Shown here in pieces: positions 1 to 64,000 of a stretch of 64,000 nucleotides of DNA. Position 1 is the first letter of the stretch. The number at the start of each line of letters is the position of its first letter. A program made the position numbers and the translations under genes. The stretch spans positions 538,501 through 602,500 of the forward strand of contig OY101126.1 in the NCBI GenBank assembly GCA_956465555.1. The letters are read 5' to 3'. The notes under the pieces are model-generated. The model was not told the DNA's origin, ran no database searches, and was given only the letters and a program-made list of their open reading frames with translations. Origin of the DNA: Nitzschia sp. pyKryTriq1. Lineage: Eukaryota; Bacillariophyta; Bacillariophyceae; Bacillariales; Bacillariaceae.

Positions 1-53
1 GAATTCATCTTTATGCAGGTATCAACTAATGTCTCACCATATTTCTTTTTCAG

Positions 54-734
54 GAAAAGCCCGCACAGTCGCCAGTGGTTGAAAAGAATCGGGTAAAGGA
101 AGCTCTCGAAAAGGAGCGAGCGCGTCAGATGGCTCTGGTGGCTATGGCCCAGGAGCAGACTTCCAGACCGACCAATTTGATGACTCAGCCCATGGAAAAT
201 GAGCCAAGCAGGGCACCTCTGAAGGGAGCCAAGAAAATTCCAAAGGACGCGTCGCCGATTATCAACAAGAACAATTCAGGGGTATCATTGGATTACTCTG
301 TGGACTCGGCGTCCTTCTTGGGGGGCGATGGATCGACCATGGGTGGCTCCAGTCTTTTGGGTGGAAAATTTGCCACCGACGGATCTGGATCTGTCGCGAC
401 AGCGGCTTCTAAAGGAGCTTGGGCAAATGCTGTCAAGAAACAAGACCCACTTGCGTTGTCCGCCAACGAGTCCACTCCTACTAATGCACGTGACGACGAC
501 GAAGTGTCTGGTTTCTCACTTCAGGAATCCACCAGTAGCATGGAAGTTGTCCCTACAGATGAAGAGTTGTTTGCGGTCGGTTGGGCCAAGGCTCTAGATC
601 CAAAGAGTGGGAGCTATTATTTTTTTACCCTGGATCGCACACAAATTGTGTGGGACAATCCGCTCGCTTCTCGAGGGGCCAGCTTAGATTCTGCTGATAC
701 AGGATCGCTCCCCCCAGGCTCCGCCGTCATATAA
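54..734 (+). CDS. WW-domain protein, 3' end of a spliced gene (partial)
   Basis: This is the last exon of a gene that begins before the window. The reading frame is open back to an intron acceptor (pyrimidine-rich tract then CAG at 51-53), so the exon should start at 54; no ATG is needed here. The protein is charged and Ala/Gln-rich at first, then Ser/Gly-rich and low in complexity. It ends with a WW domain at about residues 170-200 (GWAKALDPKSG then YYFF and WDNPL), with the two tryptophans and the tyrosine pair in place. WW domains bind proline-rich peptides, so this is probably an adaptor; the partner is unknown. A possible donor at 19-20 would give a very short 35-bp intron, so the sequence before 54 may simply be intron. 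The stop is TAA at 732-734. Confidence 0.7.
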   Translation, partial: EKPAQSPVVEKNRVKEALEKERARQMALVAMAQEQTSRPTNLMTQPMENEPSRAPLKGAKKIPKDASPIINKNNSGVSLDYSVDSASFLGGDGSTMGGSSLLGGKFATDGSGSVATAASKGAWANAVKKQDPLALSANESTPTNARDDDEVSGFSLQESTSSMEVVPTDEELFAVGWAKALDPKSGSYYFFTLDRTQIVWDNPLASRGASLDSADTGSLPPGSAVI

Positions 735-1178
735 ATCGGTCATCGATCGATTGTGTAAATTGTTTTTATAATTTCATTTTCGTTTGCACTTGTCCTCGCT
801 CTATTACTCGTACGTACTCTGCTGCATTTGTGCTCTGTAGGAGTATTAGACTTGACTGGAGGAAACATCTCCGTGCAGGAGAAAGCCAACATTTGATCAT
901 TCGTCTCCGTGGAATTTGACTTCGTCGTCGACCTCCGAGTGTCTGCTTATATGTGAAGTACCAGTATTAGGAGTAGTATCTTACAGTGATGATCGACCAA
1001 CAAAAGACACAAGAATACTGTCTAGTGCAACAGGAGTACAATGCTTCGTGCACCAGTACGGATGCTGTGTAACTAGCTGGGTATTTCATAAAACAATGAA
1101 GAAAAATGAATGGAGGTTGTCTAGTAGAAAGATGTAGAGGTTTCACTTTTCTGCCGATGGCGGAGGGGATGCTGTCAG
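735..1178. other. gap between convergent genes
   Basis: Gap of 444 bp between two genes that end towards each other, presumably their 3' UTRs. I see no conserved gene, only scattered GTAC-type short repeats. Confidence 0.5.
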
Positions 1179-2354
1179 TCATGCTGCAGCTGTAGTGGTC
1201 GACACGTCAAATGCAGCTGGATCATTTGACTCCGCGGCTAGAACTGCTGCGTTATTGCACAGCCCTGGGATTTCCTGGAGCAAATGACGTATGACATCGA
1301 GATCATCGTTGCTTTTAGCCAGGACATCGACCCACTGGCTCATGGAAGCCGTTGGTTCACGCAAGAGGCCACGTCCCGCGCCATTCATTCGTAGATATAG
1401 GTCGATCTGAGCATGCTGAGATGGGGAAGCTGTCACGGACAAATTCTCGATGCCATAATTTAGCTGCAGCATCGTCATGATTTCATTAAAGCCTTGCTCA
1501 CCGATGTCTCGAAGGGAACGCAAGGATAGCGTTTTCACAGAGTAATTTGTTTCCATCGCCTGCATTATGTGGCGGAAGCCATCACTTTCCAACTTGTGAT
1601 AATCAAGGGAGATTGTATGTAGCGATTCATTCTTTCGTATCTGCGACGCGATAGCTTCAAAATGCTCGTCTACCAACTCGAGAAAACTTAGCTGCAAGTG
1701 AGTAAGACTTGGCACCCCCATCAATTTCGAAAGAGTTCCAGGCGATACGAGTCGAACATCCTGACCACTCAAAGCATGACTTCCACATCCAGAAAATTCC
1801 AGTTTTTCAAGCTTTGGCAGTGTCGAGAGTGCCAAGATAAGAGGATCGAGGACATCTGGTTCAGTGTTCGCCCAATCATTGGCAAAGAAGTTTGTCATGG
1901 AGATTACCCTCAGAGATACGTGGCTGCGAAGGGCGATACCCAGGCCAGATATGAAAGCTGGGTTTGCTGCCGTCACTTGCATGTCTTCGAAGACCAGCCG
2001 CCTAAGTTTCGTCGCTTGGCGCAAGGCCAACAATCCGGATGGAGGGATAGATTCGATGTGGAAGCGGGAAGAAGACTGGATCACGAGATCCTCCAGAGAA
2101 GGGATTTGCCCGAGCGCATTGAAGAATTTAAGCCCGTTCTCCTCAGACATGTTAGTCAGAAAGTCTGTTCGAATCATCACTTCTCGCACCCCACTCTCCT
2201 TCAGCAGCTCCAAGAAGGAATCGATGTGTTTATCTGCATCTTTGCAGGAAATTAGTTCCAATTTTGAGGGAGGCTCTTGGCTCGCCAGACTAGTGCAGAG
2301 TTTCTTCAGCTTCATGGTGCTTTTTATGCTTACGCGGTGGATCCGCCAGCGCAA
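1179..2354 (-). CDS. leucine-rich-repeat (RNI-like) protein
   Basis: Intact frame of 391 residues without introns. The middle carries irregular leucine-rich repeats of the ribonuclease-inhibitor type, with recurring LxxLxxLxL stretches such as LPKLEKLEFSGC, VPSLTHLQLSFL, NESLHTISLDY and NYSVKTLSL. Such solenoids bind other proteins. There is no signal peptide, membrane segment or kinase domain, so a cytosolic or nuclear adaptor is the fair guess. The first methionine is at 2354, but the methionine at residue 14 (2315) would also fit and starts a more typical N-terminus. The C-terminus is Ala/Thr-rich. LRR genes of this kind are numerous in diatoms; a specific function cannot be assigned. Confidence 0.75.
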   Translation of the reverse strand: MRWRIHRVSIKSTMKLKKLCTSLASQEPPSKLELISCKDADKHIDSFLELLKESGVREVMIRTDFLTNMSEENGLKFFNALGQIPSLEDLVIQSSSRFHIESIPPSGLLALRQATKLRRLVFEDMQVTAANPAFISGLGIALRSHVSLRVISMTNFFANDWANTEPDVLDPLILALSTLPKLEKLEFSGCGSHALSGQDVRLVSPGTLSKLMGVPSLTHLQLSFLELVDEHFEAIASQIRKNESLHTISLDYHKLESDGFRHIMQAMETNYSVKTLSLRSLRDIGEQGFNEIMTMLQLNYGIENLSVTASPSQHAQIDLYLRMNGAGRGLLREPTASMSQWVDVLAKSNDDLDVIRHLLQEIPGLCNNAAVLAAESNDPAAFDVSTTTAAA

Positions 2355-3026
2355 AGAACTTGGAACAATCCAAAGGTGAGAGCAGATAGCAGATGAGTCG
2401 TCATCTGCTCCAGTATTACCGGTCGGTATCGACTAATATCGAGCTACAGAACGAAGTATTCATCTGCTCGGCAGTGATGAGCCGCAGAGCAGCATGCGTG
2501 CTTGTACGTATGCGCGTGCAGGTTTTTTTTCTGGGCCTATTTTCCTATCGCCGCGACATCATCATCTTCTGTTGATGGCATCGATGCATGAATGAATGAA
2601 GAAGAGAAGAGCTTCGTTCTTCTTTCAGTCATAGGCTCATTGGTCTTTGGAGATAACTTCAAGGTCATTCTGCGATGAATATTGCCGAATGAACTTCCAA
2701 GTTCGCTCGCAGGTCATATGCCAAAAAGGGCTTATGTTAGAAATGGTCATTGGGCTTGCTGTAGACTTCTGTACTTGTATCGTACAGTAGATAGGTCCTC
2801 GCGATCCCGCGGGGGTCGCACGCCCGGCAGTTTACTACTACTACTTTTTGTCTACTGTAGTAGCTACCAATTCGTATCAGTGCTACCGGTACTTGTGGTA
2901 GTAGTAGAAGGTAGGAGTAGTATGCAATTTTCTAGTGAAATGAAACATGAACTTATGAGCACTGTAAGAGGGCGCTGAACCTAGTCGCTGCCTCGATGCA
3001 ATGTTTGTTTTCTAATGGCTTTCCGC
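2355..3026. other. intergenic region
   Basis: Gap of 672 bp upstream of the LRR gene and downstream of the PDZ gene. It holds short TAGTAG and GTACCGGTAC-like repeats around 2770-2930. No reading frame here looks like a gene. Confidence 0.4.
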
Positions 3027-6000
3027 CTAGTCCTCCTCTTCGAAATGGAGGACAGTGATCTTTCTTTCTTGGTTGCTCCTTGATGCCATCATCTTCATCA
3101 CCTGCTCAGCGGTGTAGGATCGAGTATCGATATTGTCTACTGAGATAATCAGATCACCCGGGAAGATGTGGCCCTCGAGACTGCTACCTTGCTTCACAGA
3201 GTGCACGGCTGGTCCATCTTTCGTAGAATGAATCACAATGTGCAGCTTTCCAGGAGGCGCATAGCAGTCTCGACAAATAATGCTCGACATCACGGATTCA
3301 TTTCGCCCTGTTGAGACTGTTGGTTCGTCTTCGGATTCATCTCTCGAAGACACCGAATCAAAGCCTGCATTGTCGTCCGACACATACGACAGCGAATCAA
3401 CGGTAGCTACCCCTGGAGGACCATTCCCCAGCGAGCCCTGTCTCACATCCGCAATCTTCCTTTCGAGCCACACCAAGTCGTTGATGAGTTGGCGACTTGC
3501 TGATCCCTGGGAAGACTCATTTGTTCTTGCTGATGTTGCGCTTTTACCAGAACGTTGTGATACTGGAGTTTTGGGTTCTCTTCCGGGGGATGTGGAGGTG
3601 GTGGACCTTTTATCTCGTTTACCACCGAAGAGGAACTGCCGTGGCATGGCAGATTCGTCGTTCTCTGACAATGTGGAGTCCCCAATAGATTGAAGGTCTG
3701 CAGACTTGTAGGACCACTCAAGCGGATGCATTGCGCTCTCCTGATACATCGCAGTTCCATCGATTCCTGTATTTCCCGCATGCCGGCGACCGTGAGCGCC
3801 ATCGAGGGGGTCGTGCATTGCGTTGGCTTGATAAATTGCTGTTCCGTCTAGACCGGTATTCCCAGCATGGCGTCTGCCATTGGTTGCGTCTACTGCATTC
3901 ATGGCACTCGTTTGGTACATCGCGGTTCCATCGGTAGCTGTATTTCCAGGATGGCGACGACCATTGGCTGCGTCGAGTGCATTCATCGCACTCGTCTGGT
4001 ACATTGCAGTACCGTCAATATTCGTATTTCCTGCATGATGGCGACCATTTTTATGGTATTTATCGCCTAGTCCTGCTGGGGCTGTCCTGCTCATGCCAAA
4101 TGGGTAACATCCGTATCCGGTGTTCTCGAACTCCGCCATATTAAGACTATCTGCCAATTCACCGCCAGGAGTAGACGGTCGGCTGAGGTTTTTAACATAG
4201 TCCTCTTCATCCATTGGCATCGATCGATATGTCTTGAGCGCTTTTGCGTTGTTTCGGTTTTTCTCGGGGGTGGTTGGGGCGCTCTTGCTCCCTGACTTAG
4301 GAGGCCTTGGGTTGTGTCGTAATCCATCTGCCGATAGAGCGCGACTTCGATTGTGCAATGAATCCAAGTCTTCCGCAAGAGCTCCCCCGATCAGACGCGT
4401 AGCCTTGCCGGACATCGTGCCGACCGTATCCGACTTGGCTGATATCTGCGAGGTGCCAGAGCCTGGAGTCGTCGCAGTATTTCTTGTCAGCGGTGTTGGT
4501 CCACAAGCAAACATTGAATGACCGGTAATCCCGGTTGGAGTTTTCGCGGAGCGCACGAGTAGGTCCAGCTCATTGTCCATTGCCTCGTTCGCCTCGGGCT
4601 CTTTCGGGAGAGTTGGTCTGCAACTAAACAAATTGGAGTAAACAGAACCCGTTGTAGCCGCAGCAGTCGGCGTCGGGTCACGTGAGACTTGACCACGACT
4701 GTTGGCAAGGGATTCAAGGTCTGCAAGAACATGGCCCGACGTTCCAGGCCCGACGGCAGGCTGGTTTCCATAACAAGCAGGGAGGAACGACTTCGTCTCT
4801 GGCTCCTCGATATCTGTGCCACGGAGAGATGGCGAGGCTTCTTGGTGGGCATTATGGTGTTCTAGATGGGTATCTTGATGTTCTTGGTGGTGGCCGTTTT
4901 GGTGAGCTGGGTCCAGCACATTGCTCACGGCGGAATCTTCTTCATTTTCCTCATCGTACGTAGCTTCATCAAAGGCATACAAAGAGCCTCGAGCAGCCAT
5001 TGACTGGAGTCGCTGACTTTCTTGATGATCCATATTTGACGCTCTGATAGTCGCAGCGCTTGCATTCGTGAAGCCTGATAGTAACGATTTTGTACCCTTG
5101 ACATTCGAATAGTTTGAGGGCGTATAGTCGATTCCAGAGAATACCGAGTCTTCAGGAACCGACTCGTCCACAGAAGTGCTGTAGTCGATCGACGAGACTC
5201 CAGCAGGCGAACGCATCCCCAGTTGTGGGGAGCGTGAGCTTTCAAGGCTCCTATCGATGCTGTACAGATCGTTCTCCACACTAGCCAAGATGCTCTCGCG
5301 GTTCTTCGGCGATTCAGCGCCCCTTCTTGACCTCCTTTGAACAAATAGGAATACAACCATGGCAATCAACGATGCAGCGATCACTGTCGTCGGTACGATG
5401 GCCCCAACTGCACTGTTTTTACTATTATCGTCCTTTCCTTGGTTCCCATCCCCGCCCCCCTCGATGCCGTCAGTTTTATCTACTGGGGATGCGGTGGGTG
5501 ACGGTGTAGGCATTTCCCGTCGATACGCCTCAGTAACATCCGCCCAATCACTGTGTTGAAACGATGTTAGGTTGCTGATAAAATAGGTAAGATTAGACAT
5601 GATGATTCTGATTTGCTCCTCCAGCTCCTTGTGTGCAGGAGATGGCTCACTATCAAAAGTAAGGGTTACGTCCATCTCTGCCTCGGTACCAATCTCTTCA
5701 AGAGATCGACCTCCAGGTCTTGTGAGGGACGCGTACTCATAAACTTCGCTCCCAACTGACTCAAGCTCATTGTCTCCAGAGGCGTAGATACCATTTAACT
5801 CAGCAAGCAAGAATTTATTCATAGCCATGCGAAGAATGGGAATGGCATCGTCTTGCAATTGACTCGGGGTCTCGTACATCTCCAGGATGAAGGGATAAAG
5901 AGTTTTGCTTTTGCCTTCGTCTGAGAAAGTCAAGAAGAAGTCGTCATCTGCCCTCAAGTGGCGCATACTATTATGATCCCGGCGGCGAACACGGAATTGA

Positions 6001-6071
6001 GGCCCGCCATCGCTTGCTGCACCTGCAATGCCCATCACGAATGACGCAAGGAACAGTTGAGAGATCATCAT
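3027..6071 (-). CDS. single-pass membrane protein with C-terminal PDZ domain
   Basis: Predicted 1014-residue type I membrane protein. Residues 1-19 look like a signal peptide. An ectodomain of about 200 residues follows, with NLT glycosylation sites and a Pro/Ser/Thr-rich stalk (PTPSPTASP). The membrane span is at about 222-244, followed by the basic stop RRSRRG. The long cytosolic tail is Ser/Thr-rich with four tandem units of about 28 residues at 674-786, a short predicted helix around 858-878 (INDLVWLERKI), and a PDZ domain at about 941-1009 with the FPGDLIISVDN core. PDZ domains bind C-terminal peptides, so this looks like a cell-surface protein tethered to a cytosolic scaffold. Two neighbours on the same strand (6903-8201 and 9624-11557) share the layout. 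The ligand and function are unknown. Confidence 0.8.
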   Translation of the reverse strand: MMISQLFLASFVMGIAGAASDGGPQFRVRRRDHNSMRHLRADDDFFLTFSDEGKSKTLYPFILEMYETPSQLQDDAIPILRMAMNKFLLAELNGIYASGDNELESVGSEVYEYASLTRPGGRSLEEIGTEAEMDVTLTFDSEPSPAHKELEEQIRIIMSNLTYFISNLTSFQHSDWADVTEAYRREMPTPSPTASPVDKTDGIEGGGDGNQGKDDNSKNSAVGAIVPTTVIAASLIAMVVFLFVQRRSRRGAESPKNRESILASVENDLYSIDRSLESSRSPQLGMRSPAGVSSIDYSTSVDESVPEDSVFSGIDYTPSNYSNVKGTKSLLSGFTNASAATIRASNMDHQESQRLQSMAARGSLYAFDEATYDEENEEDSAVSNVLDPAHQNGHHQEHQDTHLEHHNAHQEASPSLRGTDIEEPETKSFLPACYGNQPAVGPGTSGHVLADLESLANSRGQVSRDPTPTAAATTGSVYSNLFSCRPTLPKEPEANEAMDNELDLLVRSAKTPTGITGHSMFACGPTPLTRNTATTPGSGTSQISAKSDTVGTMSGKATRLIGGALAEDLDSLHNRSRALSADGLRHNPRPPKSGSKSAPTTPEKNRNNAKALKTYRSMPMDEEDYVKNLSRPSTPGGELADSLNMAEFENTGYGCYPFGMSRTAPAGLGDKYHKNGRHHAGNTNIDGTAMYQTSAMNALDAANGRRHPGNTATDGTAMYQTSAMNAVDATNGRRHAGNTGLDGTAIYQANAMHDPLDGAHGRRHAGNTGIDGTAMYQESAMHPLEWSYKSADLQSIGDSTLSENDESAMPRQFLFGGKRDKRSTTSTSPGREPKTPVSQRSGKSATSARTNESSQGSASRQLINDLVWLERKIADVRQGSLGNGPPGVATVDSLSYVSDDNAGFDSVSSRDESEDEPTVSTGRNESVMSSIICRDCYAPPGKLHIVIHSTKDGPAVHSVKQGSSLEGHIFPGDLIISVDNIDTRSYTAEQVMKMMASRSNQERKITVLHFEEED
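3714..4049 (-). repeat. four tandem coding repeats of about 84 bp
   Basis: Inside the PDZ gene, four near-identical units encode G-R-R-H-A-G-N-T, then D-G-T-A-M-Y-Q, then A-M-(N/H) and a short variable linker. Periodicity is about 28 codons. The conserved MYQ and RRH positions in every copy suggest a repeated binding site or modification site rather than a random expansion. Confidence 0.85.
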
Positions 6072-6902
6072 TGTCTATCGAGCGGCTTCGTGTTGCAAAT
6101 GAAGGTGCCGGTACAATGCAAGTAGAGTCTTCAAAGCCTTGATCAAGTTGATCGTTCGAGATGGCTTGGCAGTTGTTAGCAAAAGACGTTACGGTTGCAG
6201 TGATGTCTACCGTATTGTCTATTGTCTATTGTATCAACAGTTGCTTTTGCGGCTCGGTCGTTGGAATTTGTGAATGGAGGGAAAGAAAAACGGTCGGTCC
6301 TACATTGACATTAATTAAAAGCTGAACATATTATCTTAAAAACGTATATGAATATACACATTCATTTAAGGTCGGACGGTTTTTATTTGGATTAATGAGA
6401 TGATTGGGGAGGTCCCGCCGGGCGGCCGGCCTTGCAACGACAGAAAAATACACGCATGCGCGCACACCATATTGATGTAACCCCAGTTTTTGTCGTCGCT
6501 ACCAGGTATGTTCCCTCACTTCAGACCCGACTTCGCACTCTTTTGCTATCGGCTGACGTACAGACGTGAGCGTCCGTCCGTCGTACTTTTTGGGGGACGG
6601 GCCCGCACTATGTATGCTTCAGAGAGAGTTGTCTACCCGAGTACCGGTAGAGAGAGAGAGAGAGAGAGTAGTTACGTAGAGGTTAGTACGGTAGAGTACT
6701 TGGCAAGGCACAGTACAGTACTCGTACTGCTATTGTAGCTTTGCAGTAGAAGAAAAGATCTACAGCACCAATAGGAGTGCGGTATTTCTAACGAGATGCA
6801 AACAAGCATGGTACCGTACAGTACACCTCCGGTGTTAGATGATTATGTGAAATAGTAAAATGCCATGGCGCTATTAATGAATTAACCCCTACACAAAGCA
6901 TG
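6072..6902. promoter_or_regulatory. upstream region of the PDZ gene
   Basis: Gap of 831 bp between two minus-strand genes. It should contain the promoter of the PDZ gene (start at 6071). It contains an AT-rich stretch (about 6300-6400), a (GA)n run at 6649-6668, and short GTAC repeats near 6690-6730 and 6810-6830. No defined promoter element could be recognised. Confidence 0.35.
6649..6668. repeat. (GA)n microsatellite
   Basis: About ten GA dinucleotides directly after a TACCGGTAG motif in the region between two membrane-protein genes. Confidence 0.9.
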
Positions 6903-8201
6903 TTACTTGTGGTACTTTGTGGTTGTCTTTGATCGTCGATGCTTTTCAATCTGGAGAGACAAGTTCTTTAGATCGTTGATGACATCACTGGAGCTTGAGT
7001 TCTTGCTTTCTTCGCATGAAGACGAGTCCCGTCCTCGAGTCTCTGGTATGGTGCTTGGAGCGTATCCTTTCCTGGAGTACTGGCGAGATGACGGTCTACT
7101 TTTCTGTAGACGCTGACTTCCTCGGGTCCTGAGAGCTCCATCATCTCCTTCTTCCATCACGCTCAACTGATCCCTTTTTTCAATTACAGAGATATCGTGC
7201 CCGAACGGAGCCGCAGCTGAAGATATGATGTTTTGTTTCTGCCATGCCTCCAAGTCAAAGTTTTGGGTTTCGATATTGAAATTCGACACACTTCCCAAGC
7301 TCAAAGTTGCGACATCTCTCGAAATCCCTGTAGTATTGTATGTGAACAGGCTCGAATCTTGCGAGATTGTAGACCTTGATGGGGACGGAGTTCTATTCCT
7401 CCCATTTGAACGGGCACCAGATCTGCTGGTTCTTCCACCATAGCTTGTTGACTTCAATCGTTGCGATTGAGGTTTAGGGGCTTCCATGATGGGTGTCGGA
7501 AATTCGATCTTGCTCACATTGATCACATCCACGTCGTCCTGCACTTGCGCCTTCCCACACCAACACCGACAAAGGCAGAATAGAGTGAGAACAACAAGCG
7601 CCCCAACGACTCCGGCTGTGGCATAGATTGCGATCTCTGCCCAATTCTCCATGCCCGGCTGATCTTGCATTTCGGCTGTATTGAAGTCGTCGTTTCCTTC
7701 TCCCACGCTTGCTTGCGTTACGGGCTGACCAGCTATCTCAATGAAGGCATGCGTCAGCTGGCTCACGAATGGATCATTAGAGCTGATCAAGTGTTCGATG
7801 TATAGATCCAGGTTTAGGCCCTTGAAAGCATTCACCAAGAGATTTTCAATGAACTCAGGAGAAGGGACAGGTTCCCAGTTAAAGGCAAGGACTCCATCGA
7901 ACTCGATCGTGTTGATGAAGCTTCCGGCGCCTCCTTGAATCCCAAAAGAATTTCCTGTGACTCTTGCTTCATCAAAGTAGCCGCTTGCTTCTGTGTTGGC
8001 ATAGTAGGCGCCAAAGTAGTCATTCAAGAATCGATTCGTTCGCTGAAGTACCTGGTCCAGAACCTCAGAATTGTCCGAGTCCGACTGAGATCGAAGTTGA
8101 ATCACAATAGTATCCAGCTTCGCTGTTATTTCAGCTGAACAACTGATGGCGCCTTGTAGCACCAAGAGGGCGAAAGGAATAATCTTGCCGATCATTGTCA
8201 T
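6903..8201 (-). CDS. single-pass membrane protein related in layout to the PDZ neighbours
   Basis: Predicted 432-residue protein without introns. A signal peptide occupies residues 1-23. The ectodomain of about 160 residues carries a helical pattern (NAFKGLNLDLYIEHL) reminiscent of the ectodomain of the 3027-6071 gene. A membrane span at about 184-212 is followed by a cysteine cluster (CLCRCWC) that could be palmitoylated. The tail is Ser/Arg-rich and ends with a helix, VINDLKNLSLQIEK, that resembles the helix before the PDZ domain in its neighbour. No PDZ domain follows, so it is a shorter version of the same design. The function is unknown; shared ancestry is inferred from layout and position, not from strong sequence identity. 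Confidence 0.75.
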   Translation of the reverse strand: MTMIGKIIPFALLVLQGAISCSAEITAKLDTIVIQLRSQSDSDNSEVLDQVLQRTNRFLNDYFGAYYANTEASGYFDEARVTGNSFGIQGGAGSFINTIEFDGVLAFNWEPVPSPEFIENLLVNAFKGLNLDLYIEHLISSNDPFVSQLTHAFIEIAGQPVTQASVGEGNDDFNTAEMQDQPGMENWAEIAIYATAGVVGALVVLTLFCLCRCWCGKAQVQDDVDVINVSKIEFPTPIMEAPKPQSQRLKSTSYGGRTSRSGARSNGRNRTPSPSRSTISQDSSLFTYNTTGISRDVATLSLGSVSNFNIETQNFDLEAWQKQNIISSAAAPFGHDISVIEKRDQLSVMEEGDDGALRTRGSQRLQKSRPSSRQYSRKGYAPSTIPETRGRDSSSCEESKNSSSSDVINDLKNLSLQIEKHRRSKTTTKYHK

Positions 8202-8872
8202 GAGAGAAAAGAGTAGGAGTACGAGTACTGTTGTCGAAGCAACAAGCCGGTTGTCTGTTGTGTCGAAAATGATGTGAATAGGAAATCAATAGGGGGTCCC
8301 TACGATACTGTACCGGTACCGGTACTGTACTTGTACTACTGTACCGGTACAAATACGACCTGTAAAACAAGATGAAGATAGTCCTCCGTACTGGTACCGG
8401 AAACAACAGTGAGAGTGGACAGATCGGCGGGAAGTCCAGCAACGGTCTCCTCGAAATTCAAAAAGGGCCGAATAAGAACAACAACGGAAAAAAGACAAAA
8501 CAAAGAAGACATATATGCCCCTTCAAACATACCAACTATTATATATATGCATCAATACATATCTGAATACATTAGTGAAAGAGGCATTGCATTCATTCCC
8601 GTATTGTGGTTGCATTGGGGTTTTTGGTCTGTCTGTCTCCACGTCAACGAGGGCATGCGTTGGAACGATGGATGACTGGACATTTTCGGGGACATCTACT
8701 AGCAGTCCAAATCATCACGCATCCATCTGATGAAATCTCTCCTCTGAAGCTACTGTATGAAAACGAAGCATCTATCTTTTGTGCTGGTTACGACGAATGA
8801 ACCCTTGAAGTTCATTCTGCGCAAGAAGGTTCGACAAAAGTATAGGAATTTAATCTTCGGTCTATCAACAAC
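8202..8872. promoter_or_regulatory. divergent upstream region with GTACCGGTAC cluster
   Basis: Gap of 671 bp between divergent genes starting at 8201 and 8873, so it should hold both promoters. A dense palindromic cluster lies at 8303-8350, about 100 bp before the minus-strand start. An AT-rich stretch with TATATATG lies at about 8540-8550. Confidence 0.4.
8303..8350. repeat. GTACCGGTAC palindrome cluster
   Basis: Overlapping copies of TACCGGTACCGGTACTGTAC and a second GTACCGGTAC form a self-complementary patch just upstream of the membrane-protein gene start at 8201. Confidence 0.85.
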
Positions 8873-9436
8873 ATGAAGCTTTCATATTTGATTACGGGTG
8901 GTGCGATGATCTGGTCGTCGGCATCAGGTCAGCCGCTCACCTTCTGCGGCCCGGACCCGTGCCTTGTGCCTATCCAAGGTTATTCGTGCGCGGATTTGAT
9001 CCTTAACTTCAAATTCCTTGGCTCCTGTTGCAGACTGGTTGATATTCCTGCTACCGGAGGTTGCCGTGTAGAAGTAGGGGGGCCTGGCCAAGGCAATTGT
9101 GCGTGGGTTCCTTTTTGTGAGCCTTGTGGCCCAGACACGGCAGACTCTGAGTGTGGGCGAGAATTCCGCACCTCTACGTCGGAGGCATGTCCCGATTTGA
9201 CTTACGATGCGCTTGCAATCCAAGCTGCTTGGGAAGCCGATTCACTCCCACCAGTGGAGGGAGGATCAGCGGCGCCCTCGCAGTTTTTCGAAGGCCCCCC
9301 GACTTGTCCTCCCTCAAAAGCGCCTACTGTGGTCCCGCCCACGAACCCTCCGTCCAATTCGGCAGGGTCTTCCGTCGGCCTTCTAGCTCCCCTTGGTGCT
9401 GTTGTCGCTGGAACAGCATATGCTTCTTTGCTCTAG
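8873..9436 (+). CDS. small secreted cysteine-rich protein, possibly GPI-anchored
   Basis: A 187-residue protein. Residues 1-19 form a signal peptide. The mature part has 12 cysteines by my count in the first 150 residues (FCGPDPC, GSCC, FCEPC and others), consistent with a disulfide-bonded extracellular domain. A Pro/Thr/Ser-rich linker (PPSKAPTVVPPTNPP) follows, then small residues and a final hydrophobic run (VGLLAPLGAVVAGTAYASLL) with no charged end. That tail fits a GPI-attachment signal. The protein is probably at the cell surface or in the wall. It lies between two transmembrane genes of the opposite strand. No enzyme motif is visible and I do not recognise the family. Confidence 0.7.
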   Translation: MKLSYLITGGAMIWSSASGQPLTFCGPDPCLVPIQGYSCADLILNFKFLGSCCRLVDIPATGGCRVEVGGPGQGNCAWVPFCEPCGPDTADSECGREFRTSTSEACPDLTYDALAIQAAWEADSLPPVEGGSAAPSQFFEGPPTCPPSKAPTVVPPTNPPSNSAGSSVGLLAPLGAVVAGTAYASLL

Positions 9437-9623
9437 ATCCAAGAGGCATGACATCCTTGTCGCCCCATTCGAAATGACATCCCTACTTCTATGTGTCCCT
9501 CTCTATGAAAACCTGTACACGACATCAACTAGGAGATTACCTAGTCGGATGCACCACTAATATTTGAGTAAAATGTCCCTAACAGTTAGAATATAAAGTC
9601 GTTAAACGTTTGCAAATGGAATT

Positions 9624-11557
9624 TTAGACTTCAATGGCCGTACTATCAATCCCAGTATCCATAGAGACTTGATCACTCTCGGAGTTCGACGAAGAGGAGT
9701 CGTCGGAACCATCTGGATTCCTGCTGAGAACAGTCAACTTCACGGCCTCGGACAAGGACAACGAAGAATTATTTGGAGTGACCATCTCATTAAGAGCCAG
9801 CCCTTCAGTTTCTTTCGCTTGATGCCCTGCGGTATGTTTGTTGTTCACAGCCAGAATCTTGTCACCCTCGAATAGACGACCCCGCAGAGGGCTTTCGCCG
9901 TGAACAGACTTGACGCTTGGATAGCTCGATGTACAAGACGCGCCTTCAAATTCAATACCGAGAGCATTCGAGTTCGAAGTCCCAATAGATGGACAACTAG
10001 GAACATAGAAAATGTTTCGGACGTAACTCTGATCCAAACTATCATCGATCTCCGACGATTCTTCGAGACTCTCGGATCTTGGCGCTTGGTATTCTTGGAT
10101 GGGAAGGCGGCCGCGTTCTAGAAGCTTTTCCAGGGGAGTCAGCTTTCTTTCTTCCATAGAGCGGGTCCCTTCTTCCATTTTGGCGTTGTACAGATGTTCC
10201 AGCTGCGAGAACTCATTTCGCATTCTGGCCACTTCATGAGATTTGTGATAGGGTGTATCTGGCGATCGCCCGAGAGAATCTTCATCCTGTTGGGCTTCGA
10301 ATGCATCATCTTCCGCCTCTAAACACTTTTCCCCCCGCAACTCAGTTGGGGACTTTTTTGCAGAGCCAGAAGAGTTTCCATTGCTGCCCACTGATGATGA
10401 CCGACTCTTTCCAGAATGAACGCTCCTGAGATACGTTCCAATAGACACTTCCGAAGACTGGCAACTGTGGAGACTGGTCCAGCCTGAATCGTCTTCTTCG
10501 TCATCCGACATGATATAGACCGTATCGTCGATTCGAATGTGCCTCGAATCGTTTTGTGGGATGGTAATATCCTCCACCACAGCACGTTGGTCGACCTGGG
10601 GATCGCGAATGTCCAACGAGACATCTTCATTTCGTCTGTCGTTGGTGCTGGTAGTCATCTGCGCGAAAGATCCAATCGCGTAGATACGGCTCAAGTCCAC
10701 CAGACTCGACAAATTCGTGCTCCCAGATACTCGATCAACATCACTGAGTTCAGTTATATCAACAGACTGTGCCAAGTACTTGTCCGAATCCATGCGTTTC
10801 AGAGTTTGATGGCTCGTCATGGCGAAGTTCTTGGCCGTGCGACTCAGACTATGGTTCTCCATATCAGCAAGACTTGCTGTCATGGTCGAAACCGGAGCAA
10901 TAGAAATATCTTCGACATACTCGGGTTGATCAGTTTCGGACGGAGTCCATTCTCCAGCGACAGGCTTGCCCTTGATCCTACGATGGTGGCGGCGTGGTTG
11001 ATACCTCGGATCGTAACGGCATCGATCTCTCAAATCCGAAATGTACAACGCCACGGCACAAATAATGATCGAAGAAGCTACAGCCACCATGACGGCTGGG
11101 ACAGTATCACTTGAAGAAATGTTGCCATCCAATTTCAGAATCGAAGAGGCCTTCGCTGGTGTTGGGTTGGGATGCTCAGGGTAAGGACCTGGTGTCGGTG
11201 GCCAAGTGAAATCTCCTTCAAGCAAGCGAGCATGATTCTCCAGCTGATAGAAAGCAACGATGGGTCAGATAGAGTACTTTCTGGACCACACATGGATACA
11301 ACACGACTTACATTTTCTGGCAGCTGTCCACGGATGTGGCTTTTTCTAGTCTTTGCCACCGTCAGAAGTTCAAATTGAGGAGGATCCAGAGGATTCTCAC
11401 CGCCCACCAGCTGTCGTTTCCTGAGGGTGCCGCTCGAAGAAAAACCTTGGCCCAGGAAAAGGAGGAGCACTCCAGCCACAATGCAACACAGCCCAATCGG
11501 CAGAAGAAATAGGATAGATTTCTTCTTGCATTTGGTCGCTTTGGGTGTATCCGCCAT
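9624..11557 (-). CDS. two-span membrane protein with C-terminal PDZ-like domain, two exons
   Basis: Exon 1 is 11557-11312 and exon 2 is 11243-9624, separated by a 68-bp GT-AG intron (11311-11244) in phase 0; the joined protein is 621 residues. A first hydrophobic segment lies at about 14-36 after a lysine patch, and a second at about 130-153, bracketing a short proline-rich loop. The long tail is acidic and serine-rich, contains a helical stretch near FSQLEHLYNAK, and ends with a PDZ-like domain (LGIEFEGASC, then GRLFEGDKILAVNN, then LTVLSRN), in the last 120 residues or so. The carboxylate-binding loop is hard to see, so the PDZ may be divergent. It is the third minus-strand membrane gene of this type in a row. 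Confidence 0.75.
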
Positions 11558-12819
11558 TTTGAGAAGATTTGCGTTGCAAGTGGATCGGGGTCTGGAGCAG
11601 TGGTGCTATTCGATAATATTTTGCGACTTGGATGAAAACAGTGAGCCGAGGGATCAGCAGCAGTCCATGAACAGTGTAGAAGATGAGTCATCATCGATGG
11701 TTAGAACGATTGGAGTCAACATCTTTATGAATATTTCGGCTTTGATGGATTGTCCTGGAAGGGAAAAGTCATTCGTTTTTATTGTTGTCAAGAGGAGTCA
11801 GTAGCTCTAACCGGCAAATCCCGCCAACTTTCAGTATTTCACACTCCTTCTCTTTCGATGCACATTGGAGAGGTTATCAATCATCGCAATTGTCTTTGTC
11901 TCCGAATCATCGTCAATGCTTCGATGGAAGCTTGTTGTCAAAACGTGGAACTCTCCGATCTCCTACTAGATGCAAAAAAGCAGAAGAGAAAATGTACCGG
12001 TAATATTGTACACGATCGCCTTCATCTCTTGAATCTTCGAGATCTTTACTGTACATAGCATTCGGTATACTACCGGTACTATTATGTACAAGTACTGTAC
12101 CGGTACAGTACCGGTACTGGTACAGTATTTGCGAGGAGGAGAGATCCTGTGTTCGCAGGGAAGGGGGTAGATTTATGGGGTGTGCTGGTTGATGATGCGC
12201 CCCCTCTCTGGCCTGGCCGCGTACAGTACCATCATACTGTACTACTAACTGCAGACTAGCACGCGTACTGGTACTCTTCGTGTTCGGTAGTACCTACCTC
12301 GTCCTGGTACTTCTCTGTCTGGTAAAGGAATACCGGTAGATGATTCTTCCTGCTAGTAGACCATCATCTTTTGTTCTTTACTGAACCAGCCGATCGGAAG
12401 CTCAATGTATTTCGCGGGTGGCGGACGATGAGGTCTTCTTGTTGCCAGCAGGAGCGCACCACAGCAGCACCAGAGGAACGCCGGCACGATGGCAATTCAT
12501 TCTCCTTGAGAAGTATGGTAGTACTCTACTAGTAGTAGAGAAGATACCAGCACACAAGTTTCGAAAGTTTCAAATACTATATATTATTGCGACATTTTAT
12601 TTGTCAAAAATCGTTCAGGTGGTGGATGCATGTGTTCGGGGCGGGGCCCTCTGGCCGCACAATGAACAATGGGGAGAAGAACTAATAGTACACCGGCAGG
12701 AGTAGTTTCTTGATTCTTGCCACCGCTGGGGGAAGCAGATGCCTTGAATGGGAGCTGCATGAACTCTGATCAAAGTGTGTGTGAAGCTTGTTGGCCACCA
12801 CTTTCACTCACTCCGACTA
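11558..12819. other. intergenic region with palindromic repeats
   Basis: Gap of 1.26 kb upstream of the two-exon PDZ gene. It holds a strong GTACCGGTAC cluster (12065-12130) and many TAGTAG repeats. A plus-strand frame at 12418-12705 is open but has no recognisable domain and overlaps repeat sequence, so I did not call it. Confidence 0.4.
12065..12130. repeat. GTACCGGTAC palindrome cluster
   Basis: Several overlapping GTACCGGTAC and AGTACTGTACC units in about 65 bp, capable of folding back on themselves. Confidence 0.85.
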
Positions 12820-13314
12820 CTATGAGCCATGTCCTCGCTGTTGTTCCTCTTCTTCGCCAATAAGTTCTTCTTCTTCGAAATCGAGAAAGCTTTCACAGGA
12901 GCTGTATCGTTCAGACATTCGAGTTCGGAATTCTTCAAGGCGACTTTCCAAGTCTTCCTTATTGATGATGACTGTATTGCTGAAACGAGGTAGACATGTC
13001 CTCAATAGTCGCGGATCACCCATTTCGTCTTCTTCTGGCAGCCGCGTGCTGCAAGATGAAGACGTTTTACGAATAAGAAGGGCCGGCAAGGACACTGCTC
13101 GATCCATGCTGGGACGACTGCGCTGTATACAAGTCATGTGCGAGCGTTCCATACTATGAACAGTGCAATCATCTTTGTCTTCTAGTAAATTCGAGGAGCT
13201 CACTTGCATTTGCTTGGCCCAGCTTCCGCGGAGGAAGGACACCACGGAGACAGCGGTGCGTGATCGTCGCTTGGTGACCTTTTCAGAGTTGCTGAAATGT
13301 TGGAATCTACCCAT
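12820..13314 (-). CDS. small hypothetical protein
   Basis: An intact frame of 164 residues with a plausible start at 13314. The first half is basic and Ser/Arg-rich; the second half is acidic, with a predicted helix (NKEDLESRLEEFRTRM) and a glutamate-rich C-terminus (LDFEEEELIGEEEEQQ). It has no signal peptide, membrane span or known domain. Amino-acid order is coherent rather than repetitive and the codon use looks like the neighbours, which is why I keep it. Function is unknown. It could also be a fragment of a longer tail protein related to the nearby membrane genes, which have similar low-complexity tails, but I cannot show that. Confidence 0.45.
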   Translation of the reverse strand: MGRFQHFSNSEKVTKRRSRTAVSVVSFLRGSWAKQMQVSSSNLLEDKDDCTVHSMERSHMTCIQRSRPSMDRAVSLPALLIRKTSSSCSTRLPEEDEMGDPRLLRTCLPRFSNTVIINKEDLESRLEEFRTRMSERYSSCESFLDFEEEELIGEEEEQQRGHGS

Positions 13315-14111
13315 TATTAAGTTGTTGTATGATACTGTTTGGAGAAGTGGATCGATCGTTTTTATGTCTCGGGATGCTGTTGATCGTAGACTATTACGTA
13401 GAGTGTCGGGAGTGGGGTGGGAAAGTGTGATTGTTGATTGTCGGCGGAACCGTACGAGTAGGTTTTGGTGGTTTCAAGCGCGGAAACTGTGACCTGATCG
13501 ATCACGCAAGACACTCATTCTTCATGCAGAGCGAGGGCATAATATTTCAATTTTGCTTTGACACGCGCTGCTGGTGGCTAGCCCAATCAGAATGGTGGGC
13601 CGTGCGGCAAGAGGCAATAATAAGGCAAGCCTCTTGCGTGCGGTGACATGACAGACCGTGGACCTTCTAGAACATTCTTCATCCGTTTCATTTTTGTGTG
13701 CGCGCTCCCGGTGGTTCCGATCGAGAAAGGGAATTCCTCGTGAAGTACGTATGATACAGTACCAGGTATCGGTGCAACATAAACTTACATCTCATCAACC
13801 ACGTCACAACAAGGCGACAGCTACCGGTACGTACTGTAGCTTCTCTGGCCAACAGAAAAAAATTCGAGAGCTGCGGTCCACAAGCAGATCCAAGGATTCT
13901 TGCGCAGCAATAAATGAGATAATGACATGATTACGTAATGTTTTTCAATTCTACTGTTTCTGCTTTTTTTCTGGAACCCTGGGGCGATCAGAGATCGGAA
14001 GAAGAATCATTTTCTATCTTCTTCTCATCCAGAAAACAAATTTCAGATCACCATGGCATCGAGAAGTTGGAAGTTGAAAGAACAGCCAGTAGCAATCTTG
14101 CCTCGACAAGA
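13315..14111. promoter_or_regulatory. divergent upstream region
   Basis: Gap of about 800 bp between divergent genes. It includes an imperfect hairpin at 13607-13637 (GCAAGAGGC and its complement GCCTCTTGC around a 13-base loop). No protein gene is evident. Confidence 0.35.
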
Positions 14112-14822
14112 ATGAATTGGATTCGGACTGACTGCTACGAGCCCGGCGGTTCCCAGGAGGAGGGGGATTGCTCGAGTATGCCCCGGAAACGATGCCCTCT
14201 TCACAAGTCAATTCGAAATCGCCAGTGGTCTGAAGTTACGAGGCTTTATCGAGAGGAACCATCCCGACTATGCAACATAAATGGTCATGGGTGGTCCTCA
14301 TTGACACTTGCTCTTTATCACATGGCACCTGTCGACCTCATTTCTGAGATGCTCTCGCTTTTGTCTCCCGAGGAGCAGACCACACTGTTGTCTACTCCAG
14401 TGCCGAACGGCTCGCGACTTTGCCTACACTTTGCTGCTCGCTATTCGGACAGCTTGGACGTCATAAAACTACTGGTAGAAGCGTACCCACCAGCACTTTT
14501 GGCGGCGTCAGACGATGGTGTGACTCCCCTTGAAAGAGCTGTTTACTACCGTAAAGACGCCGAAATTCTTCACTACCTGGAGGGGGCTACCAAAACACAT
14601 CAAGATCTGGTGACCTTGCGGGAGTACAACCGGCAACTGCGCTATACAATTTTGATGGCCTGCGAGCGATCTCGGAATGACAATCATTCCTGCTGCATCC
14701 TTGGAGGTCATGCTGACCGATCATGCTTGACTTTGGAACTATATGAATACTGTAAAGAGAGAGAAATGATCGGTCTTTTTTGGAACGTGCTAGACTTCAT
14801 CGGGGTTGACAGCGTTCCTTGA
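13938..14822 (+). CDS. ankyrin-repeat protein
   Basis: The open frame gives up to 294 residues. The part from about residue 80 on carries degenerate ankyrin repeats: PLHKSIRNRQWSEVTRLYRE, then LCLHFAARYSDSLDVIKLLV, then GVTPLERAVYYRKDAEILHY. The classical ankyrin TPL(H/E)xA pattern is visible twice. Ankyrin repeats bind proteins, so a scaffold role is likely. The N-terminal 58 residues look like untranslated sequence; the methionine at 14112 (MNWIRTDCYEP) or at 14178 (MPRKRCPLHKS) is a better start. There are no membrane segments. Ankyrin proteins of this short kind are common in diatoms and I cannot give a pathway. Confidence 0.7.
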   Translation: MFFNSTVSAFFLEPWGDQRSEEESFSIFFSSRKQISDHHGIEKLEVERTASSNLASTRMNWIRTDCYEPGGSQEEGDCSSMPRKRCPLHKSIRNRQWSEVTRLYREEPSRLCNINGHGWSSLTLALYHMAPVDLISEMLSLLSPEEQTTLLSTPVPNGSRLCLHFAARYSDSLDVIKLLVEAYPPALLAASDDGVTPLERAVYYRKDAEILHYLEGATKTHQDLVTLREYNRQLRYTILMACERSRNDNHSCCILGGHADRSCLTLELYEYCKEREMIGLFWNVLDFIGVDSVP

Positions 14823-15539
14823 CCTCGACACGAACAATCCTCTCTCAGTCCCACCAACCTGCAAGAATAAGGATAATCCACTAGTCGACGACGTCTAGAC
14901 CAGATTCTTAGGTTCACTCGACATGTCACTTCGACCTCTCTCGAGAGACCTTTACTAGAGAGATTACGAAAGAAAATAGTGTCCTGTGGGTTGCTGCTCT
15001 CTACTACTATTCTATTATTAGAGCCAAAAGTAGACTCGAACGATCGCCAACTCTTCCCAGGGTTTGTTTCTTCAGGTTCTTGGTTCGGGTTACTACTTGT
15101 TTTTGATTTATGCACGTGCTGCAATCAGCAACCTCGTGAACTCTACTCTCTCTAGAGAGTAGAGATTTAAAAGTACTGTACTCGTACCGGTAGAATAGAG
15201 GGGGCGACGCGGCAGATTTCACAAGATGGAGCTTTTAAGCACGCGCGAATGTCGCGCACAGCCCACAAACTGAATTTCGTCCGCACGAAACTTGAACGGA
15301 CAAATGAAGTGAAAATTTTGCCGCCGGCAGGCAGTACCAGTGCCAGTACCGTACGTATAAAGTATTGGCAGCTTATTTGGCTGTTGTTGCAACTCAACAA
15401 TTGTGTGGCGCCACCGCCAATCTCCCCTTTTCGCCCCTTTCTCAACAACTTTCAATTGTTGCGCTCTGACGACCAAAAGGTCGAGCCAAGAGTAGGACAT
15501 ACTGCAGTAATACAATACAGATCTATCGCGGCAGCAACC
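14823..15539. other. region upstream of the Hsp40 gene
   Basis: Gap of 717 bp between two plus-strand genes. CTCTAGAGAG-type inverted repeats lie near 15145-15170 and a GTACTGTACTCGTACCGGTA patch at about 15173-15192. The rest shows no gene; it should carry the promoter and leader of the Hsp40. Confidence 0.35.
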
Positions 15540-16882
15540 ATGTTTTTCGGCGGTGGAGATCCTTTTGAACACTTCGGCCACCAGCACGGTGGCGGAGGAA
15601 GAGCCAGAAGACCAGCTGCAAATGTGGACACCAACAAACTCTACGAAACTTTGGGTGTTGAAAAGTCTGCAGATGAAAAAGAAGTTAAGAAAGCTTACCG
15701 CAAGCTAGCGTGAGTCCAATCATTCATTCTCTAGCAGAGCACTGTCTGTGTAATCGGGACCACAGTGAACAATGAGGCTAACAAAACGTGTCATATCTTC
15801 TCTTCCCAACCATAAACAGCGTACAGCATCACCCAGATAAGGGAGGGGATGAGCACAAGTTTAAAGAAATCAATGCGGCATACGAAATCCTCAGTGACCC
15901 AGAAAAGCGCGCGAAGTATGACAAGTACGGTTTGGAAGGTTTGGAGGGAGGAGACATGCCGCAGGGAAGCGATGATCTCTTCAGTATGTTCTTTGGTGGT
16001 GGCAGCCGGCGGTCGGCAGGACCGCGACGGGGGGAAGACGTGAATCATCCGCTCAAAGTGTCGCTCGAAGATTTGTACAATGGAAAGACTGTCAAATTGG
16101 CAGTCTCTCGTCAGGTTCTCGTCGGAGAATCGAAAATGTGTTCAACTTGTGATGGTCAGGGTGTGGTGGTCGAGTTAAGGCAGATCGCATTGGGCATGGT
16201 TCAGCAAATGCAGAGGCGTTGCATGGACTGCGAGGGAGAGGGTTACCAAGTCCAGAGAAAACGGGAGCGTGAGGTTTTGGAGGTCTTCGTCGAAAAGGGT
16301 ATGGCACACAACGAGAAGATCGTATTCCGTAACAAGGCTGACGAGATGCCAAACATGGAGCCTGGCCATCTCAACTTTATCATCCAAGAGAAGCAGCACG
16401 AGCTTTTCAAGAGAAAGGGGGCGGACCTGTTGGTAACAAAGACATTATCACTGAACGAGGCGCTGTGCGGCTTTGAGTGGAAAATTACCCATCTGGACAA
16501 ACGCGAAATTATCATCAAGTCCAAGCCGGGTGAGGTCATAAAGGCTGAAGCCGACTCGCAGCGTCCATTTGTCAAGATTGTTCCAAACGAAGGAATGCCC
16601 AGCCGAGGAAACCCTTTCGTCAAGGGGGACCTTTATGTCCTCTTTACAGTTGAGTTCCCAGACGATGGGGACCTTCAGGCCGGTCAAATTGAAGGCCTAA
16701 AGAAACTTCTTCCTGGGGCCACCATGGCCGTCGAATATGATCCCGACACAGCTGAGATTGCTCACTTGGAACATGCCGATGTTAAAAACTTCGGAAAGGG
16801 TGGAGCTAGCGCAAACGACCAGGCCTACGATTCCGACGGCGAGGAGGGGGGTCCGCAGCAAGTGCAGTGCCAGCAATCCTGA
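15540..16882 (+). CDS. type I Hsp40 (DnaJ/DNAJA-like) with reduced zinc finger
   Basis: Exons 15540-15709 and 15820-16882 flank a 110-bp GT-AG intron that splits the J domain; the protein is 410 residues. A Gly/His-rich extension of about 30 residues precedes the J domain, which has the HPD triad (VQHHPDKGG) that stimulates Hsp70 ATPase. The substrate-binding part matches cytosolic DNAJA/Ydj1 proteins closely ([33 protein letters not shown]-like [17 protein letters not shown]). The protein ends in CQQS, a CaaX box for farnesylation as in Ydj1 and DNAJA1. Oddly, only two CxxCxGxG motifs remain (CSTCDGQG and CMDCEGEG), equivalent to motifs 2 and 3; motifs 1 and 4 are absent. It should act as an Hsp70 co-chaperone on the cytosolic face of membranes. 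Confidence 0.92.
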
Positions 16883-17110
16883 TCACTGTGCCATCACACC
16901 AAGTATTCACCTCCAAGGCATGTACCCGTAGCTGTGACCAGCCCTTCACAGTTTTGCTAATTTTTACAACTACCTATAACGACTTTCACTTATTTTTCCC
17001 AAGGATCTCGATGAGTATCGGCTTTCAAGACGGCCGCAGCCTTCCTACAGTATCCTACGATACCTGTACTGTACTCGTAGTGCCTTCATCTCTCTAGTTA
17101 GTCCTCTACT

Positions 17111-17134
17111 GAGAGAGAGAGAGAGAGAGAGAGA
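17111..17134. repeat. (GA)n microsatellite
   Basis: About twelve uninterrupted GA units between the Hsp40 and CCCH genes. Confidence 0.9.
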
Positions 17135-17280
17135 TGGGAGGTTTGAGGCGCGCTCACTCGGTGGCAATGCCTTGACTCTCTAGTAGCTCTCTACTCTCTC
17201 TAGACTAGTAGAGCTACTCTCTCCAGTAGAGAGAGTAGAATAGAGAGTTGAGAGTAGCTCTAACTACGAGCTACTAACAG

Positions 17281-17335
17281 TGTACCGGCATGGTATCCAT
17301 ACCGGTATCCGGTATGGAATATGTACCGGTACCTG
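17281..17335. repeat. ACCGGTA palindrome cluster
   Basis: Repeated TACCGG, ATACCGGTAT and TGTACCGGTACC units form an inverted-repeat patch upstream of the CCCH gene. Confidence 0.8.
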
Positions 17336-17658
17336 GCTAGGGGACGACGACGACCGAATTCCGTTCGAAGTTGTCGTATGCGCACACTGCGCGTTCGTAA
17401 CGCATGGCGCATGTTGCATCCCCACCGTCCACCACCCTCCATCAGTCACCACTCAACTTGAACCTCTCTTGTCGTCGTCGTAGCACGACCACACATCCAG
17501 AAATCAAATGTTCTCTACCAGGACATCAAGAAAGATCTCTTTGATATTACTCCCGGCAATCGAAGTCTACCGAAAACCACTGCACTTCTTTTCTAAGCCA
17601 CGAGCCATCAATCGAAGGAAATCCACTCACCGACACTGACCGTGAGGATCATTCAACG

Positions 17659-18396
17659 ATGCCCAGAGGCAAGAATTACGTTAACAATAACAAGGGTGTG
17701 AGTCTACAGGCCAATTCAAAGGCCAGTGGCAAAATGCAGCTTTGCGAGTATGGCGCTGGGTGCACACGGCCCGATTGTATATACCGACATGAAGGAATCG
17801 CAAAGAAGGCAGAGGTCTGTTTGCCTTTCTTGGCTGGAAAGTGTACTTTCAAGGATAATGGCTGTCGCAAGCGCCACCCAAAGCCTGACGAGAAAAAACG
17901 TCTCATTGCCAAGTACAAGCGGACTCGTTGCCGCTTTGGCGACGAATGCTACACCGAGGGGTGCCTTTACCTCCATCCTCGCGATAACAATGGAGATGAG
18001 CCAAACTATATCGAACCGAACGATATTGCGTTTCCGCCTCTGAATGGTGCAGCGACTGCTAATGTGCCAAAGCCAGTGCCCAACTCTGCGTGGAAAGCGG
18101 CCCCGTTGGTTGTCCCACCGAGCGCTCAATCACAGCCGCCCCTGCCGCTGCAGCAGCCACATATTCCTGTGATGCCCACACATCCACCTCCTATGGAGAA
18201 CGTACCACAAGGGGCTTGGGACCAAATGCAGGTTCCGATGTACGCACCGTACTATGCACCACCCCAGTACTTCGATCCTGCCGCCCAAGGTCACCCGATG
18301 GCATATTATGGGGGACCGATGCCTCCATATGACATGCCCCACGGTATGCATTTCAATGCCGAGGCAAAGGAATTTGTACCCGGAAACTCGATGTAA
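17659..18396 (+). CDS. CCCH zinc-finger protein with C-terminal PAM2 motif
   Basis: A 245-residue protein without introns. Three CCCH fingers lie in the first 106 residues: C29-x5-C-x4-C-x3-H44, C54-x7-C-x6-C-x3-H73 and C91-x5-C-x4-C-x3-H106. The spacings resemble the RNA-binding fingers of the Nab2/ZC3H14 group. A Pro/Gln-rich linker follows, with FPPL near residue 125 and NSAWKA near 142. The C-terminus, FNAEAKEFVP, matches the PAM2 motif that docks to the MLLE domain of poly(A)-binding protein. The likely role is control of mRNA stability or translation through PABP. The finger type, linker and PAM2 are seen directly; the role is inferred from the families. Confidence 0.85.
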   Translation: MPRGKNYVNNNKGVSLQANSKASGKMQLCEYGAGCTRPDCIYRHEGIAKKAEVCLPFLAGKCTFKDNGCRKRHPKPDEKKRLIAKYKRTRCRFGDECYTEGCLYLHPRDNNGDEPNYIEPNDIAFPPLNGAATANVPKPVPNSAWKAAPLVVPPSAQSQPPLPLQQPHIPVMPTHPPPMENVPQGAWDQMQVPMYAPYYAPPQYFDPAAQGHPMAYYGGPMPPYDMPHGMHFNAEAKEFVPGNSM

Positions 18397-18700
18397 TGAA
18401 GATTTCTCGTCGTAGATGTCGTCATTGATTCGGAAATACAGAATTTCAAAGTATACACAAAATGAAGCACAGAAAACTAGAAAAAACGGGAAAATGCATG
18501 CCCTCGCCCTACATACGAAGATAAGAACGGAACCAATTGGAACTCGCGGCTCACACTCGGAAGCTCCATCGTTTGTGATGCGATTCCCTCCTGCTACAGT
18601 AAGAACAGAAATAAACACTATTGTTTATTGCTTTGATGCGATTATGTACATAGTTGCTTTCGCGGGCTTTTGGTTGTCTTATGGTCACTACGGATTGAGC

Positions 18701-19618
18701 CTAGTTCCAAGGAGCTGTGATTCCCTCTTCTCGCATTTGTGTTATTGTTTCTTGTGCTTGTTCCCACCAGCCGTCAAACTCCCAATTCCGCTCGAACAGG
18801 TCGAAGTTATCCACATCCACGGAAAGATCGAGGCATTCAAACCAGCCCAGGTTTTCGCATTCTTCGCTCATTTCGACGATGGCAATCCAAATTCCTATCA
18901 ACTGACACACGACCGCCACGATTACCCACTGTATACCCACACATCGTGGTGAGCACCAAGGAAAGACTTCTGTTGCGCACGCGTGGGCATCCGACCCCTC
19001 AACCTCTCGCACAACGGTATCTTCGTGTATATCTGCAATCGCAAATATACCGATCGTCACACCATAGTACAGTATCAGAAATTGGAGTATTGGCGAATAT
19101 AGATAAAATTCCACAATGCATACACAAATGTTGATGATAGAGTATCCCAGACAGAGGAGAACCAGCAGTTGGTTCGGATCGTAGCACAAAACAAGAAACA
19201 TGCTCAGGGTGAAGAAGGCACAAGCTGCAGCAGCTGCCAAACGACCACCACTCAGTATCACAAAAATCATGGCATAAAACGCGCATCCGACGTATCCAGC
19301 TGGAATAATCACACTTCGGCAGCCGCCTTTGAACGTGGTCACGCCACCCTCATTCTCGTAAACTTCAATTGACCGAACTTCTCCACACGTAAGCCAGCAA
19401 GCAATTGCATGACTCCATTCATGTACAAAGACAGCTATAAGCCGAATGGGTTTCGATAATAGGGTATTCCATGTCAGCACGGCCAATGTGGCAAATGCGA
19501 TGTACATCAAAATGAAAAGCGTTTGCGAATCATTACAACACGACCACTTTTCGGCGCCTCCACCACCGCCATCTGCGTTGTTATTATTTCCGTAGTTGTA
19601 GTTGTCGCCGTTTGCCAT
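18701..19618 (-). CDS. M50B-like membrane metalloprotease
   Basis: A 305-residue polytopic protein with about seven hydrophobic segments between residues 30 and 250. The second holds HEWSH (in VHEWSHAIACWL), the HExxH zinc and catalytic motif. The following region, EGGVTTFKGG then IIPAGYVGCAFYAMIF, fits the Peptidase_M50B family (PF13398), whose members sit in membranes and may cleave within the bilayer. A DPNQ sequence near residue 153 may supply the third ligand region, but this is uncertain. The N-terminus is Asn/Gly-rich; the C-terminus is acidic and Trp-rich (EFDGWWEQAQ). Its substrate is unknown. It is divergent from the SET gene at 20208. Confidence 0.8.
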   Translation of the reverse strand: MANGDNYNYGNNNNADGGGGGAEKWSCCNDSQTLFILMYIAFATLAVLTWNTLLSKPIRLIAVFVHEWSHAIACWLTCGEVRSIEVYENEGGVTTFKGGCRSVIIPAGYVGCAFYAMIFVILSGGRLAAAAACAFFTLSMFLVLCYDPNQLLVLLCLGYSIINICVCIVEFYLYSPILQFLILYYGVTIGIFAIADIHEDTVVREVEGSDAHACATEVFPWCSPRCVGIQWVIVAVVCQLIGIWIAIVEMSEECENLGWFECLDLSVDVDNFDLFERNWEFDGWWEQAQETITQMREEGITAPWN

Positions 19619-20207
19619 TGTAAAACTCTAGGAACAGTGAATTCGTCGCTTCCTGTCACAAGATGAAAAGCTACAATTTATGGAGCGTTTGAAGAGTGAA
19701 TTCGTTTGTCAATTCGTTTGTCCAAGTTCCAGAAACCACCTCGGTCGCTCCTTTTGTTTGTGTGTTTGTGGATCCTGTCACAAGATGAAGAGGTACAAGT
19801 ACCGGTACAATTAATTTGTGGAGGCGTTGACTAGATTTGCTCCCCTCCGCTCCCTCTCAACGCTCAACGGTCAGAGTTCATGTGTAACATTAAAAGTAAA
19901 ATTACACTATTTATGCCCAACATCCGAGCCAGCCCGTTCTGAGATCTTTGAGACACATGTACTGTACCGTACCTGCTGTGGCAGGTATGTACTGAACTGG
20001 ACGTACTCGCACATAAGCCACGAGCCGCACCAGAAACAAAACAGCCGCATGCCGTTCAGCATTATTTGCGTCAGTACAGCGACAAAAGCTTTGCGCGCTG
20101 ATATGAGTACCCATTACCCATCATTCTTGTCACAACGACCGAATGATTGACTCCAAGATCTCTTTGTGATTTTTTTATAGCAGGATCCGTTTCTGAAATC
20201 CACAACG
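19619..20207. promoter_or_regulatory. divergent upstream region
   Basis: Gap of 589 bp between the protease (start 19618) and the SET gene (start 20208). It should contain both promoters. A sequence around TCACAAGATGAA appears twice (about 19657 and 19777), and a GTACCGGTAC lies near 19797-19806. Confidence 0.4.
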
Positions 20208-22255
20208 ATGACCAGGATGAAAGTAGCGAAGAAGCAATCGGTATCAATTTTATGTTGGCAGGCCGTTTTACCGTTGTGCTTGTTGCTATGCTGTTGTCGC
20301 GGCGATGAAGCCGACAAAAGGCCAAAGTGCGGAGTCTATCTGGCTCCTAGCTCCATTCCAGGGGCGGGCCTTGGAATGTTTGCAGGCGATAAACGCTACG
20401 AGAAAGGCGAACAGGTAACCTTCGGTGATACCGTGATTCCAATTTCAGAATACGATTGGAACAATGAAGGCGGACCTTTCGATGAGGATGGATTCTTGTG
20501 GGACGAGTACACTTGGAATGCACCTGTATTCACGGGAATGGACGAGGAAGGAGAAGACAGCGACCTTATTATGGTTGCATCGCCCGGAGTTGGAGCAGCG
20601 GCAAATTCATATCTCACTTTGGTGAATGTCGAGGACGACCACATCAAGATCGGTAGAGCAGTTGGTGCAGATAGCCCTGGGCTTGGTGCCAATACTATTT
20701 ACTACGGTCGATCATTTTACGCGGAAAAAGAGATCCCTCCCGGCGGTGAAATTTGGGCCAAGTGAGTGCTCGATTGCCTGGTAACATCAGAATGTATCTT
20801 ATCCTCCTCTCACATACATGTCTCACTTTTTCAAATTTGTAGCTACGGCTCAGGCTACTTCAGATCGCGCACAAAGGTTTATGGTAAGTATCTTCTACTC
20901 TCTGCGGCTGATAGATTGGGGTTTGCTTGCTCGTTTGGATTCTCATTGTTCCCATTTCGAAACTAGGATGGTTGCCCTTGCCCAACGACTTCAAGAGAGT
21001 AGATAATCTCCTCAAAAAGTATTTGGCTATGAAAAATCTTGTCATTCAACGTGCCCCGAAGCTAGTAGATGGCTTATGGAAAGACTTCTATGACCTTGTG
21101 AAGAGCTTCGGGCCTATTTGGGTGAGATCCCGTGTCATGAACGGATTTCCTGACGAAGAGGAGCGAATTTCGGCCATCATGCAAGCTGGTGGCTCCGGGC
21201 AAAAAGATTACAACCGTAGCTTACGAGAAGTTTCTTGGCTTGAGGAAAATGGTACGTAGCCGAGATCAAACTGTTGCGTTCCGTTTTTCATGCAATGATG
21301 CTATGTTATGTTCTCACTATGTCTGTTTTGTTAAGGACAATGCATGGACAACATTAAAGAGGGAAATAGTACAAACCCAGATGCGGGTAGAGGTGCCTTT
21401 GCCAATCGCTTTATCCCGAAGGGTGGGCTAGTGGCACCGGCTCCTTTGATCCATATTGGAAACTACAACTCGATGAAAGTCTTCCACCCAAAAGATGGCG
21501 AAGGGCCTGGTAAACTTATACCGGATAGGGATGGACCTTTCTCGTTCCAACTGCTCATGAATTATTGCTTTGGGCATGATCAGTCAACATTGCTGCTTTG
21601 CCCGTACGGACTTCTCACTGCCTTCATCAACCATTCCCACGAACACCCAAATACAAGAATCGTGTGGGCCAAGGAAATGCGTCATCCCGACTGGAAAGAA
21701 AAATCCATTGATGAGTGGGAAGGCGAGAGGCATGCTGGTCTTCAAATCGATTTTGTAGCTCTACGAGATATTGAAGAAGACGAGGAAATATTGATCGACT
21801 ATGGTGCAGTTTGGGAGGCAGCATGGCAAGAGCACGCCAAACGATTCGTTCCACGCAAGAACTACATTCCTGCTTTCGAATTGAACGATATGTTGGATAT
21901 TGAATATCGCACTATCGATGATGTAGACTACGAAGTGGACAATGTCAAGTTGACGTGCGCTGATTGGTACATTGAACAGTTCATCGACCACAAGGGCGGA
22001 GACTGTGAATGCCGTGTCTTGAAAAAGCTAGGCGACGATTCATACCTTGTCCAGCTCTTGAATGTCACTTTTTACGATGTGGATCGCTACATAGAGGTCC
22101 TCCCAGGAGGCATCCTCTGGAATGTTCCATCGGACGCCTTTATCTTTGTTGACCTTCCATACACACGCGACCACTACGATTTTCAATCCTTTCGACATGC
22201 GATGATGATTCCCGATGATATGTTCCCTGACGTATGGAAAAACGACATGAAATAA
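20208..22255 (+). CDS. secretory-pathway SET-domain protein, four exons
   Basis: Exons 20208-20761, 20843-20883, 20967-21251 and 21336-22255 are joined over three GT-AG introns of 81, 83 and 84 bp; each join restores the frame and the match to the 60850-62982 paralogue. The product is 599 residues. The N-terminus is a signal peptide (VLPLCLLLCCCRG). A first SET-like half starts with PGAGLGMFAG and ends with IPPGGEIWANYG but lacks a clear NHS site. The second half is a complete SET domain: RGAFANRFIP, FINHSHEHPN and EEILIDYG. SET domains transfer methyl groups from S-adenosylmethionine to lysines. The signal peptide suggests entry to the ER, unusual for this family. No KDEL is present at the end (KNDMK). 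Confidence 0.85.
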
Positions 22256-22310
22256 AAGTTATAGAAGATAACCACGATTGTCAAAATTTTGATATTGGGT
22301 TTCGCCGCTT

Positions 22311-23899
22311 TTAGTATAGGTCTTCTGGATTGGCGGCCATATTGCTGGGAGCGTCTGCGTCCATCATTGGAGTATCAAATTCTTCATCGCTGTCATCATC
22401 ATCATCATATCTTGCGGCCGCAGAGGGGTTGCCCCCCCTTCTGCCTCGCGCTGCAGGATCCTGTACGCTCAAATCATGCTCCAGACAGGCCAACCGAACC
22501 AACATGGCATGCATGTCGTCTAAAACCCGGCATTCCATCCCTGCCAAATCGACCGACGGTTTGGGTGGCGACTTGTATAAGACATTAACACGAGCATCGA
22601 TTCTAGCATTCTGGATCATCCCGCGACCCATCAAATCCACCAGAGTATCTTCCAGATTCACAATAGCAGGAAACAATTGCATCATACCGTCCAATCGTAC
22701 GCTCTGATAGGGTCGGAGGTACTCCAAGAGACATTTCTCCTGGATAGTCTTACTGAGGGTCTTCCAGCGACTCCCTGAGAGGTACAAATCTCCCTCGGGG
22801 ACGAAATTATCGCTTCCCGAGTCCGAAAAAGCCTGCATACACTTGACATAGTTTGCTCGAGACCACTGGGATAGTAGATCCTTCATGGCTGGGACGAGCT
22901 CAAGTGCTTCCGGATGCTCCGAGAGTTCCAGAATTGATGTCCGACTTTGAGTAGCCACCGACAGCAAGCTAGCGTACAGGGCAATGTCCTCCGCGCTGGC
23001 TACACCCGGCCACTCCATTTTGGCACTACTAGTTGTCATGGTCAGTTTGTTGAAGATCCCTGCCGCACCAGCAAAGTCTTCTTGCGCCAGTCGTTCCAAG
23101 CCACTCGCCATCTTCAACTTAATGACCACGTCATGCAATCCTGTACCAGCCGAGGAAGGACTACTCGCAGCTGTCGCGTGACTGGCACTCAATGTGTGCT
23201 CCACCTTGGTCACATATTCTCGTACGTGCCCGTATTGCTGAAGCCCCAAACAAACTTCCAAAATCAGGAGAGAGATCTGTGCGGTCTGCGAACGGGATGT
23301 ACAATAATCGGTAGCTCGAAAGAGACTTCCTAGAGAATCCTGCAGTTCCCCCGTTTTGATATCGTGCTGAGCGAGAGCGATGTAAGCTGTCCGGATCGCT
23401 TCCTTGTGCAGATGAGATTGCGCGGTGGACAAACGGCCCTGCAAAACGTGTCGGTCGTTGCGATTGACAGATTCCGTGGTCAAGACCCAATCGTGATCGT
23501 AGGGTATGGAAGCTTGCCGGGAGGGAGATTGCGACATGACCACATCGTCTTGCTGCTCCTGCGGGGCACCTAATAGCATTTATTCAAGTTGAAAATAGAT
23601 ACAAGTGAAAATGAGTGGGTCGCTTGTCATCCCATCCAAGGAGAAATGACGGCGGTTTGTTTCTTACCTGATCCTTGCGTCCCTTCTTCCGCTGCACACT
23701 GACCTAGCTGCTGCTGCTGCTGCTGTCCACCAAATACTTCCTTGTATCTTTTCACATTTCCATCCGCTTTCATCTGCTCTTCCGCCATTCGGAAGGCCTG
23801 CGCTGCCAGAGATTCATCGGACGTAGTCCTTGCCACTAACAACAATCGCTGAAGCCGCGTCTCGCCGTTATATTTGGCGATATAGCTATCCAAATCCAT
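22311..23899 (-). CDS. CSN1: COP9 signalosome complex subunit 1
   Basis: Exons 23899-23668 and 23569-22311 flank a 98-bp GT-AG intron; the product is 496 residues, close to animal CSN1. The N-terminus LDSYIAKYNGETRLQRLLLVA and NVKRYKEVF matches the conserved CSN1 start. The middle is helical (TPR-like), followed by a PCI region around YVKCMQAFSDSG through the winged-helix segment VNLEDTLVDLMGRGMIQNARIDARVNVLY. CSN removes NEDD8 from cullin-RING ubiquitin ligases; CSN1 is a scaffold subunit. The C-terminus is acidic. A short glutamine run sits at the end of exon 1. The gene ends only 55 bp from the SET gene coming the other way, so their 3' UTRs probably overlap. Confidence 0.92.
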
Positions 23900-24196
23900 C
23901 GTCGTCCGTCAATCGAAACTCTACAGGGGTCCTGATAAGATTGTGTCGCTGGAGAATGATGAATCTTGACTCTCTGCGTTCGTAATGTGCAATGGTTAGT
24001 CTATCTTGGCCTGGATGCGATAGTAAGAGTAGAGAGTAGGGAGCACGAGTACAGACAGCAGATACATACAGCACTCGTAGCGCGTACGAGGTACTGTAGA
24101 GTTGATAGAGCGGGTACAGTACCGGTACCAGTACTATGTTGTACAGGGACCCATAACGGTACGGTACCGGTAGAGTACGGTACTGTACTTTATGCT
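23900..24196. promoter_or_regulatory. CSN1 upstream region
   Basis: Upstream of the CSN1 start. A strong GTACCGGTAC-type cluster lies at 24115-24190. The region then runs into a dispersed repeat copy. Confidence 0.4.
24115..24190. repeat. GTACCGGTAC palindrome cluster
   Basis: Dense TACCGGTACC, GGTACGGTACCGG and TACGGTACTGTAC units immediately next to a dispersed repeat copy; the second copy of that repeat (39342-39409) is also bordered by such a cluster. Confidence 0.85.
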
Positions 24197-24413
24197 GCAA
24201 ATACCAGGTTATGAGCCTAGTATCCGGCGTGAAATAGGTTGTGTTTGTAGTAACTTGTCGTAAAACTAGTTTAGTTTGAGATTGTGAGCTTTCTAAAAGT
24301 AAAGGTTTTGAGGTTTTGATCCGAGGTCCATGAGGAGAATGGCGCACGTTTGGAGAATGTTCTTTCTCTTCGACCATCTTTCTCTTCGACCATCGGAGGG
24401 TTTCTCTGAATGC
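24197..24413 (-). repeat. dispersed repeat, copy A (continuous)
   Basis: This 217-bp stretch matches, in reverse orientation, two pieces near 38-39 kb (38342-38475 and 39342-39409), roughly 90% identical by eye. Here the two pieces are contiguous, meeting near 24266; at 38-39 kb they are separated by about 866 bp. Copy A also has a 16-bp tandem duplication (TTTCTCTTCGACCATC). Because the second copy lies next to a copia fossil, both may be remains of one retroelement family. Confidence 0.75.
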
Positions 24414-25800
24414 ACCCGGAGAAGCCAGTTGAGAAGCAAGCAAGTGAAAATCAAGGGGAGCACCTTGCAAGGGAGAGAGATTTGTGAGCCATTTCTCGTG
24501 TTCATTGATGTTGCGGAACGTCGCAGAATCATGACGGGCTTGACGGATCAAAGAGGCGAAAGCAGGCATGATATCGATGTCGACGGGAGATGAGCCGGTC
24601 ATGGTCGGAAAAGGTGCGCGGAAACTGTACCAGAGTACACGTAGAAAATAAAAGAAAGCGAGGAAGCAATAGTTGGTGTAGTAGGACGAGTGTAGGTGCT
24701 CGAACGGGCTTCTTAGACTATTATGGGGCTCGAAAAACACAAGAGAGCGTAAACGGGCTGCATAACCTGTCAAACAACGTAGAGTATAGTCTCAAATACG
24801 TTGTTCTAAAGAAAGTGAGGATCATGGTCGAACCTCTTACGATTACGCTATTCTACTGGTCTGTATGGTCTGTACGTCAGCCGACAGGACCTCCCCCTTG
24901 TGTACCACTCGCTGGCCTCAGCGAAAAAGGCGGAATCGCGCCAATGCGTCCACGAGGTGGTGAACCAGCGCATGCTTTAGGAGGATTCGGCAGGAGTGAG
25001 GTAGTCCTGCCGTCCGAGCCCTTTCTTTTCCAGTGTGGTGGTGGATGTAATCCAAGGTGTTTCCCATCCACACGTCATGCGCTCCAGCAGTCGTTGGTGA
25101 AGTATCCCCCGTATCATTCAAAACCTGGTCAGATTGGAACTAGGAGGCACCACATCTGTGGGGAATGTCTAGTGCGTATGAACACGTACTATGGGGACCT
25201 GTTGCAGGGACTCGAGCCCGAGTGCCCAGCGGGGTGGATCGGTCAGCCGGTGCTGGTGTCTTGACTGCTGAGTTGTTCTCTCTATAGGTCCTCTACTGTA
25301 CCGGTACCGTACGTACGTCGAATTCTGATGAAAGAGGGATCATTAATCAAACGGAATCAATTTCGCGCTCATCAAGCAAAGAATTGCGAATTCCATCGCT
25401 CGGCATGCATGCAAGAAGGGAGGGAGGCGGGGGCGCGTTCTTTATGTATAGAATAATGCAGGAGCATCGCGCCATAGGCAATGGAAGCCAAACTTGAACT
25501 GAGAAGGGGACGAATAGGCACGTTGATCCCAAACTCACCGACTAGACCACTTGAAGTTCGTCTCGTCTCGCTTTTACATTTAACGCCCACAGCACCTGGT
25601 TCGCCGATTTTTCGAGCCCCCCCATTCTCTTTATTTCTCGTGATCATCGCCGGCAGTCAAGTCTACAGTACGAGTACGAAGAGTACCGATATGTGAATAG
25701 CGCCTGACTAAAATTCCGATTTTGTTCTTTCCAAGATACACCTCGGGCGGAAACTAAACAACGACACCATAACATCGAAACAAGAACAAAAAAGAGAAAA
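24414..25800. other. unassigned region, possibly gene remnant
   Basis: On the minus strand, 24600-24414 could be read as a coherent coding start (ending at the repeat), which suggests a gene interrupted by copy A. A plus-strand frame at 24590-25264 is open, with a GC-richer half (24880-25264) ending in several CxxC-like pairs (CGGGCNPRC, CGEC), but I recognise no family and do not call it. A GTACCGGTACC cluster lies near 25297-25318. The last 150 bp lead to the TPR gene. Confidence 0.3.
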
Positions 25801-26739
25801 ATGATCGATCCTTCGAACAAAGATAACATCGACATGGTCTCCTCAACGAGCGAAATTCTGAACCTTGTCGGCCGAGCTGTGACATGCATGCATGCGAAAG
25901 ATTACCGAGGTGCTTTTTCACCGCTGACTCAGGCCCTCAGATTGAACAAGGCACTTATAATGATCACGTCCCGACCTGATGTTTCCTCTGAATATGAGAT
26001 TGCCACAACTACTGATGAAGGAGCAATGTGTTGCCAACATGATTCTTCCCTCCTGTGTTGCCAACTCCTGAACACCTGCATGGCAGCAAGCAACGCTTCA
26101 CAAGTGGATCTAGACGATGCATCGGAGGAACCGTTCTTGGAACCATGCGAGCAGTTCAGTGGTACGGAACGAGGTGACTACTACTACGTTCATCCGGTAC
26201 CCGTAACGGTCGGAGCATTCTTTGATCCCAGACTGGACGTGGTGTTGCAAAGAGGGATTGCGCCCCATGATCTGCAAGCGACTCTGGCCGTGATTATCAT
26301 TTACAACCTTGCACTTGCCCACCACTTGAACGCTCTTGAAAGTATAAGGGGAATAGGCCCTTCTTACTTTGAGTCCTCCTCCTCGTCCTCTGTCGCAAAA
26401 TCACTTCTCTCCCGGGCCATGAGTCTCTACGAACATTCTAAGTCCCTTCTGTACCAGTTGAATGTTCTCGACTCTACTTGGCTACTAAATCTTTTCATTG
26501 CCAATAACCAAGCTCAGATTCTCGTACTGTTGGGCGAGCAAGCAGCGGCGGACGAAATTTTCAAGGGTATTCTATCCAGACTCTGCTGTTTCTTGAGCGA
26601 CCGTTACTACTATCACCAGGCGCAGCAGGATCCTTCCTCTTCCTCCTGTTGCTTCTTTCCACCTGGATCGCTACTGGAAGGATTCATTCACAATACTTCT
26701 CATCTGATTCTAAAAAGCCGCACAGCTGGAGCCGCGTAG
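25801..26739 (+). CDS. TPR-like protein, paralogue of 36242-37210
   Basis: A 312-residue protein without introns. An N-terminal helical pair (LVGRAVTCMHAKDYRGAFSPLTQALRLN) resembles one TPR unit. After a low-complexity spacer comes YYYVHPVPV, then VIIIYNLALAHHL and further helices with NNQAQILVLLGEQAAADEIF, and the protein ends GFIHNTSHLILKSRTAGAA. The minus-strand gene at 36242-37210 shares every landmark (TAIITFNMGLAHHL, MAQLNNLAQIHETLG, GFHRNTTPFIL, APAA end). This defines a TPR-type family of which two members lie here about 10 kb apart. TPRs bind proteins. I know of no assigned function. Confidence 0.75.
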   Translation: MIDPSNKDNIDMVSSTSEILNLVGRAVTCMHAKDYRGAFSPLTQALRLNKALIMITSRPDVSSEYEIATTTDEGAMCCQHDSSLLCCQLLNTCMAASNASQVDLDDASEEPFLEPCEQFSGTERGDYYYVHPVPVTVGAFFDPRLDVVLQRGIAPHDLQATLAVIIIYNLALAHHLNALESIRGIGPSYFESSSSSSVAKSLLSRAMSLYEHSKSLLYQLNVLDSTWLLNLFIANNQAQILVLLGEQAAADEIFKGILSRLCCFLSDRYYYHQAQQDPSSSSCCFFPPGSLLEGFIHNTSHLILKSRTAGAA

Positions 26740-28253
26740 GACCAGCAGCTGCAACAGGCGATGGTTTTCTTGGTCCGCGATGATCCTAATTTTCAAAAGT
26801 TGCTAATCCCACAATTTTAAACTACTAGCTACATCACCAATACCAGCATCTCTCGTGTGGTGCCACTACTACGTCTATCGTCGTCCAGCAGCAAAGCAGT
26901 AGTCTTCAAGCTCTAGTAGCGATTATTAGTATTCTTCAAAGAACTAGCATACTACTACATCTAGACTGGGATTTCAAGCCCCGACTCGTGCGGCGTCGCA
27001 CTCAGCTCAGAACTACTACGCCTATCATGATCGTCCAGCAAAGCAAAAGTCTTCCAGCTCTCTACTCGCTAGTAGCGATTACTAGTAGTATTCTACAAAG
27101 AAGTAGCGTACTACTACTACTAATACTACTAGTAGCACTCGCCGCTAGCTACTAGCTAGTCTCTCTACTCTACTAGTAGAGACGAGAGAAAGAGCAATAG
27201 GAGGAGAGGATGATTCGCAATAGTGTTCCCATGTTCTTTCTTCGCTCGGGCGGAAGGGGTCGCTTTCTGTCCTTCTTTTGTCTTACTACTAGCTTCTCTT
27301 CTTTCTTGTTCCTGTTGTCTTCTCTCTCTCTCTACTACTAGTAGTAGAGAGTACCGGTAGAGAGTAGTAGAGAGTTCTACCTGTAGTACCTGTGGTGGCT
27401 TCTTCTCTTTCCTCAACGCGAACCGAAAATTCGCACATCATGTTGAACTACTTGTAGTATTTGGCCAACTGTTCTGAGAAATGCGCACATCATGCTGTAC
27501 TAGTATTTGTACTCGTATTTTTAGTCCAGTACCGCACCACGTGGTGGTTGGTCGTGGGTTGTATTTTATTCTTGGTCATGCGTTGAAGTATCACCACGCT
27601 TCCTCTCATGTCTCATGTGACATGACATCACGACGTCTACTGACGTCAGTGTATCTTTCTTTACGAATATCATGCCGACTTCGAGTTACTAGTAGTAGCA
27701 AGAATAGATTTAAAAAACCCGCCCACCATCCCTTACACCTTTGAACGAGGCAAGGTGATGTACTGTACCGAAGGTAACCTGAAAGACAGATAATGGCTAC
27801 GCAGTTCGAAGTCGAGTAGGGTCTTAGGCCAACGAATTTGAAACACGAGACACTAATATTCATCGGTCTACGTTAATTTATGTTGGCGCACTTCGTTAAC
27901 CCACAGTCAAATTAGTCCTTTAGCCCGAATCCCTGAGCCTCTAGCCACTGCCGAGAACTCACGGATTTTAACACAGGTGTACCTCGGTACCTCTGGTACG
28001 AACTGTACACGTACAGTGGATACCCTTCCGCGGTACAAGTATTTAGTGTTGTTGTTGTTAAAAACTGTACGGTACAGTACCTGGTACTGGCATCTCGCCA
28101 ATGACACAACAACACACCAAAACAACAACGCAATCATCAAGCAACGACACACAGCACCTTCCCAAGACAAACCTCATGTATGTCGTCATGCACTATAGGA
28201 GCTAATCGAACTACTTCTACTCGTTTTGTACATTTCGTCGTGGTCATGGGAGA
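26740..28253. other. repeat-rich intergenic region
   Basis: Gap of about 1.5 kb between two plus-strand genes. It is dominated by CTACTACTAGTAG and CTCTAGAGAG inverted repeats (26820-27180 and 27320-27380), then AT-richer sequence and GTACGGTACAGTACC units at about 27980-28090. A pair of near-identical segments with 'GTCCAGCA..AGCAAAGCA' around 26883 and 27032 indicates a local duplication of about 150 bp. No gene is visible. Confidence 0.45.
26865..27125. repeat. local tandem duplication
   Basis: Two related stretches, starting near 26870 and 27013, share ACTACTACG(T/C)CTAT, CGTCCAGCA, AAGTCTTC, CTCTAGTAGCGATTA-like and CAAAGAACTAGC-like blocks in the same order, so a segment of roughly 140 bp appears duplicated. 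Confidence 0.5.
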
Positions 28254-28286
28254 ATGTCCTTTGGAAGAACCAATTTGCCGGCGAGA

Positions 28287-28325
28287 ACAACAACAACAAC
28301 AACGACAACAACCACAACAACAACG
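28287..28325. repeat. (AAC)n microsatellite
   Basis: Imperfect AAC/GAC trinucleotide run just before the preferred start of the GT32-like gene; read in frame it would give a poly-threonine stretch. Confidence 0.85.
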
Positions 28326-28337
28326 AGGCGAAGCAAG

Positions 28338-29459
28338 ATGACAAGAAGTTGGATTTCCATCTCGGCAAAGCATCGACAAATCAGTATGTTTGCATTGTTT
28401 GTGCTTCTATTCGGGGGATTCCATACTCTGTTTCTGCTTTCGCGTGTACCCGCAGCGGTACATAATACGAGTAATGACAGCAGCCACAAGGAAGAAGGTC
28501 GAGGACGAGGGTGGAGTCCATCCGAACAACAAGTAGAAATCACTAATAAAGGTACAATTGCCGGAACAAGAACAAGAACAATCACCACCACCACCCATGC
28601 CATTCCGAGGATTTTGATCTTCACCCACTACCGTGATTTGCTGGAGCAAGCTTCCTTGACTGACGACGAAGAGATTGTCCTCGCCGCCAATATTCACAGA
28701 GTGATCGATCTTCATCAACATCAGCATGATCATCCTCAAGGCAGCGCTGCTAGTGCTAGTACTAGTACCACTTCTACTACTGCTGTGCGATTTCTGACCG
28801 ATGCGCAGTGTATTGAATCTCTCGAAAGGAATTTCCCTTCCTTGGTGAAACACTTTGTTCACGAAACACAAGGCATGTTCAAGGCGGATATTTGTCGGGG
28901 CACTGCTCTGTACGAAACCGGAGGGATCTATTTGGACGTTGACGTGGGGGTTCGAAAAGATTTATGGCTCGATCTACGGAATACCACCGAGTTTGTCACC
29001 TCACGAGTTCACATTCAGTCCCACTACCCCAAACACTTCTTCCAAGCCATTCTCGGTGCGGCGCCCCAAAGTCCCATCCTTTACAAGTATCTAGAGCTCT
29101 TTGAGGATCATTACACGGGAAAAGAACGAGTGGAGAAGGGACCATTGGGTGTGATTTTGTTGCGACGTGCCTGGGATCGAGTGTTCGATACGACTACCGG
29201 CCTGCCCGAGTCGGAACTCTACCAAGAAGTCTTGTACAACAAAAAGCTGTTTCCCAAGTTACATCCCGCACCAACTTGGGGGACTCGACGGGCTTGCCAC
29301 TTTGTGGTCGTGGCTAGTGTCAATCACCCAGAGAATACAGAACTCTCTCTTCGAGGCGAAGCGTATCACATTCCGCTGTTCAGTCGGATTGCTGGTAGCC
29401 GAATGTGTCCTATCGACAACAACAGTAGCATCAAGGCGGCATCTAAAAATACTCAATGA
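28338..29459 (+). CDS. GT32-like (DXD) glycosyltransferase, type II membrane protein
   Basis: Starting at the methionine at 28338 the protein has 373 residues; the frame is open to 28254, but the extra N-terminus is a run of threonines from an AAC repeat and is probably leader. A membrane anchor (MFALFVLLFGGFHTLFLL) is followed by a Thr/Ser-rich stem. The catalytic part has KADICRGTALYETGGIYLDVDV, the DXD signature of the Gly_transf_sug family (PF04488, GT32, including Och1-type mannosyltransferases). Later blocks (FQAILGAAPQSP, EKGPLGVILLRRAWDRVF, TWGTRRACHFVV) fit the family. It should act in the Golgi, moving a sugar from a nucleotide sugar to a glycan; the exact sugar cannot be told. Confidence 0.8.
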   Translation: MTRSWISISAKHRQISMFALFVLLFGGFHTLFLLSRVPAAVHNTSNDSSHKEEGRGRGWSPSEQQVEITNKGTIAGTRTRTITTTTHAIPRILIFTHYRDLLEQASLTDDEEIVLAANIHRVIDLHQHQHDHPQGSAASASTSTTSTTAVRFLTDAQCIESLERNFPSLVKHFVHETQGMFKADICRGTALYETGGIYLDVDVGVRKDLWLDLRNTTEFVTSRVHIQSHYPKHFFQAILGAAPQSPILYKYLELFEDHYTGKERVEKGPLGVILLRRAWDRVFDTTTGLPESELYQEVLYNKKLFPKLHPAPTWGTRRACHFVVVASVNHPENTELSLRGEAYHIPLFSRIAGSRMCPIDNNSSIKAASKNTQ

Positions 29460-30121
29460 ATGACTGAGGGAAAAAAGAATGTCAAGAACAAAGAATCGTG
29501 ATGCAGCCAATATGTTCTATTCGTTTTATGAAAGTATGCGTGCTAGCGTGCTGGAAGAGATAGTTCTGGCGTGGCTGCTGCTGGCTGGCTGGCTGGCGAT
29601 GGGAATGCTTGCTTGCTTTCTCCGGCGACCTCAAAGATGGGAAATGGACTGCCTTGGCGAGAACGCGTTACAGTGGGGCTACTCTAGAGAGCTACTAGTA
29701 GTAGGCCCTACCGGTAAATCAATTTTCTCTCTCCTCTCTCTCTACCGCTAGTAGCTAAGGTAAAGTCACGGTCTTGTTGCAGCGCAGACATATCGAAATT
29801 GTCTCCTGTGCGAGTATTGTGTGTATCTTGAGAGGAGGAGTCGTCGTCGTCGTCGTCGGGCGTCCCTTGTCGTTCTTCAGTTGCAGTCGATCAAGTCGTA
29901 CATTTTTGCCTGTCTGCGTACGTTCGTATTCGGTTTGGAGGTTCCACGCCCGCACACGCGCCCATGAAAATCGCAACGCGTGTCATCATCACGCACCCAA
30001 AGTCGCCGATCAAAAAGGGACAATGGACAGGTGACAGGTACAGTAGGCCTTCTATTGTTGTTTGTTGTACCATGCCCATAAAGCACTGTAGCTTTGCTTC
30101 AATCTACTAATTGGCAACATA
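29460..30121. other. intergenic region
   Basis: Gap of 662 bp between two plus-strand genes. Holds a GCTGGCTGGCTGG run near 29580, TAGAGAGCTACTAGTAG repeats near 29690 and a (GTC)n run near 29840. The last part should hold the eIF2B promoter. Confidence 0.35.
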
Positions 30122-31570
30122 ATGACGGAGGAAGAAACAGCGAAAAAGGAGAAGAAGGCTCCACCCGCCAATTTGGTGATCCCACCCAAAAAACCAAAAC
30201 TCAGCAAGGCGGAGCGACGGGCCCTGCAGGAGAAGCAGCGTGCTGAAAAGGCCGCGTCGCAGCAAGATCCCAGATCTAGCGGTGGGATGCAACCGCAACC
30301 GCCGCCTCCGGAACCAAATGTGGAGAGCTTGGTCTCCAACACACCGGCACCAAAATCAGCAAAACCACAGGCTGCTGCCCCTGAAGAAAGCGAGAAGGCG
30401 CCAAAGGCAAACGATAAGACAATCGATCTTTTTTCTCATCTTCCCCAGTATCAAGGTAAGAACCTGCTACCCGGTACATTGCCTCTGTGGACCATGGTAG
30501 TAGACGATGAAAAGCTGACCCTCTCTTTCCATCATCATTATCTGGCTTATCGAACTGCAGATCTACCAAATCCCCACGCGGAGGAATTCACCTCCACCTT
30601 GCATCCAGCAGTCATCCAGCTTGGCATGGAGTATGCGTTGGGACAAAAGCGTGGCGGCAACACAAGGTGCCGTGCTATGCTCCAGGTGTTCTCGACGGTA
30701 TTGGAAGACTATTTTCCACCGGAGGATGCCACAGACTATCGCAGTCACTTTGACCAATTCGTTTTGAAACCCAGTTTTACCTTTTGGACGACTAGATGCC
30801 GGCCTCATTCTGTAAGCATGGGAAACGCTTTTACCTTTCTGAAAACCGCCGTTGCAAGTTTGAGTCGAGATCTCCCCTTGGCAGAAGCCAAGGAAATTCT
30901 TCAAGAAACTGTCGAGCGATACCTGCTGGAACGCTTAGAGTACGCAAGTCGGGCGATTGCACAACATGCCATGGCCAAGATCGAAGACGGGGATGTTGTT
31001 TTGACATTTGGGAATTCAGAGACCATTTCTGTCTTATTGACGACAGCGAAAGATAAAGGCGTTCAATTTTATGTTTGGGTGGTGGATTCGCGACCTCTTT
31101 GGGAAGGAAAAGGGATGCTCCAAACGCTGCGGCAAGCAGATATTTCCTGTGGCTATATCCAGTTGAATGCGTTGACGTACGTGATGCAACAAGTCACCAA
31201 AGTTTTCCTGGGCGCTAGCGCGCTGATGAGTAACGGTTCCATATATGGTCGGATCGGTACCGCTGGGGTGGCCTTGTTGGCCAAGGATAAGCACATTCCA
31301 GTTCTGGTATGCTGTGAATCGTACAAAATTTCGAACAAGGTACAGCTCGAGAGCATTACTCAGAACGAACTCGGAAACCCGGACGCTCTGATCCACGGAG
31401 AATCGTTAGCGAACTGGAAAGAGATCCCCAATCTGAAACTATTGAATTTGCTATACGACATGACACCTGCGGAGTTTGTGAGTGGCATAGTGACTGAAGT
31501 TGGAATCATCCCTCCTACAAGTATTGCAGTGCTACTTCGAGAAATGAACCCGCAAGACGCTGCATATTAA
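30122..31570 (+). CDS. EIF2B4: translation initiation factor eIF2B subunit delta
   Basis: A 482-residue intronless protein. The first 110 residues are lysine/alanine-rich and low in complexity, with KLSKAERRALQEKQRAEK typical of the delta subunit. The remainder is the IF-2B fold: LHPAVIQLGMEYALG, ISVLLTTAKDKGVQFYVWVVDSRP, KVFLGASALMSNGSIYGRIG, VLVCCESYKIS and finally LLYDMTPAEFVSGIVTEVG. eIF2B is the guanine-nucleotide exchange factor for eIF2; the delta subunit belongs to the regulatory core that senses phosphorylated eIF2. The ending with NLLYDMTP and EVGIIPPTSI is diagnostic of the delta subunit rather than alpha or beta. Cytosolic. Confidence 0.95.
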   Translation: MTEEETAKKEKKAPPANLVIPPKKPKLSKAERRALQEKQRAEKAASQQDPRSSGGMQPQPPPPEPNVESLVSNTPAPKSAKPQAAAPEESEKAPKANDKTIDLFSHLPQYQGKNLLPGTLPLWTMVVDDEKLTLSFHHHYLAYRTADLPNPHAEEFTSTLHPAVIQLGMEYALGQKRGGNTRCRAMLQVFSTVLEDYFPPEDATDYRSHFDQFVLKPSFTFWTTRCRPHSVSMGNAFTFLKTAVASLSRDLPLAEAKEILQETVERYLLERLEYASRAIAQHAMAKIEDGDVVLTFGNSETISVLLTTAKDKGVQFYVWVVDSRPLWEGKGMLQTLRQADISCGYIQLNALTYVMQQVTKVFLGASALMSNGSIYGRIGTAGVALLAKDKHIPVLVCCESYKISNKVQLESITQNELGNPDALIHGESLANWKEIPNLKLLNLLYDMTPAEFVSGIVTEVGIIPPTSIAVLLREMNPQDAAY

Positions 31571-32195
31571 AAGGCGTCGTCTTGAATCATCATGGCTCAA
31601 AATGGATCAATGGTCCGATGACATCAAAAATGGTTTACAAGGAAATATTTGCAGACAGCAGATGTACTTCCAACCACTGGACTGACTCACTCCACGAGTA
31701 CGTGCTCTCTCGAGAGTCTTCAAATAATTATTTTATGATCGGCAATCTCGCTATTTAGAATAAGTCGCCCAGAACAACTAGTTATCAAAAGTAGTATGCT
31801 ACTCGTACACTTTAGTACAGTACCTGGTACCGGAGGAGTCAGTCATTCGTCTAGAGTACACCGGTAGTTGGAGTGAGTCGTCGTCCGGATGCCTCATCAG
31901 GATACATATCATAGCTCTATCATGTGCGTACGGCGTACGCACATGATGGCGTGCAGAGCACGCGCTGATCACAACAACCACTCAAAACTTGGCGCCAAAA
32001 ATCCAACGACCGACAATGGCGAGCATACTCCTACAACTAGCTAGAGCACAGCCATATTCTATTGGGGCGACGCTGTAGTGCTGCCAATACTATTCAAATA
32101 GCCAAGATATCCAGCTAACCGCGTGTTATTCCGCAGCAACGCATTCTTTCTTTTCGAATAATCGTACCGGTATCACCTGTACAAAAGGTTCGAAC
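31571..32195. other. intergenic region
   Basis: Gap of 625 bp between two plus-strand genes, with GTACAGTACCTGGTACCGG near 31812-31833 and a palindromic GTGCGTACGGCGTACGCAC at about 31924-31942. No gene seen. Confidence 0.4.
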
Positions 32196-32479
32196 ATGTC
32201 GGGTGTCAAATCTCGCTCCGACCCCAAAGAAGATTCTTCGTCTCCTTCGTCTTTGATCCCAGACGCCGGGCATACCAATGCCTTGATGAACAGGCTACAA
32301 GCCTTTCTGCCACAGATGCAGGCAGCCAATCAAGGTATGTGGTATTCTTTTATTCCAGTGTCATCACATAAAAACAAGCGTCAAGTCTCATTGATCCAAT
32401 TTATACATATCTTTTTTCATGTCCAGCCTTGTCGAGCGAAAATCCACAGAGAGTCGATCTAGAACTAGAGTCGAAAAAT

Positions 32480-32521
<42 letters not shown>

Positions 32522-32935
32522 AATGACAATGACAATGACAATGACAATCACAATCACAATCACAATCACAATGACGATGAGAGTGATAATGATAATGATA
32601 ACAGCGACGACGATGGTGATTCTACCAAGAAAGAAAAATCAGTAATCGCCGGTGAAAACGCAACGTCTTCCCACCCTACAATTCAAATCGAGTTCGCAAT
32701 GGGCAAAATGAAAGAGAATCCTATAATCCAACTACTCGCCAATGATGGATCGGATGGTGGTAGTGGTAATGATGATGATAGCGATGATGATAACGATGAT
32801 ATATCTTCTGAAATGGGGAAGGGCAGCACGAGGAAGAGAGCTGTGGCAATGCTCCTCGGCCGGGATGATGATTCTTCGAAAAGGCGCCTGCAAGAGCCAC
32901 CGTCCAACAAAAAGCCTCTGATTACCGAACTTTGA
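32196..32935 (+). CDS. NOPCHAP1-like (DUF4598) protein with Asp/Asn-rich insert, two exons
   Basis: Exons 32196-32334 and 32427-32935 around a 92-bp GT-AG intron give 215 residues. The motif NALMNRLQAFLPQMQAANQAL, built across the intron, matches the FLPxMxxAN core of DUF4598, found in NOPCHAP1 (C12orf45). The second core, IQIEFAMGKMKENP, matches the downstream conserved block. In animals NOPCHAP1 links NOP58 to the R2TP chaperone during box C/D snoRNP assembly, so a nuclear role in ribosome biogenesis is plausible. Between the cores lies a long Asp/Asn/His insert from a hexanucleotide repeat (32478-32580). The C-terminus is basic. The assignment rests on two short motifs. Confidence 0.65.
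32478..32580 (+). repeat. coding GATGAC / AATGAC / AATCAC hexanucleotide repeat
   Basis: Successive blocks of GATGAC, AATGAC and AATCAC units encode runs of DD, ND and NH inside the NOPCHAP1-like gene. The change of unit along the array suggests stepwise expansion. Confidence 0.9.
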
Positions 32936-33234
32936 ATGGAATGTCGTCGTTTCAGCATCAAAATGACCACGCCTCCATTGTCTCTGCACGAAATAGACCG
33001 CACCTTGCTTCCTTCGCTAAAAGCGTGCCACGTTATTGGACGCAGCTATTGATGATTGAGATTTCTCATTCACTCCAAGCTTCCTCTTCGGTAAAGCAAT
33101 CACTACAGACGAACAATATAGCATATTATGAAGTCTAGCGGAATACGGTATCAGTAATGAGCATGATCCTTGGCATGGCAGTCGTCTTGTAGCGTTGTCG
33201 ACCAAGAAAACAGTGCGATTTTTAGACTGCACTA

Positions 33235-34002
33235 CTATGCAGGCTTTGCAATAAAGTCGCCAACATATCGAAATTGAGTAAGGATACCTGCCACTTGAAA
33301 TAGTCCCCACATGCCCTTGGTCTTCTCTGAGACATCTTTCTTCACGGTAACCGTACCATCGCTCAGACTAATTTCGCCGTTGGTCGACCTATCAATCCGA
33401 GCTTGGAAGTAGCAGCGTTCTTTTCTTTCTGGTAATTTCGGGTCGGACTTGGGAAATTGTACGTCCATGGAAAAGAGTAAGTACTGCTTTTGGTCTTCTT
33501 GGGAATATTCTTCATCCCAACCCCAAATCTTGACAATCTGTAACCGATCATCCGCACTGGATATAAGCTCCGAATATCCGTCGGCCTTGAGTAAGACGGT
33601 TAATTTTCCAGAGTAATTCGGGAGAACAATGCCATTCTTGTCGTCGTCGTCATCATCTTTGGGTTGACTCGAAAATCGGTAGGAAACGGTCCAGGTTGAA
33701 TCCTTCAGATCTGTCACTTTGGTGGATTGTATGGTCGGTACTGGTGGTGATAATTCCTGTTTGGGCTTGTTGCGAACCTCTTCTTCCAGATTCTGGGCTT
33801 CGGTTCTTAATTTCTTGGCCATATCCAGGAGCCGCTGCCTCTCCTCTTCTGGTGAAACAGAAGAAAAAAGGGAGAGGAACTTGCGAGGAGAGGTGCAGGC
33901 GGTGGAAGTGCGAAATATTATTGTCGGAGCAAAGGCATGCACTAAACCAAGGATGCCGAGGCATAATAATAGTTCCAGCGCGAAAGGTCGTGATCGCTTC
34001 AT
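33235..34002 (-). CDS. plastid-targeted protein of unknown function
   Basis: I choose the methionine at 34002 (residue 13 of the longer frame), giving 255 residues. It starts MKRSRPFALELLLCLGILGLVHA then FAPTIIF: a signal peptide followed by the phenylalanine at the cleavage site that marks diatom bipartite plastid presequences (ASAFAP-type, here HAFAP). A coiled helix follows (EEERQRLLDMAKKLRTEAQNLEEEVR), then a beta-rich domain with YSGKLTVLLKADGYSEL, IVKIWGWDEE and GEISLSDGTVTVKKD, ending WGLFQVAGILTQFRYVGDFIAKP. The GILTQFRYVGDF ending resembles other chloroplast proteins of algae, but I cannot name a family. The predicted place is the plastid stroma or thylakoid side. Confidence 0.75.
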   Translation of the reverse strand: MKRSRPFALELLLCLGILGLVHAFAPTIIFRTSTACTSPRKFLSLFSSVSPEEERQRLLDMAKKLRTEAQNLEEEVRNKPKQELSPPVPTIQSTKVTDLKDSTWTVSYRFSSQPKDDDDDDKNGIVLPNYSGKLTVLLKADGYSELISSADDRLQIVKIWGWDEEYSQEDQKQYLLFSMDVQFPKSDPKLPERKERCYFQARIDRSTNGEISLSDGTVTVKKDVSEKTKGMWGLFQVAGILTQFRYVGDFIAKPA

Positions 34003-34325
34003 GCCTTTGGATTTATGACTGACTGACTTCTCACTCACTCACTCACGCTGCGATAACCAAAGCTCCGTGAAACCTCAAGAACGAATGGTCGTCTGTTTGT
34101 GTTACTGTTGAGTGGAACAGATGATGCAACAACAACAACACCGGTATGATGTTCGTGGTCTGCTGCTCCATTTTTTTCGTTATTGAAACAGTCTCTCAAA
34201 GCTCTCAACATCAGAATTCAGAAGAAACAATGACACCGACCGCCGACCGAGCGTGTCAGGACGATACTTCTCGTAGTTATGCGCGCGTCGTCGCGTGCTT
34301 CTCATCGCTTGTCGCGTGCTTGTGA

Positions 34326-34356
<31 letters not shown>

Positions 34357-34854
34357 GTGACGTCAGTCTCAGTCATGATCTTCTTCCGGTCGAAGGAATC
34401 ATCATCATCATCATCATCGATACCGGCACCTGGTACTGTACATATCATACTGTAGATGATCCCTGGCCTGGGTACTCGTACTGTCACTACGGTACCTGGT
34501 AGTCTACTCTACTACTACTAGTAGACCCTCCCGTGTCTGTGTGCGGGGTGTACTCTCTACCGGTACGTATGTACCGGTGCAACGCGACAACAAGATGAAA
34601 TCGCACGATCGAAGATCATCGAAGCGAGACGACTATTAGACGCGACCGACCATGATGATGACAACCCGCAAGCAAACATACTGGGGCGCACTTGGACTAC
34701 CATCAATCACCGCTACCCTCCATTCGAATCGATTGTGCAGAAAGAGCGTGTCTGTAAGGTAGTGAATACTGTGGAACGCCATCGAAAACTTTATCATCTC
34801 TCTAGGAACAGCTAGCTCTGTGCACTTCTCGCAGCTATCTCGAGGGACATAATC
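34003..34854. promoter_or_regulatory. divergent upstream region with (GAT)n runs
   Basis: Gap of 852 bp between divergent genes. It has (GAT)n at 34326-34356 and a complementary (ATC)n at 34398-34421, which could pair as a hairpin, and GTACC-type repeats at 34425-34580. Confidence 0.45.
34326..34421. repeat. (GAT)n and (ATC)n in opposite orientation
   Basis: A GAT run and, about 45 bp later, an ATC run that are complementary to one another, so this tract can form a hairpin. Confidence 0.8.
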
Positions 34855-36171
34855 ATGAGGTCGAGCTACGTGATCATTGCCATGCTCGCGGTGGCGTGCT
34901 ATCGAGCTTACAATCTGTTCTATCCCAGTGAGCCCTGCGAAAATGATCCTCCCATTGAACTCATTACCTCGCTTGGTGGTGTCGTCCGAGAGTTTTCTTG
35001 GGACGCTTGCCATGTCTTCTCGCTGGAGTTCAGTGATGCTCGTCACAAATTTCGCAAGGCGGCCAGAAAAGCCGGCATCAAGGGTGCGAGTATTCCGGTG
35101 GTGATGGATGATGGCACCGACGACTCGCCCTTAACAACCGATATCGCCATTCTCAAGGGGGATCTTCCTGGTGTGCTGGTACATTCTTCTGCGACCCACG
35201 GAGTGGAGGGATACGCAGGAAGCGCCATCCAACTGGCCTTGCTACAAAAAGGAGTGTTACCGCCACCCGAAGAGCGACCAACCATTGTCTTGGTTCATGC
35301 GGTTAATCCCAGCGGCATGAAGAACTATCGACGATTCAATGAAAACAATGTCGATCTCAATCGCAACGCGATATCTAATTTTGAAGATTTCCTGAAAACA
35401 AGGGATCCGAATATTGCCAACTACGATGACTTTCGCAACTTGGCGGCTCCTGAACGAAAACCTACAGCGTGGTGGGATGGTACTCTAGGATTTTGGTGCA
35501 ACGCCATCCCTGCGTTAGCGACACATGGGTATGTGGCACTCAAGCGTGTTCTCGTGGCCGGTCAGTATCACCACCCACAAGGGATTTTCTATGGAGGTAC
35601 CAAACAGGAGACATCGATCGAAAAACTATTGGAGTTTGTGACAGAGGAAGAACGGCAAATTCTCGCTCCTATCGGTAAAAAGGATCCCGTCGTGTGGATT
35701 GATGTCCATACGGGTCTAGGACCTTTTGGGCTGGATACTGTGGTAACTGAAAAGCCTCTATCATCCGAGGAGATGGAGAAATGGTTTCCAACCGCGTACC
35801 ACCGACTGACTCCAGAAGTGAAGAATACTGGAGCGATGAATGGATATGAACTAGTCAAGGGTCCTCTGATGTCACTTGTCTACGAAACTTCCGAAAAGAC
35901 AGCGCTATCCTTGACTCAAGAATTCGGAACTTTGCCGGGTGTTTTGGTTGCCCGAGCCATTATTTTGGAGAACATGATGTACCAGTACGGCGAAGAACAA
36001 GGAAAGCGAACCTTAGGGCGATCTTGGTTACAAGCAGCCTTCTATCCACAGTCGACTCAGTGGAGAGCTTCGATTGTTCGACGTGGAGTCTCCCTAGCTC
36101 TCCAATCGTTGGACTACATTCTAGCAAATCAAAACCAGCAAGGTTCACAGGAGGAGACAATAGCAACATGA
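34855..36171 (+). CDS. DUF2817 (M14-like) carboxypeptidase-family protein
   Basis: A 438-residue intronless protein. A hydrophobic N-terminus (YVIIAMLAVACYRAY) acts as signal or anchor. The rest is a DUF2817 domain (PF10994), related to M14 zinc carboxypeptidases: THGVEGY supplies the first histidine and glutamate ligands (H115, E118), NPSGM with RRFNENNVDLNRN near 152-171 forms the substrate-binding arginine block, DVHTGLGPFG (H284) supplies the third ligand, and TQEFGTLPG near 354 carries the likely catalytic glutamate. All key residues are present, so it should be an active zinc hydrolase in the secretory pathway or outside. The substrate is unknown. Confidence 0.85.
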   Translation: MRSSYVIIAMLAVACYRAYNLFYPSEPCENDPPIELITSLGGVVREFSWDACHVFSLEFSDARHKFRKAARKAGIKGASIPVVMDDGTDDSPLTTDIAILKGDLPGVLVHSSATHGVEGYAGSAIQLALLQKGVLPPPEERPTIVLVHAVNPSGMKNYRRFNENNVDLNRNAISNFEDFLKTRDPNIANYDDFRNLAAPERKPTAWWDGTLGFWCNAIPALATHGYVALKRVLVAGQYHHPQGIFYGGTKQETSIEKLLEFVTEEERQILAPIGKKDPVVWIDVHTGLGPFGLDTVVTEKPLSSEEMEKWFPTAYHRLTPEVKNTGAMNGYELVKGPLMSLVYETSEKTALSLTQEFGTLPGVLVARAIILENMMYQYGEEQGKRTLGRSWLQAAFYPQSTQWRASIVRRGVSLALQSLDYILANQNQQGSQEETIAT

Positions 36172-36241
36172 TCTCCAATCTCTACTAGAACCAAAATGGT
36201 ATGTCTATGAGATTGATATAAGTCTATAATGGAAAACTTCT

Positions 36242-37210
36242 TCAAGCAGCAGGAGCCACCTTCGGACCTCCAAGGATGAATGGCGTTGTATTGCGGTGAA
36301 AGCCAGCAAGCCGCCTTCGCACCACCTCTTGATTATCCTTGTTGCGAATGGATTCTGTGTATAGGACAAGGTTGGACAAGAGTCGTTCGAATAGGAGCTT
36401 GGATGTCCTCAGATTCCCAAGAGTCTCGTGGATCTGGGCTAGGTTGTTAAGTTGGGCCATGGCGATGATCTGATCGAGGAAAACTCGCTCCACAATTTGG
36501 ATTCGGCAAGAAAGGGTGTAAAATGCAATGGCACGTTTGAAATGATTCATGCATTCCTTCTTCAAGTCAACTCTCTTCTCCATATCAAAGTCAGCTGCTG
36601 AGGCCTGAGCGAGTGTGGTGATAATGGAGCGTCCGAGCAAGTGGTGGGCCAGACCCATGTTAAAAGTGATGATAGCTGTCAACTTCATCGCGCACTCCCG
36701 ATGACGCAGGCAGAGTACTAGGTGTTCTTCGAGGATGATGGGATCGGTAAAGATGTACGATGATGTAGAAATCTTCTTCGTATTGACGTTCTGTCTTCTG
36801 TTCTCATGGCTTGTAGAGCAAACGCCCTGTTTTTCTTCCATCCTGCTTGGGTGGGAAGCTTCCTGTCGTGGCGGTAGGCTTAGAGGGGTAACTTGCTCAT
36901 GTTGCGATGAAACTGATGGGTGTGGGCGTTGGAGAGCATCGCTCGGGCCATCAACAAGTAGACCATCAAATTTGGACCTTTGTTTGGCTACATGACAGCG
37001 ATTGCGGTTCCTTCTCTCCATGTCACGTGCAATGACCGTTTTAGAAATCCTCAAACCGGCTTCTAGACTTTTTAAAGCCTCCTCAAGGCGCCCCTCCAAA
37101 ATCAACTTGGCTCCTTGATTACTCAAAGCAACGGGAGAAGCTTTACTTTTAGTGAACATGCATACTTGATTGGTGATAATGTTGTCTTGCAATGGATGTC
37201 TAACGGTCAT
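36242..37210 (-). CDS. TPR-like protein, paralogue of 25801-26739
   Basis: A 322-residue protein. A TPR-like helix pair (NQGAKLILEGRLEEALKSLEAGLRIS) is followed by a charged, low-complexity spacer, SSYIFTDPIIL, then the core LTAIITFNMGLAHHLLGRS, a helical block IAMAQLNNLAQIHETLGNLRTSKLLFERLL, and the end GFHRNTTPFILGGPKVAPAA. The same order is found in the plus-strand gene at 25801-26739. There is no signal peptide. The conserved N-L/M-(A/G)-L-A-H-H-L helix is the best family signature. Probably a protein-binding scaffold; function unknown. The gene ends 70 bp from the DUF2817 gene coming the other way. Confidence 0.75.
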   Translation of the reverse strand: MTVRHPLQDNIITNQVCMFTKSKASPVALSNQGAKLILEGRLEEALKSLEAGLRISKTVIARDMERRNRNRCHVAKQRSKFDGLLVDGPSDALQRPHPSVSSQHEQVTPLSLPPRQEASHPSRMEEKQGVCSTSHENRRQNVNTKKISTSSYIFTDPIILEEHLVLCLRHRECAMKLTAIITFNMGLAHHLLGRSIITTLAQASAADFDMEKRVDLKKECMNHFKRAIAFYTLSCRIQIVERVFLDQIIAMAQLNNLAQIHETLGNLRTSKLLFERLLSNLVLYTESIRNKDNQEVVRRRLAGFHRNTTPFILGGPKVAPAA

Positions 37211-38164
37211 GGTTCAATCAATCCGAAAGCGTTGGGCAGAGAAGGTAGTAGAATGGGTGTGGCTGGGGTGTGGTGAGGTAAGAATATTTTAGAATTGTGA
37301 CGAGAGAAGGCCGCTGGAAAAACAATGATAGTCATTATTACATTACTCGTGCCGGTACGAGTAGACTAAGTGTACCGGTAGCTAATCGGGCAGAGGAGGA
37401 GTCAAACGTAAAACCGTACCTGGTACGTACAGTAGCAAAGATGAGAACTGCGAACTCTATTCGCTGTCAAAAGGGCAATACAAATATAAATTTGGAAAGC
37501 GAATGGCTTCCTCTATCTGTTGTTGAGAATCCTACTTGTACCGATACCGTGCAGTAGCACAGTGTGTTTCGCGGAGATTCCTTGCGCCGGCGGCGGCCAG
37601 AAGATAGTGGTCATTATTTCAGAAACAAGCAAAGACTAGCGCTTATGGGTCGCCCAAGGGCACATGTCGGGACCTTTTCGGCGCTCTAATCATCGAGAGT
37701 CCCCGCCACATCATGCATCGTGGGGAACCGCAACAATCGCCTTCTCATCCTTTACAATCTGGAGAACCTCAACAATGAACACTGGAGAACCTCAACATGA
37801 ACACTATGGCAGCCTAGACGATCGAAGAACTTCTCTCGGCTCGCAGCGATTCTCTCTTGAGAACGAAGAACAACGTCGCAGTCAAGTGGCGAACTCCAAT
37901 ATTTGATTGAGAAACCTGCAGAGCATCATTCATCATCATCACCTCTACGGTAGTACCAGTACGGTACAAGTACCAGGTACTCGTACGGTACCTTGTACTG
38001 GTAGCGCCCTCCTCCGTCTCCTTCTCTTTTTCTATCTGACTGCCATCCACATTCCGTCACCCACATGCGCAAAAGCTACGAAGGTGCCGACGAAGTACAG
38101 ACGAACAGAGAAGAATCACGAGCAGACAAAAAGTTGACACCAACCGAGAGAAGGAGGATGAGGA
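37211..38164. other. upstream region with palindromic repeats
   Basis: Nearly 1 kb without a clear gene. It contains GTACCGG units near 37350-37430 and a dense cluster at 37949-38002. A short duplicated phrase, GGAGAACCTCAACA, occurs twice near 37760-37800. Confidence 0.4.
37949..38002. repeat. GTAC palindrome cluster
   Basis: Alternating GGTAGTACC, GGTACAAGTACC, AGGTACTCGTACGGTACC and TTGTACTGG units. Confidence 0.8.
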
Positions 38165-38300
38165 GTGGACGAGCGTCTCCATGGATATATTATTACTTAT
38201 GCGGGAGCCCCTATTTTGTGGAAGTCGCAATTACAGAACAAGATTGCCCTGTCCTCATCAAATAACTCAATTGAGTCCTCTTCGAAAAATATTCGAATTT
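38165..38300 (+). mobile_element. Ty1/copia retrotransposon fossil, RNase H fragment
   Basis: A short piece reads GYIITYAGAPILWKSQLQNKIALSSS, clearly the RNase H region of Ty1/copia elements (diatom CoDi type). Only about 130 bp are recognisable. It is a broken, fragmentary relic; no gag, integrase or reverse transcriptase part and no paired LTRs are identified nearby. Strings are quoted only as far as needed for recognition. Confidence 0.7.
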
Positions 38301-38341
38301 GCCTTCGATGGGTTTCATTCGGGGTACAAAGGATACAGCCA

Positions 38342-39409
38342 GCATTCGGAGAAACCCTCCAATCGTCCAAGAGAAAGAACATTCTCCAAATGTGCACCAT
38401 TCTCCTCATGGACCCAAAATCAAAACCTCAAAACCTTTACTTTTAGAAAGATCACAATCTCAAACTAAACTAGTCAGGCGCCCCTTCAATCCCAAAATTC
38501 TCCCCCAAGGCTGCGCAGATACGCGCGTGTGGGCAGCGGCCCCACCATCGCGCTCCAGTGGCTAAGTTTTATGATTCTTTTATCTTAAGGAAAAGCTCCT
38601 GAGGACAAATTGGGAAAAAAAAAGTTGGAAAAATTACTTAGGCAGTACTTAGGCAAAATGGTTGACAAGAGCTACCTCTTTGGTTTTGTAACCTTTCGGC
38701 CGGTACCAGCCAATGATTCCCCAGCCACCTCTTTCATTCACAAAGTGCAACATATCACAAAAACCTTGTCGTACTTGGATTATATTTTGACGCAATGTTT
38801 CTGTGGCAATGTTTGTGACCGGATTGTTATTTGTAAACGCCATTTGAGTGAATTCCCAGGAGGTGAACTCAGCATCAATATCCATACCCGTATCAGCAAG
38901 ACAAGACTGTGGAAGCACTATGGAGCACTCCCCACTTATCACGTTACTTCTCCCGATCTTGTGCACTGGTACAAGCAGAACCCATCGACGCCAAACTACT
39001 CTGGTTACAAGCTACTCAGGTCCCGGGCCCACCGGCTACCGCCGAGGTGGACTAATCTCTATCTATATATCAAGACAGGCGTACAATCGCTTGCGAGCGT
39101 CCTATCCCCGTAGACGGCGAGAATATTCTTGGACAATAGGCGCGCATTCAGCTCCTTACGGGCAATACTATGAAAATAAAGTATTAATCTTTGTGTTATT
39201 ATTATTATTATTTCCTATGGTGAGATTTCCATTGAGATACCATTGATTGGGAATTATCGCGTGCGCCGTGCTGCGCTCCCATGAGTTACGCAATCTCGCG
39301 CTGCCAGCGCCAAACCACACTCGGACATTCTGAAGGCCTCTCGTTTTACAACAAGATACAAACACCACCTATTTCACGCCCGATACTAGGCTCATAACCT
39401 GGTATTTGC
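38342..39409 (+). repeat. dispersed repeat, copy B, interrupted by about 866 bp
   Basis: Pieces 38342-38475 and 39342-39409 match copy A (24413-24197 on the minus strand) in the same order, but here they are separated by 38476-39341. Either the middle is an insertion or copy A lost it. The intervening stretch has an open plus-strand frame (38610-39113) of no recognised family, and is GC-richer at both ends. No clear target-site duplication is visible at its borders. Confidence 0.7.
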
Positions 39410-39413
39410 AACA

Positions 39414-39486
39414 CGTACAGTACCAGTACCGGCACAGTACTGGTACTGTACCAGTTCCCAGTTCTGTACTGGTACGTACTGTACGC
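39414..39486. repeat. GTAC palindrome cluster
   Basis: GTACAGTACCAGTACCGG, CAGTACTGGTACTG and ACTGGTACGTACTGTAC units, directly after repeat copy B and directly before the fold-back element. Confidence 0.85.
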
Positions 39487-39525
39487 GCGCGGCACCGTGC
39501 CATCGTGCGATGCCGTACAGTAAAA

Positions 39526-40016
39526 CTTTTAAGACCCCACCGAGCGAAATGCCCGTCAATTTCGTGCGATTTTTCGCACAAATTTTTTTCTCACTTTCTG
39601 GAAAACGCACAATTAATTTTGCGCATCCCCAAATTCATTTTCCTTATTCTTTTGCGATTTCGAATATGCAATTAAAAATCTCGTAGAGGGGGTCGAAGCA
39701 GCAGAAATCACGGGACTAAGTTAGTGTTTACTGGATGCCATTACACGGTTTATCGCGTACAACGGAAACGAAATGTATAAGCTGCCAGAAACAAAGCACG
39801 GTGAAATCACGCGATAAACCTAAACACTAATTTAGTCCCGTGATTTCTGCTGCTTCGACCCCCTCTACGAGATTTTTAATTGCATATTCGAAATCGCAAA
39901 AGAATAAGGAAAATGAATTTGGGGATGCGCAAAATTAATTGTGCGTTTTCCAGAAAGTGAGAAAAAAATTTGTGCGAAAATTTTAACGGGCATTTCGCTC
40001 GGTGGGGTCTTAAAAG
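39526..40016. mobile_element. 491-bp fold-back (MITE-like) element
   Basis: The first about 210 bp (39526-39735) and last about 200 bp (39816-40016) are inverted copies of each other, nearly perfect apart from a 9-base length difference near the outer end. The ends are CTTTTAAGACCCCACCGAGC and its complement. The centre of about 80 bp has a smaller nested inverted pair (GGTTTATCGCG and CGCGATAAACC). It has no coding capacity and is much more AT-rich inside than the neighbouring DNA. No convincing target-site duplication is visible. It ends about 195 bp before the sulfotransferase-like gene at 40211, so it may influence that promoter. Confidence 0.9.
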
Positions 40017-40210
40017 ACCAGACAATAATTCATTGATTCATTCGTTCACTGGGTAAACCTCCTGTTTCGTTGCATCCATTCCTCCGTCCAGACTGTGTGA
40101 GAGAGAGTCAGTCAGTCGTCTATGGGGTTTTGGAAGAATCAGCGTTGCTCGTTGCGTAGATTTGAAGAAAAGAAGAAGAAGAATGGGCGACGCCGGGCCA
40201 CTATGAATGA

Positions 40211-41395
40211 ATGATGCAAACACGATGGTTGCTCGCAACTGTCGCCGTGGTCGCTTCCGTCTTGGTTGCGTTCAATCTGAGAGGTGCCTTGAATTTGCGC
40301 CTATCATCGGATGATCATGTGGCACTTTCTGGCCAGCCACCGTCAACATTACCAAGAGGAGGAGGAGGAGGAGCCAATAGGCTGGTTTCCTCGATGTCCT
40401 CTCCCAGTCAGCAGGGCGAACGAAAACAGCGAAGCATAGTGCTTATTCATGTTGGTAAAACGGGGGGTGAAACAGTGCGACACACCCTCAAGATCACCTG
40501 CGATATGCGAAAAAATCCTGTCCAACAAAAGCTTTGTAAGGACTCCTTTGCGAACAACAAGACCGAGTCGGCACTTTCTCGCCACACAATCGGTACATTG
40601 CACTGCGATCTTCTCCTACCTATCGACAGTTTGGAACGAGCTACGACTCTGTTGTGGACCCTACGAAATCCGCTGGATCGCGTTGTTTCATGGTTCCACT
40701 ATATGAATCCTGCCAACTGCCGGCCTCATGTAGACTATCACTCGACAGCTTGCAATACCAATCGGTCCATTGTCGCCAGTCTTCAAAGGAAGAACAAAAA
40801 GGGGAGCAAATGGCCTGTCAAGTTTTTTGGCTGTTTTCCAACCATTAATCATTTTGGCGACGCACTCGTTGTTCCAGGATCCGATGGTAGCAAAAGCACC
40901 AGCACAAACAACAATAAGAATTGCTCCCAGATTGCGTGGAGAACCATCGCAGGGGAGGCTTCGGCATCTTCGGGTCACGTGTATTTCAACTACAAGCATT
41001 ATTGGAGGGAGACCATGGAGAAATACAAGAACAAAGAAGTATGGGTTCTGCGAACAGAGCATCTCTGGGAGGACATGATACAAGTCGAACGACTTCTTCT
41101 CTCGAATAGTAATAGGACAGTCTCGCACCAATTGTCCCAAAAACACAATGTCACGCACGGAAGTGAAGGACATGTTCAGCGTGACCAGCTGTCGACTGGT
41201 GGGTTAAGACGATTGTGCTGCGCTCTTAGGGATGAGATTGCTATTTATGGTGATCTTCTTCGAATGTCTACCAACCTGGACAGTCAAGAACGAAATCGTT
41301 CACTCAACTATCTCACAGAGCAATGTGGAAACGCATTGGCAGCTCCTAGCGGCACTAGAAACTCGAGCGATGCCAACTGCCAACGATCCCCTTAG
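40211..41395 (+). CDS. sulfotransferase-like type II membrane protein
   Basis: A 394-residue intronless protein; methionines at 40211 and 40214 are both possible starts. A membrane anchor (LLATVAVVASVLVAF) is followed by a Ser/Gly-rich stem. The catalytic part has VLIHVGKTGGETVRHTL, the 5'-phosphosulfate-binding loop of PAPS-dependent sulfotransferases, and LLWTLRNPLDRVVSWFHY, the 3'-phosphate-binding RNPxxRxxS block. Cysteine pairs and NxS/T sites fit Golgi luminal placement. It should add sulfate from PAPS to a carbohydrate. It is the first of three sulfotransferase-like genes in about 4.5 kb. Confidence 0.8.
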   Translation: MMQTRWLLATVAVVASVLVAFNLRGALNLRLSSDDHVALSGQPPSTLPRGGGGGANRLVSSMSSPSQQGERKQRSIVLIHVGKTGGETVRHTLKITCDMRKNPVQQKLCKDSFANNKTESALSRHTIGTLHCDLLLPIDSLERATTLLWTLRNPLDRVVSWFHYMNPANCRPHVDYHSTACNTNRSIVASLQRKNKKGSKWPVKFFGCFPTINHFGDALVVPGSDGSKSTSTNNNKNCSQIAWRTIAGEASASSGHVYFNYKHYWRETMEKYKNKEVWVLRTEHLWEDMIQVERLLLSNSNRTVSHQLSQKHNVTHGSEGHVQRDQLSTGGLRRLCCALRDEIAIYGDLLRMSTNLDSQERNRSLNYLTEQCGNALAAPSGTRNSSDANCQRSP

Positions 41396-41507
41396 ACGAA
41401 TATGGCCGCGTCTCGTAGACTACTACGTTAATAGAGTTGTAACCTAAAAATGTTACTATAGGTCCGACGTCTCATGACTCATCATATGTACAGATTCTAG
41501 TCTACTT

Positions 41508-42938
41508 TTATGATCGACTTCCATCCGATCGCTGGGCCGTCCTTTCACGTTGTGCCCGTGCCAAAGCCGCCCGCTTGTCTTGCAGCTGTTGCATTGCATC
41601 ACGGTACCGTTCCATATTCCGAATCGATTCCTTCCTGGTAATGTCAAGCTCCTCCAACGGTTGTTGTTGTTGTTGTTTGTGCATATCTCCATTCTGCATG
41701 CTGCGCGTGCGGTCCGCAATCTCTTGTCGATTGGGGCGAGCATGAGCTCCAGTTTGCTGACTCGTACGTGGTTGACCACGACGATTCGTCGTTCCTCGGG
41801 GACGTTGGTCCAATCGATTGGGGGGTCGAAAGTTATTGGCAAGAAATATCTTCTGTTTGGGTGGTGGGGCGTCCTCTTTCATGAGTTCCAATTCCACGTA
41901 GGGATGTGGCTTGCCAGGTAAGGACAGATATTTCGTGTTTCCGTTGCGGAAACTAGGAAAGAAGTTTGACTTGATGCCCAACTGAGCATAAAGTTGTTGC
42001 AGGTAAGGTTTCTGAATTGTTAACATGGTCTCGTAGGAAACAATGATCGGTTTTAAACCCTTTTCCACCGTCTCCACCATGATCGCTCGGCCTTGTTCGT
42101 ACTGCTGATAGGCAGCCTGGTTATTCGGAACATGCCCTCCCTTTTTCTTGACAATACCTTGCAAATGCAGCATGGGGTCTCGGACCACCATGATTGGGTA
42201 TACCCGCACGCCTCGTTCTCTGTACCACTGAATATTGGTCGTCATATTCACAAAGAAACGATGCGGTCTCGTCATGACTTTGTCTCCCATGATTTCCTCG
42301 CAGGCTTTGCTTGGCGGTGGCTTCAACGAAGGAGGGTTTCTCCCTGGCGTGGGTTTCATCTGACACTGTTTGGGATACATGACGGGGACCATGGGCAGAG
42401 GGACTGAAAATTGTGTTTCAAAGCCATACTTCCCCCTGCCAACCCAGCCCCAGGGAAGCGAAATATGATGCACATGATCTTGGTTGCCCTTGGTTTCCAT
42501 GAAATCGCCCTTCTTTTCGGGATCAATCCCCAGTGCTTGAGCAATCGTTCGAGCAGTAAAGGTAGTTCCACTTGATTCTAATCCATAAATGAGAAACAGT
42601 CGCCGCGGAAGTACAGCGCTGACGGGCTCGAGTGGATAGCCGTGTTCCCTCTGCGCCTCCCAGCCAACGTCGACGACGGCGGTGCGGTTGGGGGGCGTGA
42701 TTTGCCCCGCCGAGAACCACAAGGACGCGTTACTCCATGGTGACGATGCCAATGATGACGACGACGACGACATCAGGGATGTCGTCAAGAATTCATGAAT
42801 GCCAAAGTCTGCCAGTTTGACAAGTTCTTGATAGTCCTTGAGACAAGTCGGAGGAAACAAGCTGGCAATCGACAGCACAATGACGACGACCAGCGTCACC
42901 GCAGAGGAAGTGGAGGAGGCTCCGCGTGCGGGTGTCAT
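41508..42938 (-). CDS. sulfotransferase-like membrane protein, head-to-head paralogue
   Basis: I prefer the start at 42938 (476 residues) because it puts the membrane anchor (VTLVVVIVLSIASLF) near the N-terminus; the frame is open to 43100, but those residues are probably leader. The catalytic part begins LFLIYGLESSGTTFTARTI, a P-loop like that of sulfotransferases, followed by RFFVNMTTNIQWYRERGV, VVRDPMLHLQG (3'-phosphate block) and IVSYETMLT. The C-terminal 130 residues are Gln/Arg-rich and coiled. The paralogue at 43375 shares these blocks in order and points the other way. A Golgi role in sulfating glycans or proteins is inferred. Confidence 0.7.
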   Translation of the reverse strand: MTPARGASSTSSAVTLVVVIVLSIASLFPPTCLKDYQELVKLADFGIHEFLTTSLMSSSSSSLASSPWSNASLWFSAGQITPPNRTAVVDVGWEAQREHGYPLEPVSAVLPRRLFLIYGLESSGTTFTARTIAQALGIDPEKKGDFMETKGNQDHVHHISLPWGWVGRGKYGFETQFSVPLPMVPVMYPKQCQMKPTPGRNPPSLKPPPSKACEEIMGDKVMTRPHRFFVNMTTNIQWYRERGVRVYPIMVVRDPMLHLQGIVKKKGGHVPNNQAAYQQYEQGRAIMVETVEKGLKPIIVSYETMLTIQKPYLQQLYAQLGIKSNFFPSFRNGNTKYLSLPGKPHPYVELELMKEDAPPPKQKIFLANNFRPPNRLDQRPRGTTNRRGQPRTSQQTGAHARPNRQEIADRTRSMQNGDMHKQQQQQPLEELDITRKESIRNMERYRDAMQQLQDKRAALARAQRERTAQRSDGSRS

Positions 42939-43374
42939 TGTCGGTAAAGTTGTTTGTTGTCTTTCTTCGAGAACTACACTCGTATCCAATTTACCTCTAT
43001 TTGGTCTCTTTTTAACTACTATACGTATATGGATCGTGGCCGTGGTACAATTGAAACGAGAAACGAGAAACGACCGGTTTCTATTTGCATTCGAATACAA
43101 ATACAGTACCGGTAGACGCGTCTTTCAGTCCTCGAAATCTCTGTTGGTCCACTCGGGCACGCGCGATTGCGCTATAAAAGTGTACTAACATTCCAGTATT
43201 TTCCATTTTTGTCATTTTTTTGTTGGCTACGGTACATACGTACTGGGACATACATACCGTACTCGTACTTCATCTCTCGTCTCCGATATCTGCAACAAGC
43301 AACGACTGACCGGTCAAGGTCATTCATTTCACCTCCTATCATCCCTCTGCCTTGCAGTACCACCGCCGAAAAGG
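42939..43374. promoter_or_regulatory. shared upstream region of the paralogue pair
   Basis: Gap of 436 bp between the starts of two paralogues. It contains ATACGTATATGG and GTACC-type units (43100-43115, 43230-43270). A shared bidirectional promoter is plausible. Confidence 0.45.
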
Positions 43375-44442
43375 ATGCCTCGACCAGTAGGCACGTGTCT
43401 CCTTGCTGTTGTTGCCGTGTTGATGCTCTGCAATCTGCATCGCAATGCTACCACCTGCCCGCCCTCCACTTTCACTATTACATCGTCGGAGCCCACGTCG
43501 AAAATAATGACGAACACCAACAATCCTATGACGGGATTTTTTCGAGGATGGAACAACGGTACGACCTTGGACCGCGAAACGCTAGACGATGCGACGAAAA
43601 AAATGCTGCCGGAACGATTGATCGCCGTGTTTGGGTTAGAAAGTAGCGGGGCGAAGTTTGTGCAACAAGTGCTGGCCCAGGCCATCGGTGCCACTCTCAA
43701 ATATGATGAGGGCAATCGGATCACACCCGACTTCAAAACCCAAGTCCAGCACTTTTCTTTACCTTTTGGGCATTTCGAAAACGACGATCCAGACTACGAT
43801 CGTCAGTTCGAGTCGTTATCCATTGTGCCCGTCTTTGTTCCCAAACCCTGCCGACTGCCCAATCAGGATCGATACAAAGGCACCCTCCCACCCGCTCCTC
43901 CAGAGTGCCATCCATTGTACGGGCCCACATTGGTTCCGGATCCAGCGCGGTACTTTATCAATGTTATGACTCATGTTCAATTCTATCAGCAACGAGGCGT
44001 CGATACGACGGCCGTCGTTGTGGTGAGGGATCCTGCCATGCATTTTCGAGGCGTCACTTCTCGCCATTGCAAGGGCAACGAAACAGCTGCCTATGAACAA
44101 TACAAGACGGGAAGAGTGATCTTGCAGCATGCCATGGAACATTTGGATCCTAAGTCCTTGGTCGTGGTATCGTATGAAACGCTCATGACATTGAAACAAG
44201 TCTACTTGAAAGAAATTTACAAGTCCTTGAATATCATCGAGTCGTCGTCTACTCATAATATATTATTCAAGAATGGGAACATTCAATACATTCCTGCGTC
44301 GGTCATCCCTCCAGTGATTGCAGAAAAATTGGAGAGCGATACTGGAGTGCCCTCCCATGTCGTCATCCCCAAGAACTTGTACGAACCAAAATCCCTTGCT
44401 CAAGTCCGGAAGGAACAACAACTTGCCAAGAAGTCGACGTGA
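43375..44442 (+). CDS. sulfotransferase-like protein with altered phosphate loop
   Basis: A 355-residue intronless protein with an N-terminal anchor (TCLLAVVAVLMLC). The blocks match the 41508-42938 gene: LIAVFGLESSGAKFVQQVL, QHFSLPFG, ARYFINVMTHVQFYQQRGV, VVVVRDPAMHFRG and VVVSYETLMTLKQVYL, plus the late LFKNGNIQYI. In the phosphate loop the usual Thr-Thr after SG is replaced by Ala-Lys (SGAKF versus SGTTF in its partner), so PAPS binding may be changed or lost. The Arg-Asp-Pro block is kept. It is therefore either an active enzyme with a different loop or a catalytically weak partner. Confidence 0.7.
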   Translation: MPRPVGTCLLAVVAVLMLCNLHRNATTCPPSTFTITSSEPTSKIMTNTNNPMTGFFRGWNNGTTLDRETLDDATKKMLPERLIAVFGLESSGAKFVQQVLAQAIGATLKYDEGNRITPDFKTQVQHFSLPFGHFENDDPDYDRQFESLSIVPVFVPKPCRLPNQDRYKGTLPPAPPECHPLYGPTLVPDPARYFINVMTHVQFYQQRGVDTTAVVVVRDPAMHFRGVTSRHCKGNETAAYEQYKTGRVILQHAMEHLDPKSLVVVSYETLMTLKQVYLKEIYKSLNIIESSSTHNILFKNGNIQYIPASVIPPVIAEKLESDTGVPSHVVIPKNLYEPKSLAQVRKEQQLAKKST

Positions 44443-45285
44443 AAAGGGAATAGAGAAACATCATATTATACTACTAGTATACTGTACTACGCCATACATC
44501 ATTATTGTACACCACTTTTTGCTCTCTCTCTCTCTAGGTCTACGTGCATAGCGCAAGCGAAAAATGGCAATATTCGAATATTACTGTAGCACAAGACCGA
44601 TGACTGGACTATTCAGAGAAGGTATTGGAAGTGAGTGAGTCGACAGGAACCGAAGAACGAGTCGTCGTATGTGCCAGGAAGGCATCGGAAGTCACAGAAC
44701 AACAAGATGCCGACGACAACTAGTACTAGTACTACCGGTAGCTAGAAAGAAGAAGCAGCAGGTACTACTGTACCGGTAGTAGTACCCTATTCTGCTGGTG
44801 ACGCGACAATGACTCCTCCCTGGATTCAAAGAACAGTATTCGCGCCGATCAAAAGTCAAAATGGGAGGATGCTAAAAGCTTACTGGAGTCTGCTGGGGTA
44901 CAGTACAGGGGTAGACCTACAAGTTGAAAGTACCGGTATTGAAAATAGCACTTCAGTCTGTTCGTCCCTCTCGAGTAGAGCCTGGTCAGTCGCACGGTCC
45001 CTGCGGTCAGTCGACACGTGGAAGAATGGTAATCACCGCGCTCTTATCATTCCGCCGCATTTGCGTTTTGCGTGCTTTTCTTCGTCTGCGAGAAGCGAGA
45101 AGGCGAGAAAATAAAAACGACAATGGCCATCGGTCCGGGTCGCAGGGGCGAAAGCATGAATAATATACCGTTTCTAACAGGGACAGCCAGTCGGTGGGTA
45201 CAACAGAGGCCCGACGGGAGGCACCACCAGGCTTAGGCAGGCTAATAGGCGAGACAACTGCTATGCACTGCTGGTACAAGTTGCC
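44443..45285. other. intergenic region
   Basis: Gap of 843 bp between two plus-strand genes. It contains ACTAGTACTAGTACTACC and TACTGTACCGGTAGTAG repeats at 44715-44795 and at 44890-44940. No supported gene. Confidence 0.4.
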
Positions 45286-46446
45286 ATGAGGCCTCGACGT
45301 TTCGTCCTTGTTCTTCTGCTCGGCCTAAGTTTTGTACTTGGCTTGACGATCGTTGTAATGGAAGTTATGACTGCTGAGACTGCTGCTGCTGGGGGTGACA
45401 TTGTGACTCCTGACACGACACCAAAGGCATCCTTTCCATCGCAGCGAGACTTTCAGCAATCGTTTTCGGCGGAGAGAAGCTCGTCTAGCGCCTCTTTTTT
45501 GGAAGGGAGCTTCCTTTACGCCAACACAACTTATACCTACCGATACTCCACCAAACTATTCTCCAAACAATATCCTATTTTGCGGGTCGGAAACAACGTT
45601 CTACCCGCGGTGATATTTGGAGTATGTGCAAATGGTGCAAAGCCTGTACGTAGACAAGCCATTCGGAAGTCCTGGGGAAAGAATAAACCCGTTTACTTTC
45701 TGGTCGCTGGTAATTGGGAGTCTGTTTCCAAAGAGTTTGGGTCATTTGGGGATTTACTGTTTGTTGATATTCCTGAAGATTATCGGAACGCCTTAACACC
45801 GAAAACCTTTGCCTTCATCCAATTTGCATCTCAGAAAGCGATCCCTGCATTTTCTCAGACGGGAAATCATCGACCCATGGAGTATATGTTCAAGACAGAC
45901 GACGACGTCTACATCAATGCCACGGAGATGAGTCTCGAACTATACGCTCATGGTCGCCCAGACTATTACGGGCTAATGCGAAACGGGACGGCCCCGATTC
46001 GCAACAAGACAGAGGATGGGCTCCTTTCCAAATGGTACATGAGACAAGAAGAGTATCCCCACAATGTCTTTCCACCGTACGCCCACGGAACTGGCTACGC
46101 GCTCTCGAAGCGCTTTGGTGACTGTGCGTCAAAGGCAATGGCGAATATAATCACCATGCCTTGGGAAGATGTAGCTACGGGTATGTTGGCCGAAGCATGT
46201 CGAGTCGATTTAACTCCTTCGGATGAGGATTGGGATCACTTCGCACCCATGGGCTCGCCGGAATCGGAGTGGAAGGAATTTCCCTATCATCGATTCAAAA
46301 ATGGTAGTGTGTTGGTAAAGATTCTGCACAAGGTCAAGCCTTGGTTCTTCGAACCTCTTTCCCGCCAAGCTTCTCTAGTCGAGGCACGAGAGTATGGTGG
46401 TCAAAAACGCAAGGAGAAGCGCCAGCGAGTGGCAGGCGGCGGATGA
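45286..46446 (+). CDS. GT31 beta-1,3-galactosyltransferase-like enzyme
   Basis: A 386-residue type II membrane protein: anchor FVLVLLLGLSFVLGLTIVV, stem, then a GT31 catalytic domain. Hallmarks are VRRQAIRKSWG, YMFKTDDDVYIN (the DxD metal site), PPYAHGTGYALSKRFG and WEDVATGMLAE. GT31 enzymes move galactose or N-acetylglucosamine from UDP-sugars in beta-1,3 linkage, in the Golgi. It follows three sulfotransferase-like genes, which suggests (but does not prove) that this stretch serves sulfated glycans. The exact donor cannot be told from sequence. Confidence 0.85.
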   Translation: MRPRRFVLVLLLGLSFVLGLTIVVMEVMTAETAAAGGDIVTPDTTPKASFPSQRDFQQSFSAERSSSSASFLEGSFLYANTTYTYRYSTKLFSKQYPILRVGNNVLPAVIFGVCANGAKPVRRQAIRKSWGKNKPVYFLVAGNWESVSKEFGSFGDLLFVDIPEDYRNALTPKTFAFIQFASQKAIPAFSQTGNHRPMEYMFKTDDDVYINATEMSLELYAHGRPDYYGLMRNGTAPIRNKTEDGLLSKWYMRQEEYPHNVFPPYAHGTGYALSKRFGDCASKAMANIITMPWEDVATGMLAEACRVDLTPSDEDWDHFAPMGSPESEWKEFPYHRFKNGSVLVKILHKVKPWFFEPLSRQASLVEAREYGGQKRKEKRQRVAGGG

Positions 46447-46707
46447 GGCTTGCAACCATGAGCAAGTATCCTGCCGGTACCTCTATAGAGACGCTGACTA
46501 CGCTATTGAATCATCGGTTGATCAAGTCCAAAAGAGTGCACGAGCAGTTCAAGGATCTACATTGGTTCCCCAAATTTGTATAGTCTATTTTATGTATGAT
46601 GGATCACGTGAGGCGAGATCAAGATTGCTAGTTCGCAAGCGCCGCCGCTCCATCCCCAGAAGCAACTGGTGCGAATTCCCCCTGCATTTGCATCCAAAAC
46701 TCTGACC

Positions 46708-48237
46708 TCAAAATCCAAAGGGCAGAAATTCGGGCAAGGAAGTGTTGTGGTGGGGCTGAAAGTTGGGAGAGTCCAAGTTCAAGTACCCTCTCTGCTGGTG
46801 GTTGCTATCAGCAGGACTGTACGATGGCGAGTACAAGTACTCAAGATGATACTTGAATCGAATCTTTTCTTCGTCGTGTTTGACCATGACTTTTCCACCG
46901 CGGGGTTTGAAAATGGTGGCGAAATGGTCCATGTTCGCCTTGGTATAGGAAATCAAAGCTTGATCGCCGTCGAGGAAGCGACTCCAGTCGACATTCATGT
47001 ACTTATTGGAAAAGGCTTCGTGCAGGGTAACCTCTTGCGTGTTCGCCAAGCTATTGTTATTGGGATTGCCGTCGACGTGCCAGATCAAGCCTGGAGCGGC
47101 GTTCTTGGAACTGTTGGATCTTCCCGTGCCAGCAGCCAGCACCACCTTGGTCATGAAGATATCGACAATGCGATTCCGTTCATTGGTCCGGCCATGAGGG
47201 GCGGGCGGACGGCTTCCCCAGAATTTGGAGTAGGATGATGATGATAGGTGCTGGCGGTAGCGGGGTTGAGACTTGTCTGGCGTCACAGCGAACTGGGGCT
47301 GGAGAGCTAGCCACTTGCACATGGAAGGGGTGCGATTTGCAAAATGCGAATGCGCCTCCTCGCTGCCACCGGCGCTCATGCCCGTCAAGAATGGAAAGCG
47401 ATCAAACAAACGCGCCCTCATTCTGGGGCAAGCCACCCACTTGGTCTCCATCACCAAATCGTCGCTGTCGACGATTTCTCCCCCCTTGACCAACCGATGA
47501 TCCTCCATTTGATGCGCCAAGAAAGCGAAGAGGCGACAGACTTGCTCGACCTTGCATGCGGGAACATCAAAGACTACGAATTCCGGAAACCCGCCCTCGA
47601 AATGCAGACCGCAGTCGTGAAGTCCGCAAGTGTAGACCACAGCAAGATCGCCGGCGTGGGGCTGCTTCATTCTCGTGGCTCCCGGCGAGTGTGGTGGATG
47701 CCCCGATGCAGAAAAGACGCTATGGATCTGAAAGGGCTGCCCACAGCACGAGTAAATGGCGCTAGCGAATGTACTGTGAGCAATGCTGTCGTCCTCTACC
47801 GTGTGGGCGAAGTCGTCGTTCTCCTTGCCCACGGACGACGGAGCTCCTTCGGCGGCAGTCTTGTTGTTGTTGTTGTTGTTGATGTCGTTGGATGACTTGC
47901 TCCAGTTTCTCTTTCCCTTCTTTTTCTTCTTGGGGCTTGGAGTTTCCGCCTCCGTTTTGGGTGTCTTTGGCGAAACAGCCGCCAACTTGTCTTCTGGCGT
48001 TTTGCTGTCACTGTCGTCCATGTCGAGTGCTCGGTTTTGAGAAGGTGACTGCGGGAACGAAGAAAGGACAATACATATAATAATGATAGCGACAAGAATG
48101 ATTGTGAGAAAGACATCGCAAGATGGAGCACTCTTGCAAGTATGTTGTAGACTAGATCCTACAGTGGAATTGAAATTTACAATGACGAAGCATTGCTGAG
48201 AACTTCCCTCGCACTCGCTCGCCCGTCGTTCCAACAA
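46708..48237 (-). CDS. membrane-anchored DUF4262-like protein
   Basis: A 509-residue protein. A hydrophobic segment at about 43-60 (FLTIILVAIIIICIVLSSF) precedes a Lys/Asn-rich linker with KKKKKGKRNW and an asparagine run. The segment VYTCGLHDCGLHFEGGFPEFVVFDVPACK, then VCRLFAFLAHQM and VKGGEIV, resembles the DUF4262 core (YTxGLxxxGxPE). The last 200 residues are unfamiliar, with LIWHVDGNPNNNSLANTQEV. If translation starts at the methionine near residue 73 (MDDSDSK), the membrane segment is lost. DUF4262 has no firmly known function. I am unsure of the family and of the start. Confidence 0.45.
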   Translation of the reverse strand: MLERRASECEGSSQQCFVIVNFNSTVGSSLQHTCKSAPSCDVFLTIILVAIIIICIVLSSFPQSPSQNRALDMDDSDSKTPEDKLAAVSPKTPKTEAETPSPKKKKKGKRNWSKSSNDINNNNNNKTAAEGAPSSVGKENDDFAHTVEDDSIAHSTFASAIYSCCGQPFQIHSVFSASGHPPHSPGATRMKQPHAGDLAVVYTCGLHDCGLHFEGGFPEFVVFDVPACKVEQVCRLFAFLAHQMEDHRLVKGGEIVDSDDLVMETKWVACPRMRARLFDRFPFLTGMSAGGSEEAHSHFANRTPSMCKWLALQPQFAVTPDKSQPRYRQHLSSSSYSKFWGSRPPAPHGRTNERNRIVDIFMTKVVLAAGTGRSNSSKNAAPGLIWHVDGNPNNNSLANTQEVTLHEAFSNKYMNVDWSRFLDGDQALISYTKANMDHFATIFKPRGGKVMVKHDEEKIRFKYHLEYLYSPSYSPADSNHQQRGYLNLDSPNFQPHHNTSLPEFLPFGF

Positions 48238-50384
48238 CAGACAGCAAGCACCCTACACTCGGTCGCGACAGCATAAAGCTCCATGCCAATGGAATTACCT
48301 TGGTGGACCACAAAAACTTACCATACCGTACCCTCAAAAATGAAGAATGAATGAATAGTAATGAGCGGATCAAAAATACTTCTTGTTGCTGTGCGCTGCT
48401 GCGTGGATTATGACGATCCGCCGCCGGCGCCGAAAGATTTTTCATGGCCGAACAATCTCGTGGGACTCAACAATCAATCATCATCGTCGTCAACCATGCT
48501 GGCTCCAGACTACGATTAAAAATAACGAGGAGTGAGGCGGGCATTCATTCATTCTTCCTGGAGGAATAACCATCATCATCGATCTGTATCGCGACCGCGG
48601 CGGAAGTGTGAATGAGAGGGGGGTCGATCGGACGTCGGGCGCAGCGGCACCGCGTCTCCTTTGCTTCGCCAGTCGCAAGCAGTCTCTTGGTGGAGTGATT
48701 ATTACTTGCCGCCGACATAAAAGGGCAGGATCGTCACGCGCGTGCGGGTGTTCCTTTTTTTAATGGTTTCATAACCTGTGAAAAATTAGTTCCTACCTTG
48801 GAACTCTCGTTTTTGGGTGTGGGTGGGGAAGGTTTTGGATTACCCAACAAGTTCGGGATTGACGCTATGACTTGGGCCCATTCAGCTATCTATATCCAGA
48901 ACTGCAAAAGCCCCCCAAAAGTATCAATCCCCTAGAATTACACTGAAGAGCAATGGGACCATCCTGCTATCATCATTACATGACAACAGAAAGCTGGACT
49001 ACCGACGCTGATCCCATAAAATCATTTGACAAAGTTCTACGAAGGTTCAGTTCTGGGATATTGTCGGACATGGAAGCTTTCATCTTCATGGACAACTCTA
49101 AAACGGAGAGCTGTTTCTTCCGCGGTACTTCCTCCATGTGGAGGGACTTTGCTTTGGATTTCTTGTAAAACGGAGTTCTTCGACTGCTACAAGGAGAAAG
49201 AGCTCTCGTGGATGTGACTCGTTACTTTCTTGGCCCATGGCCGGTCCAGAATGATCACTCGGTATCCGAGAGAGTCGGTTTTGGTTTATTGGAGAAGCGA
49301 ATCAGGAATCCGGAATCTCCGGAGTTGGATTCGATCCCTGCTTCCGTCTTTCATCATTATTGTAACAGAATTGAAACAGATTTGGTTTTCTGATAATTGT
49401 GAGCCTATTTTTATTGTCTATTTTGCTACTCTTGATTTTCCAGAAAAACTTCCAGTAGTAATTGCAATTGCATTTTCCAGTAGTAAACCCACAGGATTCT
49501 ACTGTTTTTCATCTTGCCACATCGTTGGCACTGACTCAGGATGTGCATCTCTTTATTCCTAATGGGAACTAGAACGTACACAACATCGTACGTCATTACT
49601 ATTATACAACATGTAACGGTTGAACAGTACGTACCTCTACTATTCTGTTCTAATAATCATCCTTGACTAGGATTGCTCACTCTGCTCGGGGTTGGGATGG
49701 CGGCATCCCCCCCTTATTGGTTGGTGTCCTGTTGGATGGACACTAGTATTGGCTCTTTTGGGTACAACTTTGGTTGAAAACTGTTTTCGTACCTTTCAAA
49801 AGCAGGAGTGTGCTAAATTGTAGCAGGTAAGACTACTGCTGTAGACTACTCGTACCATGCTTGCTATATAGTAGCTCTGGCTGTTACTGTAGAGTGGCTG
49901 GACTAGTTGTAGAGAAGGGATGGGACACCCTACTTGCAATCAACTATGATATCTATTCTCCCGCCTGGGCGCTGGCGTTTTCTTGGGTCCTCCTCGAAAA
50001 GAGGGGATACAGAGGGGGTACACATAAGGTAGGATCCCCCAACCTCCAAGTTATCGCGAGCTCCTCGCCCAGACCTCGCATTTTGCCAGAGCAAACGCCG
50101 GCGTTTTCGATTGGAGAAGAATGCAATCTGCTGGCGGATCTTTAGCGAGGGTTGCGAAGAACGACCGACGACGCGATGCCGTCGTTTGATTGTTCGCCGT
50201 CGTCGACCCATCACCTCACCGAGACCTCTCATCATCTCCGCCTTCTTTCTCCATGGACGGCACAAACCCATCGATCCTTTCGTTGACCGATCGATTGAAG
50301 TAGACTATTCTATATACCGGTAGATAGTTTCGGACTTGAAGGGTGGTTGTACATTGCATCCAGTTCTATATCGATCGAGTGAAG
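48238..50384. other. largest gene-free gap
   Basis: Gap of 2.1 kb upstream of both the DUF4262-like gene and the OGDH gene. Composition changes: 48.2-48.7 kb is GC-rich, 48.8-49.6 kb is AT-richer with several open but unrecognisable frames. A small hairpin (GTGTCC and GGACAC) sits at about 49726-49743. The last 300 bp are probably the OGDH leader. I see no supported gene or RNA. Confidence 0.4.
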
Positions 50385-53300
50385 ATGCCGTATCCGTTGA
50401 TCCTGGGCGCGGTACCACGCCGTCTGTCCCAGGCGGCTCGACGCCCAGCAACGAGGGGGGCGGTCCTATTCTCGACCAAGGCACAAGAGGTAGAGACGTT
50501 CCTGACCGGTTCCTCGAGTCTCTACGCGGAGCAAATGTATGACCAGTATTCTGAAGACCCCAAATCCGTCCACCCGTCCTGGAAGCAGTACTTTGACAAC
50601 CTGGAAAAAGGAGTTGCCTTTTCGGCCGAGGATTACAGTCGACCTACTGCCATTCCTGGAAGGCGTGCCACTGCCGCCGTGGTGAGTGCTGAGTGTTGAT
50701 TGACAGAGGCATTGCTTGGCAATGTACGACAATTTTGATGGTTGTCGGGTGGTTCCTTCTCATACCAATGTTTTGTGCTGCTGTCTTCCGTCTTTTTGTT
50801 GTTGTTGTATCTACCAATAGGATGAAGTTCCTTCTGATTCCTTGGCGATTTCTCATTTGATTCGTTCCTACCAAGTGAACGGACATTTGGGTGCCAAATT
50901 GGATCCCTTGGAAATGTTCAATAAGGAATCCTTTCCCTTTCGTCCTCCCGCGACAGAGGATGGATATCCACACGAGCTCGGTTTGGAATTCCACGGATTT
51001 AGTGAGGCTGATTTGGACCGCAAGCTTCATTTCAAGGGACGTTCCTCGGGTGGAAACAAGGGATATTTGGAAGAATTGGCGAGTGCGCCTGGAAAGGTCA
51101 CTCTCCGAGCCATTCTAGAGCAGTTGCGCAAGACTTATTGTGGCACATTGGGCGTAGAATATATGCATATTTCCGATCCTAATCAAGTGAATTGGTTGAG
51201 GCAACGCATGGAAAATCCCCGATGGCAAAGCTACGACAAAGAAAAAAAGGCTCACATTTACGAGCGACTTTGTTTTGCGGATACCTTTGAAAACTTTTTG
51301 GCTCAGAAATTTAATACCACCAAGCGTTTTGGATTGGATGGTGGAGAGGCTATTGTGCCTGCGCTCAAGGACGCGATTGACCGAGCGAGTGAGCTGGGAG
51401 CTCATTCCTTTGTCTTGGGTATGCCGCATCGTGGTCGTTTGAATGTATTGGCGAATGTTATGCGCAAGCCCATGCCATTGATCTTTAGTGAATTTCAAGG
51501 CACACATTTCAAAATTGACGACTTTACCAAGGGAAACACCAAATGGGGTATCAGTGGCGATGTCAAGTACCACTTGGGATCCAGTATGGATCGCACCTAT
51601 CCTGACGGCCGAAAGATTCATTTGAGTTTGGTCGCCAATCCTTCTCACTTGGAGTGTGTGAACCCTCTTGTAGTTGGAAAGGCTCGTGCCAAGCAGTACT
51701 ATGGTGGCAACCGGTAAGTCATCCTATTTCGTCGAGACAGGCAGTCAGCATATCGTTGAAAATCGTTTGGAAACGAGATGAGACTCACCGAATTTTCTTT
51801 GAAAATCTTGCATACAGAGACGAGGATTTACGGAATGTTGTGCCCATCCTGCTTCACGGTGATGCCGCCTTTGCGGGACAAGGTGTCGTATACGAGACGA
51901 TGCAAATGGCCCATGTTCCCGACTTTGATGTCGGTGGTACCATCCATGTCATCGTGAATAACCAAATTGGTTTCACTACAAACCCCGTCAATTCTCGATC
52001 AACTCCGTACTGCAGTGATTTGGGTAAGGCTTTCGGATGTCCCATCTTTCACTGTAATGGAGATGATCCTTTGTCTGTCTCCACTGCTCTGGAAACTGCC
52101 GTCGAATGGAGGCACGAGTGGGGTGTCGATGTTATTGTTGATATGATCTGCTACCGTCGCAATGGACACAACGAGCTTGATCAGCCCGCCTTCACTCAAC
52201 CGAAATTGTACAAAGAGATTTCCAGTCATCAACCTACCCTCAAGATCTTTGAGAAGCAGCTTTTGGACGACGGAACAATGACACAGGAGGAAGTCGATGA
52301 AATCAAGCAATTTGTTTTGCAATCGTACGAAAAAGACTTTGAAGCGTCCAAGTCCTACGAGCGCAAGGAAACGGATTGGTTGGCGAACCGCTGGACCGGA
52401 TTCAAGGGACCGTCCCAGCTTTCTCGAATCCGCCAGACTGGGGTGGACATAGAACTTCTCCGCAAGATTGGTATCACTTCTGGTTCTGTCCCGGAAGATT
52501 TCAAGCTCCATCGTCAGATGGCCAAGATTTTCAAATCGCGTGTTGAAATGGCAGAGAACGGAACTGGTATTGACTGGGGTTTGGCGGAAGCTATGGCTTT
52601 TGGAAGTCTTTTGATAGAAGGCAACCATGTGCGTATCACTGGTCAAGATGTTCAGAGAGGCACATTCAGTCATCGCCATGCCGTGGTAAAGGATCAGAAG
52701 ACCGAGGAAGAATATGCACCTCTCAACCACATTACCAGACGCATGGACCCCTCGACACCCAAACAAGATATGGAAGACCCGGACACTCAAGCTGGATTCA
52801 CGTGCCGCAACTCGATCCTGTCAGAATTCGGAGTTTTGGGATTCGAGCTTGGTTATTCTCTCGAGAATCCAAACGCCCTAGTCTTGTGGGAGGCCCAATT
52901 CGGTGACTTCGTCAACGGTGCTCAAATTATTATTGATCAATTCATCAGCTCCGGAGAAGACAAGTGGCTCCGTCAATCTGGCTTGGTCATGTTGTTACCT
53001 CACGGATACGATGGGCAAGGTGCAGAACACTCCAGTTGCCGCGTCGAGCGCTTTCTTCAGCAGGTTGACGAGGACCCACACCACATCCCCGTTATGAATG
53101 AAGACGAGAGAACGCAGATCCAGAAGCACAACTGGCAAATCGTGAACTGCACAACACCAGCCAACTACTTCCACTGCCTTCGTCGGCAAATCCATCGTGA
53201 TTTCCGTAAGCCGCTGGTTGTCGTGTCTCCCAAGAATCTGCTCCGTCATAAGCGATGCGTCTCGAGCTTGGAAGATATGGGTCCCGGAACCACGTTCAGG

Positions 53301-54039
53301 GTAAGAACAATACCGTATTTGCTGTAACCTTGTCCCTTTTTGATGAACTGCCCGAGTCTCACACTCTCCCTTTCTTATTTTAATAGCGAGTAATCTCGGA
53401 AACGGATCCTGAAATTTCGGAAAACCCGGATGATGTCAAGGTGAGTACTTTTCGTTGACCACAGGATCTTGGCGTTGGTGTTGTGTCTAGTAGACGGTGC
53501 TAACAACGCCTCTGTGTGTTTCTTCATCTGTTTATTTCAGACTCTTGTCTTTTGCACGGGACAAATCTACTATGAATTGTTGAACGAAAGAGAATACCGT
53601 GGCCGCAAGGATGTTGCGTTGGTTCGCCTGGAACAGATTGCTCCCTTTGCTTTCGACCGGGTGGCTTTTAATGCTGCCAAGTACAAGAACGCCGAGATTG
53701 TGTTTGCTCAACAAGAGCCCAAGTAAGTTATCTCGTCGTGAATTTCATCGGTATGGTTTCGCATCCCCCTTTTGATATAGTCAGTGTGTCCTCATCTATC
53801 ATACGTGTTGTGTGTGTTTTTTCATTTATTTCTTCAGGAACATGGGAGCCTACTCTTACTGTTTGCCTCGCATCATGACGGCGACTCGTGAGATCAACGG
53901 TGACGAGAAGCGTGCTCGTTACGTTGGACGTTCCGTGAGTGCTGCCCCCGCCACAGGTATCGGAAGTGTGCACACCATGGAGTACAAAGAAATCATGGAT
54001 GGTGTCTTTGGAAATAGAGATGAACAGTTCAGCGATTAA
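50385..54039 (+). CDS. OGDH: 2-oxoglutarate dehydrogenase E1 component, mitochondrial, six exons
   Basis: Exons 50385-50681, 50821-51713, 51818-53300, 53387-53440, 53541-53722 and 53838-54039 give 1036 residues; the five GT-AG introns are 139, 104, 86, 100 and 115 bp and all joins restore the frame. The start at 50385 gives a basic mitochondrial presequence (PRRLSQAARRPATRG). Conserved blocks: SSLYAEQMYDQYSEDPKSVH, AISHLIRSYQVNGHLGA, FVLGMPHRGRLNVLAN, GDVKYHLGSS, LHGDAAFAGQGVVYET, VNNQIGFTTNP and EAQFGDFVNGAQIIIDQFI. E1 uses thiamine diphosphate to decarboxylate 2-oxoglutarate in the TCA cycle. Length and motifs are as in the family. Confidence 0.97.
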
Positions 54040-54196
54040 TTAGTCACAAAATGAATGCATGAATGAATGAATGAATGAAGAATCGGGTTATAAATCAAAT
54101 CAAATTGTGATCAACGAAAGAGACTTATACATAGCATGTTCAGTAGTAGAGTTTAAGTTGTACTATGCTTCTTCTCGTACATATTATTGTAAGTCA
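54040..54196. other. gap between convergent genes with (GAAT)n
   Basis: Short 3' gap of 157 bp with a GAATGAATGAATGAAT run at about 54051-54078. Confidence 0.7.
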
Positions 54197-55453
54197 TCAA
54201 GAGGAACGCAATGTTTCATTCCAAGCTGAGATTTGCGACTCGCTGACAATGCCGTTTTTGCCAAGTTCCAGCAAATATTGGGTGTACCAGTAAACCAATC
54301 GATTGGGATTCTTGACGGCATGACGCCAGATTTGAAGGTAACCATTGGGTTCTCCCACCCACGTAATGTTGTCTCGCTGGGGATGCGAATAGACGTAGTT
54401 GCCCGTCGTCATATCTTCATGTGGAAAAAAGAGTTGGGAACGTGGACAATCAGGACCGGTGATGTAGTCGGCCAAATCGATGCTCAGAAAATAAAAGGCA
54501 CCTCCCATGTAGGTGGGCGTTTGTAAGTGCACGCAATGATCGTGTTCGGGGAAGCCGCACATGTATTTATCAAAGGGAGACCCGCCGTACACTAATGGAT
54601 TGTTCGGATAGGGTTGTAGATGATGCCGCTGTACCATATCAAAGAAAGCATAGGGATACAGCAGGGCATCGCTGTCTGTCTTGACAATGTAATCAAAACG
54701 AGGACGTTCTTTCCACACAGTCGAGCCATATTTGAACCACGTCGGTGATTTACCGAACTCTCCATTCTCTTGAATATTGAGATAGGTCACGTCGCGTTCC
54801 GAGTCGCCGTGAATCTGCGAGGGATCGATGGATAAAGGAAAGGATTCATTGAATTCAAGGACTTGTGTGGGCCCTTTTGGATTCGCTCCAATGACAAAGG
54901 TATATATGATTTGACACTGCTCCAACATGGGGTGGCCAGTAGGGGCTTTGAGCCAATCGACTAGGGAACAAATCCGGTAGGGAGCAGTAGCGTCGAAAAA
55001 ATCCTTGTAGAAGGAAAGATAGGTCCGACGAATGTTCTTCCTTCGGCGTTTTTCCAACTTGTGATCATAACTCATGATACCAAACAGAAATCGCACCATC
55101 GATTGTCTGTCGGTGGGTTGATCATTTGCCGCTATCCTATTTTCAGATCTCTGCGGTGCGGAAGCATTGCTGTCGCCCGGTAGTGGATGATTCCACGGAT
55201 GTTTATCGAGTTTCCAAGCGCTTCGTTGGAGCAGCTGCAAGGTTGATGATTCTTTTCCTCGACGATCGGCTACATTCCGATGATGATGGTGATGGTGATG
55301 ATGAGACACCAGGATGACTTGGAATATGGAAATCAGGAAAACCAAACATGCAATACTGATCAACATCCATCGACCTTGTCGAGACGAACGAGGAGTCGTC
55401 GTCGACGAGGGTGCTGCTACTCGAGCTCGAGAACGGCGGGGCAATTTCCGCAT
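54197..55453 (-). CDS. GT31-like glycosyltransferase with luminal histidine run
   Basis: A 418-residue type II membrane protein: basic cytosolic end, anchor MLISIACLVFLISIFQVILVS, then eight histidines directly after the anchor (from an ATC-type repeat at about 55275-55305). The catalytic part has RRRKNIRRTYLSFY, FDYIVKTDSDALLYPYAF (DxD site), YMGGAFYFLSIDLADYI and FFPHEDMTTGNYV, the last two echoing GT31 enzymes. It should work in the Golgi as a sugar transferase. The acceptor is unknown. A histidine run next to the membrane could bind metal ions, which GT enzymes need, but it may simply be a repeat product. Confidence 0.75.
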   Translation of the reverse strand: MRKLPRRSRARVAAPSSTTTPRSSRQGRWMLISIACLVFLISIFQVILVSHHHHHHHHRNVADRRGKESSTLQLLQRSAWKLDKHPWNHPLPGDSNASAPQRSENRIAANDQPTDRQSMVRFLFGIMSYDHKLEKRRRKNIRRTYLSFYKDFFDATAPYRICSLVDWLKAPTGHPMLEQCQIIYTFVIGANPKGPTQVLEFNESFPLSIDPSQIHGDSERDVTYLNIQENGEFGKSPTWFKYGSTVWKERPRFDYIVKTDSDALLYPYAFFDMVQRHHLQPYPNNPLVYGGSPFDKYMCGFPEHDHCVHLQTPTYMGGAFYFLSIDLADYITGPDCPRSQLFFPHEDMTTGNYVYSHPQRDNITWVGEPNGYLQIWRHAVKNPNRLVYWYTQYLLELGKNGIVSESQISAWNETLRSS

Positions 55454-56079
55454 CCGATATCTCGACTGTACCGGTAGTACAGTTCTATTTTTGAATAGCC
55501 GCTCGCTTCATCGACACTGCGCCCTATGGTCTCATGTCATTGTGGTGCCTCATCTGATGGGTAAGAGTAGTGTACCGGTACGAGTAGTCTAGGTAGTAGC
55601 AGAGTGTACTTTGTAGTACTGTAGCTATGAAATACAACAGATGGTGTGTTGCCAAGAAAATATAATACCAGGTACCGGTACCGGTACTGGTGTGTCGATG
55701 GTCGATGCTGTTGTTTGTTGTTTGTCAAGAATTTTGATGAATGATGATGATCTGAGTGACCGTCCGTCTGCCCGGCGCCTGTCACTTGAAGGAAAATATG
55801 CAGGGTAAAAACGGTACTTTGGTATCATTTCAACTAGATTTGCAACGTGCAGCCTCAAGAAGATCCAAACTCGGATCGTTAGACCCGGCGACAGAGCTCC
55901 TTCGTTTTTTTCCTCCTGAACCACAACCACAACCGACCATCACAACCGAGATGACGATTGACGACGATGGCAGATATGGCGGCGGCTTGCGATGCTCATT
56001 ATCCTCCGTGCATTTCTCCACGTCCATCGCAGTATTCGTCTTCATCATCTGACTAGACTACCACCTTGCACCCCGGACC
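55454..56079. promoter_or_regulatory. divergent upstream region with GTACCGGTAC clusters
   Basis: Gap of 626 bp between divergent genes. Clusters: GTACCGGTACGAGTAG near 55571-55590 and GGTACCGGTACCGGTACTGG near 55671-55690. The rest has no visible gene. Confidence 0.45.
55571..55692. repeat. GTACCGGTAC palindrome clusters
   Basis: Two palindromic patches about 90 bp apart, the second with three overlapping GGTACC units. Confidence 0.8.
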
Positions 56080-57561
56080 ATGTGGAAGCATCTTGCTTCA
56101 AATAGTTCTCGTCGATGTCATCGCACTGTTCGAGGAAACGGCCGACATCATCCATCAGCATCACTGAGGAGTGCTGTTCGACAGCAGCAGCTAGTTTCAT
56201 TTACGAATACCTCCGCAACATCATTGGCTACCACAGCTACACCCATCCGTCGACGCCCCCTGCTATCCATCGTGTCAAGAGCCACCTTTTCGTCAGATTC
56301 CTCCTATAATAATACCAAGAAAACCAATGATGGTGATGCTGATGCTGATGCTTCCAATACCAAGAACAACACGGACCCGCCCGAGAAATTTGCCATGCCC
56401 GACCGCGACGTGGAATTGAAACTGGCTCAAATCCAATCCACCATTTCGGAACACTACCAACAGGGCAACTTTTCCAAAGCCTTGAAAGTCTCGCAGCAAC
56501 TCTTCCAACAATCACAGGCGCATTTTGGACAAGATCATCCCGCCACAGCCAGCGCGTTGAACAACATGGGACTCATGCAAAAACTGCTGGGAGACTTTAT
56601 CGAAGCCCGCAAACATTATACGGCGGCCTTGAGAATTTACGCCAAGGTGGTGGGGCGAGATCATGCGAGTTATGCCATGACGTTACACAATTTGGCCAGT
56701 CTCAACAAGGCGCAAGTGCATTTTGATACTTCGCTCAAAGCGACGGAGCGTTTGACATTGGTAGAGACAGCGTTGGAGTACTTTGAGGAGGCCTGGTTCA
56801 TTCGAAAAGCCGAACTGGGTGAGGATCACCCCTTGACACTTGCGACACAATCCTCCATGGGAACTACCCTGGCCGCTCAAGTATTGCATCAACATCGATA
56901 TGTGGAGGGAAAAAGTAATTCTAGCAAGTATGTGTCGTTGAACCCGGAATCTGTCACGAGAAAGGGCTGGGAGGCGGCAGAGCGCCATTTGCGTCAAGCC
57001 ATGGTCACTGCCATTACAAAGCCAAGAGGCAAGAGCATGCAAGACACGAAGAAGAAAGGAAAGACAAAACAACAACAACAACAGGCGAAAGGAGGAACCA
57101 AGGGATCAGCAGCCGCCGCCCCTACCTCCGCCAAGTCCACCGAACCCACGATCGAAACTCTTTCCGCCGCATCGGCAGCTCAGAATCTCGCCGTCTTTTT
57201 GAAGAGTCGTGCCATGACGGAAGATCCTTACAATGATGACATGCTACAAGAAGCTCACAGCCTGTACGAACGCGTGATTCAAGTGCGAAGCCAGCTCTTG
57301 CCCAATCTCCGACATCCAGATTTACTGGCTAGTAAATACAGTTTGGCGGAACTTTTGGAAGTGAGGGGAAATCAAGATGCTGCCAATGAGATTCGACAAG
57401 AAATTCTAGACGATTATGAGCCATCGTCGTCGGAACAGGAGGATACTTCTTCTTCTTCTTTGATAAGTGAGGATTTTACTGCCGATCTGCCCCCAACTCG
57501 AAAAGTTGTAGTGGAACAAACGAAAGGTGCCTTTTCAAAGACAGCAACGACAGCAACATGA
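56080..57561 (+). CDS. mitochondrial TPR protein (kinesin-light-chain-type repeats)
   Basis: A 493-residue intronless protein. The first about 80 residues are rich in Arg, Ser and Thr without acidic residues (SSRRCHRTVRGNGRHH, RRRPLLSIVSRATFSS), a mitochondrial presequence. Repeats follow at about 130-280: FSKALKVSQQLFQQSQAHFG then HPATASALNNMGLMQKLLGDF, ARKHYTAALRIYAKVVG then HASYAMTLHNLASLNKA, and YFEEAWFIRKAELG then HPLTLATQSSMGTTLAA. These 42-residue units are the TPR_12 (kinesin light chain) type. A Lys/Gln-rich linker and one further repeat near 400 close the protein. It likely assembles mitochondrial proteins; the partner is unknown. Confidence 0.8.
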   Translation: MWKHLASNSSRRCHRTVRGNGRHHPSASLRSAVRQQQLVSFTNTSATSLATTATPIRRRPLLSIVSRATFSSDSSYNNTKKTNDGDADADASNTKNNTDPPEKFAMPDRDVELKLAQIQSTISEHYQQGNFSKALKVSQQLFQQSQAHFGQDHPATASALNNMGLMQKLLGDFIEARKHYTAALRIYAKVVGRDHASYAMTLHNLASLNKAQVHFDTSLKATERLTLVETALEYFEEAWFIRKAELGEDHPLTLATQSSMGTTLAAQVLHQHRYVEGKSNSSKYVSLNPESVTRKGWEAAERHLRQAMVTAITKPRGKSMQDTKKKGKTKQQQQQAKGGTKGSAAAAPTSAKSTEPTIETLSAASAAQNLAVFLKSRAMTEDPYNDDMLQEAHSLYERVIQVRSQLLPNLRHPDLLASKYSLAELLEVRGNQDAANEIRQEILDDYEPSSSEQEDTSSSSLISEDFTADLPPTRKVVVEQTKGAFSKTATTAT

Positions 57562-57712
57562 TACTCCAGCCTACCCCACTACATACCTCCCTGTTTTAAA
57601 AGCCGCTATACAACCGCAGTTTTGTCGGAATGTAAAGGCATTCAGCATAGTATTATAAACATCGAATATTTTCTTCTATTGGTACATTATGACTATTTTG
57701 GTATCCGGGCCA
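57562..57712. other. gap between convergent genes
   Basis: 3' gap of 151 bp; nothing distinctive. Confidence 0.5.
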
Positions 57713-59890
57713 CTATTGTGATGGTGATGCAGTTACTGTGGGAGCTGGGCTTGTTGAGGGAGCCGAACTCACCGAGGGTGCACCGGTCGGAGGCCGGCTG
57801 CTAGAAGGTGCTTGGCTTGTTGTCGGCAAACCAGTTGGCCCCAGACTTGGAGGGGAAGAACTCGATGGCGCCTGACTGACAGTAGGGCCATTGGTAGGCG
57901 ACCTCGAGCTAGATGGTGCCGGACTAGAGGTTGGCGTTTGACTAGGACCTTCTGATAAAGAAGACGGCTGCTGTGATGCCGTAGGAGCCTCTGTTCCTTC
58001 AAGTGTACTCGGTGCAGCTGACGGTTCCTCGAAGTCAGTAACATTGGAAGGACTGGCCGATGGTGCATCGGTTTCACCCTCCGGCAACGAAGGACTGGCG
58101 GATGGTTCCTCGAAGTCAGTAAAATTGGTAGGACTGGCCGATGGTGACTCAGTTCCTTCTGCTAGAGAAGGACTGGCCGATGGTGACTCAGTAATAACAA
58201 TAATGGGTGTCGGTGCATCAGTTTCGCCCTCGGGCAACGAAGGACTAGCAGATGGTGCAGCCGTTTCACCATCGGGAAGCGTAGGACTTACGGTCGGTGC
58301 AGGAGTTTCAATATCGCGACTGATGGTTGGTGCAGGACTTTCACCATCGGGACTTACAGTTGGTGCAGCAGTACCATTCCCAGAGGGTGCTGGAGTTGGG
58401 GTATCTGTGAATGGTAATTCAACAACTTCACCACTTGCATCAATATTGGGCAATAGGCCTTTTCTCTTGAGATCCTGAACGACCACGAAAAAGCGGGCTT
58501 CAAATTCGTTTGCTGTGGGAGCACCAAAGCCGTCGGGATACAGAGGGCAGCCGCAACCAGAGTCGACTCGAGAGTGGTCCCATCCTTCGTCGCCATCCCA
58601 ATGGAGCTGTCGGGAATCCATATCATCCTCCACGGGGAGTTCAAGCCCAGAATCAAAGATGGTTTGATTCGCAGAACATCCCTCGCCTCGGCATGTTCCA
58701 TCAACACGGAAGATGTAGATGAAGACCTTTTCCTCTTGAGGATCGGCTTGCATGACAATATCAGTGAGGGTAACGTTTCGGAAAAGGGGGTCGTCGCAAG
58801 TGAGATCTGCGAGTCCATTGTAGGTCCATAGGAAGTTTTCTTGAAGGACGATGCGCTCCTCTTCTGTAACGGCCATAGGATCGCCATAGAACTCCACTGA
58901 CACCAAAGTGGAGAACTCTTCGACTACGACGCTGCAGCTGGCATCGATGGTCTCAGTGACCCTGGCGACAAAGTCCACACTGACTCCACCTCTTCGCGGT
59001 GGGACGTATCCATACTTGAAGTCACGAATGGCACTGTCGTAGACTCTACGGAATTCGTCTTCTGTGGGTGGGCGATACTCTGGATAATCGGAGTTACATT
59101 CGCAGTCGCCCGGGGTGCCTCCGCCTCCACTGCCTTTGCCACCGCCACCGCCACCGCCACCGCCACCGCCTCCTCCACCTTTGCCTTTGCCTTTACCGCT
59201 TTTGTAGGATCCTCCTTTGCCCTTTCCTTTTCCACTTGACGACTTCTTGGAAGACTTGGAGGACTTGCTGGCCTTGCTACTCTTCTTTGAAGATTTCAGG
59301 CCACGTTCCCAACCACCGGCAGTGATGGTGCCGTCCTCTCCAATGATTGCATCTTGGACTTCATCGACGCTATCTTCTGTCTCTTCTGCTCCGTTCTCCA
59401 GATTGCGGACGTAGAAGCCTGGGGGAGAAAAGAGGAATGCTTCATCAGGAACGCATCCTCTGCATCTGGCCTGAACTGTGAATCTGATGCTGAACATATC
59501 ACCACCACGCTTAATGATCTTGCTTCCTTCAGCGTCTCTTTCTACTGTGACATAAAGAATCTCTCGGTAGTATTCATCACAGAGTTCGTGGGAAAGACTG
59601 TTGTACGAGTCCATAAACAACACTTCGAGACCTTTCCAGTCAATCCTTGTCGTATCCTTTGGGTCATCGTCAAACCCATCAAAGTCGACTAGAACTGAAG
59701 ACTCGAACTCGACCATATCTGCGAAGCAAGGGTTTCCCGGTCGAAACGAATAACCATCGTCGCCCTCCTCATAGTAGCCGTCTTCGCCATAATAGTCATC
59801 ATGTAGGGCTCGAGAGGCGGGGTCTGGGTCTGGAACTATCGCGGCCTTGGCCGATAGAAGCGCTGAAAGCGCAAGAGCAAAAACCTTCAT
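57713..59890 (-). CDS. silaffin-like secreted protein, Lys/Ser-rich with duplicated cysteine domain
   Basis: A 725-residue protein without introns. Signal peptide at 1-16. Two related domains (about 55-155 and 300-400) share YNxL, then CD, and CRG(x)C (LCDEYYRE and TCDDPLFRN; ARCRGC and TCRGEGC). Between them lies a Lys/Ser-rich stretch at about 199-240 (SKKSSKASKSSKSSKK, SGKGKGKGGSYKSGKGK) and a glycine run. Several RxL motifs punctuate it: RAL at 27, RNL at 162, RGL at 196 directly before the Lys/Ser-rich part, and RQL near 430. The last 230 residues are Pro/Ser/Thr repeats (SASPSLPEG type). RxL processing and Lys/Ser-rich segments are known from silaffins and other diatom wall proteins. 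Calling it silica-associated is inference. Confidence 0.75.
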   Translation of the reverse strand: MKVFALALSALLSAKAAIVPDPDPASRALHDDYYGEDGYYEEGDDGYSFRPGNPCFADMVEFESSVLVDFDGFDDDPKDTTRIDWKGLEVLFMDSYNSLSHELCDEYYREILYVTVERDAEGSKIIKRGGDMFSIRFTVQARCRGCVPDEAFLFSPPGFYVRNLENGAEETEDSVDEVQDAIIGEDGTITAGGWERGLKSSKKSSKASKSSKSSKKSSSGKGKGKGGSYKSGKGKGKGGGGGGGGGGGGGGKGSGGGGTPGDCECNSDYPEYRPPTEDEFRRVYDSAIRDFKYGYVPPRRGGVSVDFVARVTETIDASCSVVVEEFSTLVSVEFYGDPMAVTEEERIVLQENFLWTYNGLADLTCDDPLFRNVTLTDIVMQADPQEEKVFIYIFRVDGTCRGEGCSANQTIFDSGLELPVEDDMDSRQLHWDGDEGWDHSRVDSGCGCPLYPDGFGAPTANEFEARFFVVVQDLKRKGLLPNIDASGEVVELPFTDTPTPAPSGNGTAAPTVSPDGESPAPTISRDIETPAPTVSPTLPDGETAAPSASPSLPEGETDAPTPIIVITESPSASPSLAEGTESPSASPTNFTDFEEPSASPSLPEGETDAPSASPSNVTDFEEPSAAPSTLEGTEAPTASQQPSSLSEGPSQTPTSSPAPSSSRSPTNGPTVSQAPSSSSPPSLGPTGLPTTSQAPSSSRPPTGAPSVSSAPSTSPAPTVTASPSQ
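57760..58400 (-). repeat. coding Pro/Ser/Thr repeats
   Basis: Degenerate repeats of the type PSASPSLPEGETDA and APSSSRPPT in the C-terminal stalk of the silaffin-like protein; typical of glycosylated wall proteins. Confidence 0.85.
59130..59185 (-). repeat. (CCACCG)n coding for glycine run
   Basis: A hexanucleotide run that encodes the polyglycine part after the Lys/Ser-rich segment. Confidence 0.85.
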
Positions 59891-60045
59891 TGTCGGTAAG
59901 CTCTAATAACTGATTGATTGATTTTTGGTTATGATTAGAAGTTTCGTAACAACGGCTCTTTGTGAACTTCTTGAGGAACGAGAATGGGCTGAGTCGTCTA
60001 CTCACGAAATTTGTCGGGTCCACTTCCCCAAAAAATGAAGCTAAC

Positions 60046-60099
60046 GCTCCTTTCCTCACATTTGGAGAATTGAATATCTTCAGTAATGAGGAAAGGAGC
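60046..60099. promoter_or_regulatory. 13-bp perfect inverted repeat
   Basis: GCTCCTTTCCTCA and its exact complement TGAGGAAAGGAGC flank a 28-base loop, about 160-210 bp upstream of the silaffin-like start. It could be a paired binding site for a dimeric regulator, or a small transposon relic. Confidence 0.6.
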
Positions 60100-60443
60100 A
60101 TGCTGTCTACAAGATAGACCACCTTCGTACGGGATAGTGTCAAGTCCCGAAGGTGCGCCAAAATCAAGACCCAACGCATCGGATTTTCGTGTCGGAAGGA
60201 ATTTTTGGGCGACCCGCCCGGCTTCCGAGAGTAAGTGTGCGCGCAGTGCGCCTCTCCGGATGACTTATGATATTATGCATAGGCTGAGGGAATGGAGGAC
60301 TGAGCAGGAGTCCAAAAAGTCGGATGGATCGAATGAATACCTCGCAATGTACGTACGTTTATATGTACGTACTCTTGGTTGTAAATTTTCTATACGTATG
60401 TACCTATGTGGAAACAAAAGAAATAGACTGTAACATTGATAGG

Positions 60444-60722
60444 TGCCGGTACATGGTGTACATACTGTACCTGTACCAGGTGGGGAGAGGGGGGGGCGCG
60501 CGGAGGGAGGGCGGGGGGCGACACTACGACTACAGTACTTGTACATACCGGTATCGTACGCGAGCTACTTGTACTGTACCAGGTACGGTACTCGTACCGG
60601 TATGCTGATACGCCCAGGTTCCAGGTACCAGGTATCTCCATACTGGTTGCCCATCCCGCTCCCACCATGTCGTTGTACGCCGCAGTACATCATTACCGTA
60701 CCAGTACCGTACCGTACCGTAT
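60444..60722. repeat. GTACCGGTAC palindrome clusters
   Basis: Three patches: GTGCCGGTACATGGTGTAC near 60444, ACATACCGGTATCGTACG to TACTCGTACCGGTATGC at 60543-60605, and TACCGTACCGTACCGTA at 60703-60720, all in the upstream region of the SET gene. Confidence 0.8.
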
Positions 60723-60849
60723 CTATATTCGCCTCCATACTCCATACGAAATAATATCTCATACCGATCATCTGAAAGTCTATCTTCCAATAAAGTACTT
60801 GTACGCAAGAGAGACACGTCCTGCCTTTCCGGCACCTCCTCGTGTTGCA

Positions 60850-62982
60850 ATGCCATTTTCTCTTGCGTCGCCGTGCTGGACCATTTTGGGGACAGTCGTG
60901 GCGGCGACGGTGGTGACATCGTCGGTATCAGGGGAATCATCTTCGTCGTCGTTCTCGTCCTTGTCATTGTCATTGTTCGAAACGGGCTTTGGTATGGCCG
61001 CACCGCCCAAGCCCAAAAAAGTCCCAACATGCGGCATCTATTTGGCGCCCAGTACCATTCCCGGTGCCGGGATGGGCATGTTTGCGGGCCACGCCAGCTT
61101 TGAACCCGGCGACGTCATCTCCGACTCGGATCTGATGATTCCAGTGTTCGAGATCGACTGGCACAACGGGCACAATCACTTTGGCTTTCTGTGGAATGAA
61201 TATGTGTGGTCTCCGTCAATGTTCGTCGGTATGGACCAAGAAATAGAAGATATGGAGAGCATGCATGCTTGTAGTGGAGGATTCGGGGCAGCCGTCAATT
61301 GTCGATTGAATCTGGTAAACGTCGAAGACACCGAAGACACATTCGGACTGAGTATGAGTGGCGTGTCATCGGAATCCCCGGGAGCAGGTGCATTTACTCC
61401 GTACGGTGGACGGCAGTTTCAGGCGACGAAACGTATTCCTCCTGGAATGGAGCTATACGCAAGTTACGGAGAGAGCTACTTCAAAAGTCGCGACGCGTAT
61501 TACATGGTCCCACTGAGACAAAATTACAAAAATGCAGACAAATTTCTGGAAAACTTTCAATCGCTGCGAGAGGCCGTCCCCGCCTTGAGCACATCAAGCC
61601 GTCTCAGCGAAGCGTTGTACGATCTCATTCTCAATGACTTTCCCTACAAATCTCGGAATATCTATGCGCTCCCCACCAACATGTCTCAAATCGATCATAT
61701 CCTGGCGACTGGTGGAACCAGAAACGCCACTTACAATGAGAGTATTCGCGAGCTCGACTGGCTGGAAGAGCATGGACAATGTATGGACAATATCAAAGAT
61801 GGTATCAGTACTTTACCGCATGCGGGTCGTGGGGCCTTTGCCAATCGATTCATTCCCAAGGGGGGACTCGTCGCACCACTCCCGCTCATTCATATCGGCG
61901 ACCGGAATATCCTCACCATGTACGAGGCTGCCGCCGAAAATGACAAGGGAAAGATAGTTCGGAACGTTTCCTTACCATATCACAAGCAATTACTGTTGAA
62001 CTATTGCTTTGGACATGCTGATACTTCCCTATTGCTCTGCCCGTATGGATTGCTGACGGCGTTGATCAATCATTCTCATCAGCGACCCAATGCCAAAATC
62101 ACCTGGTCCGCGTCGCCTATGAGACATCCTGAATGGTTCAACGAAACGTACCATGCATGGCATAAAACTAAACATACAGGTCTCTCCTTTGATGTTGTGG
62201 CCCTACGAGATATTCAAGAAGACGAAGAAATCCTGATTGATTATGGCGTCGAGTGGGAGACCGCCTGGCAAGAACACCTCGCTACATTCGATGTTCCACG
62301 GCGAGGGTACGTCCCGGCCTTTGAGATGAACAAACAAGTGGACCAACCATTGAAGACTATTTATGAAATCGACTATGAACATGACGAAGGTATCTTTACC
62401 TTTTGTCGTAAAACGATTGTAGACATGGCACTTGGAGAAGAGGATGCCCTTTCCGAGGACGAGAACTTTCGGGAGGAAGTACAAGACCCGATGGATGAAG
62501 GCTGCTATCCCTGCCGGATTGTCCATCGGAATCATAATGATAGCTACATTGCTGAATTATTCTACCGAAAAACGAAAGACCACAAGTCGGGAATGTGGGA
62601 GGTCGAAACTGACACGGTTGCATACGCCTTGTTTGATGTCCCAAGGGACACATTTTACTTTCATGATGCCTACTATCGTCGGGATCATCACCAATATTGG
62701 TCCTTTCGACATGATATGCGAATCCCAGATAGCATGCTGCCAGATGCCTGGCGAGATTCCTTGCATCGATCGTTGAACGGCAACATTTCGGGCTCAAGCG
62801 CCGAATGGCTACAAGATGACGATGAGGAAGTCGATGAGGGTTCCGATGATGGCGACGACGCAGAGGAAGAGTACACGCCAACATCACATTATGGGGCCGC
62901 CAAGAACACAAAGAAGCCTCGCAAAAAATCGGAAGGCTCGTCGCCAGAAAGAGCGGCCGGGCGAGACAAAGATGAGCTATAA
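60850..62982 (+). CDS. ER-lumen SET-domain protein with signal peptide and C-terminal KDEL
   Basis: From the methionine at 60850 the protein has 710 residues and no introns; upstream frame is repeat sequence. The N-terminus is a signal peptide (TILGTVVAATVVTSSVSG). A first SET-like half (PGAGMGMFAG to IPPGMELYASYG) lacks a clear NHS site. The second half is complete: AGRGAFANRFIPKGGL, LINHSHQRPN and DEEILIDYG, covering the S-adenosylmethionine loop, the Asn-His site and the catalytic tyrosine. A long acidic then basic tail (about 650-710), absent from the paralogue at 20208, ends in AAGRDKDEL: the ER-retention signal. Together they predict a lysine methyltransferase-like protein held in the ER lumen, where SET enzymes are not normally found. 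Substrate unknown. Confidence 0.88.
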   Translation: MPFSLASPCWTILGTVVAATVVTSSVSGESSSSSFSSLSLSLFETGFGMAAPPKPKKVPTCGIYLAPSTIPGAGMGMFAGHASFEPGDVISDSDLMIPVFEIDWHNGHNHFGFLWNEYVWSPSMFVGMDQEIEDMESMHACSGGFGAAVNCRLNLVNVEDTEDTFGLSMSGVSSESPGAGAFTPYGGRQFQATKRIPPGMELYASYGESYFKSRDAYYMVPLRQNYKNADKFLENFQSLREAVPALSTSSRLSEALYDLILNDFPYKSRNIYALPTNMSQIDHILATGGTRNATYNESIRELDWLEEHGQCMDNIKDGISTLPHAGRGAFANRFIPKGGLVAPLPLIHIGDRNILTMYEAAAENDKGKIVRNVSLPYHKQLLLNYCFGHADTSLLLCPYGLLTALINHSHQRPNAKITWSASPMRHPEWFNETYHAWHKTKHTGLSFDVVALRDIQEDEEILIDYGVEWETAWQEHLATFDVPRRGYVPAFEMNKQVDQPLKTIYEIDYEHDEGIFTFCRKTIVDMALGEEDALSEDENFREEVQDPMDEGCYPCRIVHRNHNDSYIAELFYRKTKDHKSGMWEVETDTVAYALFDVPRDTFYFHDAYYRRDHHQYWSFRHDMRIPDSMLPDAWRDSLHRSLNGNISGSSAEWLQDDDEEVDEGSDDGDDAEEEYTPTSHYGAAKNTKKPRKKSEGSSPERAAGRDKDEL

Positions 62983-63086
62983 CGTACGAGCAGTAGTCTA
63001 GTCCTGTTCCTAGCCATTTTTCTATCATGGAACCAAAGCATTTTATGTTTAGAGGACTCGAAGTGCGTGATTATTTCATATAACCA
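62983..63086. other. gap between convergent genes
   Basis: 3' gap of 104 bp; nothing distinctive. Confidence 0.5.
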
Positions 63087-64000
63087 TCAACGGAGTGTCA
63101 GTTTGCTGCTTTTCTTGGAAGAAAAGTATTCACGAATCTTTCGGTGGGAGTTTCCATAACACATTCGACAAAGTCTTGCCGGATCTTCATCAAAGCTTCT
63201 GGGAAAAATTTCGCATGTATTGCAACAACCGCCTGATGTGAACATGACTCGGTGGTGTCGTCCTTCGGCATCGAGCCTAGCTTTGTCTTCATCTGATAAG
63301 AAGAAGACACACAGTTCGCACGGACCACGATAGTCATGGAGATATGGATTGAACTTCTTCTGACAGCCGACCTTCCCTTCGCGGCGTGGGCTTCTGAAGT
63401 CTGTGACCGAGCACTGTGACGATAGGGAGGTGATGGAACGGGCCATCGGGGAGAGCTCGTAAAAGCCCGAGTGTGGGGTGATGGACGGCATGCCTGTAAA
63501 ATTATCATCTGCTTTGATTGGAGTTTCCATGATTGGTTTTGGTTTGGCCAAACGCTGAATGGTTTCGTCAATACTTCGAGTCGACGATTCACGAGGAAGT
63601 GATTTTGCTGAGGTGACAGCATGCGCTGGGCTTTGGTCCTGAGAAGCGTCCTTTGTCTTTTCACTTTTCCGCTTCGTCCAAGATGTTAGCTTCGACATGA
63701 TTTTCTTTGTACGAGCGACGCCGACCCTTGGCTCGCCTTTGTCTTTGTTCCCGGCAGTGTATGTGCGCTTCTTTCGTGAAGCGAATGTACCTGACATGAA
63801 TGAGCTGCCTTCCTCGGCCTTCGAAATATATTTAGCAGTTCGGAATCGCGGGACCGCAGGCTTTTTTGAAGGCGGTTCTGGAATATCTTCTGTCTTATTT
63901 GCACGAGGCGTCTTTTTAGTTCCTCGAAATCTTGGGATCGCTGGCTTCCTGGGCGCTGGAGCTGGTTCAGTCGACTGCGTCGTAGGTTTCGTCTTGGCTT
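63087..64000 (-). CDS. cysteine-rich protein with KPAxPRFR repeats (partial, runs off window)
   Basis: The minus-strand frame is open from the window end (64000) to the stop at 63087, so the gene begins beyond the window. Two copies of a short unit are visible near the end of the window (RKPAIPRFRGTKK and KKPAVPRFRTAKY). A Ser/Lys-rich stretch follows. The last about 100 residues have paired cysteines, CELCVFF, CCNTCEIF and CRMCYGN, plus VGCQKK, which suggest one or two zinc-binding sites. The end is basic (KKSSKLTLR). An internal methionine at 63797 exists but the upstream repeats argue that it is not the start. I do not recognise the family. Confidence 0.65.
   Translation of the reverse strand, partial: AKTKPTTQSTEPAPAPRKPAIPRFRGTKKTPRANKTEDIPEPPSKKPAVPRFRTAKYISKAEEGSSFMSGTFASRKKRTYTAGNKDKGEPRVGVARTKKIMSKLTSWTKRKSEKTKDASQDQSPAHAVTSAKSLPRESSTRSIDETIQRLAKPKPIMETPIKADDNFTGMPSITPHSGFYELSPMARSITSLSSQCSVTDFRSPRREGKVGCQKKFNPYLHDYRGPCELCVFFLSDEDKARLDAEGRHHRVMFTSGGCCNTCEIFPRSFDEDPARLCRMCYGNSHRKIREYFSSKKSSKLTLR

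Follow-up and report, generated by a model that had tools for sequence, protein, structure and literature searches.

A SET-domain protein with a C-terminal KDEL beside a lysine-clustered, secreted-type protein in Nitzschia sp. pyKryTriq1

Two divergent genes of Nitzschia sp. pyKryTriq1 encode a SET-domain protein ending in KDEL and a secreted-type protein with clustered lysines. The arrangement raises the question of whether the first product methylates the lysines of the second, or whether the SET protein should be judged apart from its neighbor. The whole stretch of DNA that was analysed, 64 kb long, is referred to here as the window, and the pair occupies the following positions:

57713–59890, minus strand: gene for a secreted-type protein of 725 aa (open reading frame, hydrophobic start)
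59891–60849: divergent intergenic region of 959 bp with 27 GTAC tetramers
60850–62982, plus strand: KDEL SET gene, 710 aa (open reading frame, Pfam SET match, KDEL ending)

The divergent pair reported in the preliminary description is real, with the chosen start codons 959 bp apart. The plus-strand reading frame extends beyond its chosen start, with another in-frame ATG upstream at 60667; the start at 60850 was preferred because the hydrophobic segment then sits at the N terminus. GTAC, found 27 times in the intergenic region, occurs 382 times in the 64-kb window compared with 336 expected from trinucleotides, and further clusters (e.g., 12000–12500 and 24000–24500) suggest a wider feature of spacers.

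The minus-strand protein and its likeness to silaffins

The minus-strand protein was divided into the following parts:

N terminus: putative signal peptide, by hydropathy
Residues about 50–160: Cys domain 1
Residues 196–262: Lys/Ser/Gly linker with KXXK and pentalysine clusters
Residues about 313–415: Cys domain 2
Residues about 500–725: Ser/Pro/Thr-rich tail

The Cys domains are two diverged copies (28% identical over 94 columns when aligned with each other, E 4e-5; 29% in a second comparison) joined by the Lys-rich linker, and the tail comes after the second. Lysine makes up 3.6% and serine 12.7% of the protein overall. The 67 residues from 196 to 262, Lys/Ser-rich and then Lys/Gly-rich, hold 16 of the 26 lysines and carry a net charge of +16; the other three segments are acidic (net −29, −28, and −21). 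Within the linker, KSSK occurs at 203–206 and 209–212, two residues apart, and there is a pentalysine cluster, KSSKASKSSKSSK, at 203–215 that contains no adjacent lysines. Four RxL sites are present (27, 162, 196, and 427) compared with a mean of 1.4 in 2000 shuffles (P 0.04); the one at 27–29 comes after the putative signal peptide, and the one at 196–198 abuts the Lys/Ser stretch. Because the lysines are concentrated and the RxL excess is modest, the original wording, "Lys/Ser-rich, RxL-punctuated", applies to this stretch more than to the protein as a whole, which is mostly acidic.

A published screen for silaffin-like proteins asks for a signal peptide and for KXXK motifs (X = S or G) that recur at spacings of 1–6 residues, and its criteria further include a pentalysine cluster and an RXL site (PMC5501833). 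The minus-strand protein has the KXXK, pentalysine, and RXL features, and its signal peptide is judged by hydropathy only. It therefore shares a hydrophobic N terminus, KXXK, a pentalysine cluster, and RXL sites with the silaffin-like/KXXK proteins of Thalassiosira pseudonana. The Pro/Thr/Ser-rich part, recognized by eye, may be compared with the PT repeats described for 14 KXXK-type proteins of that species, TPSIL1 among them, so the Ser/Pro/Thr tail is no argument against silaffin-likeness (PMC5501833). Unlike the T. pseudonana proteins, the minus-strand protein has its lysines packed into the 67-aa linker that joins its Cys domains and is acidic overall, and its association with silica is putative.

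Acidic parts as such do not argue against silaffin-likeness either, because Sil1p combines a strongly basic, highly repetitive Lys-cluster part with an acidic N-terminal domain (PMC4557024). Sil1p was our sole yardstick, and its repetitive basic part contrasts with a basic part of just 67 out of 725 residues here. On this composition (3.6% Lys overall, three of four segments strongly acidic), the reading as a silaffin proper was rejected. The description "like silaffins" thus stands insofar as the protein passes the KXXK screen (PMC5501833), but most of the protein is unlike Sil1p.

Neither Pfam nor NCBIfam gave a match to the minus-strand protein at E up to 1, tblastn against the 64-kb window found no relative, and none turned up in a viral contig collection, to which diatoms do not belong (six unconfirmed pattern matches). 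Eight PDB matches at E up to 0.1 were rejected as low complexity; their best stretches lie within residues 214–296, on the Gly-rich linker or close to it.

The KDEL SET protein and its paralogue

The plus-strand protein was annotated as follows:

Residue ~11: N-terminal hydrophobic segment (putative signal peptide), by hydropathy
Residues about 57–210: possible degenerate SET-like N-terminal domain, from weak PDB matches
Residues about 326–466: catalytic-type SET domain, from Pfam and the motifs INHSxxxPN and EEILIDYG
Residues about 550–638: conserved C-terminal domain, from alignment with the paralogue
C terminus: acidic then basic tail, with KDEL at the end

Both the SET domain and the C-terminal KDEL claimed for this protein were borne out. 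The Pfam match has an E value of 1.2e-12 and a score of 48.6 bits, where 22.4 is the cut-off (the query was one codon short, so its residues 325–465 are 326–466 of the 710-aa protein). Inspection of the sequence shows INHSHQRPN and EEILIDYG; NHSxxPN-type and DY motifs are the catalytic motifs of SET methyltransferases. KDEL forms the final four residues, and the composition product for this exact ending is about 1.7e-5 as a single-gene figure. With the start at 60850, the 13-residue hydropathy mean reaches 1.96 at residue 11. Both proteins of the pair begin with a hydrophobic segment; their signal peptides are putative and come from hydropathy only.

The N-terminal domain, of ~150 residues, may be a degenerate SET-like domain, given a weak likeness. 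SET/PR domains account for three of its five PDB matches at E up to 10, none significant (whole-sequence E 0.19 for PRDM12, 0.39 for PRDM16, and 1.6 for a viral SET enzyme). An SSIPGAGLG-type motif is shared with the PR/SET domains of PRDM12 and PRDM16, and an IPPxxELxxxYG motif with PRDM12, in a likeness that is sub-threshold (best-stretch E 4.3 and 1.7, respectively). In neither paralogue does this domain match Pfam at E up to 1, and by eye it lacks the NHS motif. The SET protein had no sequence match to solved SET structures at E up to 1 (the one match, E 0.48, was to titin), and two structure predictions were too poor to use, with mean pLDDT values of 31 and 35; the SET fold therefore rests on the Pfam sequence profile. 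NCBIfam profiles yielded a single match, at E 0.15 and well under the profile's cut-off. Viral and prokaryotic contig collections, which do not cover diatoms, yielded no relatives of the SET protein or of the alignment with its paralogue; unconfirmed pattern matches numbered 0 (viral) and 3 (prokaryotic) for the protein and 49 and 110 for the alignment.

Plastid targeting of the SET protein was rejected on account of the KDEL and because, by eye, no ASAFAP-type motif, the plastid-targeting mark at a cleavage site, is found at the putative cleavage site. Elsewhere in the window, the protein at 33235–34002 (minus strand) has a hydrophobic N terminus followed by AFAP, resembling the bipartite plastid-targeting signal of diatoms. 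Taken by themselves, that start and the silaffin-like protein would already point to a heterokont alga, likely a diatom.

A second SET gene was found by tblastn of both pair proteins against the 64-kb window, 38.6 kb from the KDEL copy:

20208–22255, plus strand: paralogous SET gene without KDEL, three introns inferred (tblastn, splicing, alignment)
20762–20842, 20884–20966, and 21252–21335, plus strand: its inferred introns, all GT..AG
18701–19618, minus strand: M50B-like peptidase, divergent neighbor of the paralogue (E 1.5e-36; Lys 1.0%)

Once spliced, the paralogue is open throughout and is 45% identical to the KDEL protein over 592 positions (E 3.6e-174). Its SET domain scores 43.4 bits against the Pfam cut-off of 22.4 and keeps INHSHEHPN and EEILIDYG, and the paralogues share about 51% of residues in the catalytic domain. 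The KDEL SET protein thus belongs to a family of at least two members in Nitzschia sp. pyKryTriq1. The paralogue also has a hydrophobic N terminus, but it stops directly behind the C-terminal domain that both proteins have (...VWKNDMK), without a KDEL, whereas the KDEL copy continues for about 70 extra residues (acidic, basic, then KDEL). ER retention is therefore not common to this family. At the three intron places of the paralogue the KDEL copy is uninterrupted, a difference that would fit either a retrocopy origin for the KDEL copy or intron gain in the paralogue.

In the KDEL protein, the catalytic NHS is also an N-glycosylation sequon (N407-H-S, residues 407–409; 62068–62076, plus strand), and both paralogues, which seemingly enter the secretory pathway, have it. 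A glycan at N407 should abolish methyltransferase activity. One reading is then that the SET domain is inactive as an ER methyltransferase, for example because N407 is glycosylated, and has a binding or chaperone-like role instead; the position of the sequon in the active site and an N-terminal SET-like domain that already seems degenerate would both agree with this. The catalytic motifs, however, are kept in both paralogues, in a region where about half of the residues are shared, and we regard loss of activity as quite improbable.

The meaning of the gene pairing

The paralogue provides a control for the arrangement within the window. It is flanked by the divergent M50B-like peptidase and, downstream, by an RPN7/PCI protein, neither of which is a Lys-rich secreted protein. 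Neither the KDEL nor a Lys-rich neighbor recurs in the only other family copy seen (one copy, 64-kb window), and the notion that adjacency implies function was rejected on the strength of this control.

Secretory-type neighbors are also common here. N-terminal hydrophobic segments (13-residue mean of 1.8 or more, a cut-off chosen after the fact) occur in 15 of 29 gene models, and in 12 of 26 without the pair and the paralogue. The 29 models were derived by eye from 36 ATG open reading frames (one start moved to 60850) minus seven overlapping frames or further exons. With 15 of 29 N termini hydrophobic, a secretory or membrane neighbor is roughly a coin toss and unremarkable. If five lysines in a span of 14 residues count as a cluster, even where some are adjacent, seven of the 29 models have at least one; the minus-strand protein has the most (10), and the SET protein has one.

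The pair could still be a functional unit, in which the neighbor's lysine cluster is the substrate of the KDEL SET protein and the shared intergenic region co-regulates both genes. The divergent starts 959 bp apart would suit such a unit, as would a neighbor with a dense Lys/Ser cluster, KXXK, and more pentalysine clusters than any other of the 29 models. However, the paralogue has no such neighbor and hydrophobic N termini are frequent in the window, and we consider a functional unit very improbable. The enzyme–substrate link that the preliminary description drew from the pairing is accordingly not upheld, the paralogue lying between unrelated genes without a KDEL and 15 of the window's 29 models (12 of 26 without the pair and the paralogue) being hydrophobic at the N terminus. 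The gene pairing itself adds little; the combination of SET domain and KDEL is the part of interest.

Substrates of the SET protein and published precedents

As cited in later work, Nemoto et al. 2020 (Mar Biotechnol 22:551) identified seven diatom-specific methyltransferase genes, for which regulation of long-chain polyamines and of proteins that form the wall was proposed (PMC11151724). The SET protein of that study came from a comparison of eight diatom species, and the same source states that salinity inhibits 12 SET-domain genes in Skeletonema subsalsum (PMC11554505). Compared by description only, the published family is like the protein studied here in its SET domain and its suggested action on wall proteins or polyamines (PMC11151724, PMC11554505). 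Since diatom SET methyltransferases were, in these accounts, suggested for wall proteins in 2020, the general hypothesis is already in print. The methyltransferases of the 2020 study are reportedly putative ER-targeted proteins. As for the earlier proposal of a secretory methyltransferase acting on the lysines of silica proteins, it is plausible and in essence published, but the argument from pairing does not carry it. Beyond PMC11151724 and PMC11554505, titles and abstract openings in the open-licence literature gave nothing on diatom secretory SET methyltransferases among the matches listed, and nothing on a SET methyltransferase of the ER lumen that carries KDEL.

Every lysine of silaffin-1A1 is described as di- or trimethylated or polyamine-modified, and the enzymes that modify silaffins might recognize KXXK clusters (PMC4557024). 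The silaffin kinase tpSTK1, which has a signal peptide and is located at ER and Golgi membranes, is a precedent for early-secretory modification; like the enzyme proposed here it acts on silaffins early in the pathway, but it is a kinase and not a methyltransferase (PMC4557024). In that review the term methyltransferase occurs 0 times, and its passages on silaffins name no enzyme that methylates silaffin lysines (PMC4557024). Taken together, the lysine modification of silaffin-1A1, KXXK recognition, and tpSTK1 at the ER/Golgi make Lys-clustered proteins reasonable substrates.

The reading we prefer, tentatively and at a little under even chances, is that the KDEL protein is an ER-retained SET methyltransferase of secretory cargo, with Lys-clustered silaffin-like proteins as a class its likeliest substrates and no special tie to its neighbor. 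The soluble protein would enter the ER via its signal peptide and be retained or retrieved there by the C-terminal KDEL. The second SET domain would be catalytic; the other, at the N terminus, would be SET-like but degenerate. S-adenosylmethionine would supply the methyl groups for amino groups on cargo in transit through the ER, probably KXXK-bearing, Lys-clustered silaffin-like proteins, with the product of the adjoining gene one among many. Open reading frames, the SET match with its motifs, the KDEL, and the paralogue are observed directly; we infer ER entry, activity, substrate class, and the availability of lumenal S-adenosylmethionine. In favor of an ER-retained methyltransferase are the SET match above the Pfam cut-off, the motifs, and the hydrophobic N terminus of both paralogues, together with the KDEL; against it are the KDEL-less paralogue, the sequon at N407, and a fold drawn from the Pfam match. 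Activity in the ER also requires a lumenal supply of S-adenosylmethionine. A chloroplast carrier for this compound has been described, in a source whose relevant parts mention no ER or Golgi one (PMC4158793).

The KDEL may instead mark an ER resident whose substrates are ordinary proteins of the ER or other cargo for secretion, unrelated to silica; the silica role of both genes is only putative. The published SET family, however, is called diatom-specific and tied to wall formation (PMC11151724, PMC11554505), the kinship of the present protein with it being putative, and a silica-unrelated role seems possible, if on the unlikely side.

The substrate might instead be a small molecule of the secretory pathway, such as long-chain polyamines, and not protein lysines. 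SET enzymes are mostly protein lysine methyltransferases, which counts against this, and no sequence feature of the SET protein points there. On the other hand, the SET enzyme BurB is described as methylating free methionine, the long-chain polyamines of diatoms are N-methylated (PMC4557024), and the published diatom SET family has been proposed to take part in the function or methylation of polyamines (PMC11151724, PMC11554505). We judge such a substrate improbable.

A SET protein that bears an ER-retention signal is a concrete candidate for silaffin lysine methylation. It is conceivable, though we think it unlikely, that this protein is the enzyme still missing for lysine methylation of silaffin-type proteins in the ER lumen, modifying KXXK clusters on their arrival there and before phosphorylation, and that the KDEL-less paralogue acts later; a SET-type enzyme would then be methylating proteins within the lumen of the secretory pathway. 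The two paralogues, with and without KDEL in one genome, lend themselves to comparing action early and late in that pathway.

Elsewhere in the 64-kb window, no tRNA (ARAGORN, bacterial code) and no Rfam family at gathering score was found. The gene at 8873–9436 (plus strand) encodes a small Cys-rich protein that looks secreted; it has a Pro/Thr/Ser stretch, a hydrophobic C terminus, and no Pfam match at E up to 1. Golgi-type enzymes, all with N-terminal hydrophobic segments, are encoded at 40211–46446 and 54197–55453; two sulfotransferase matches among them are weak and below cut-off, and two galactosyltransferase-family proteins are above it.
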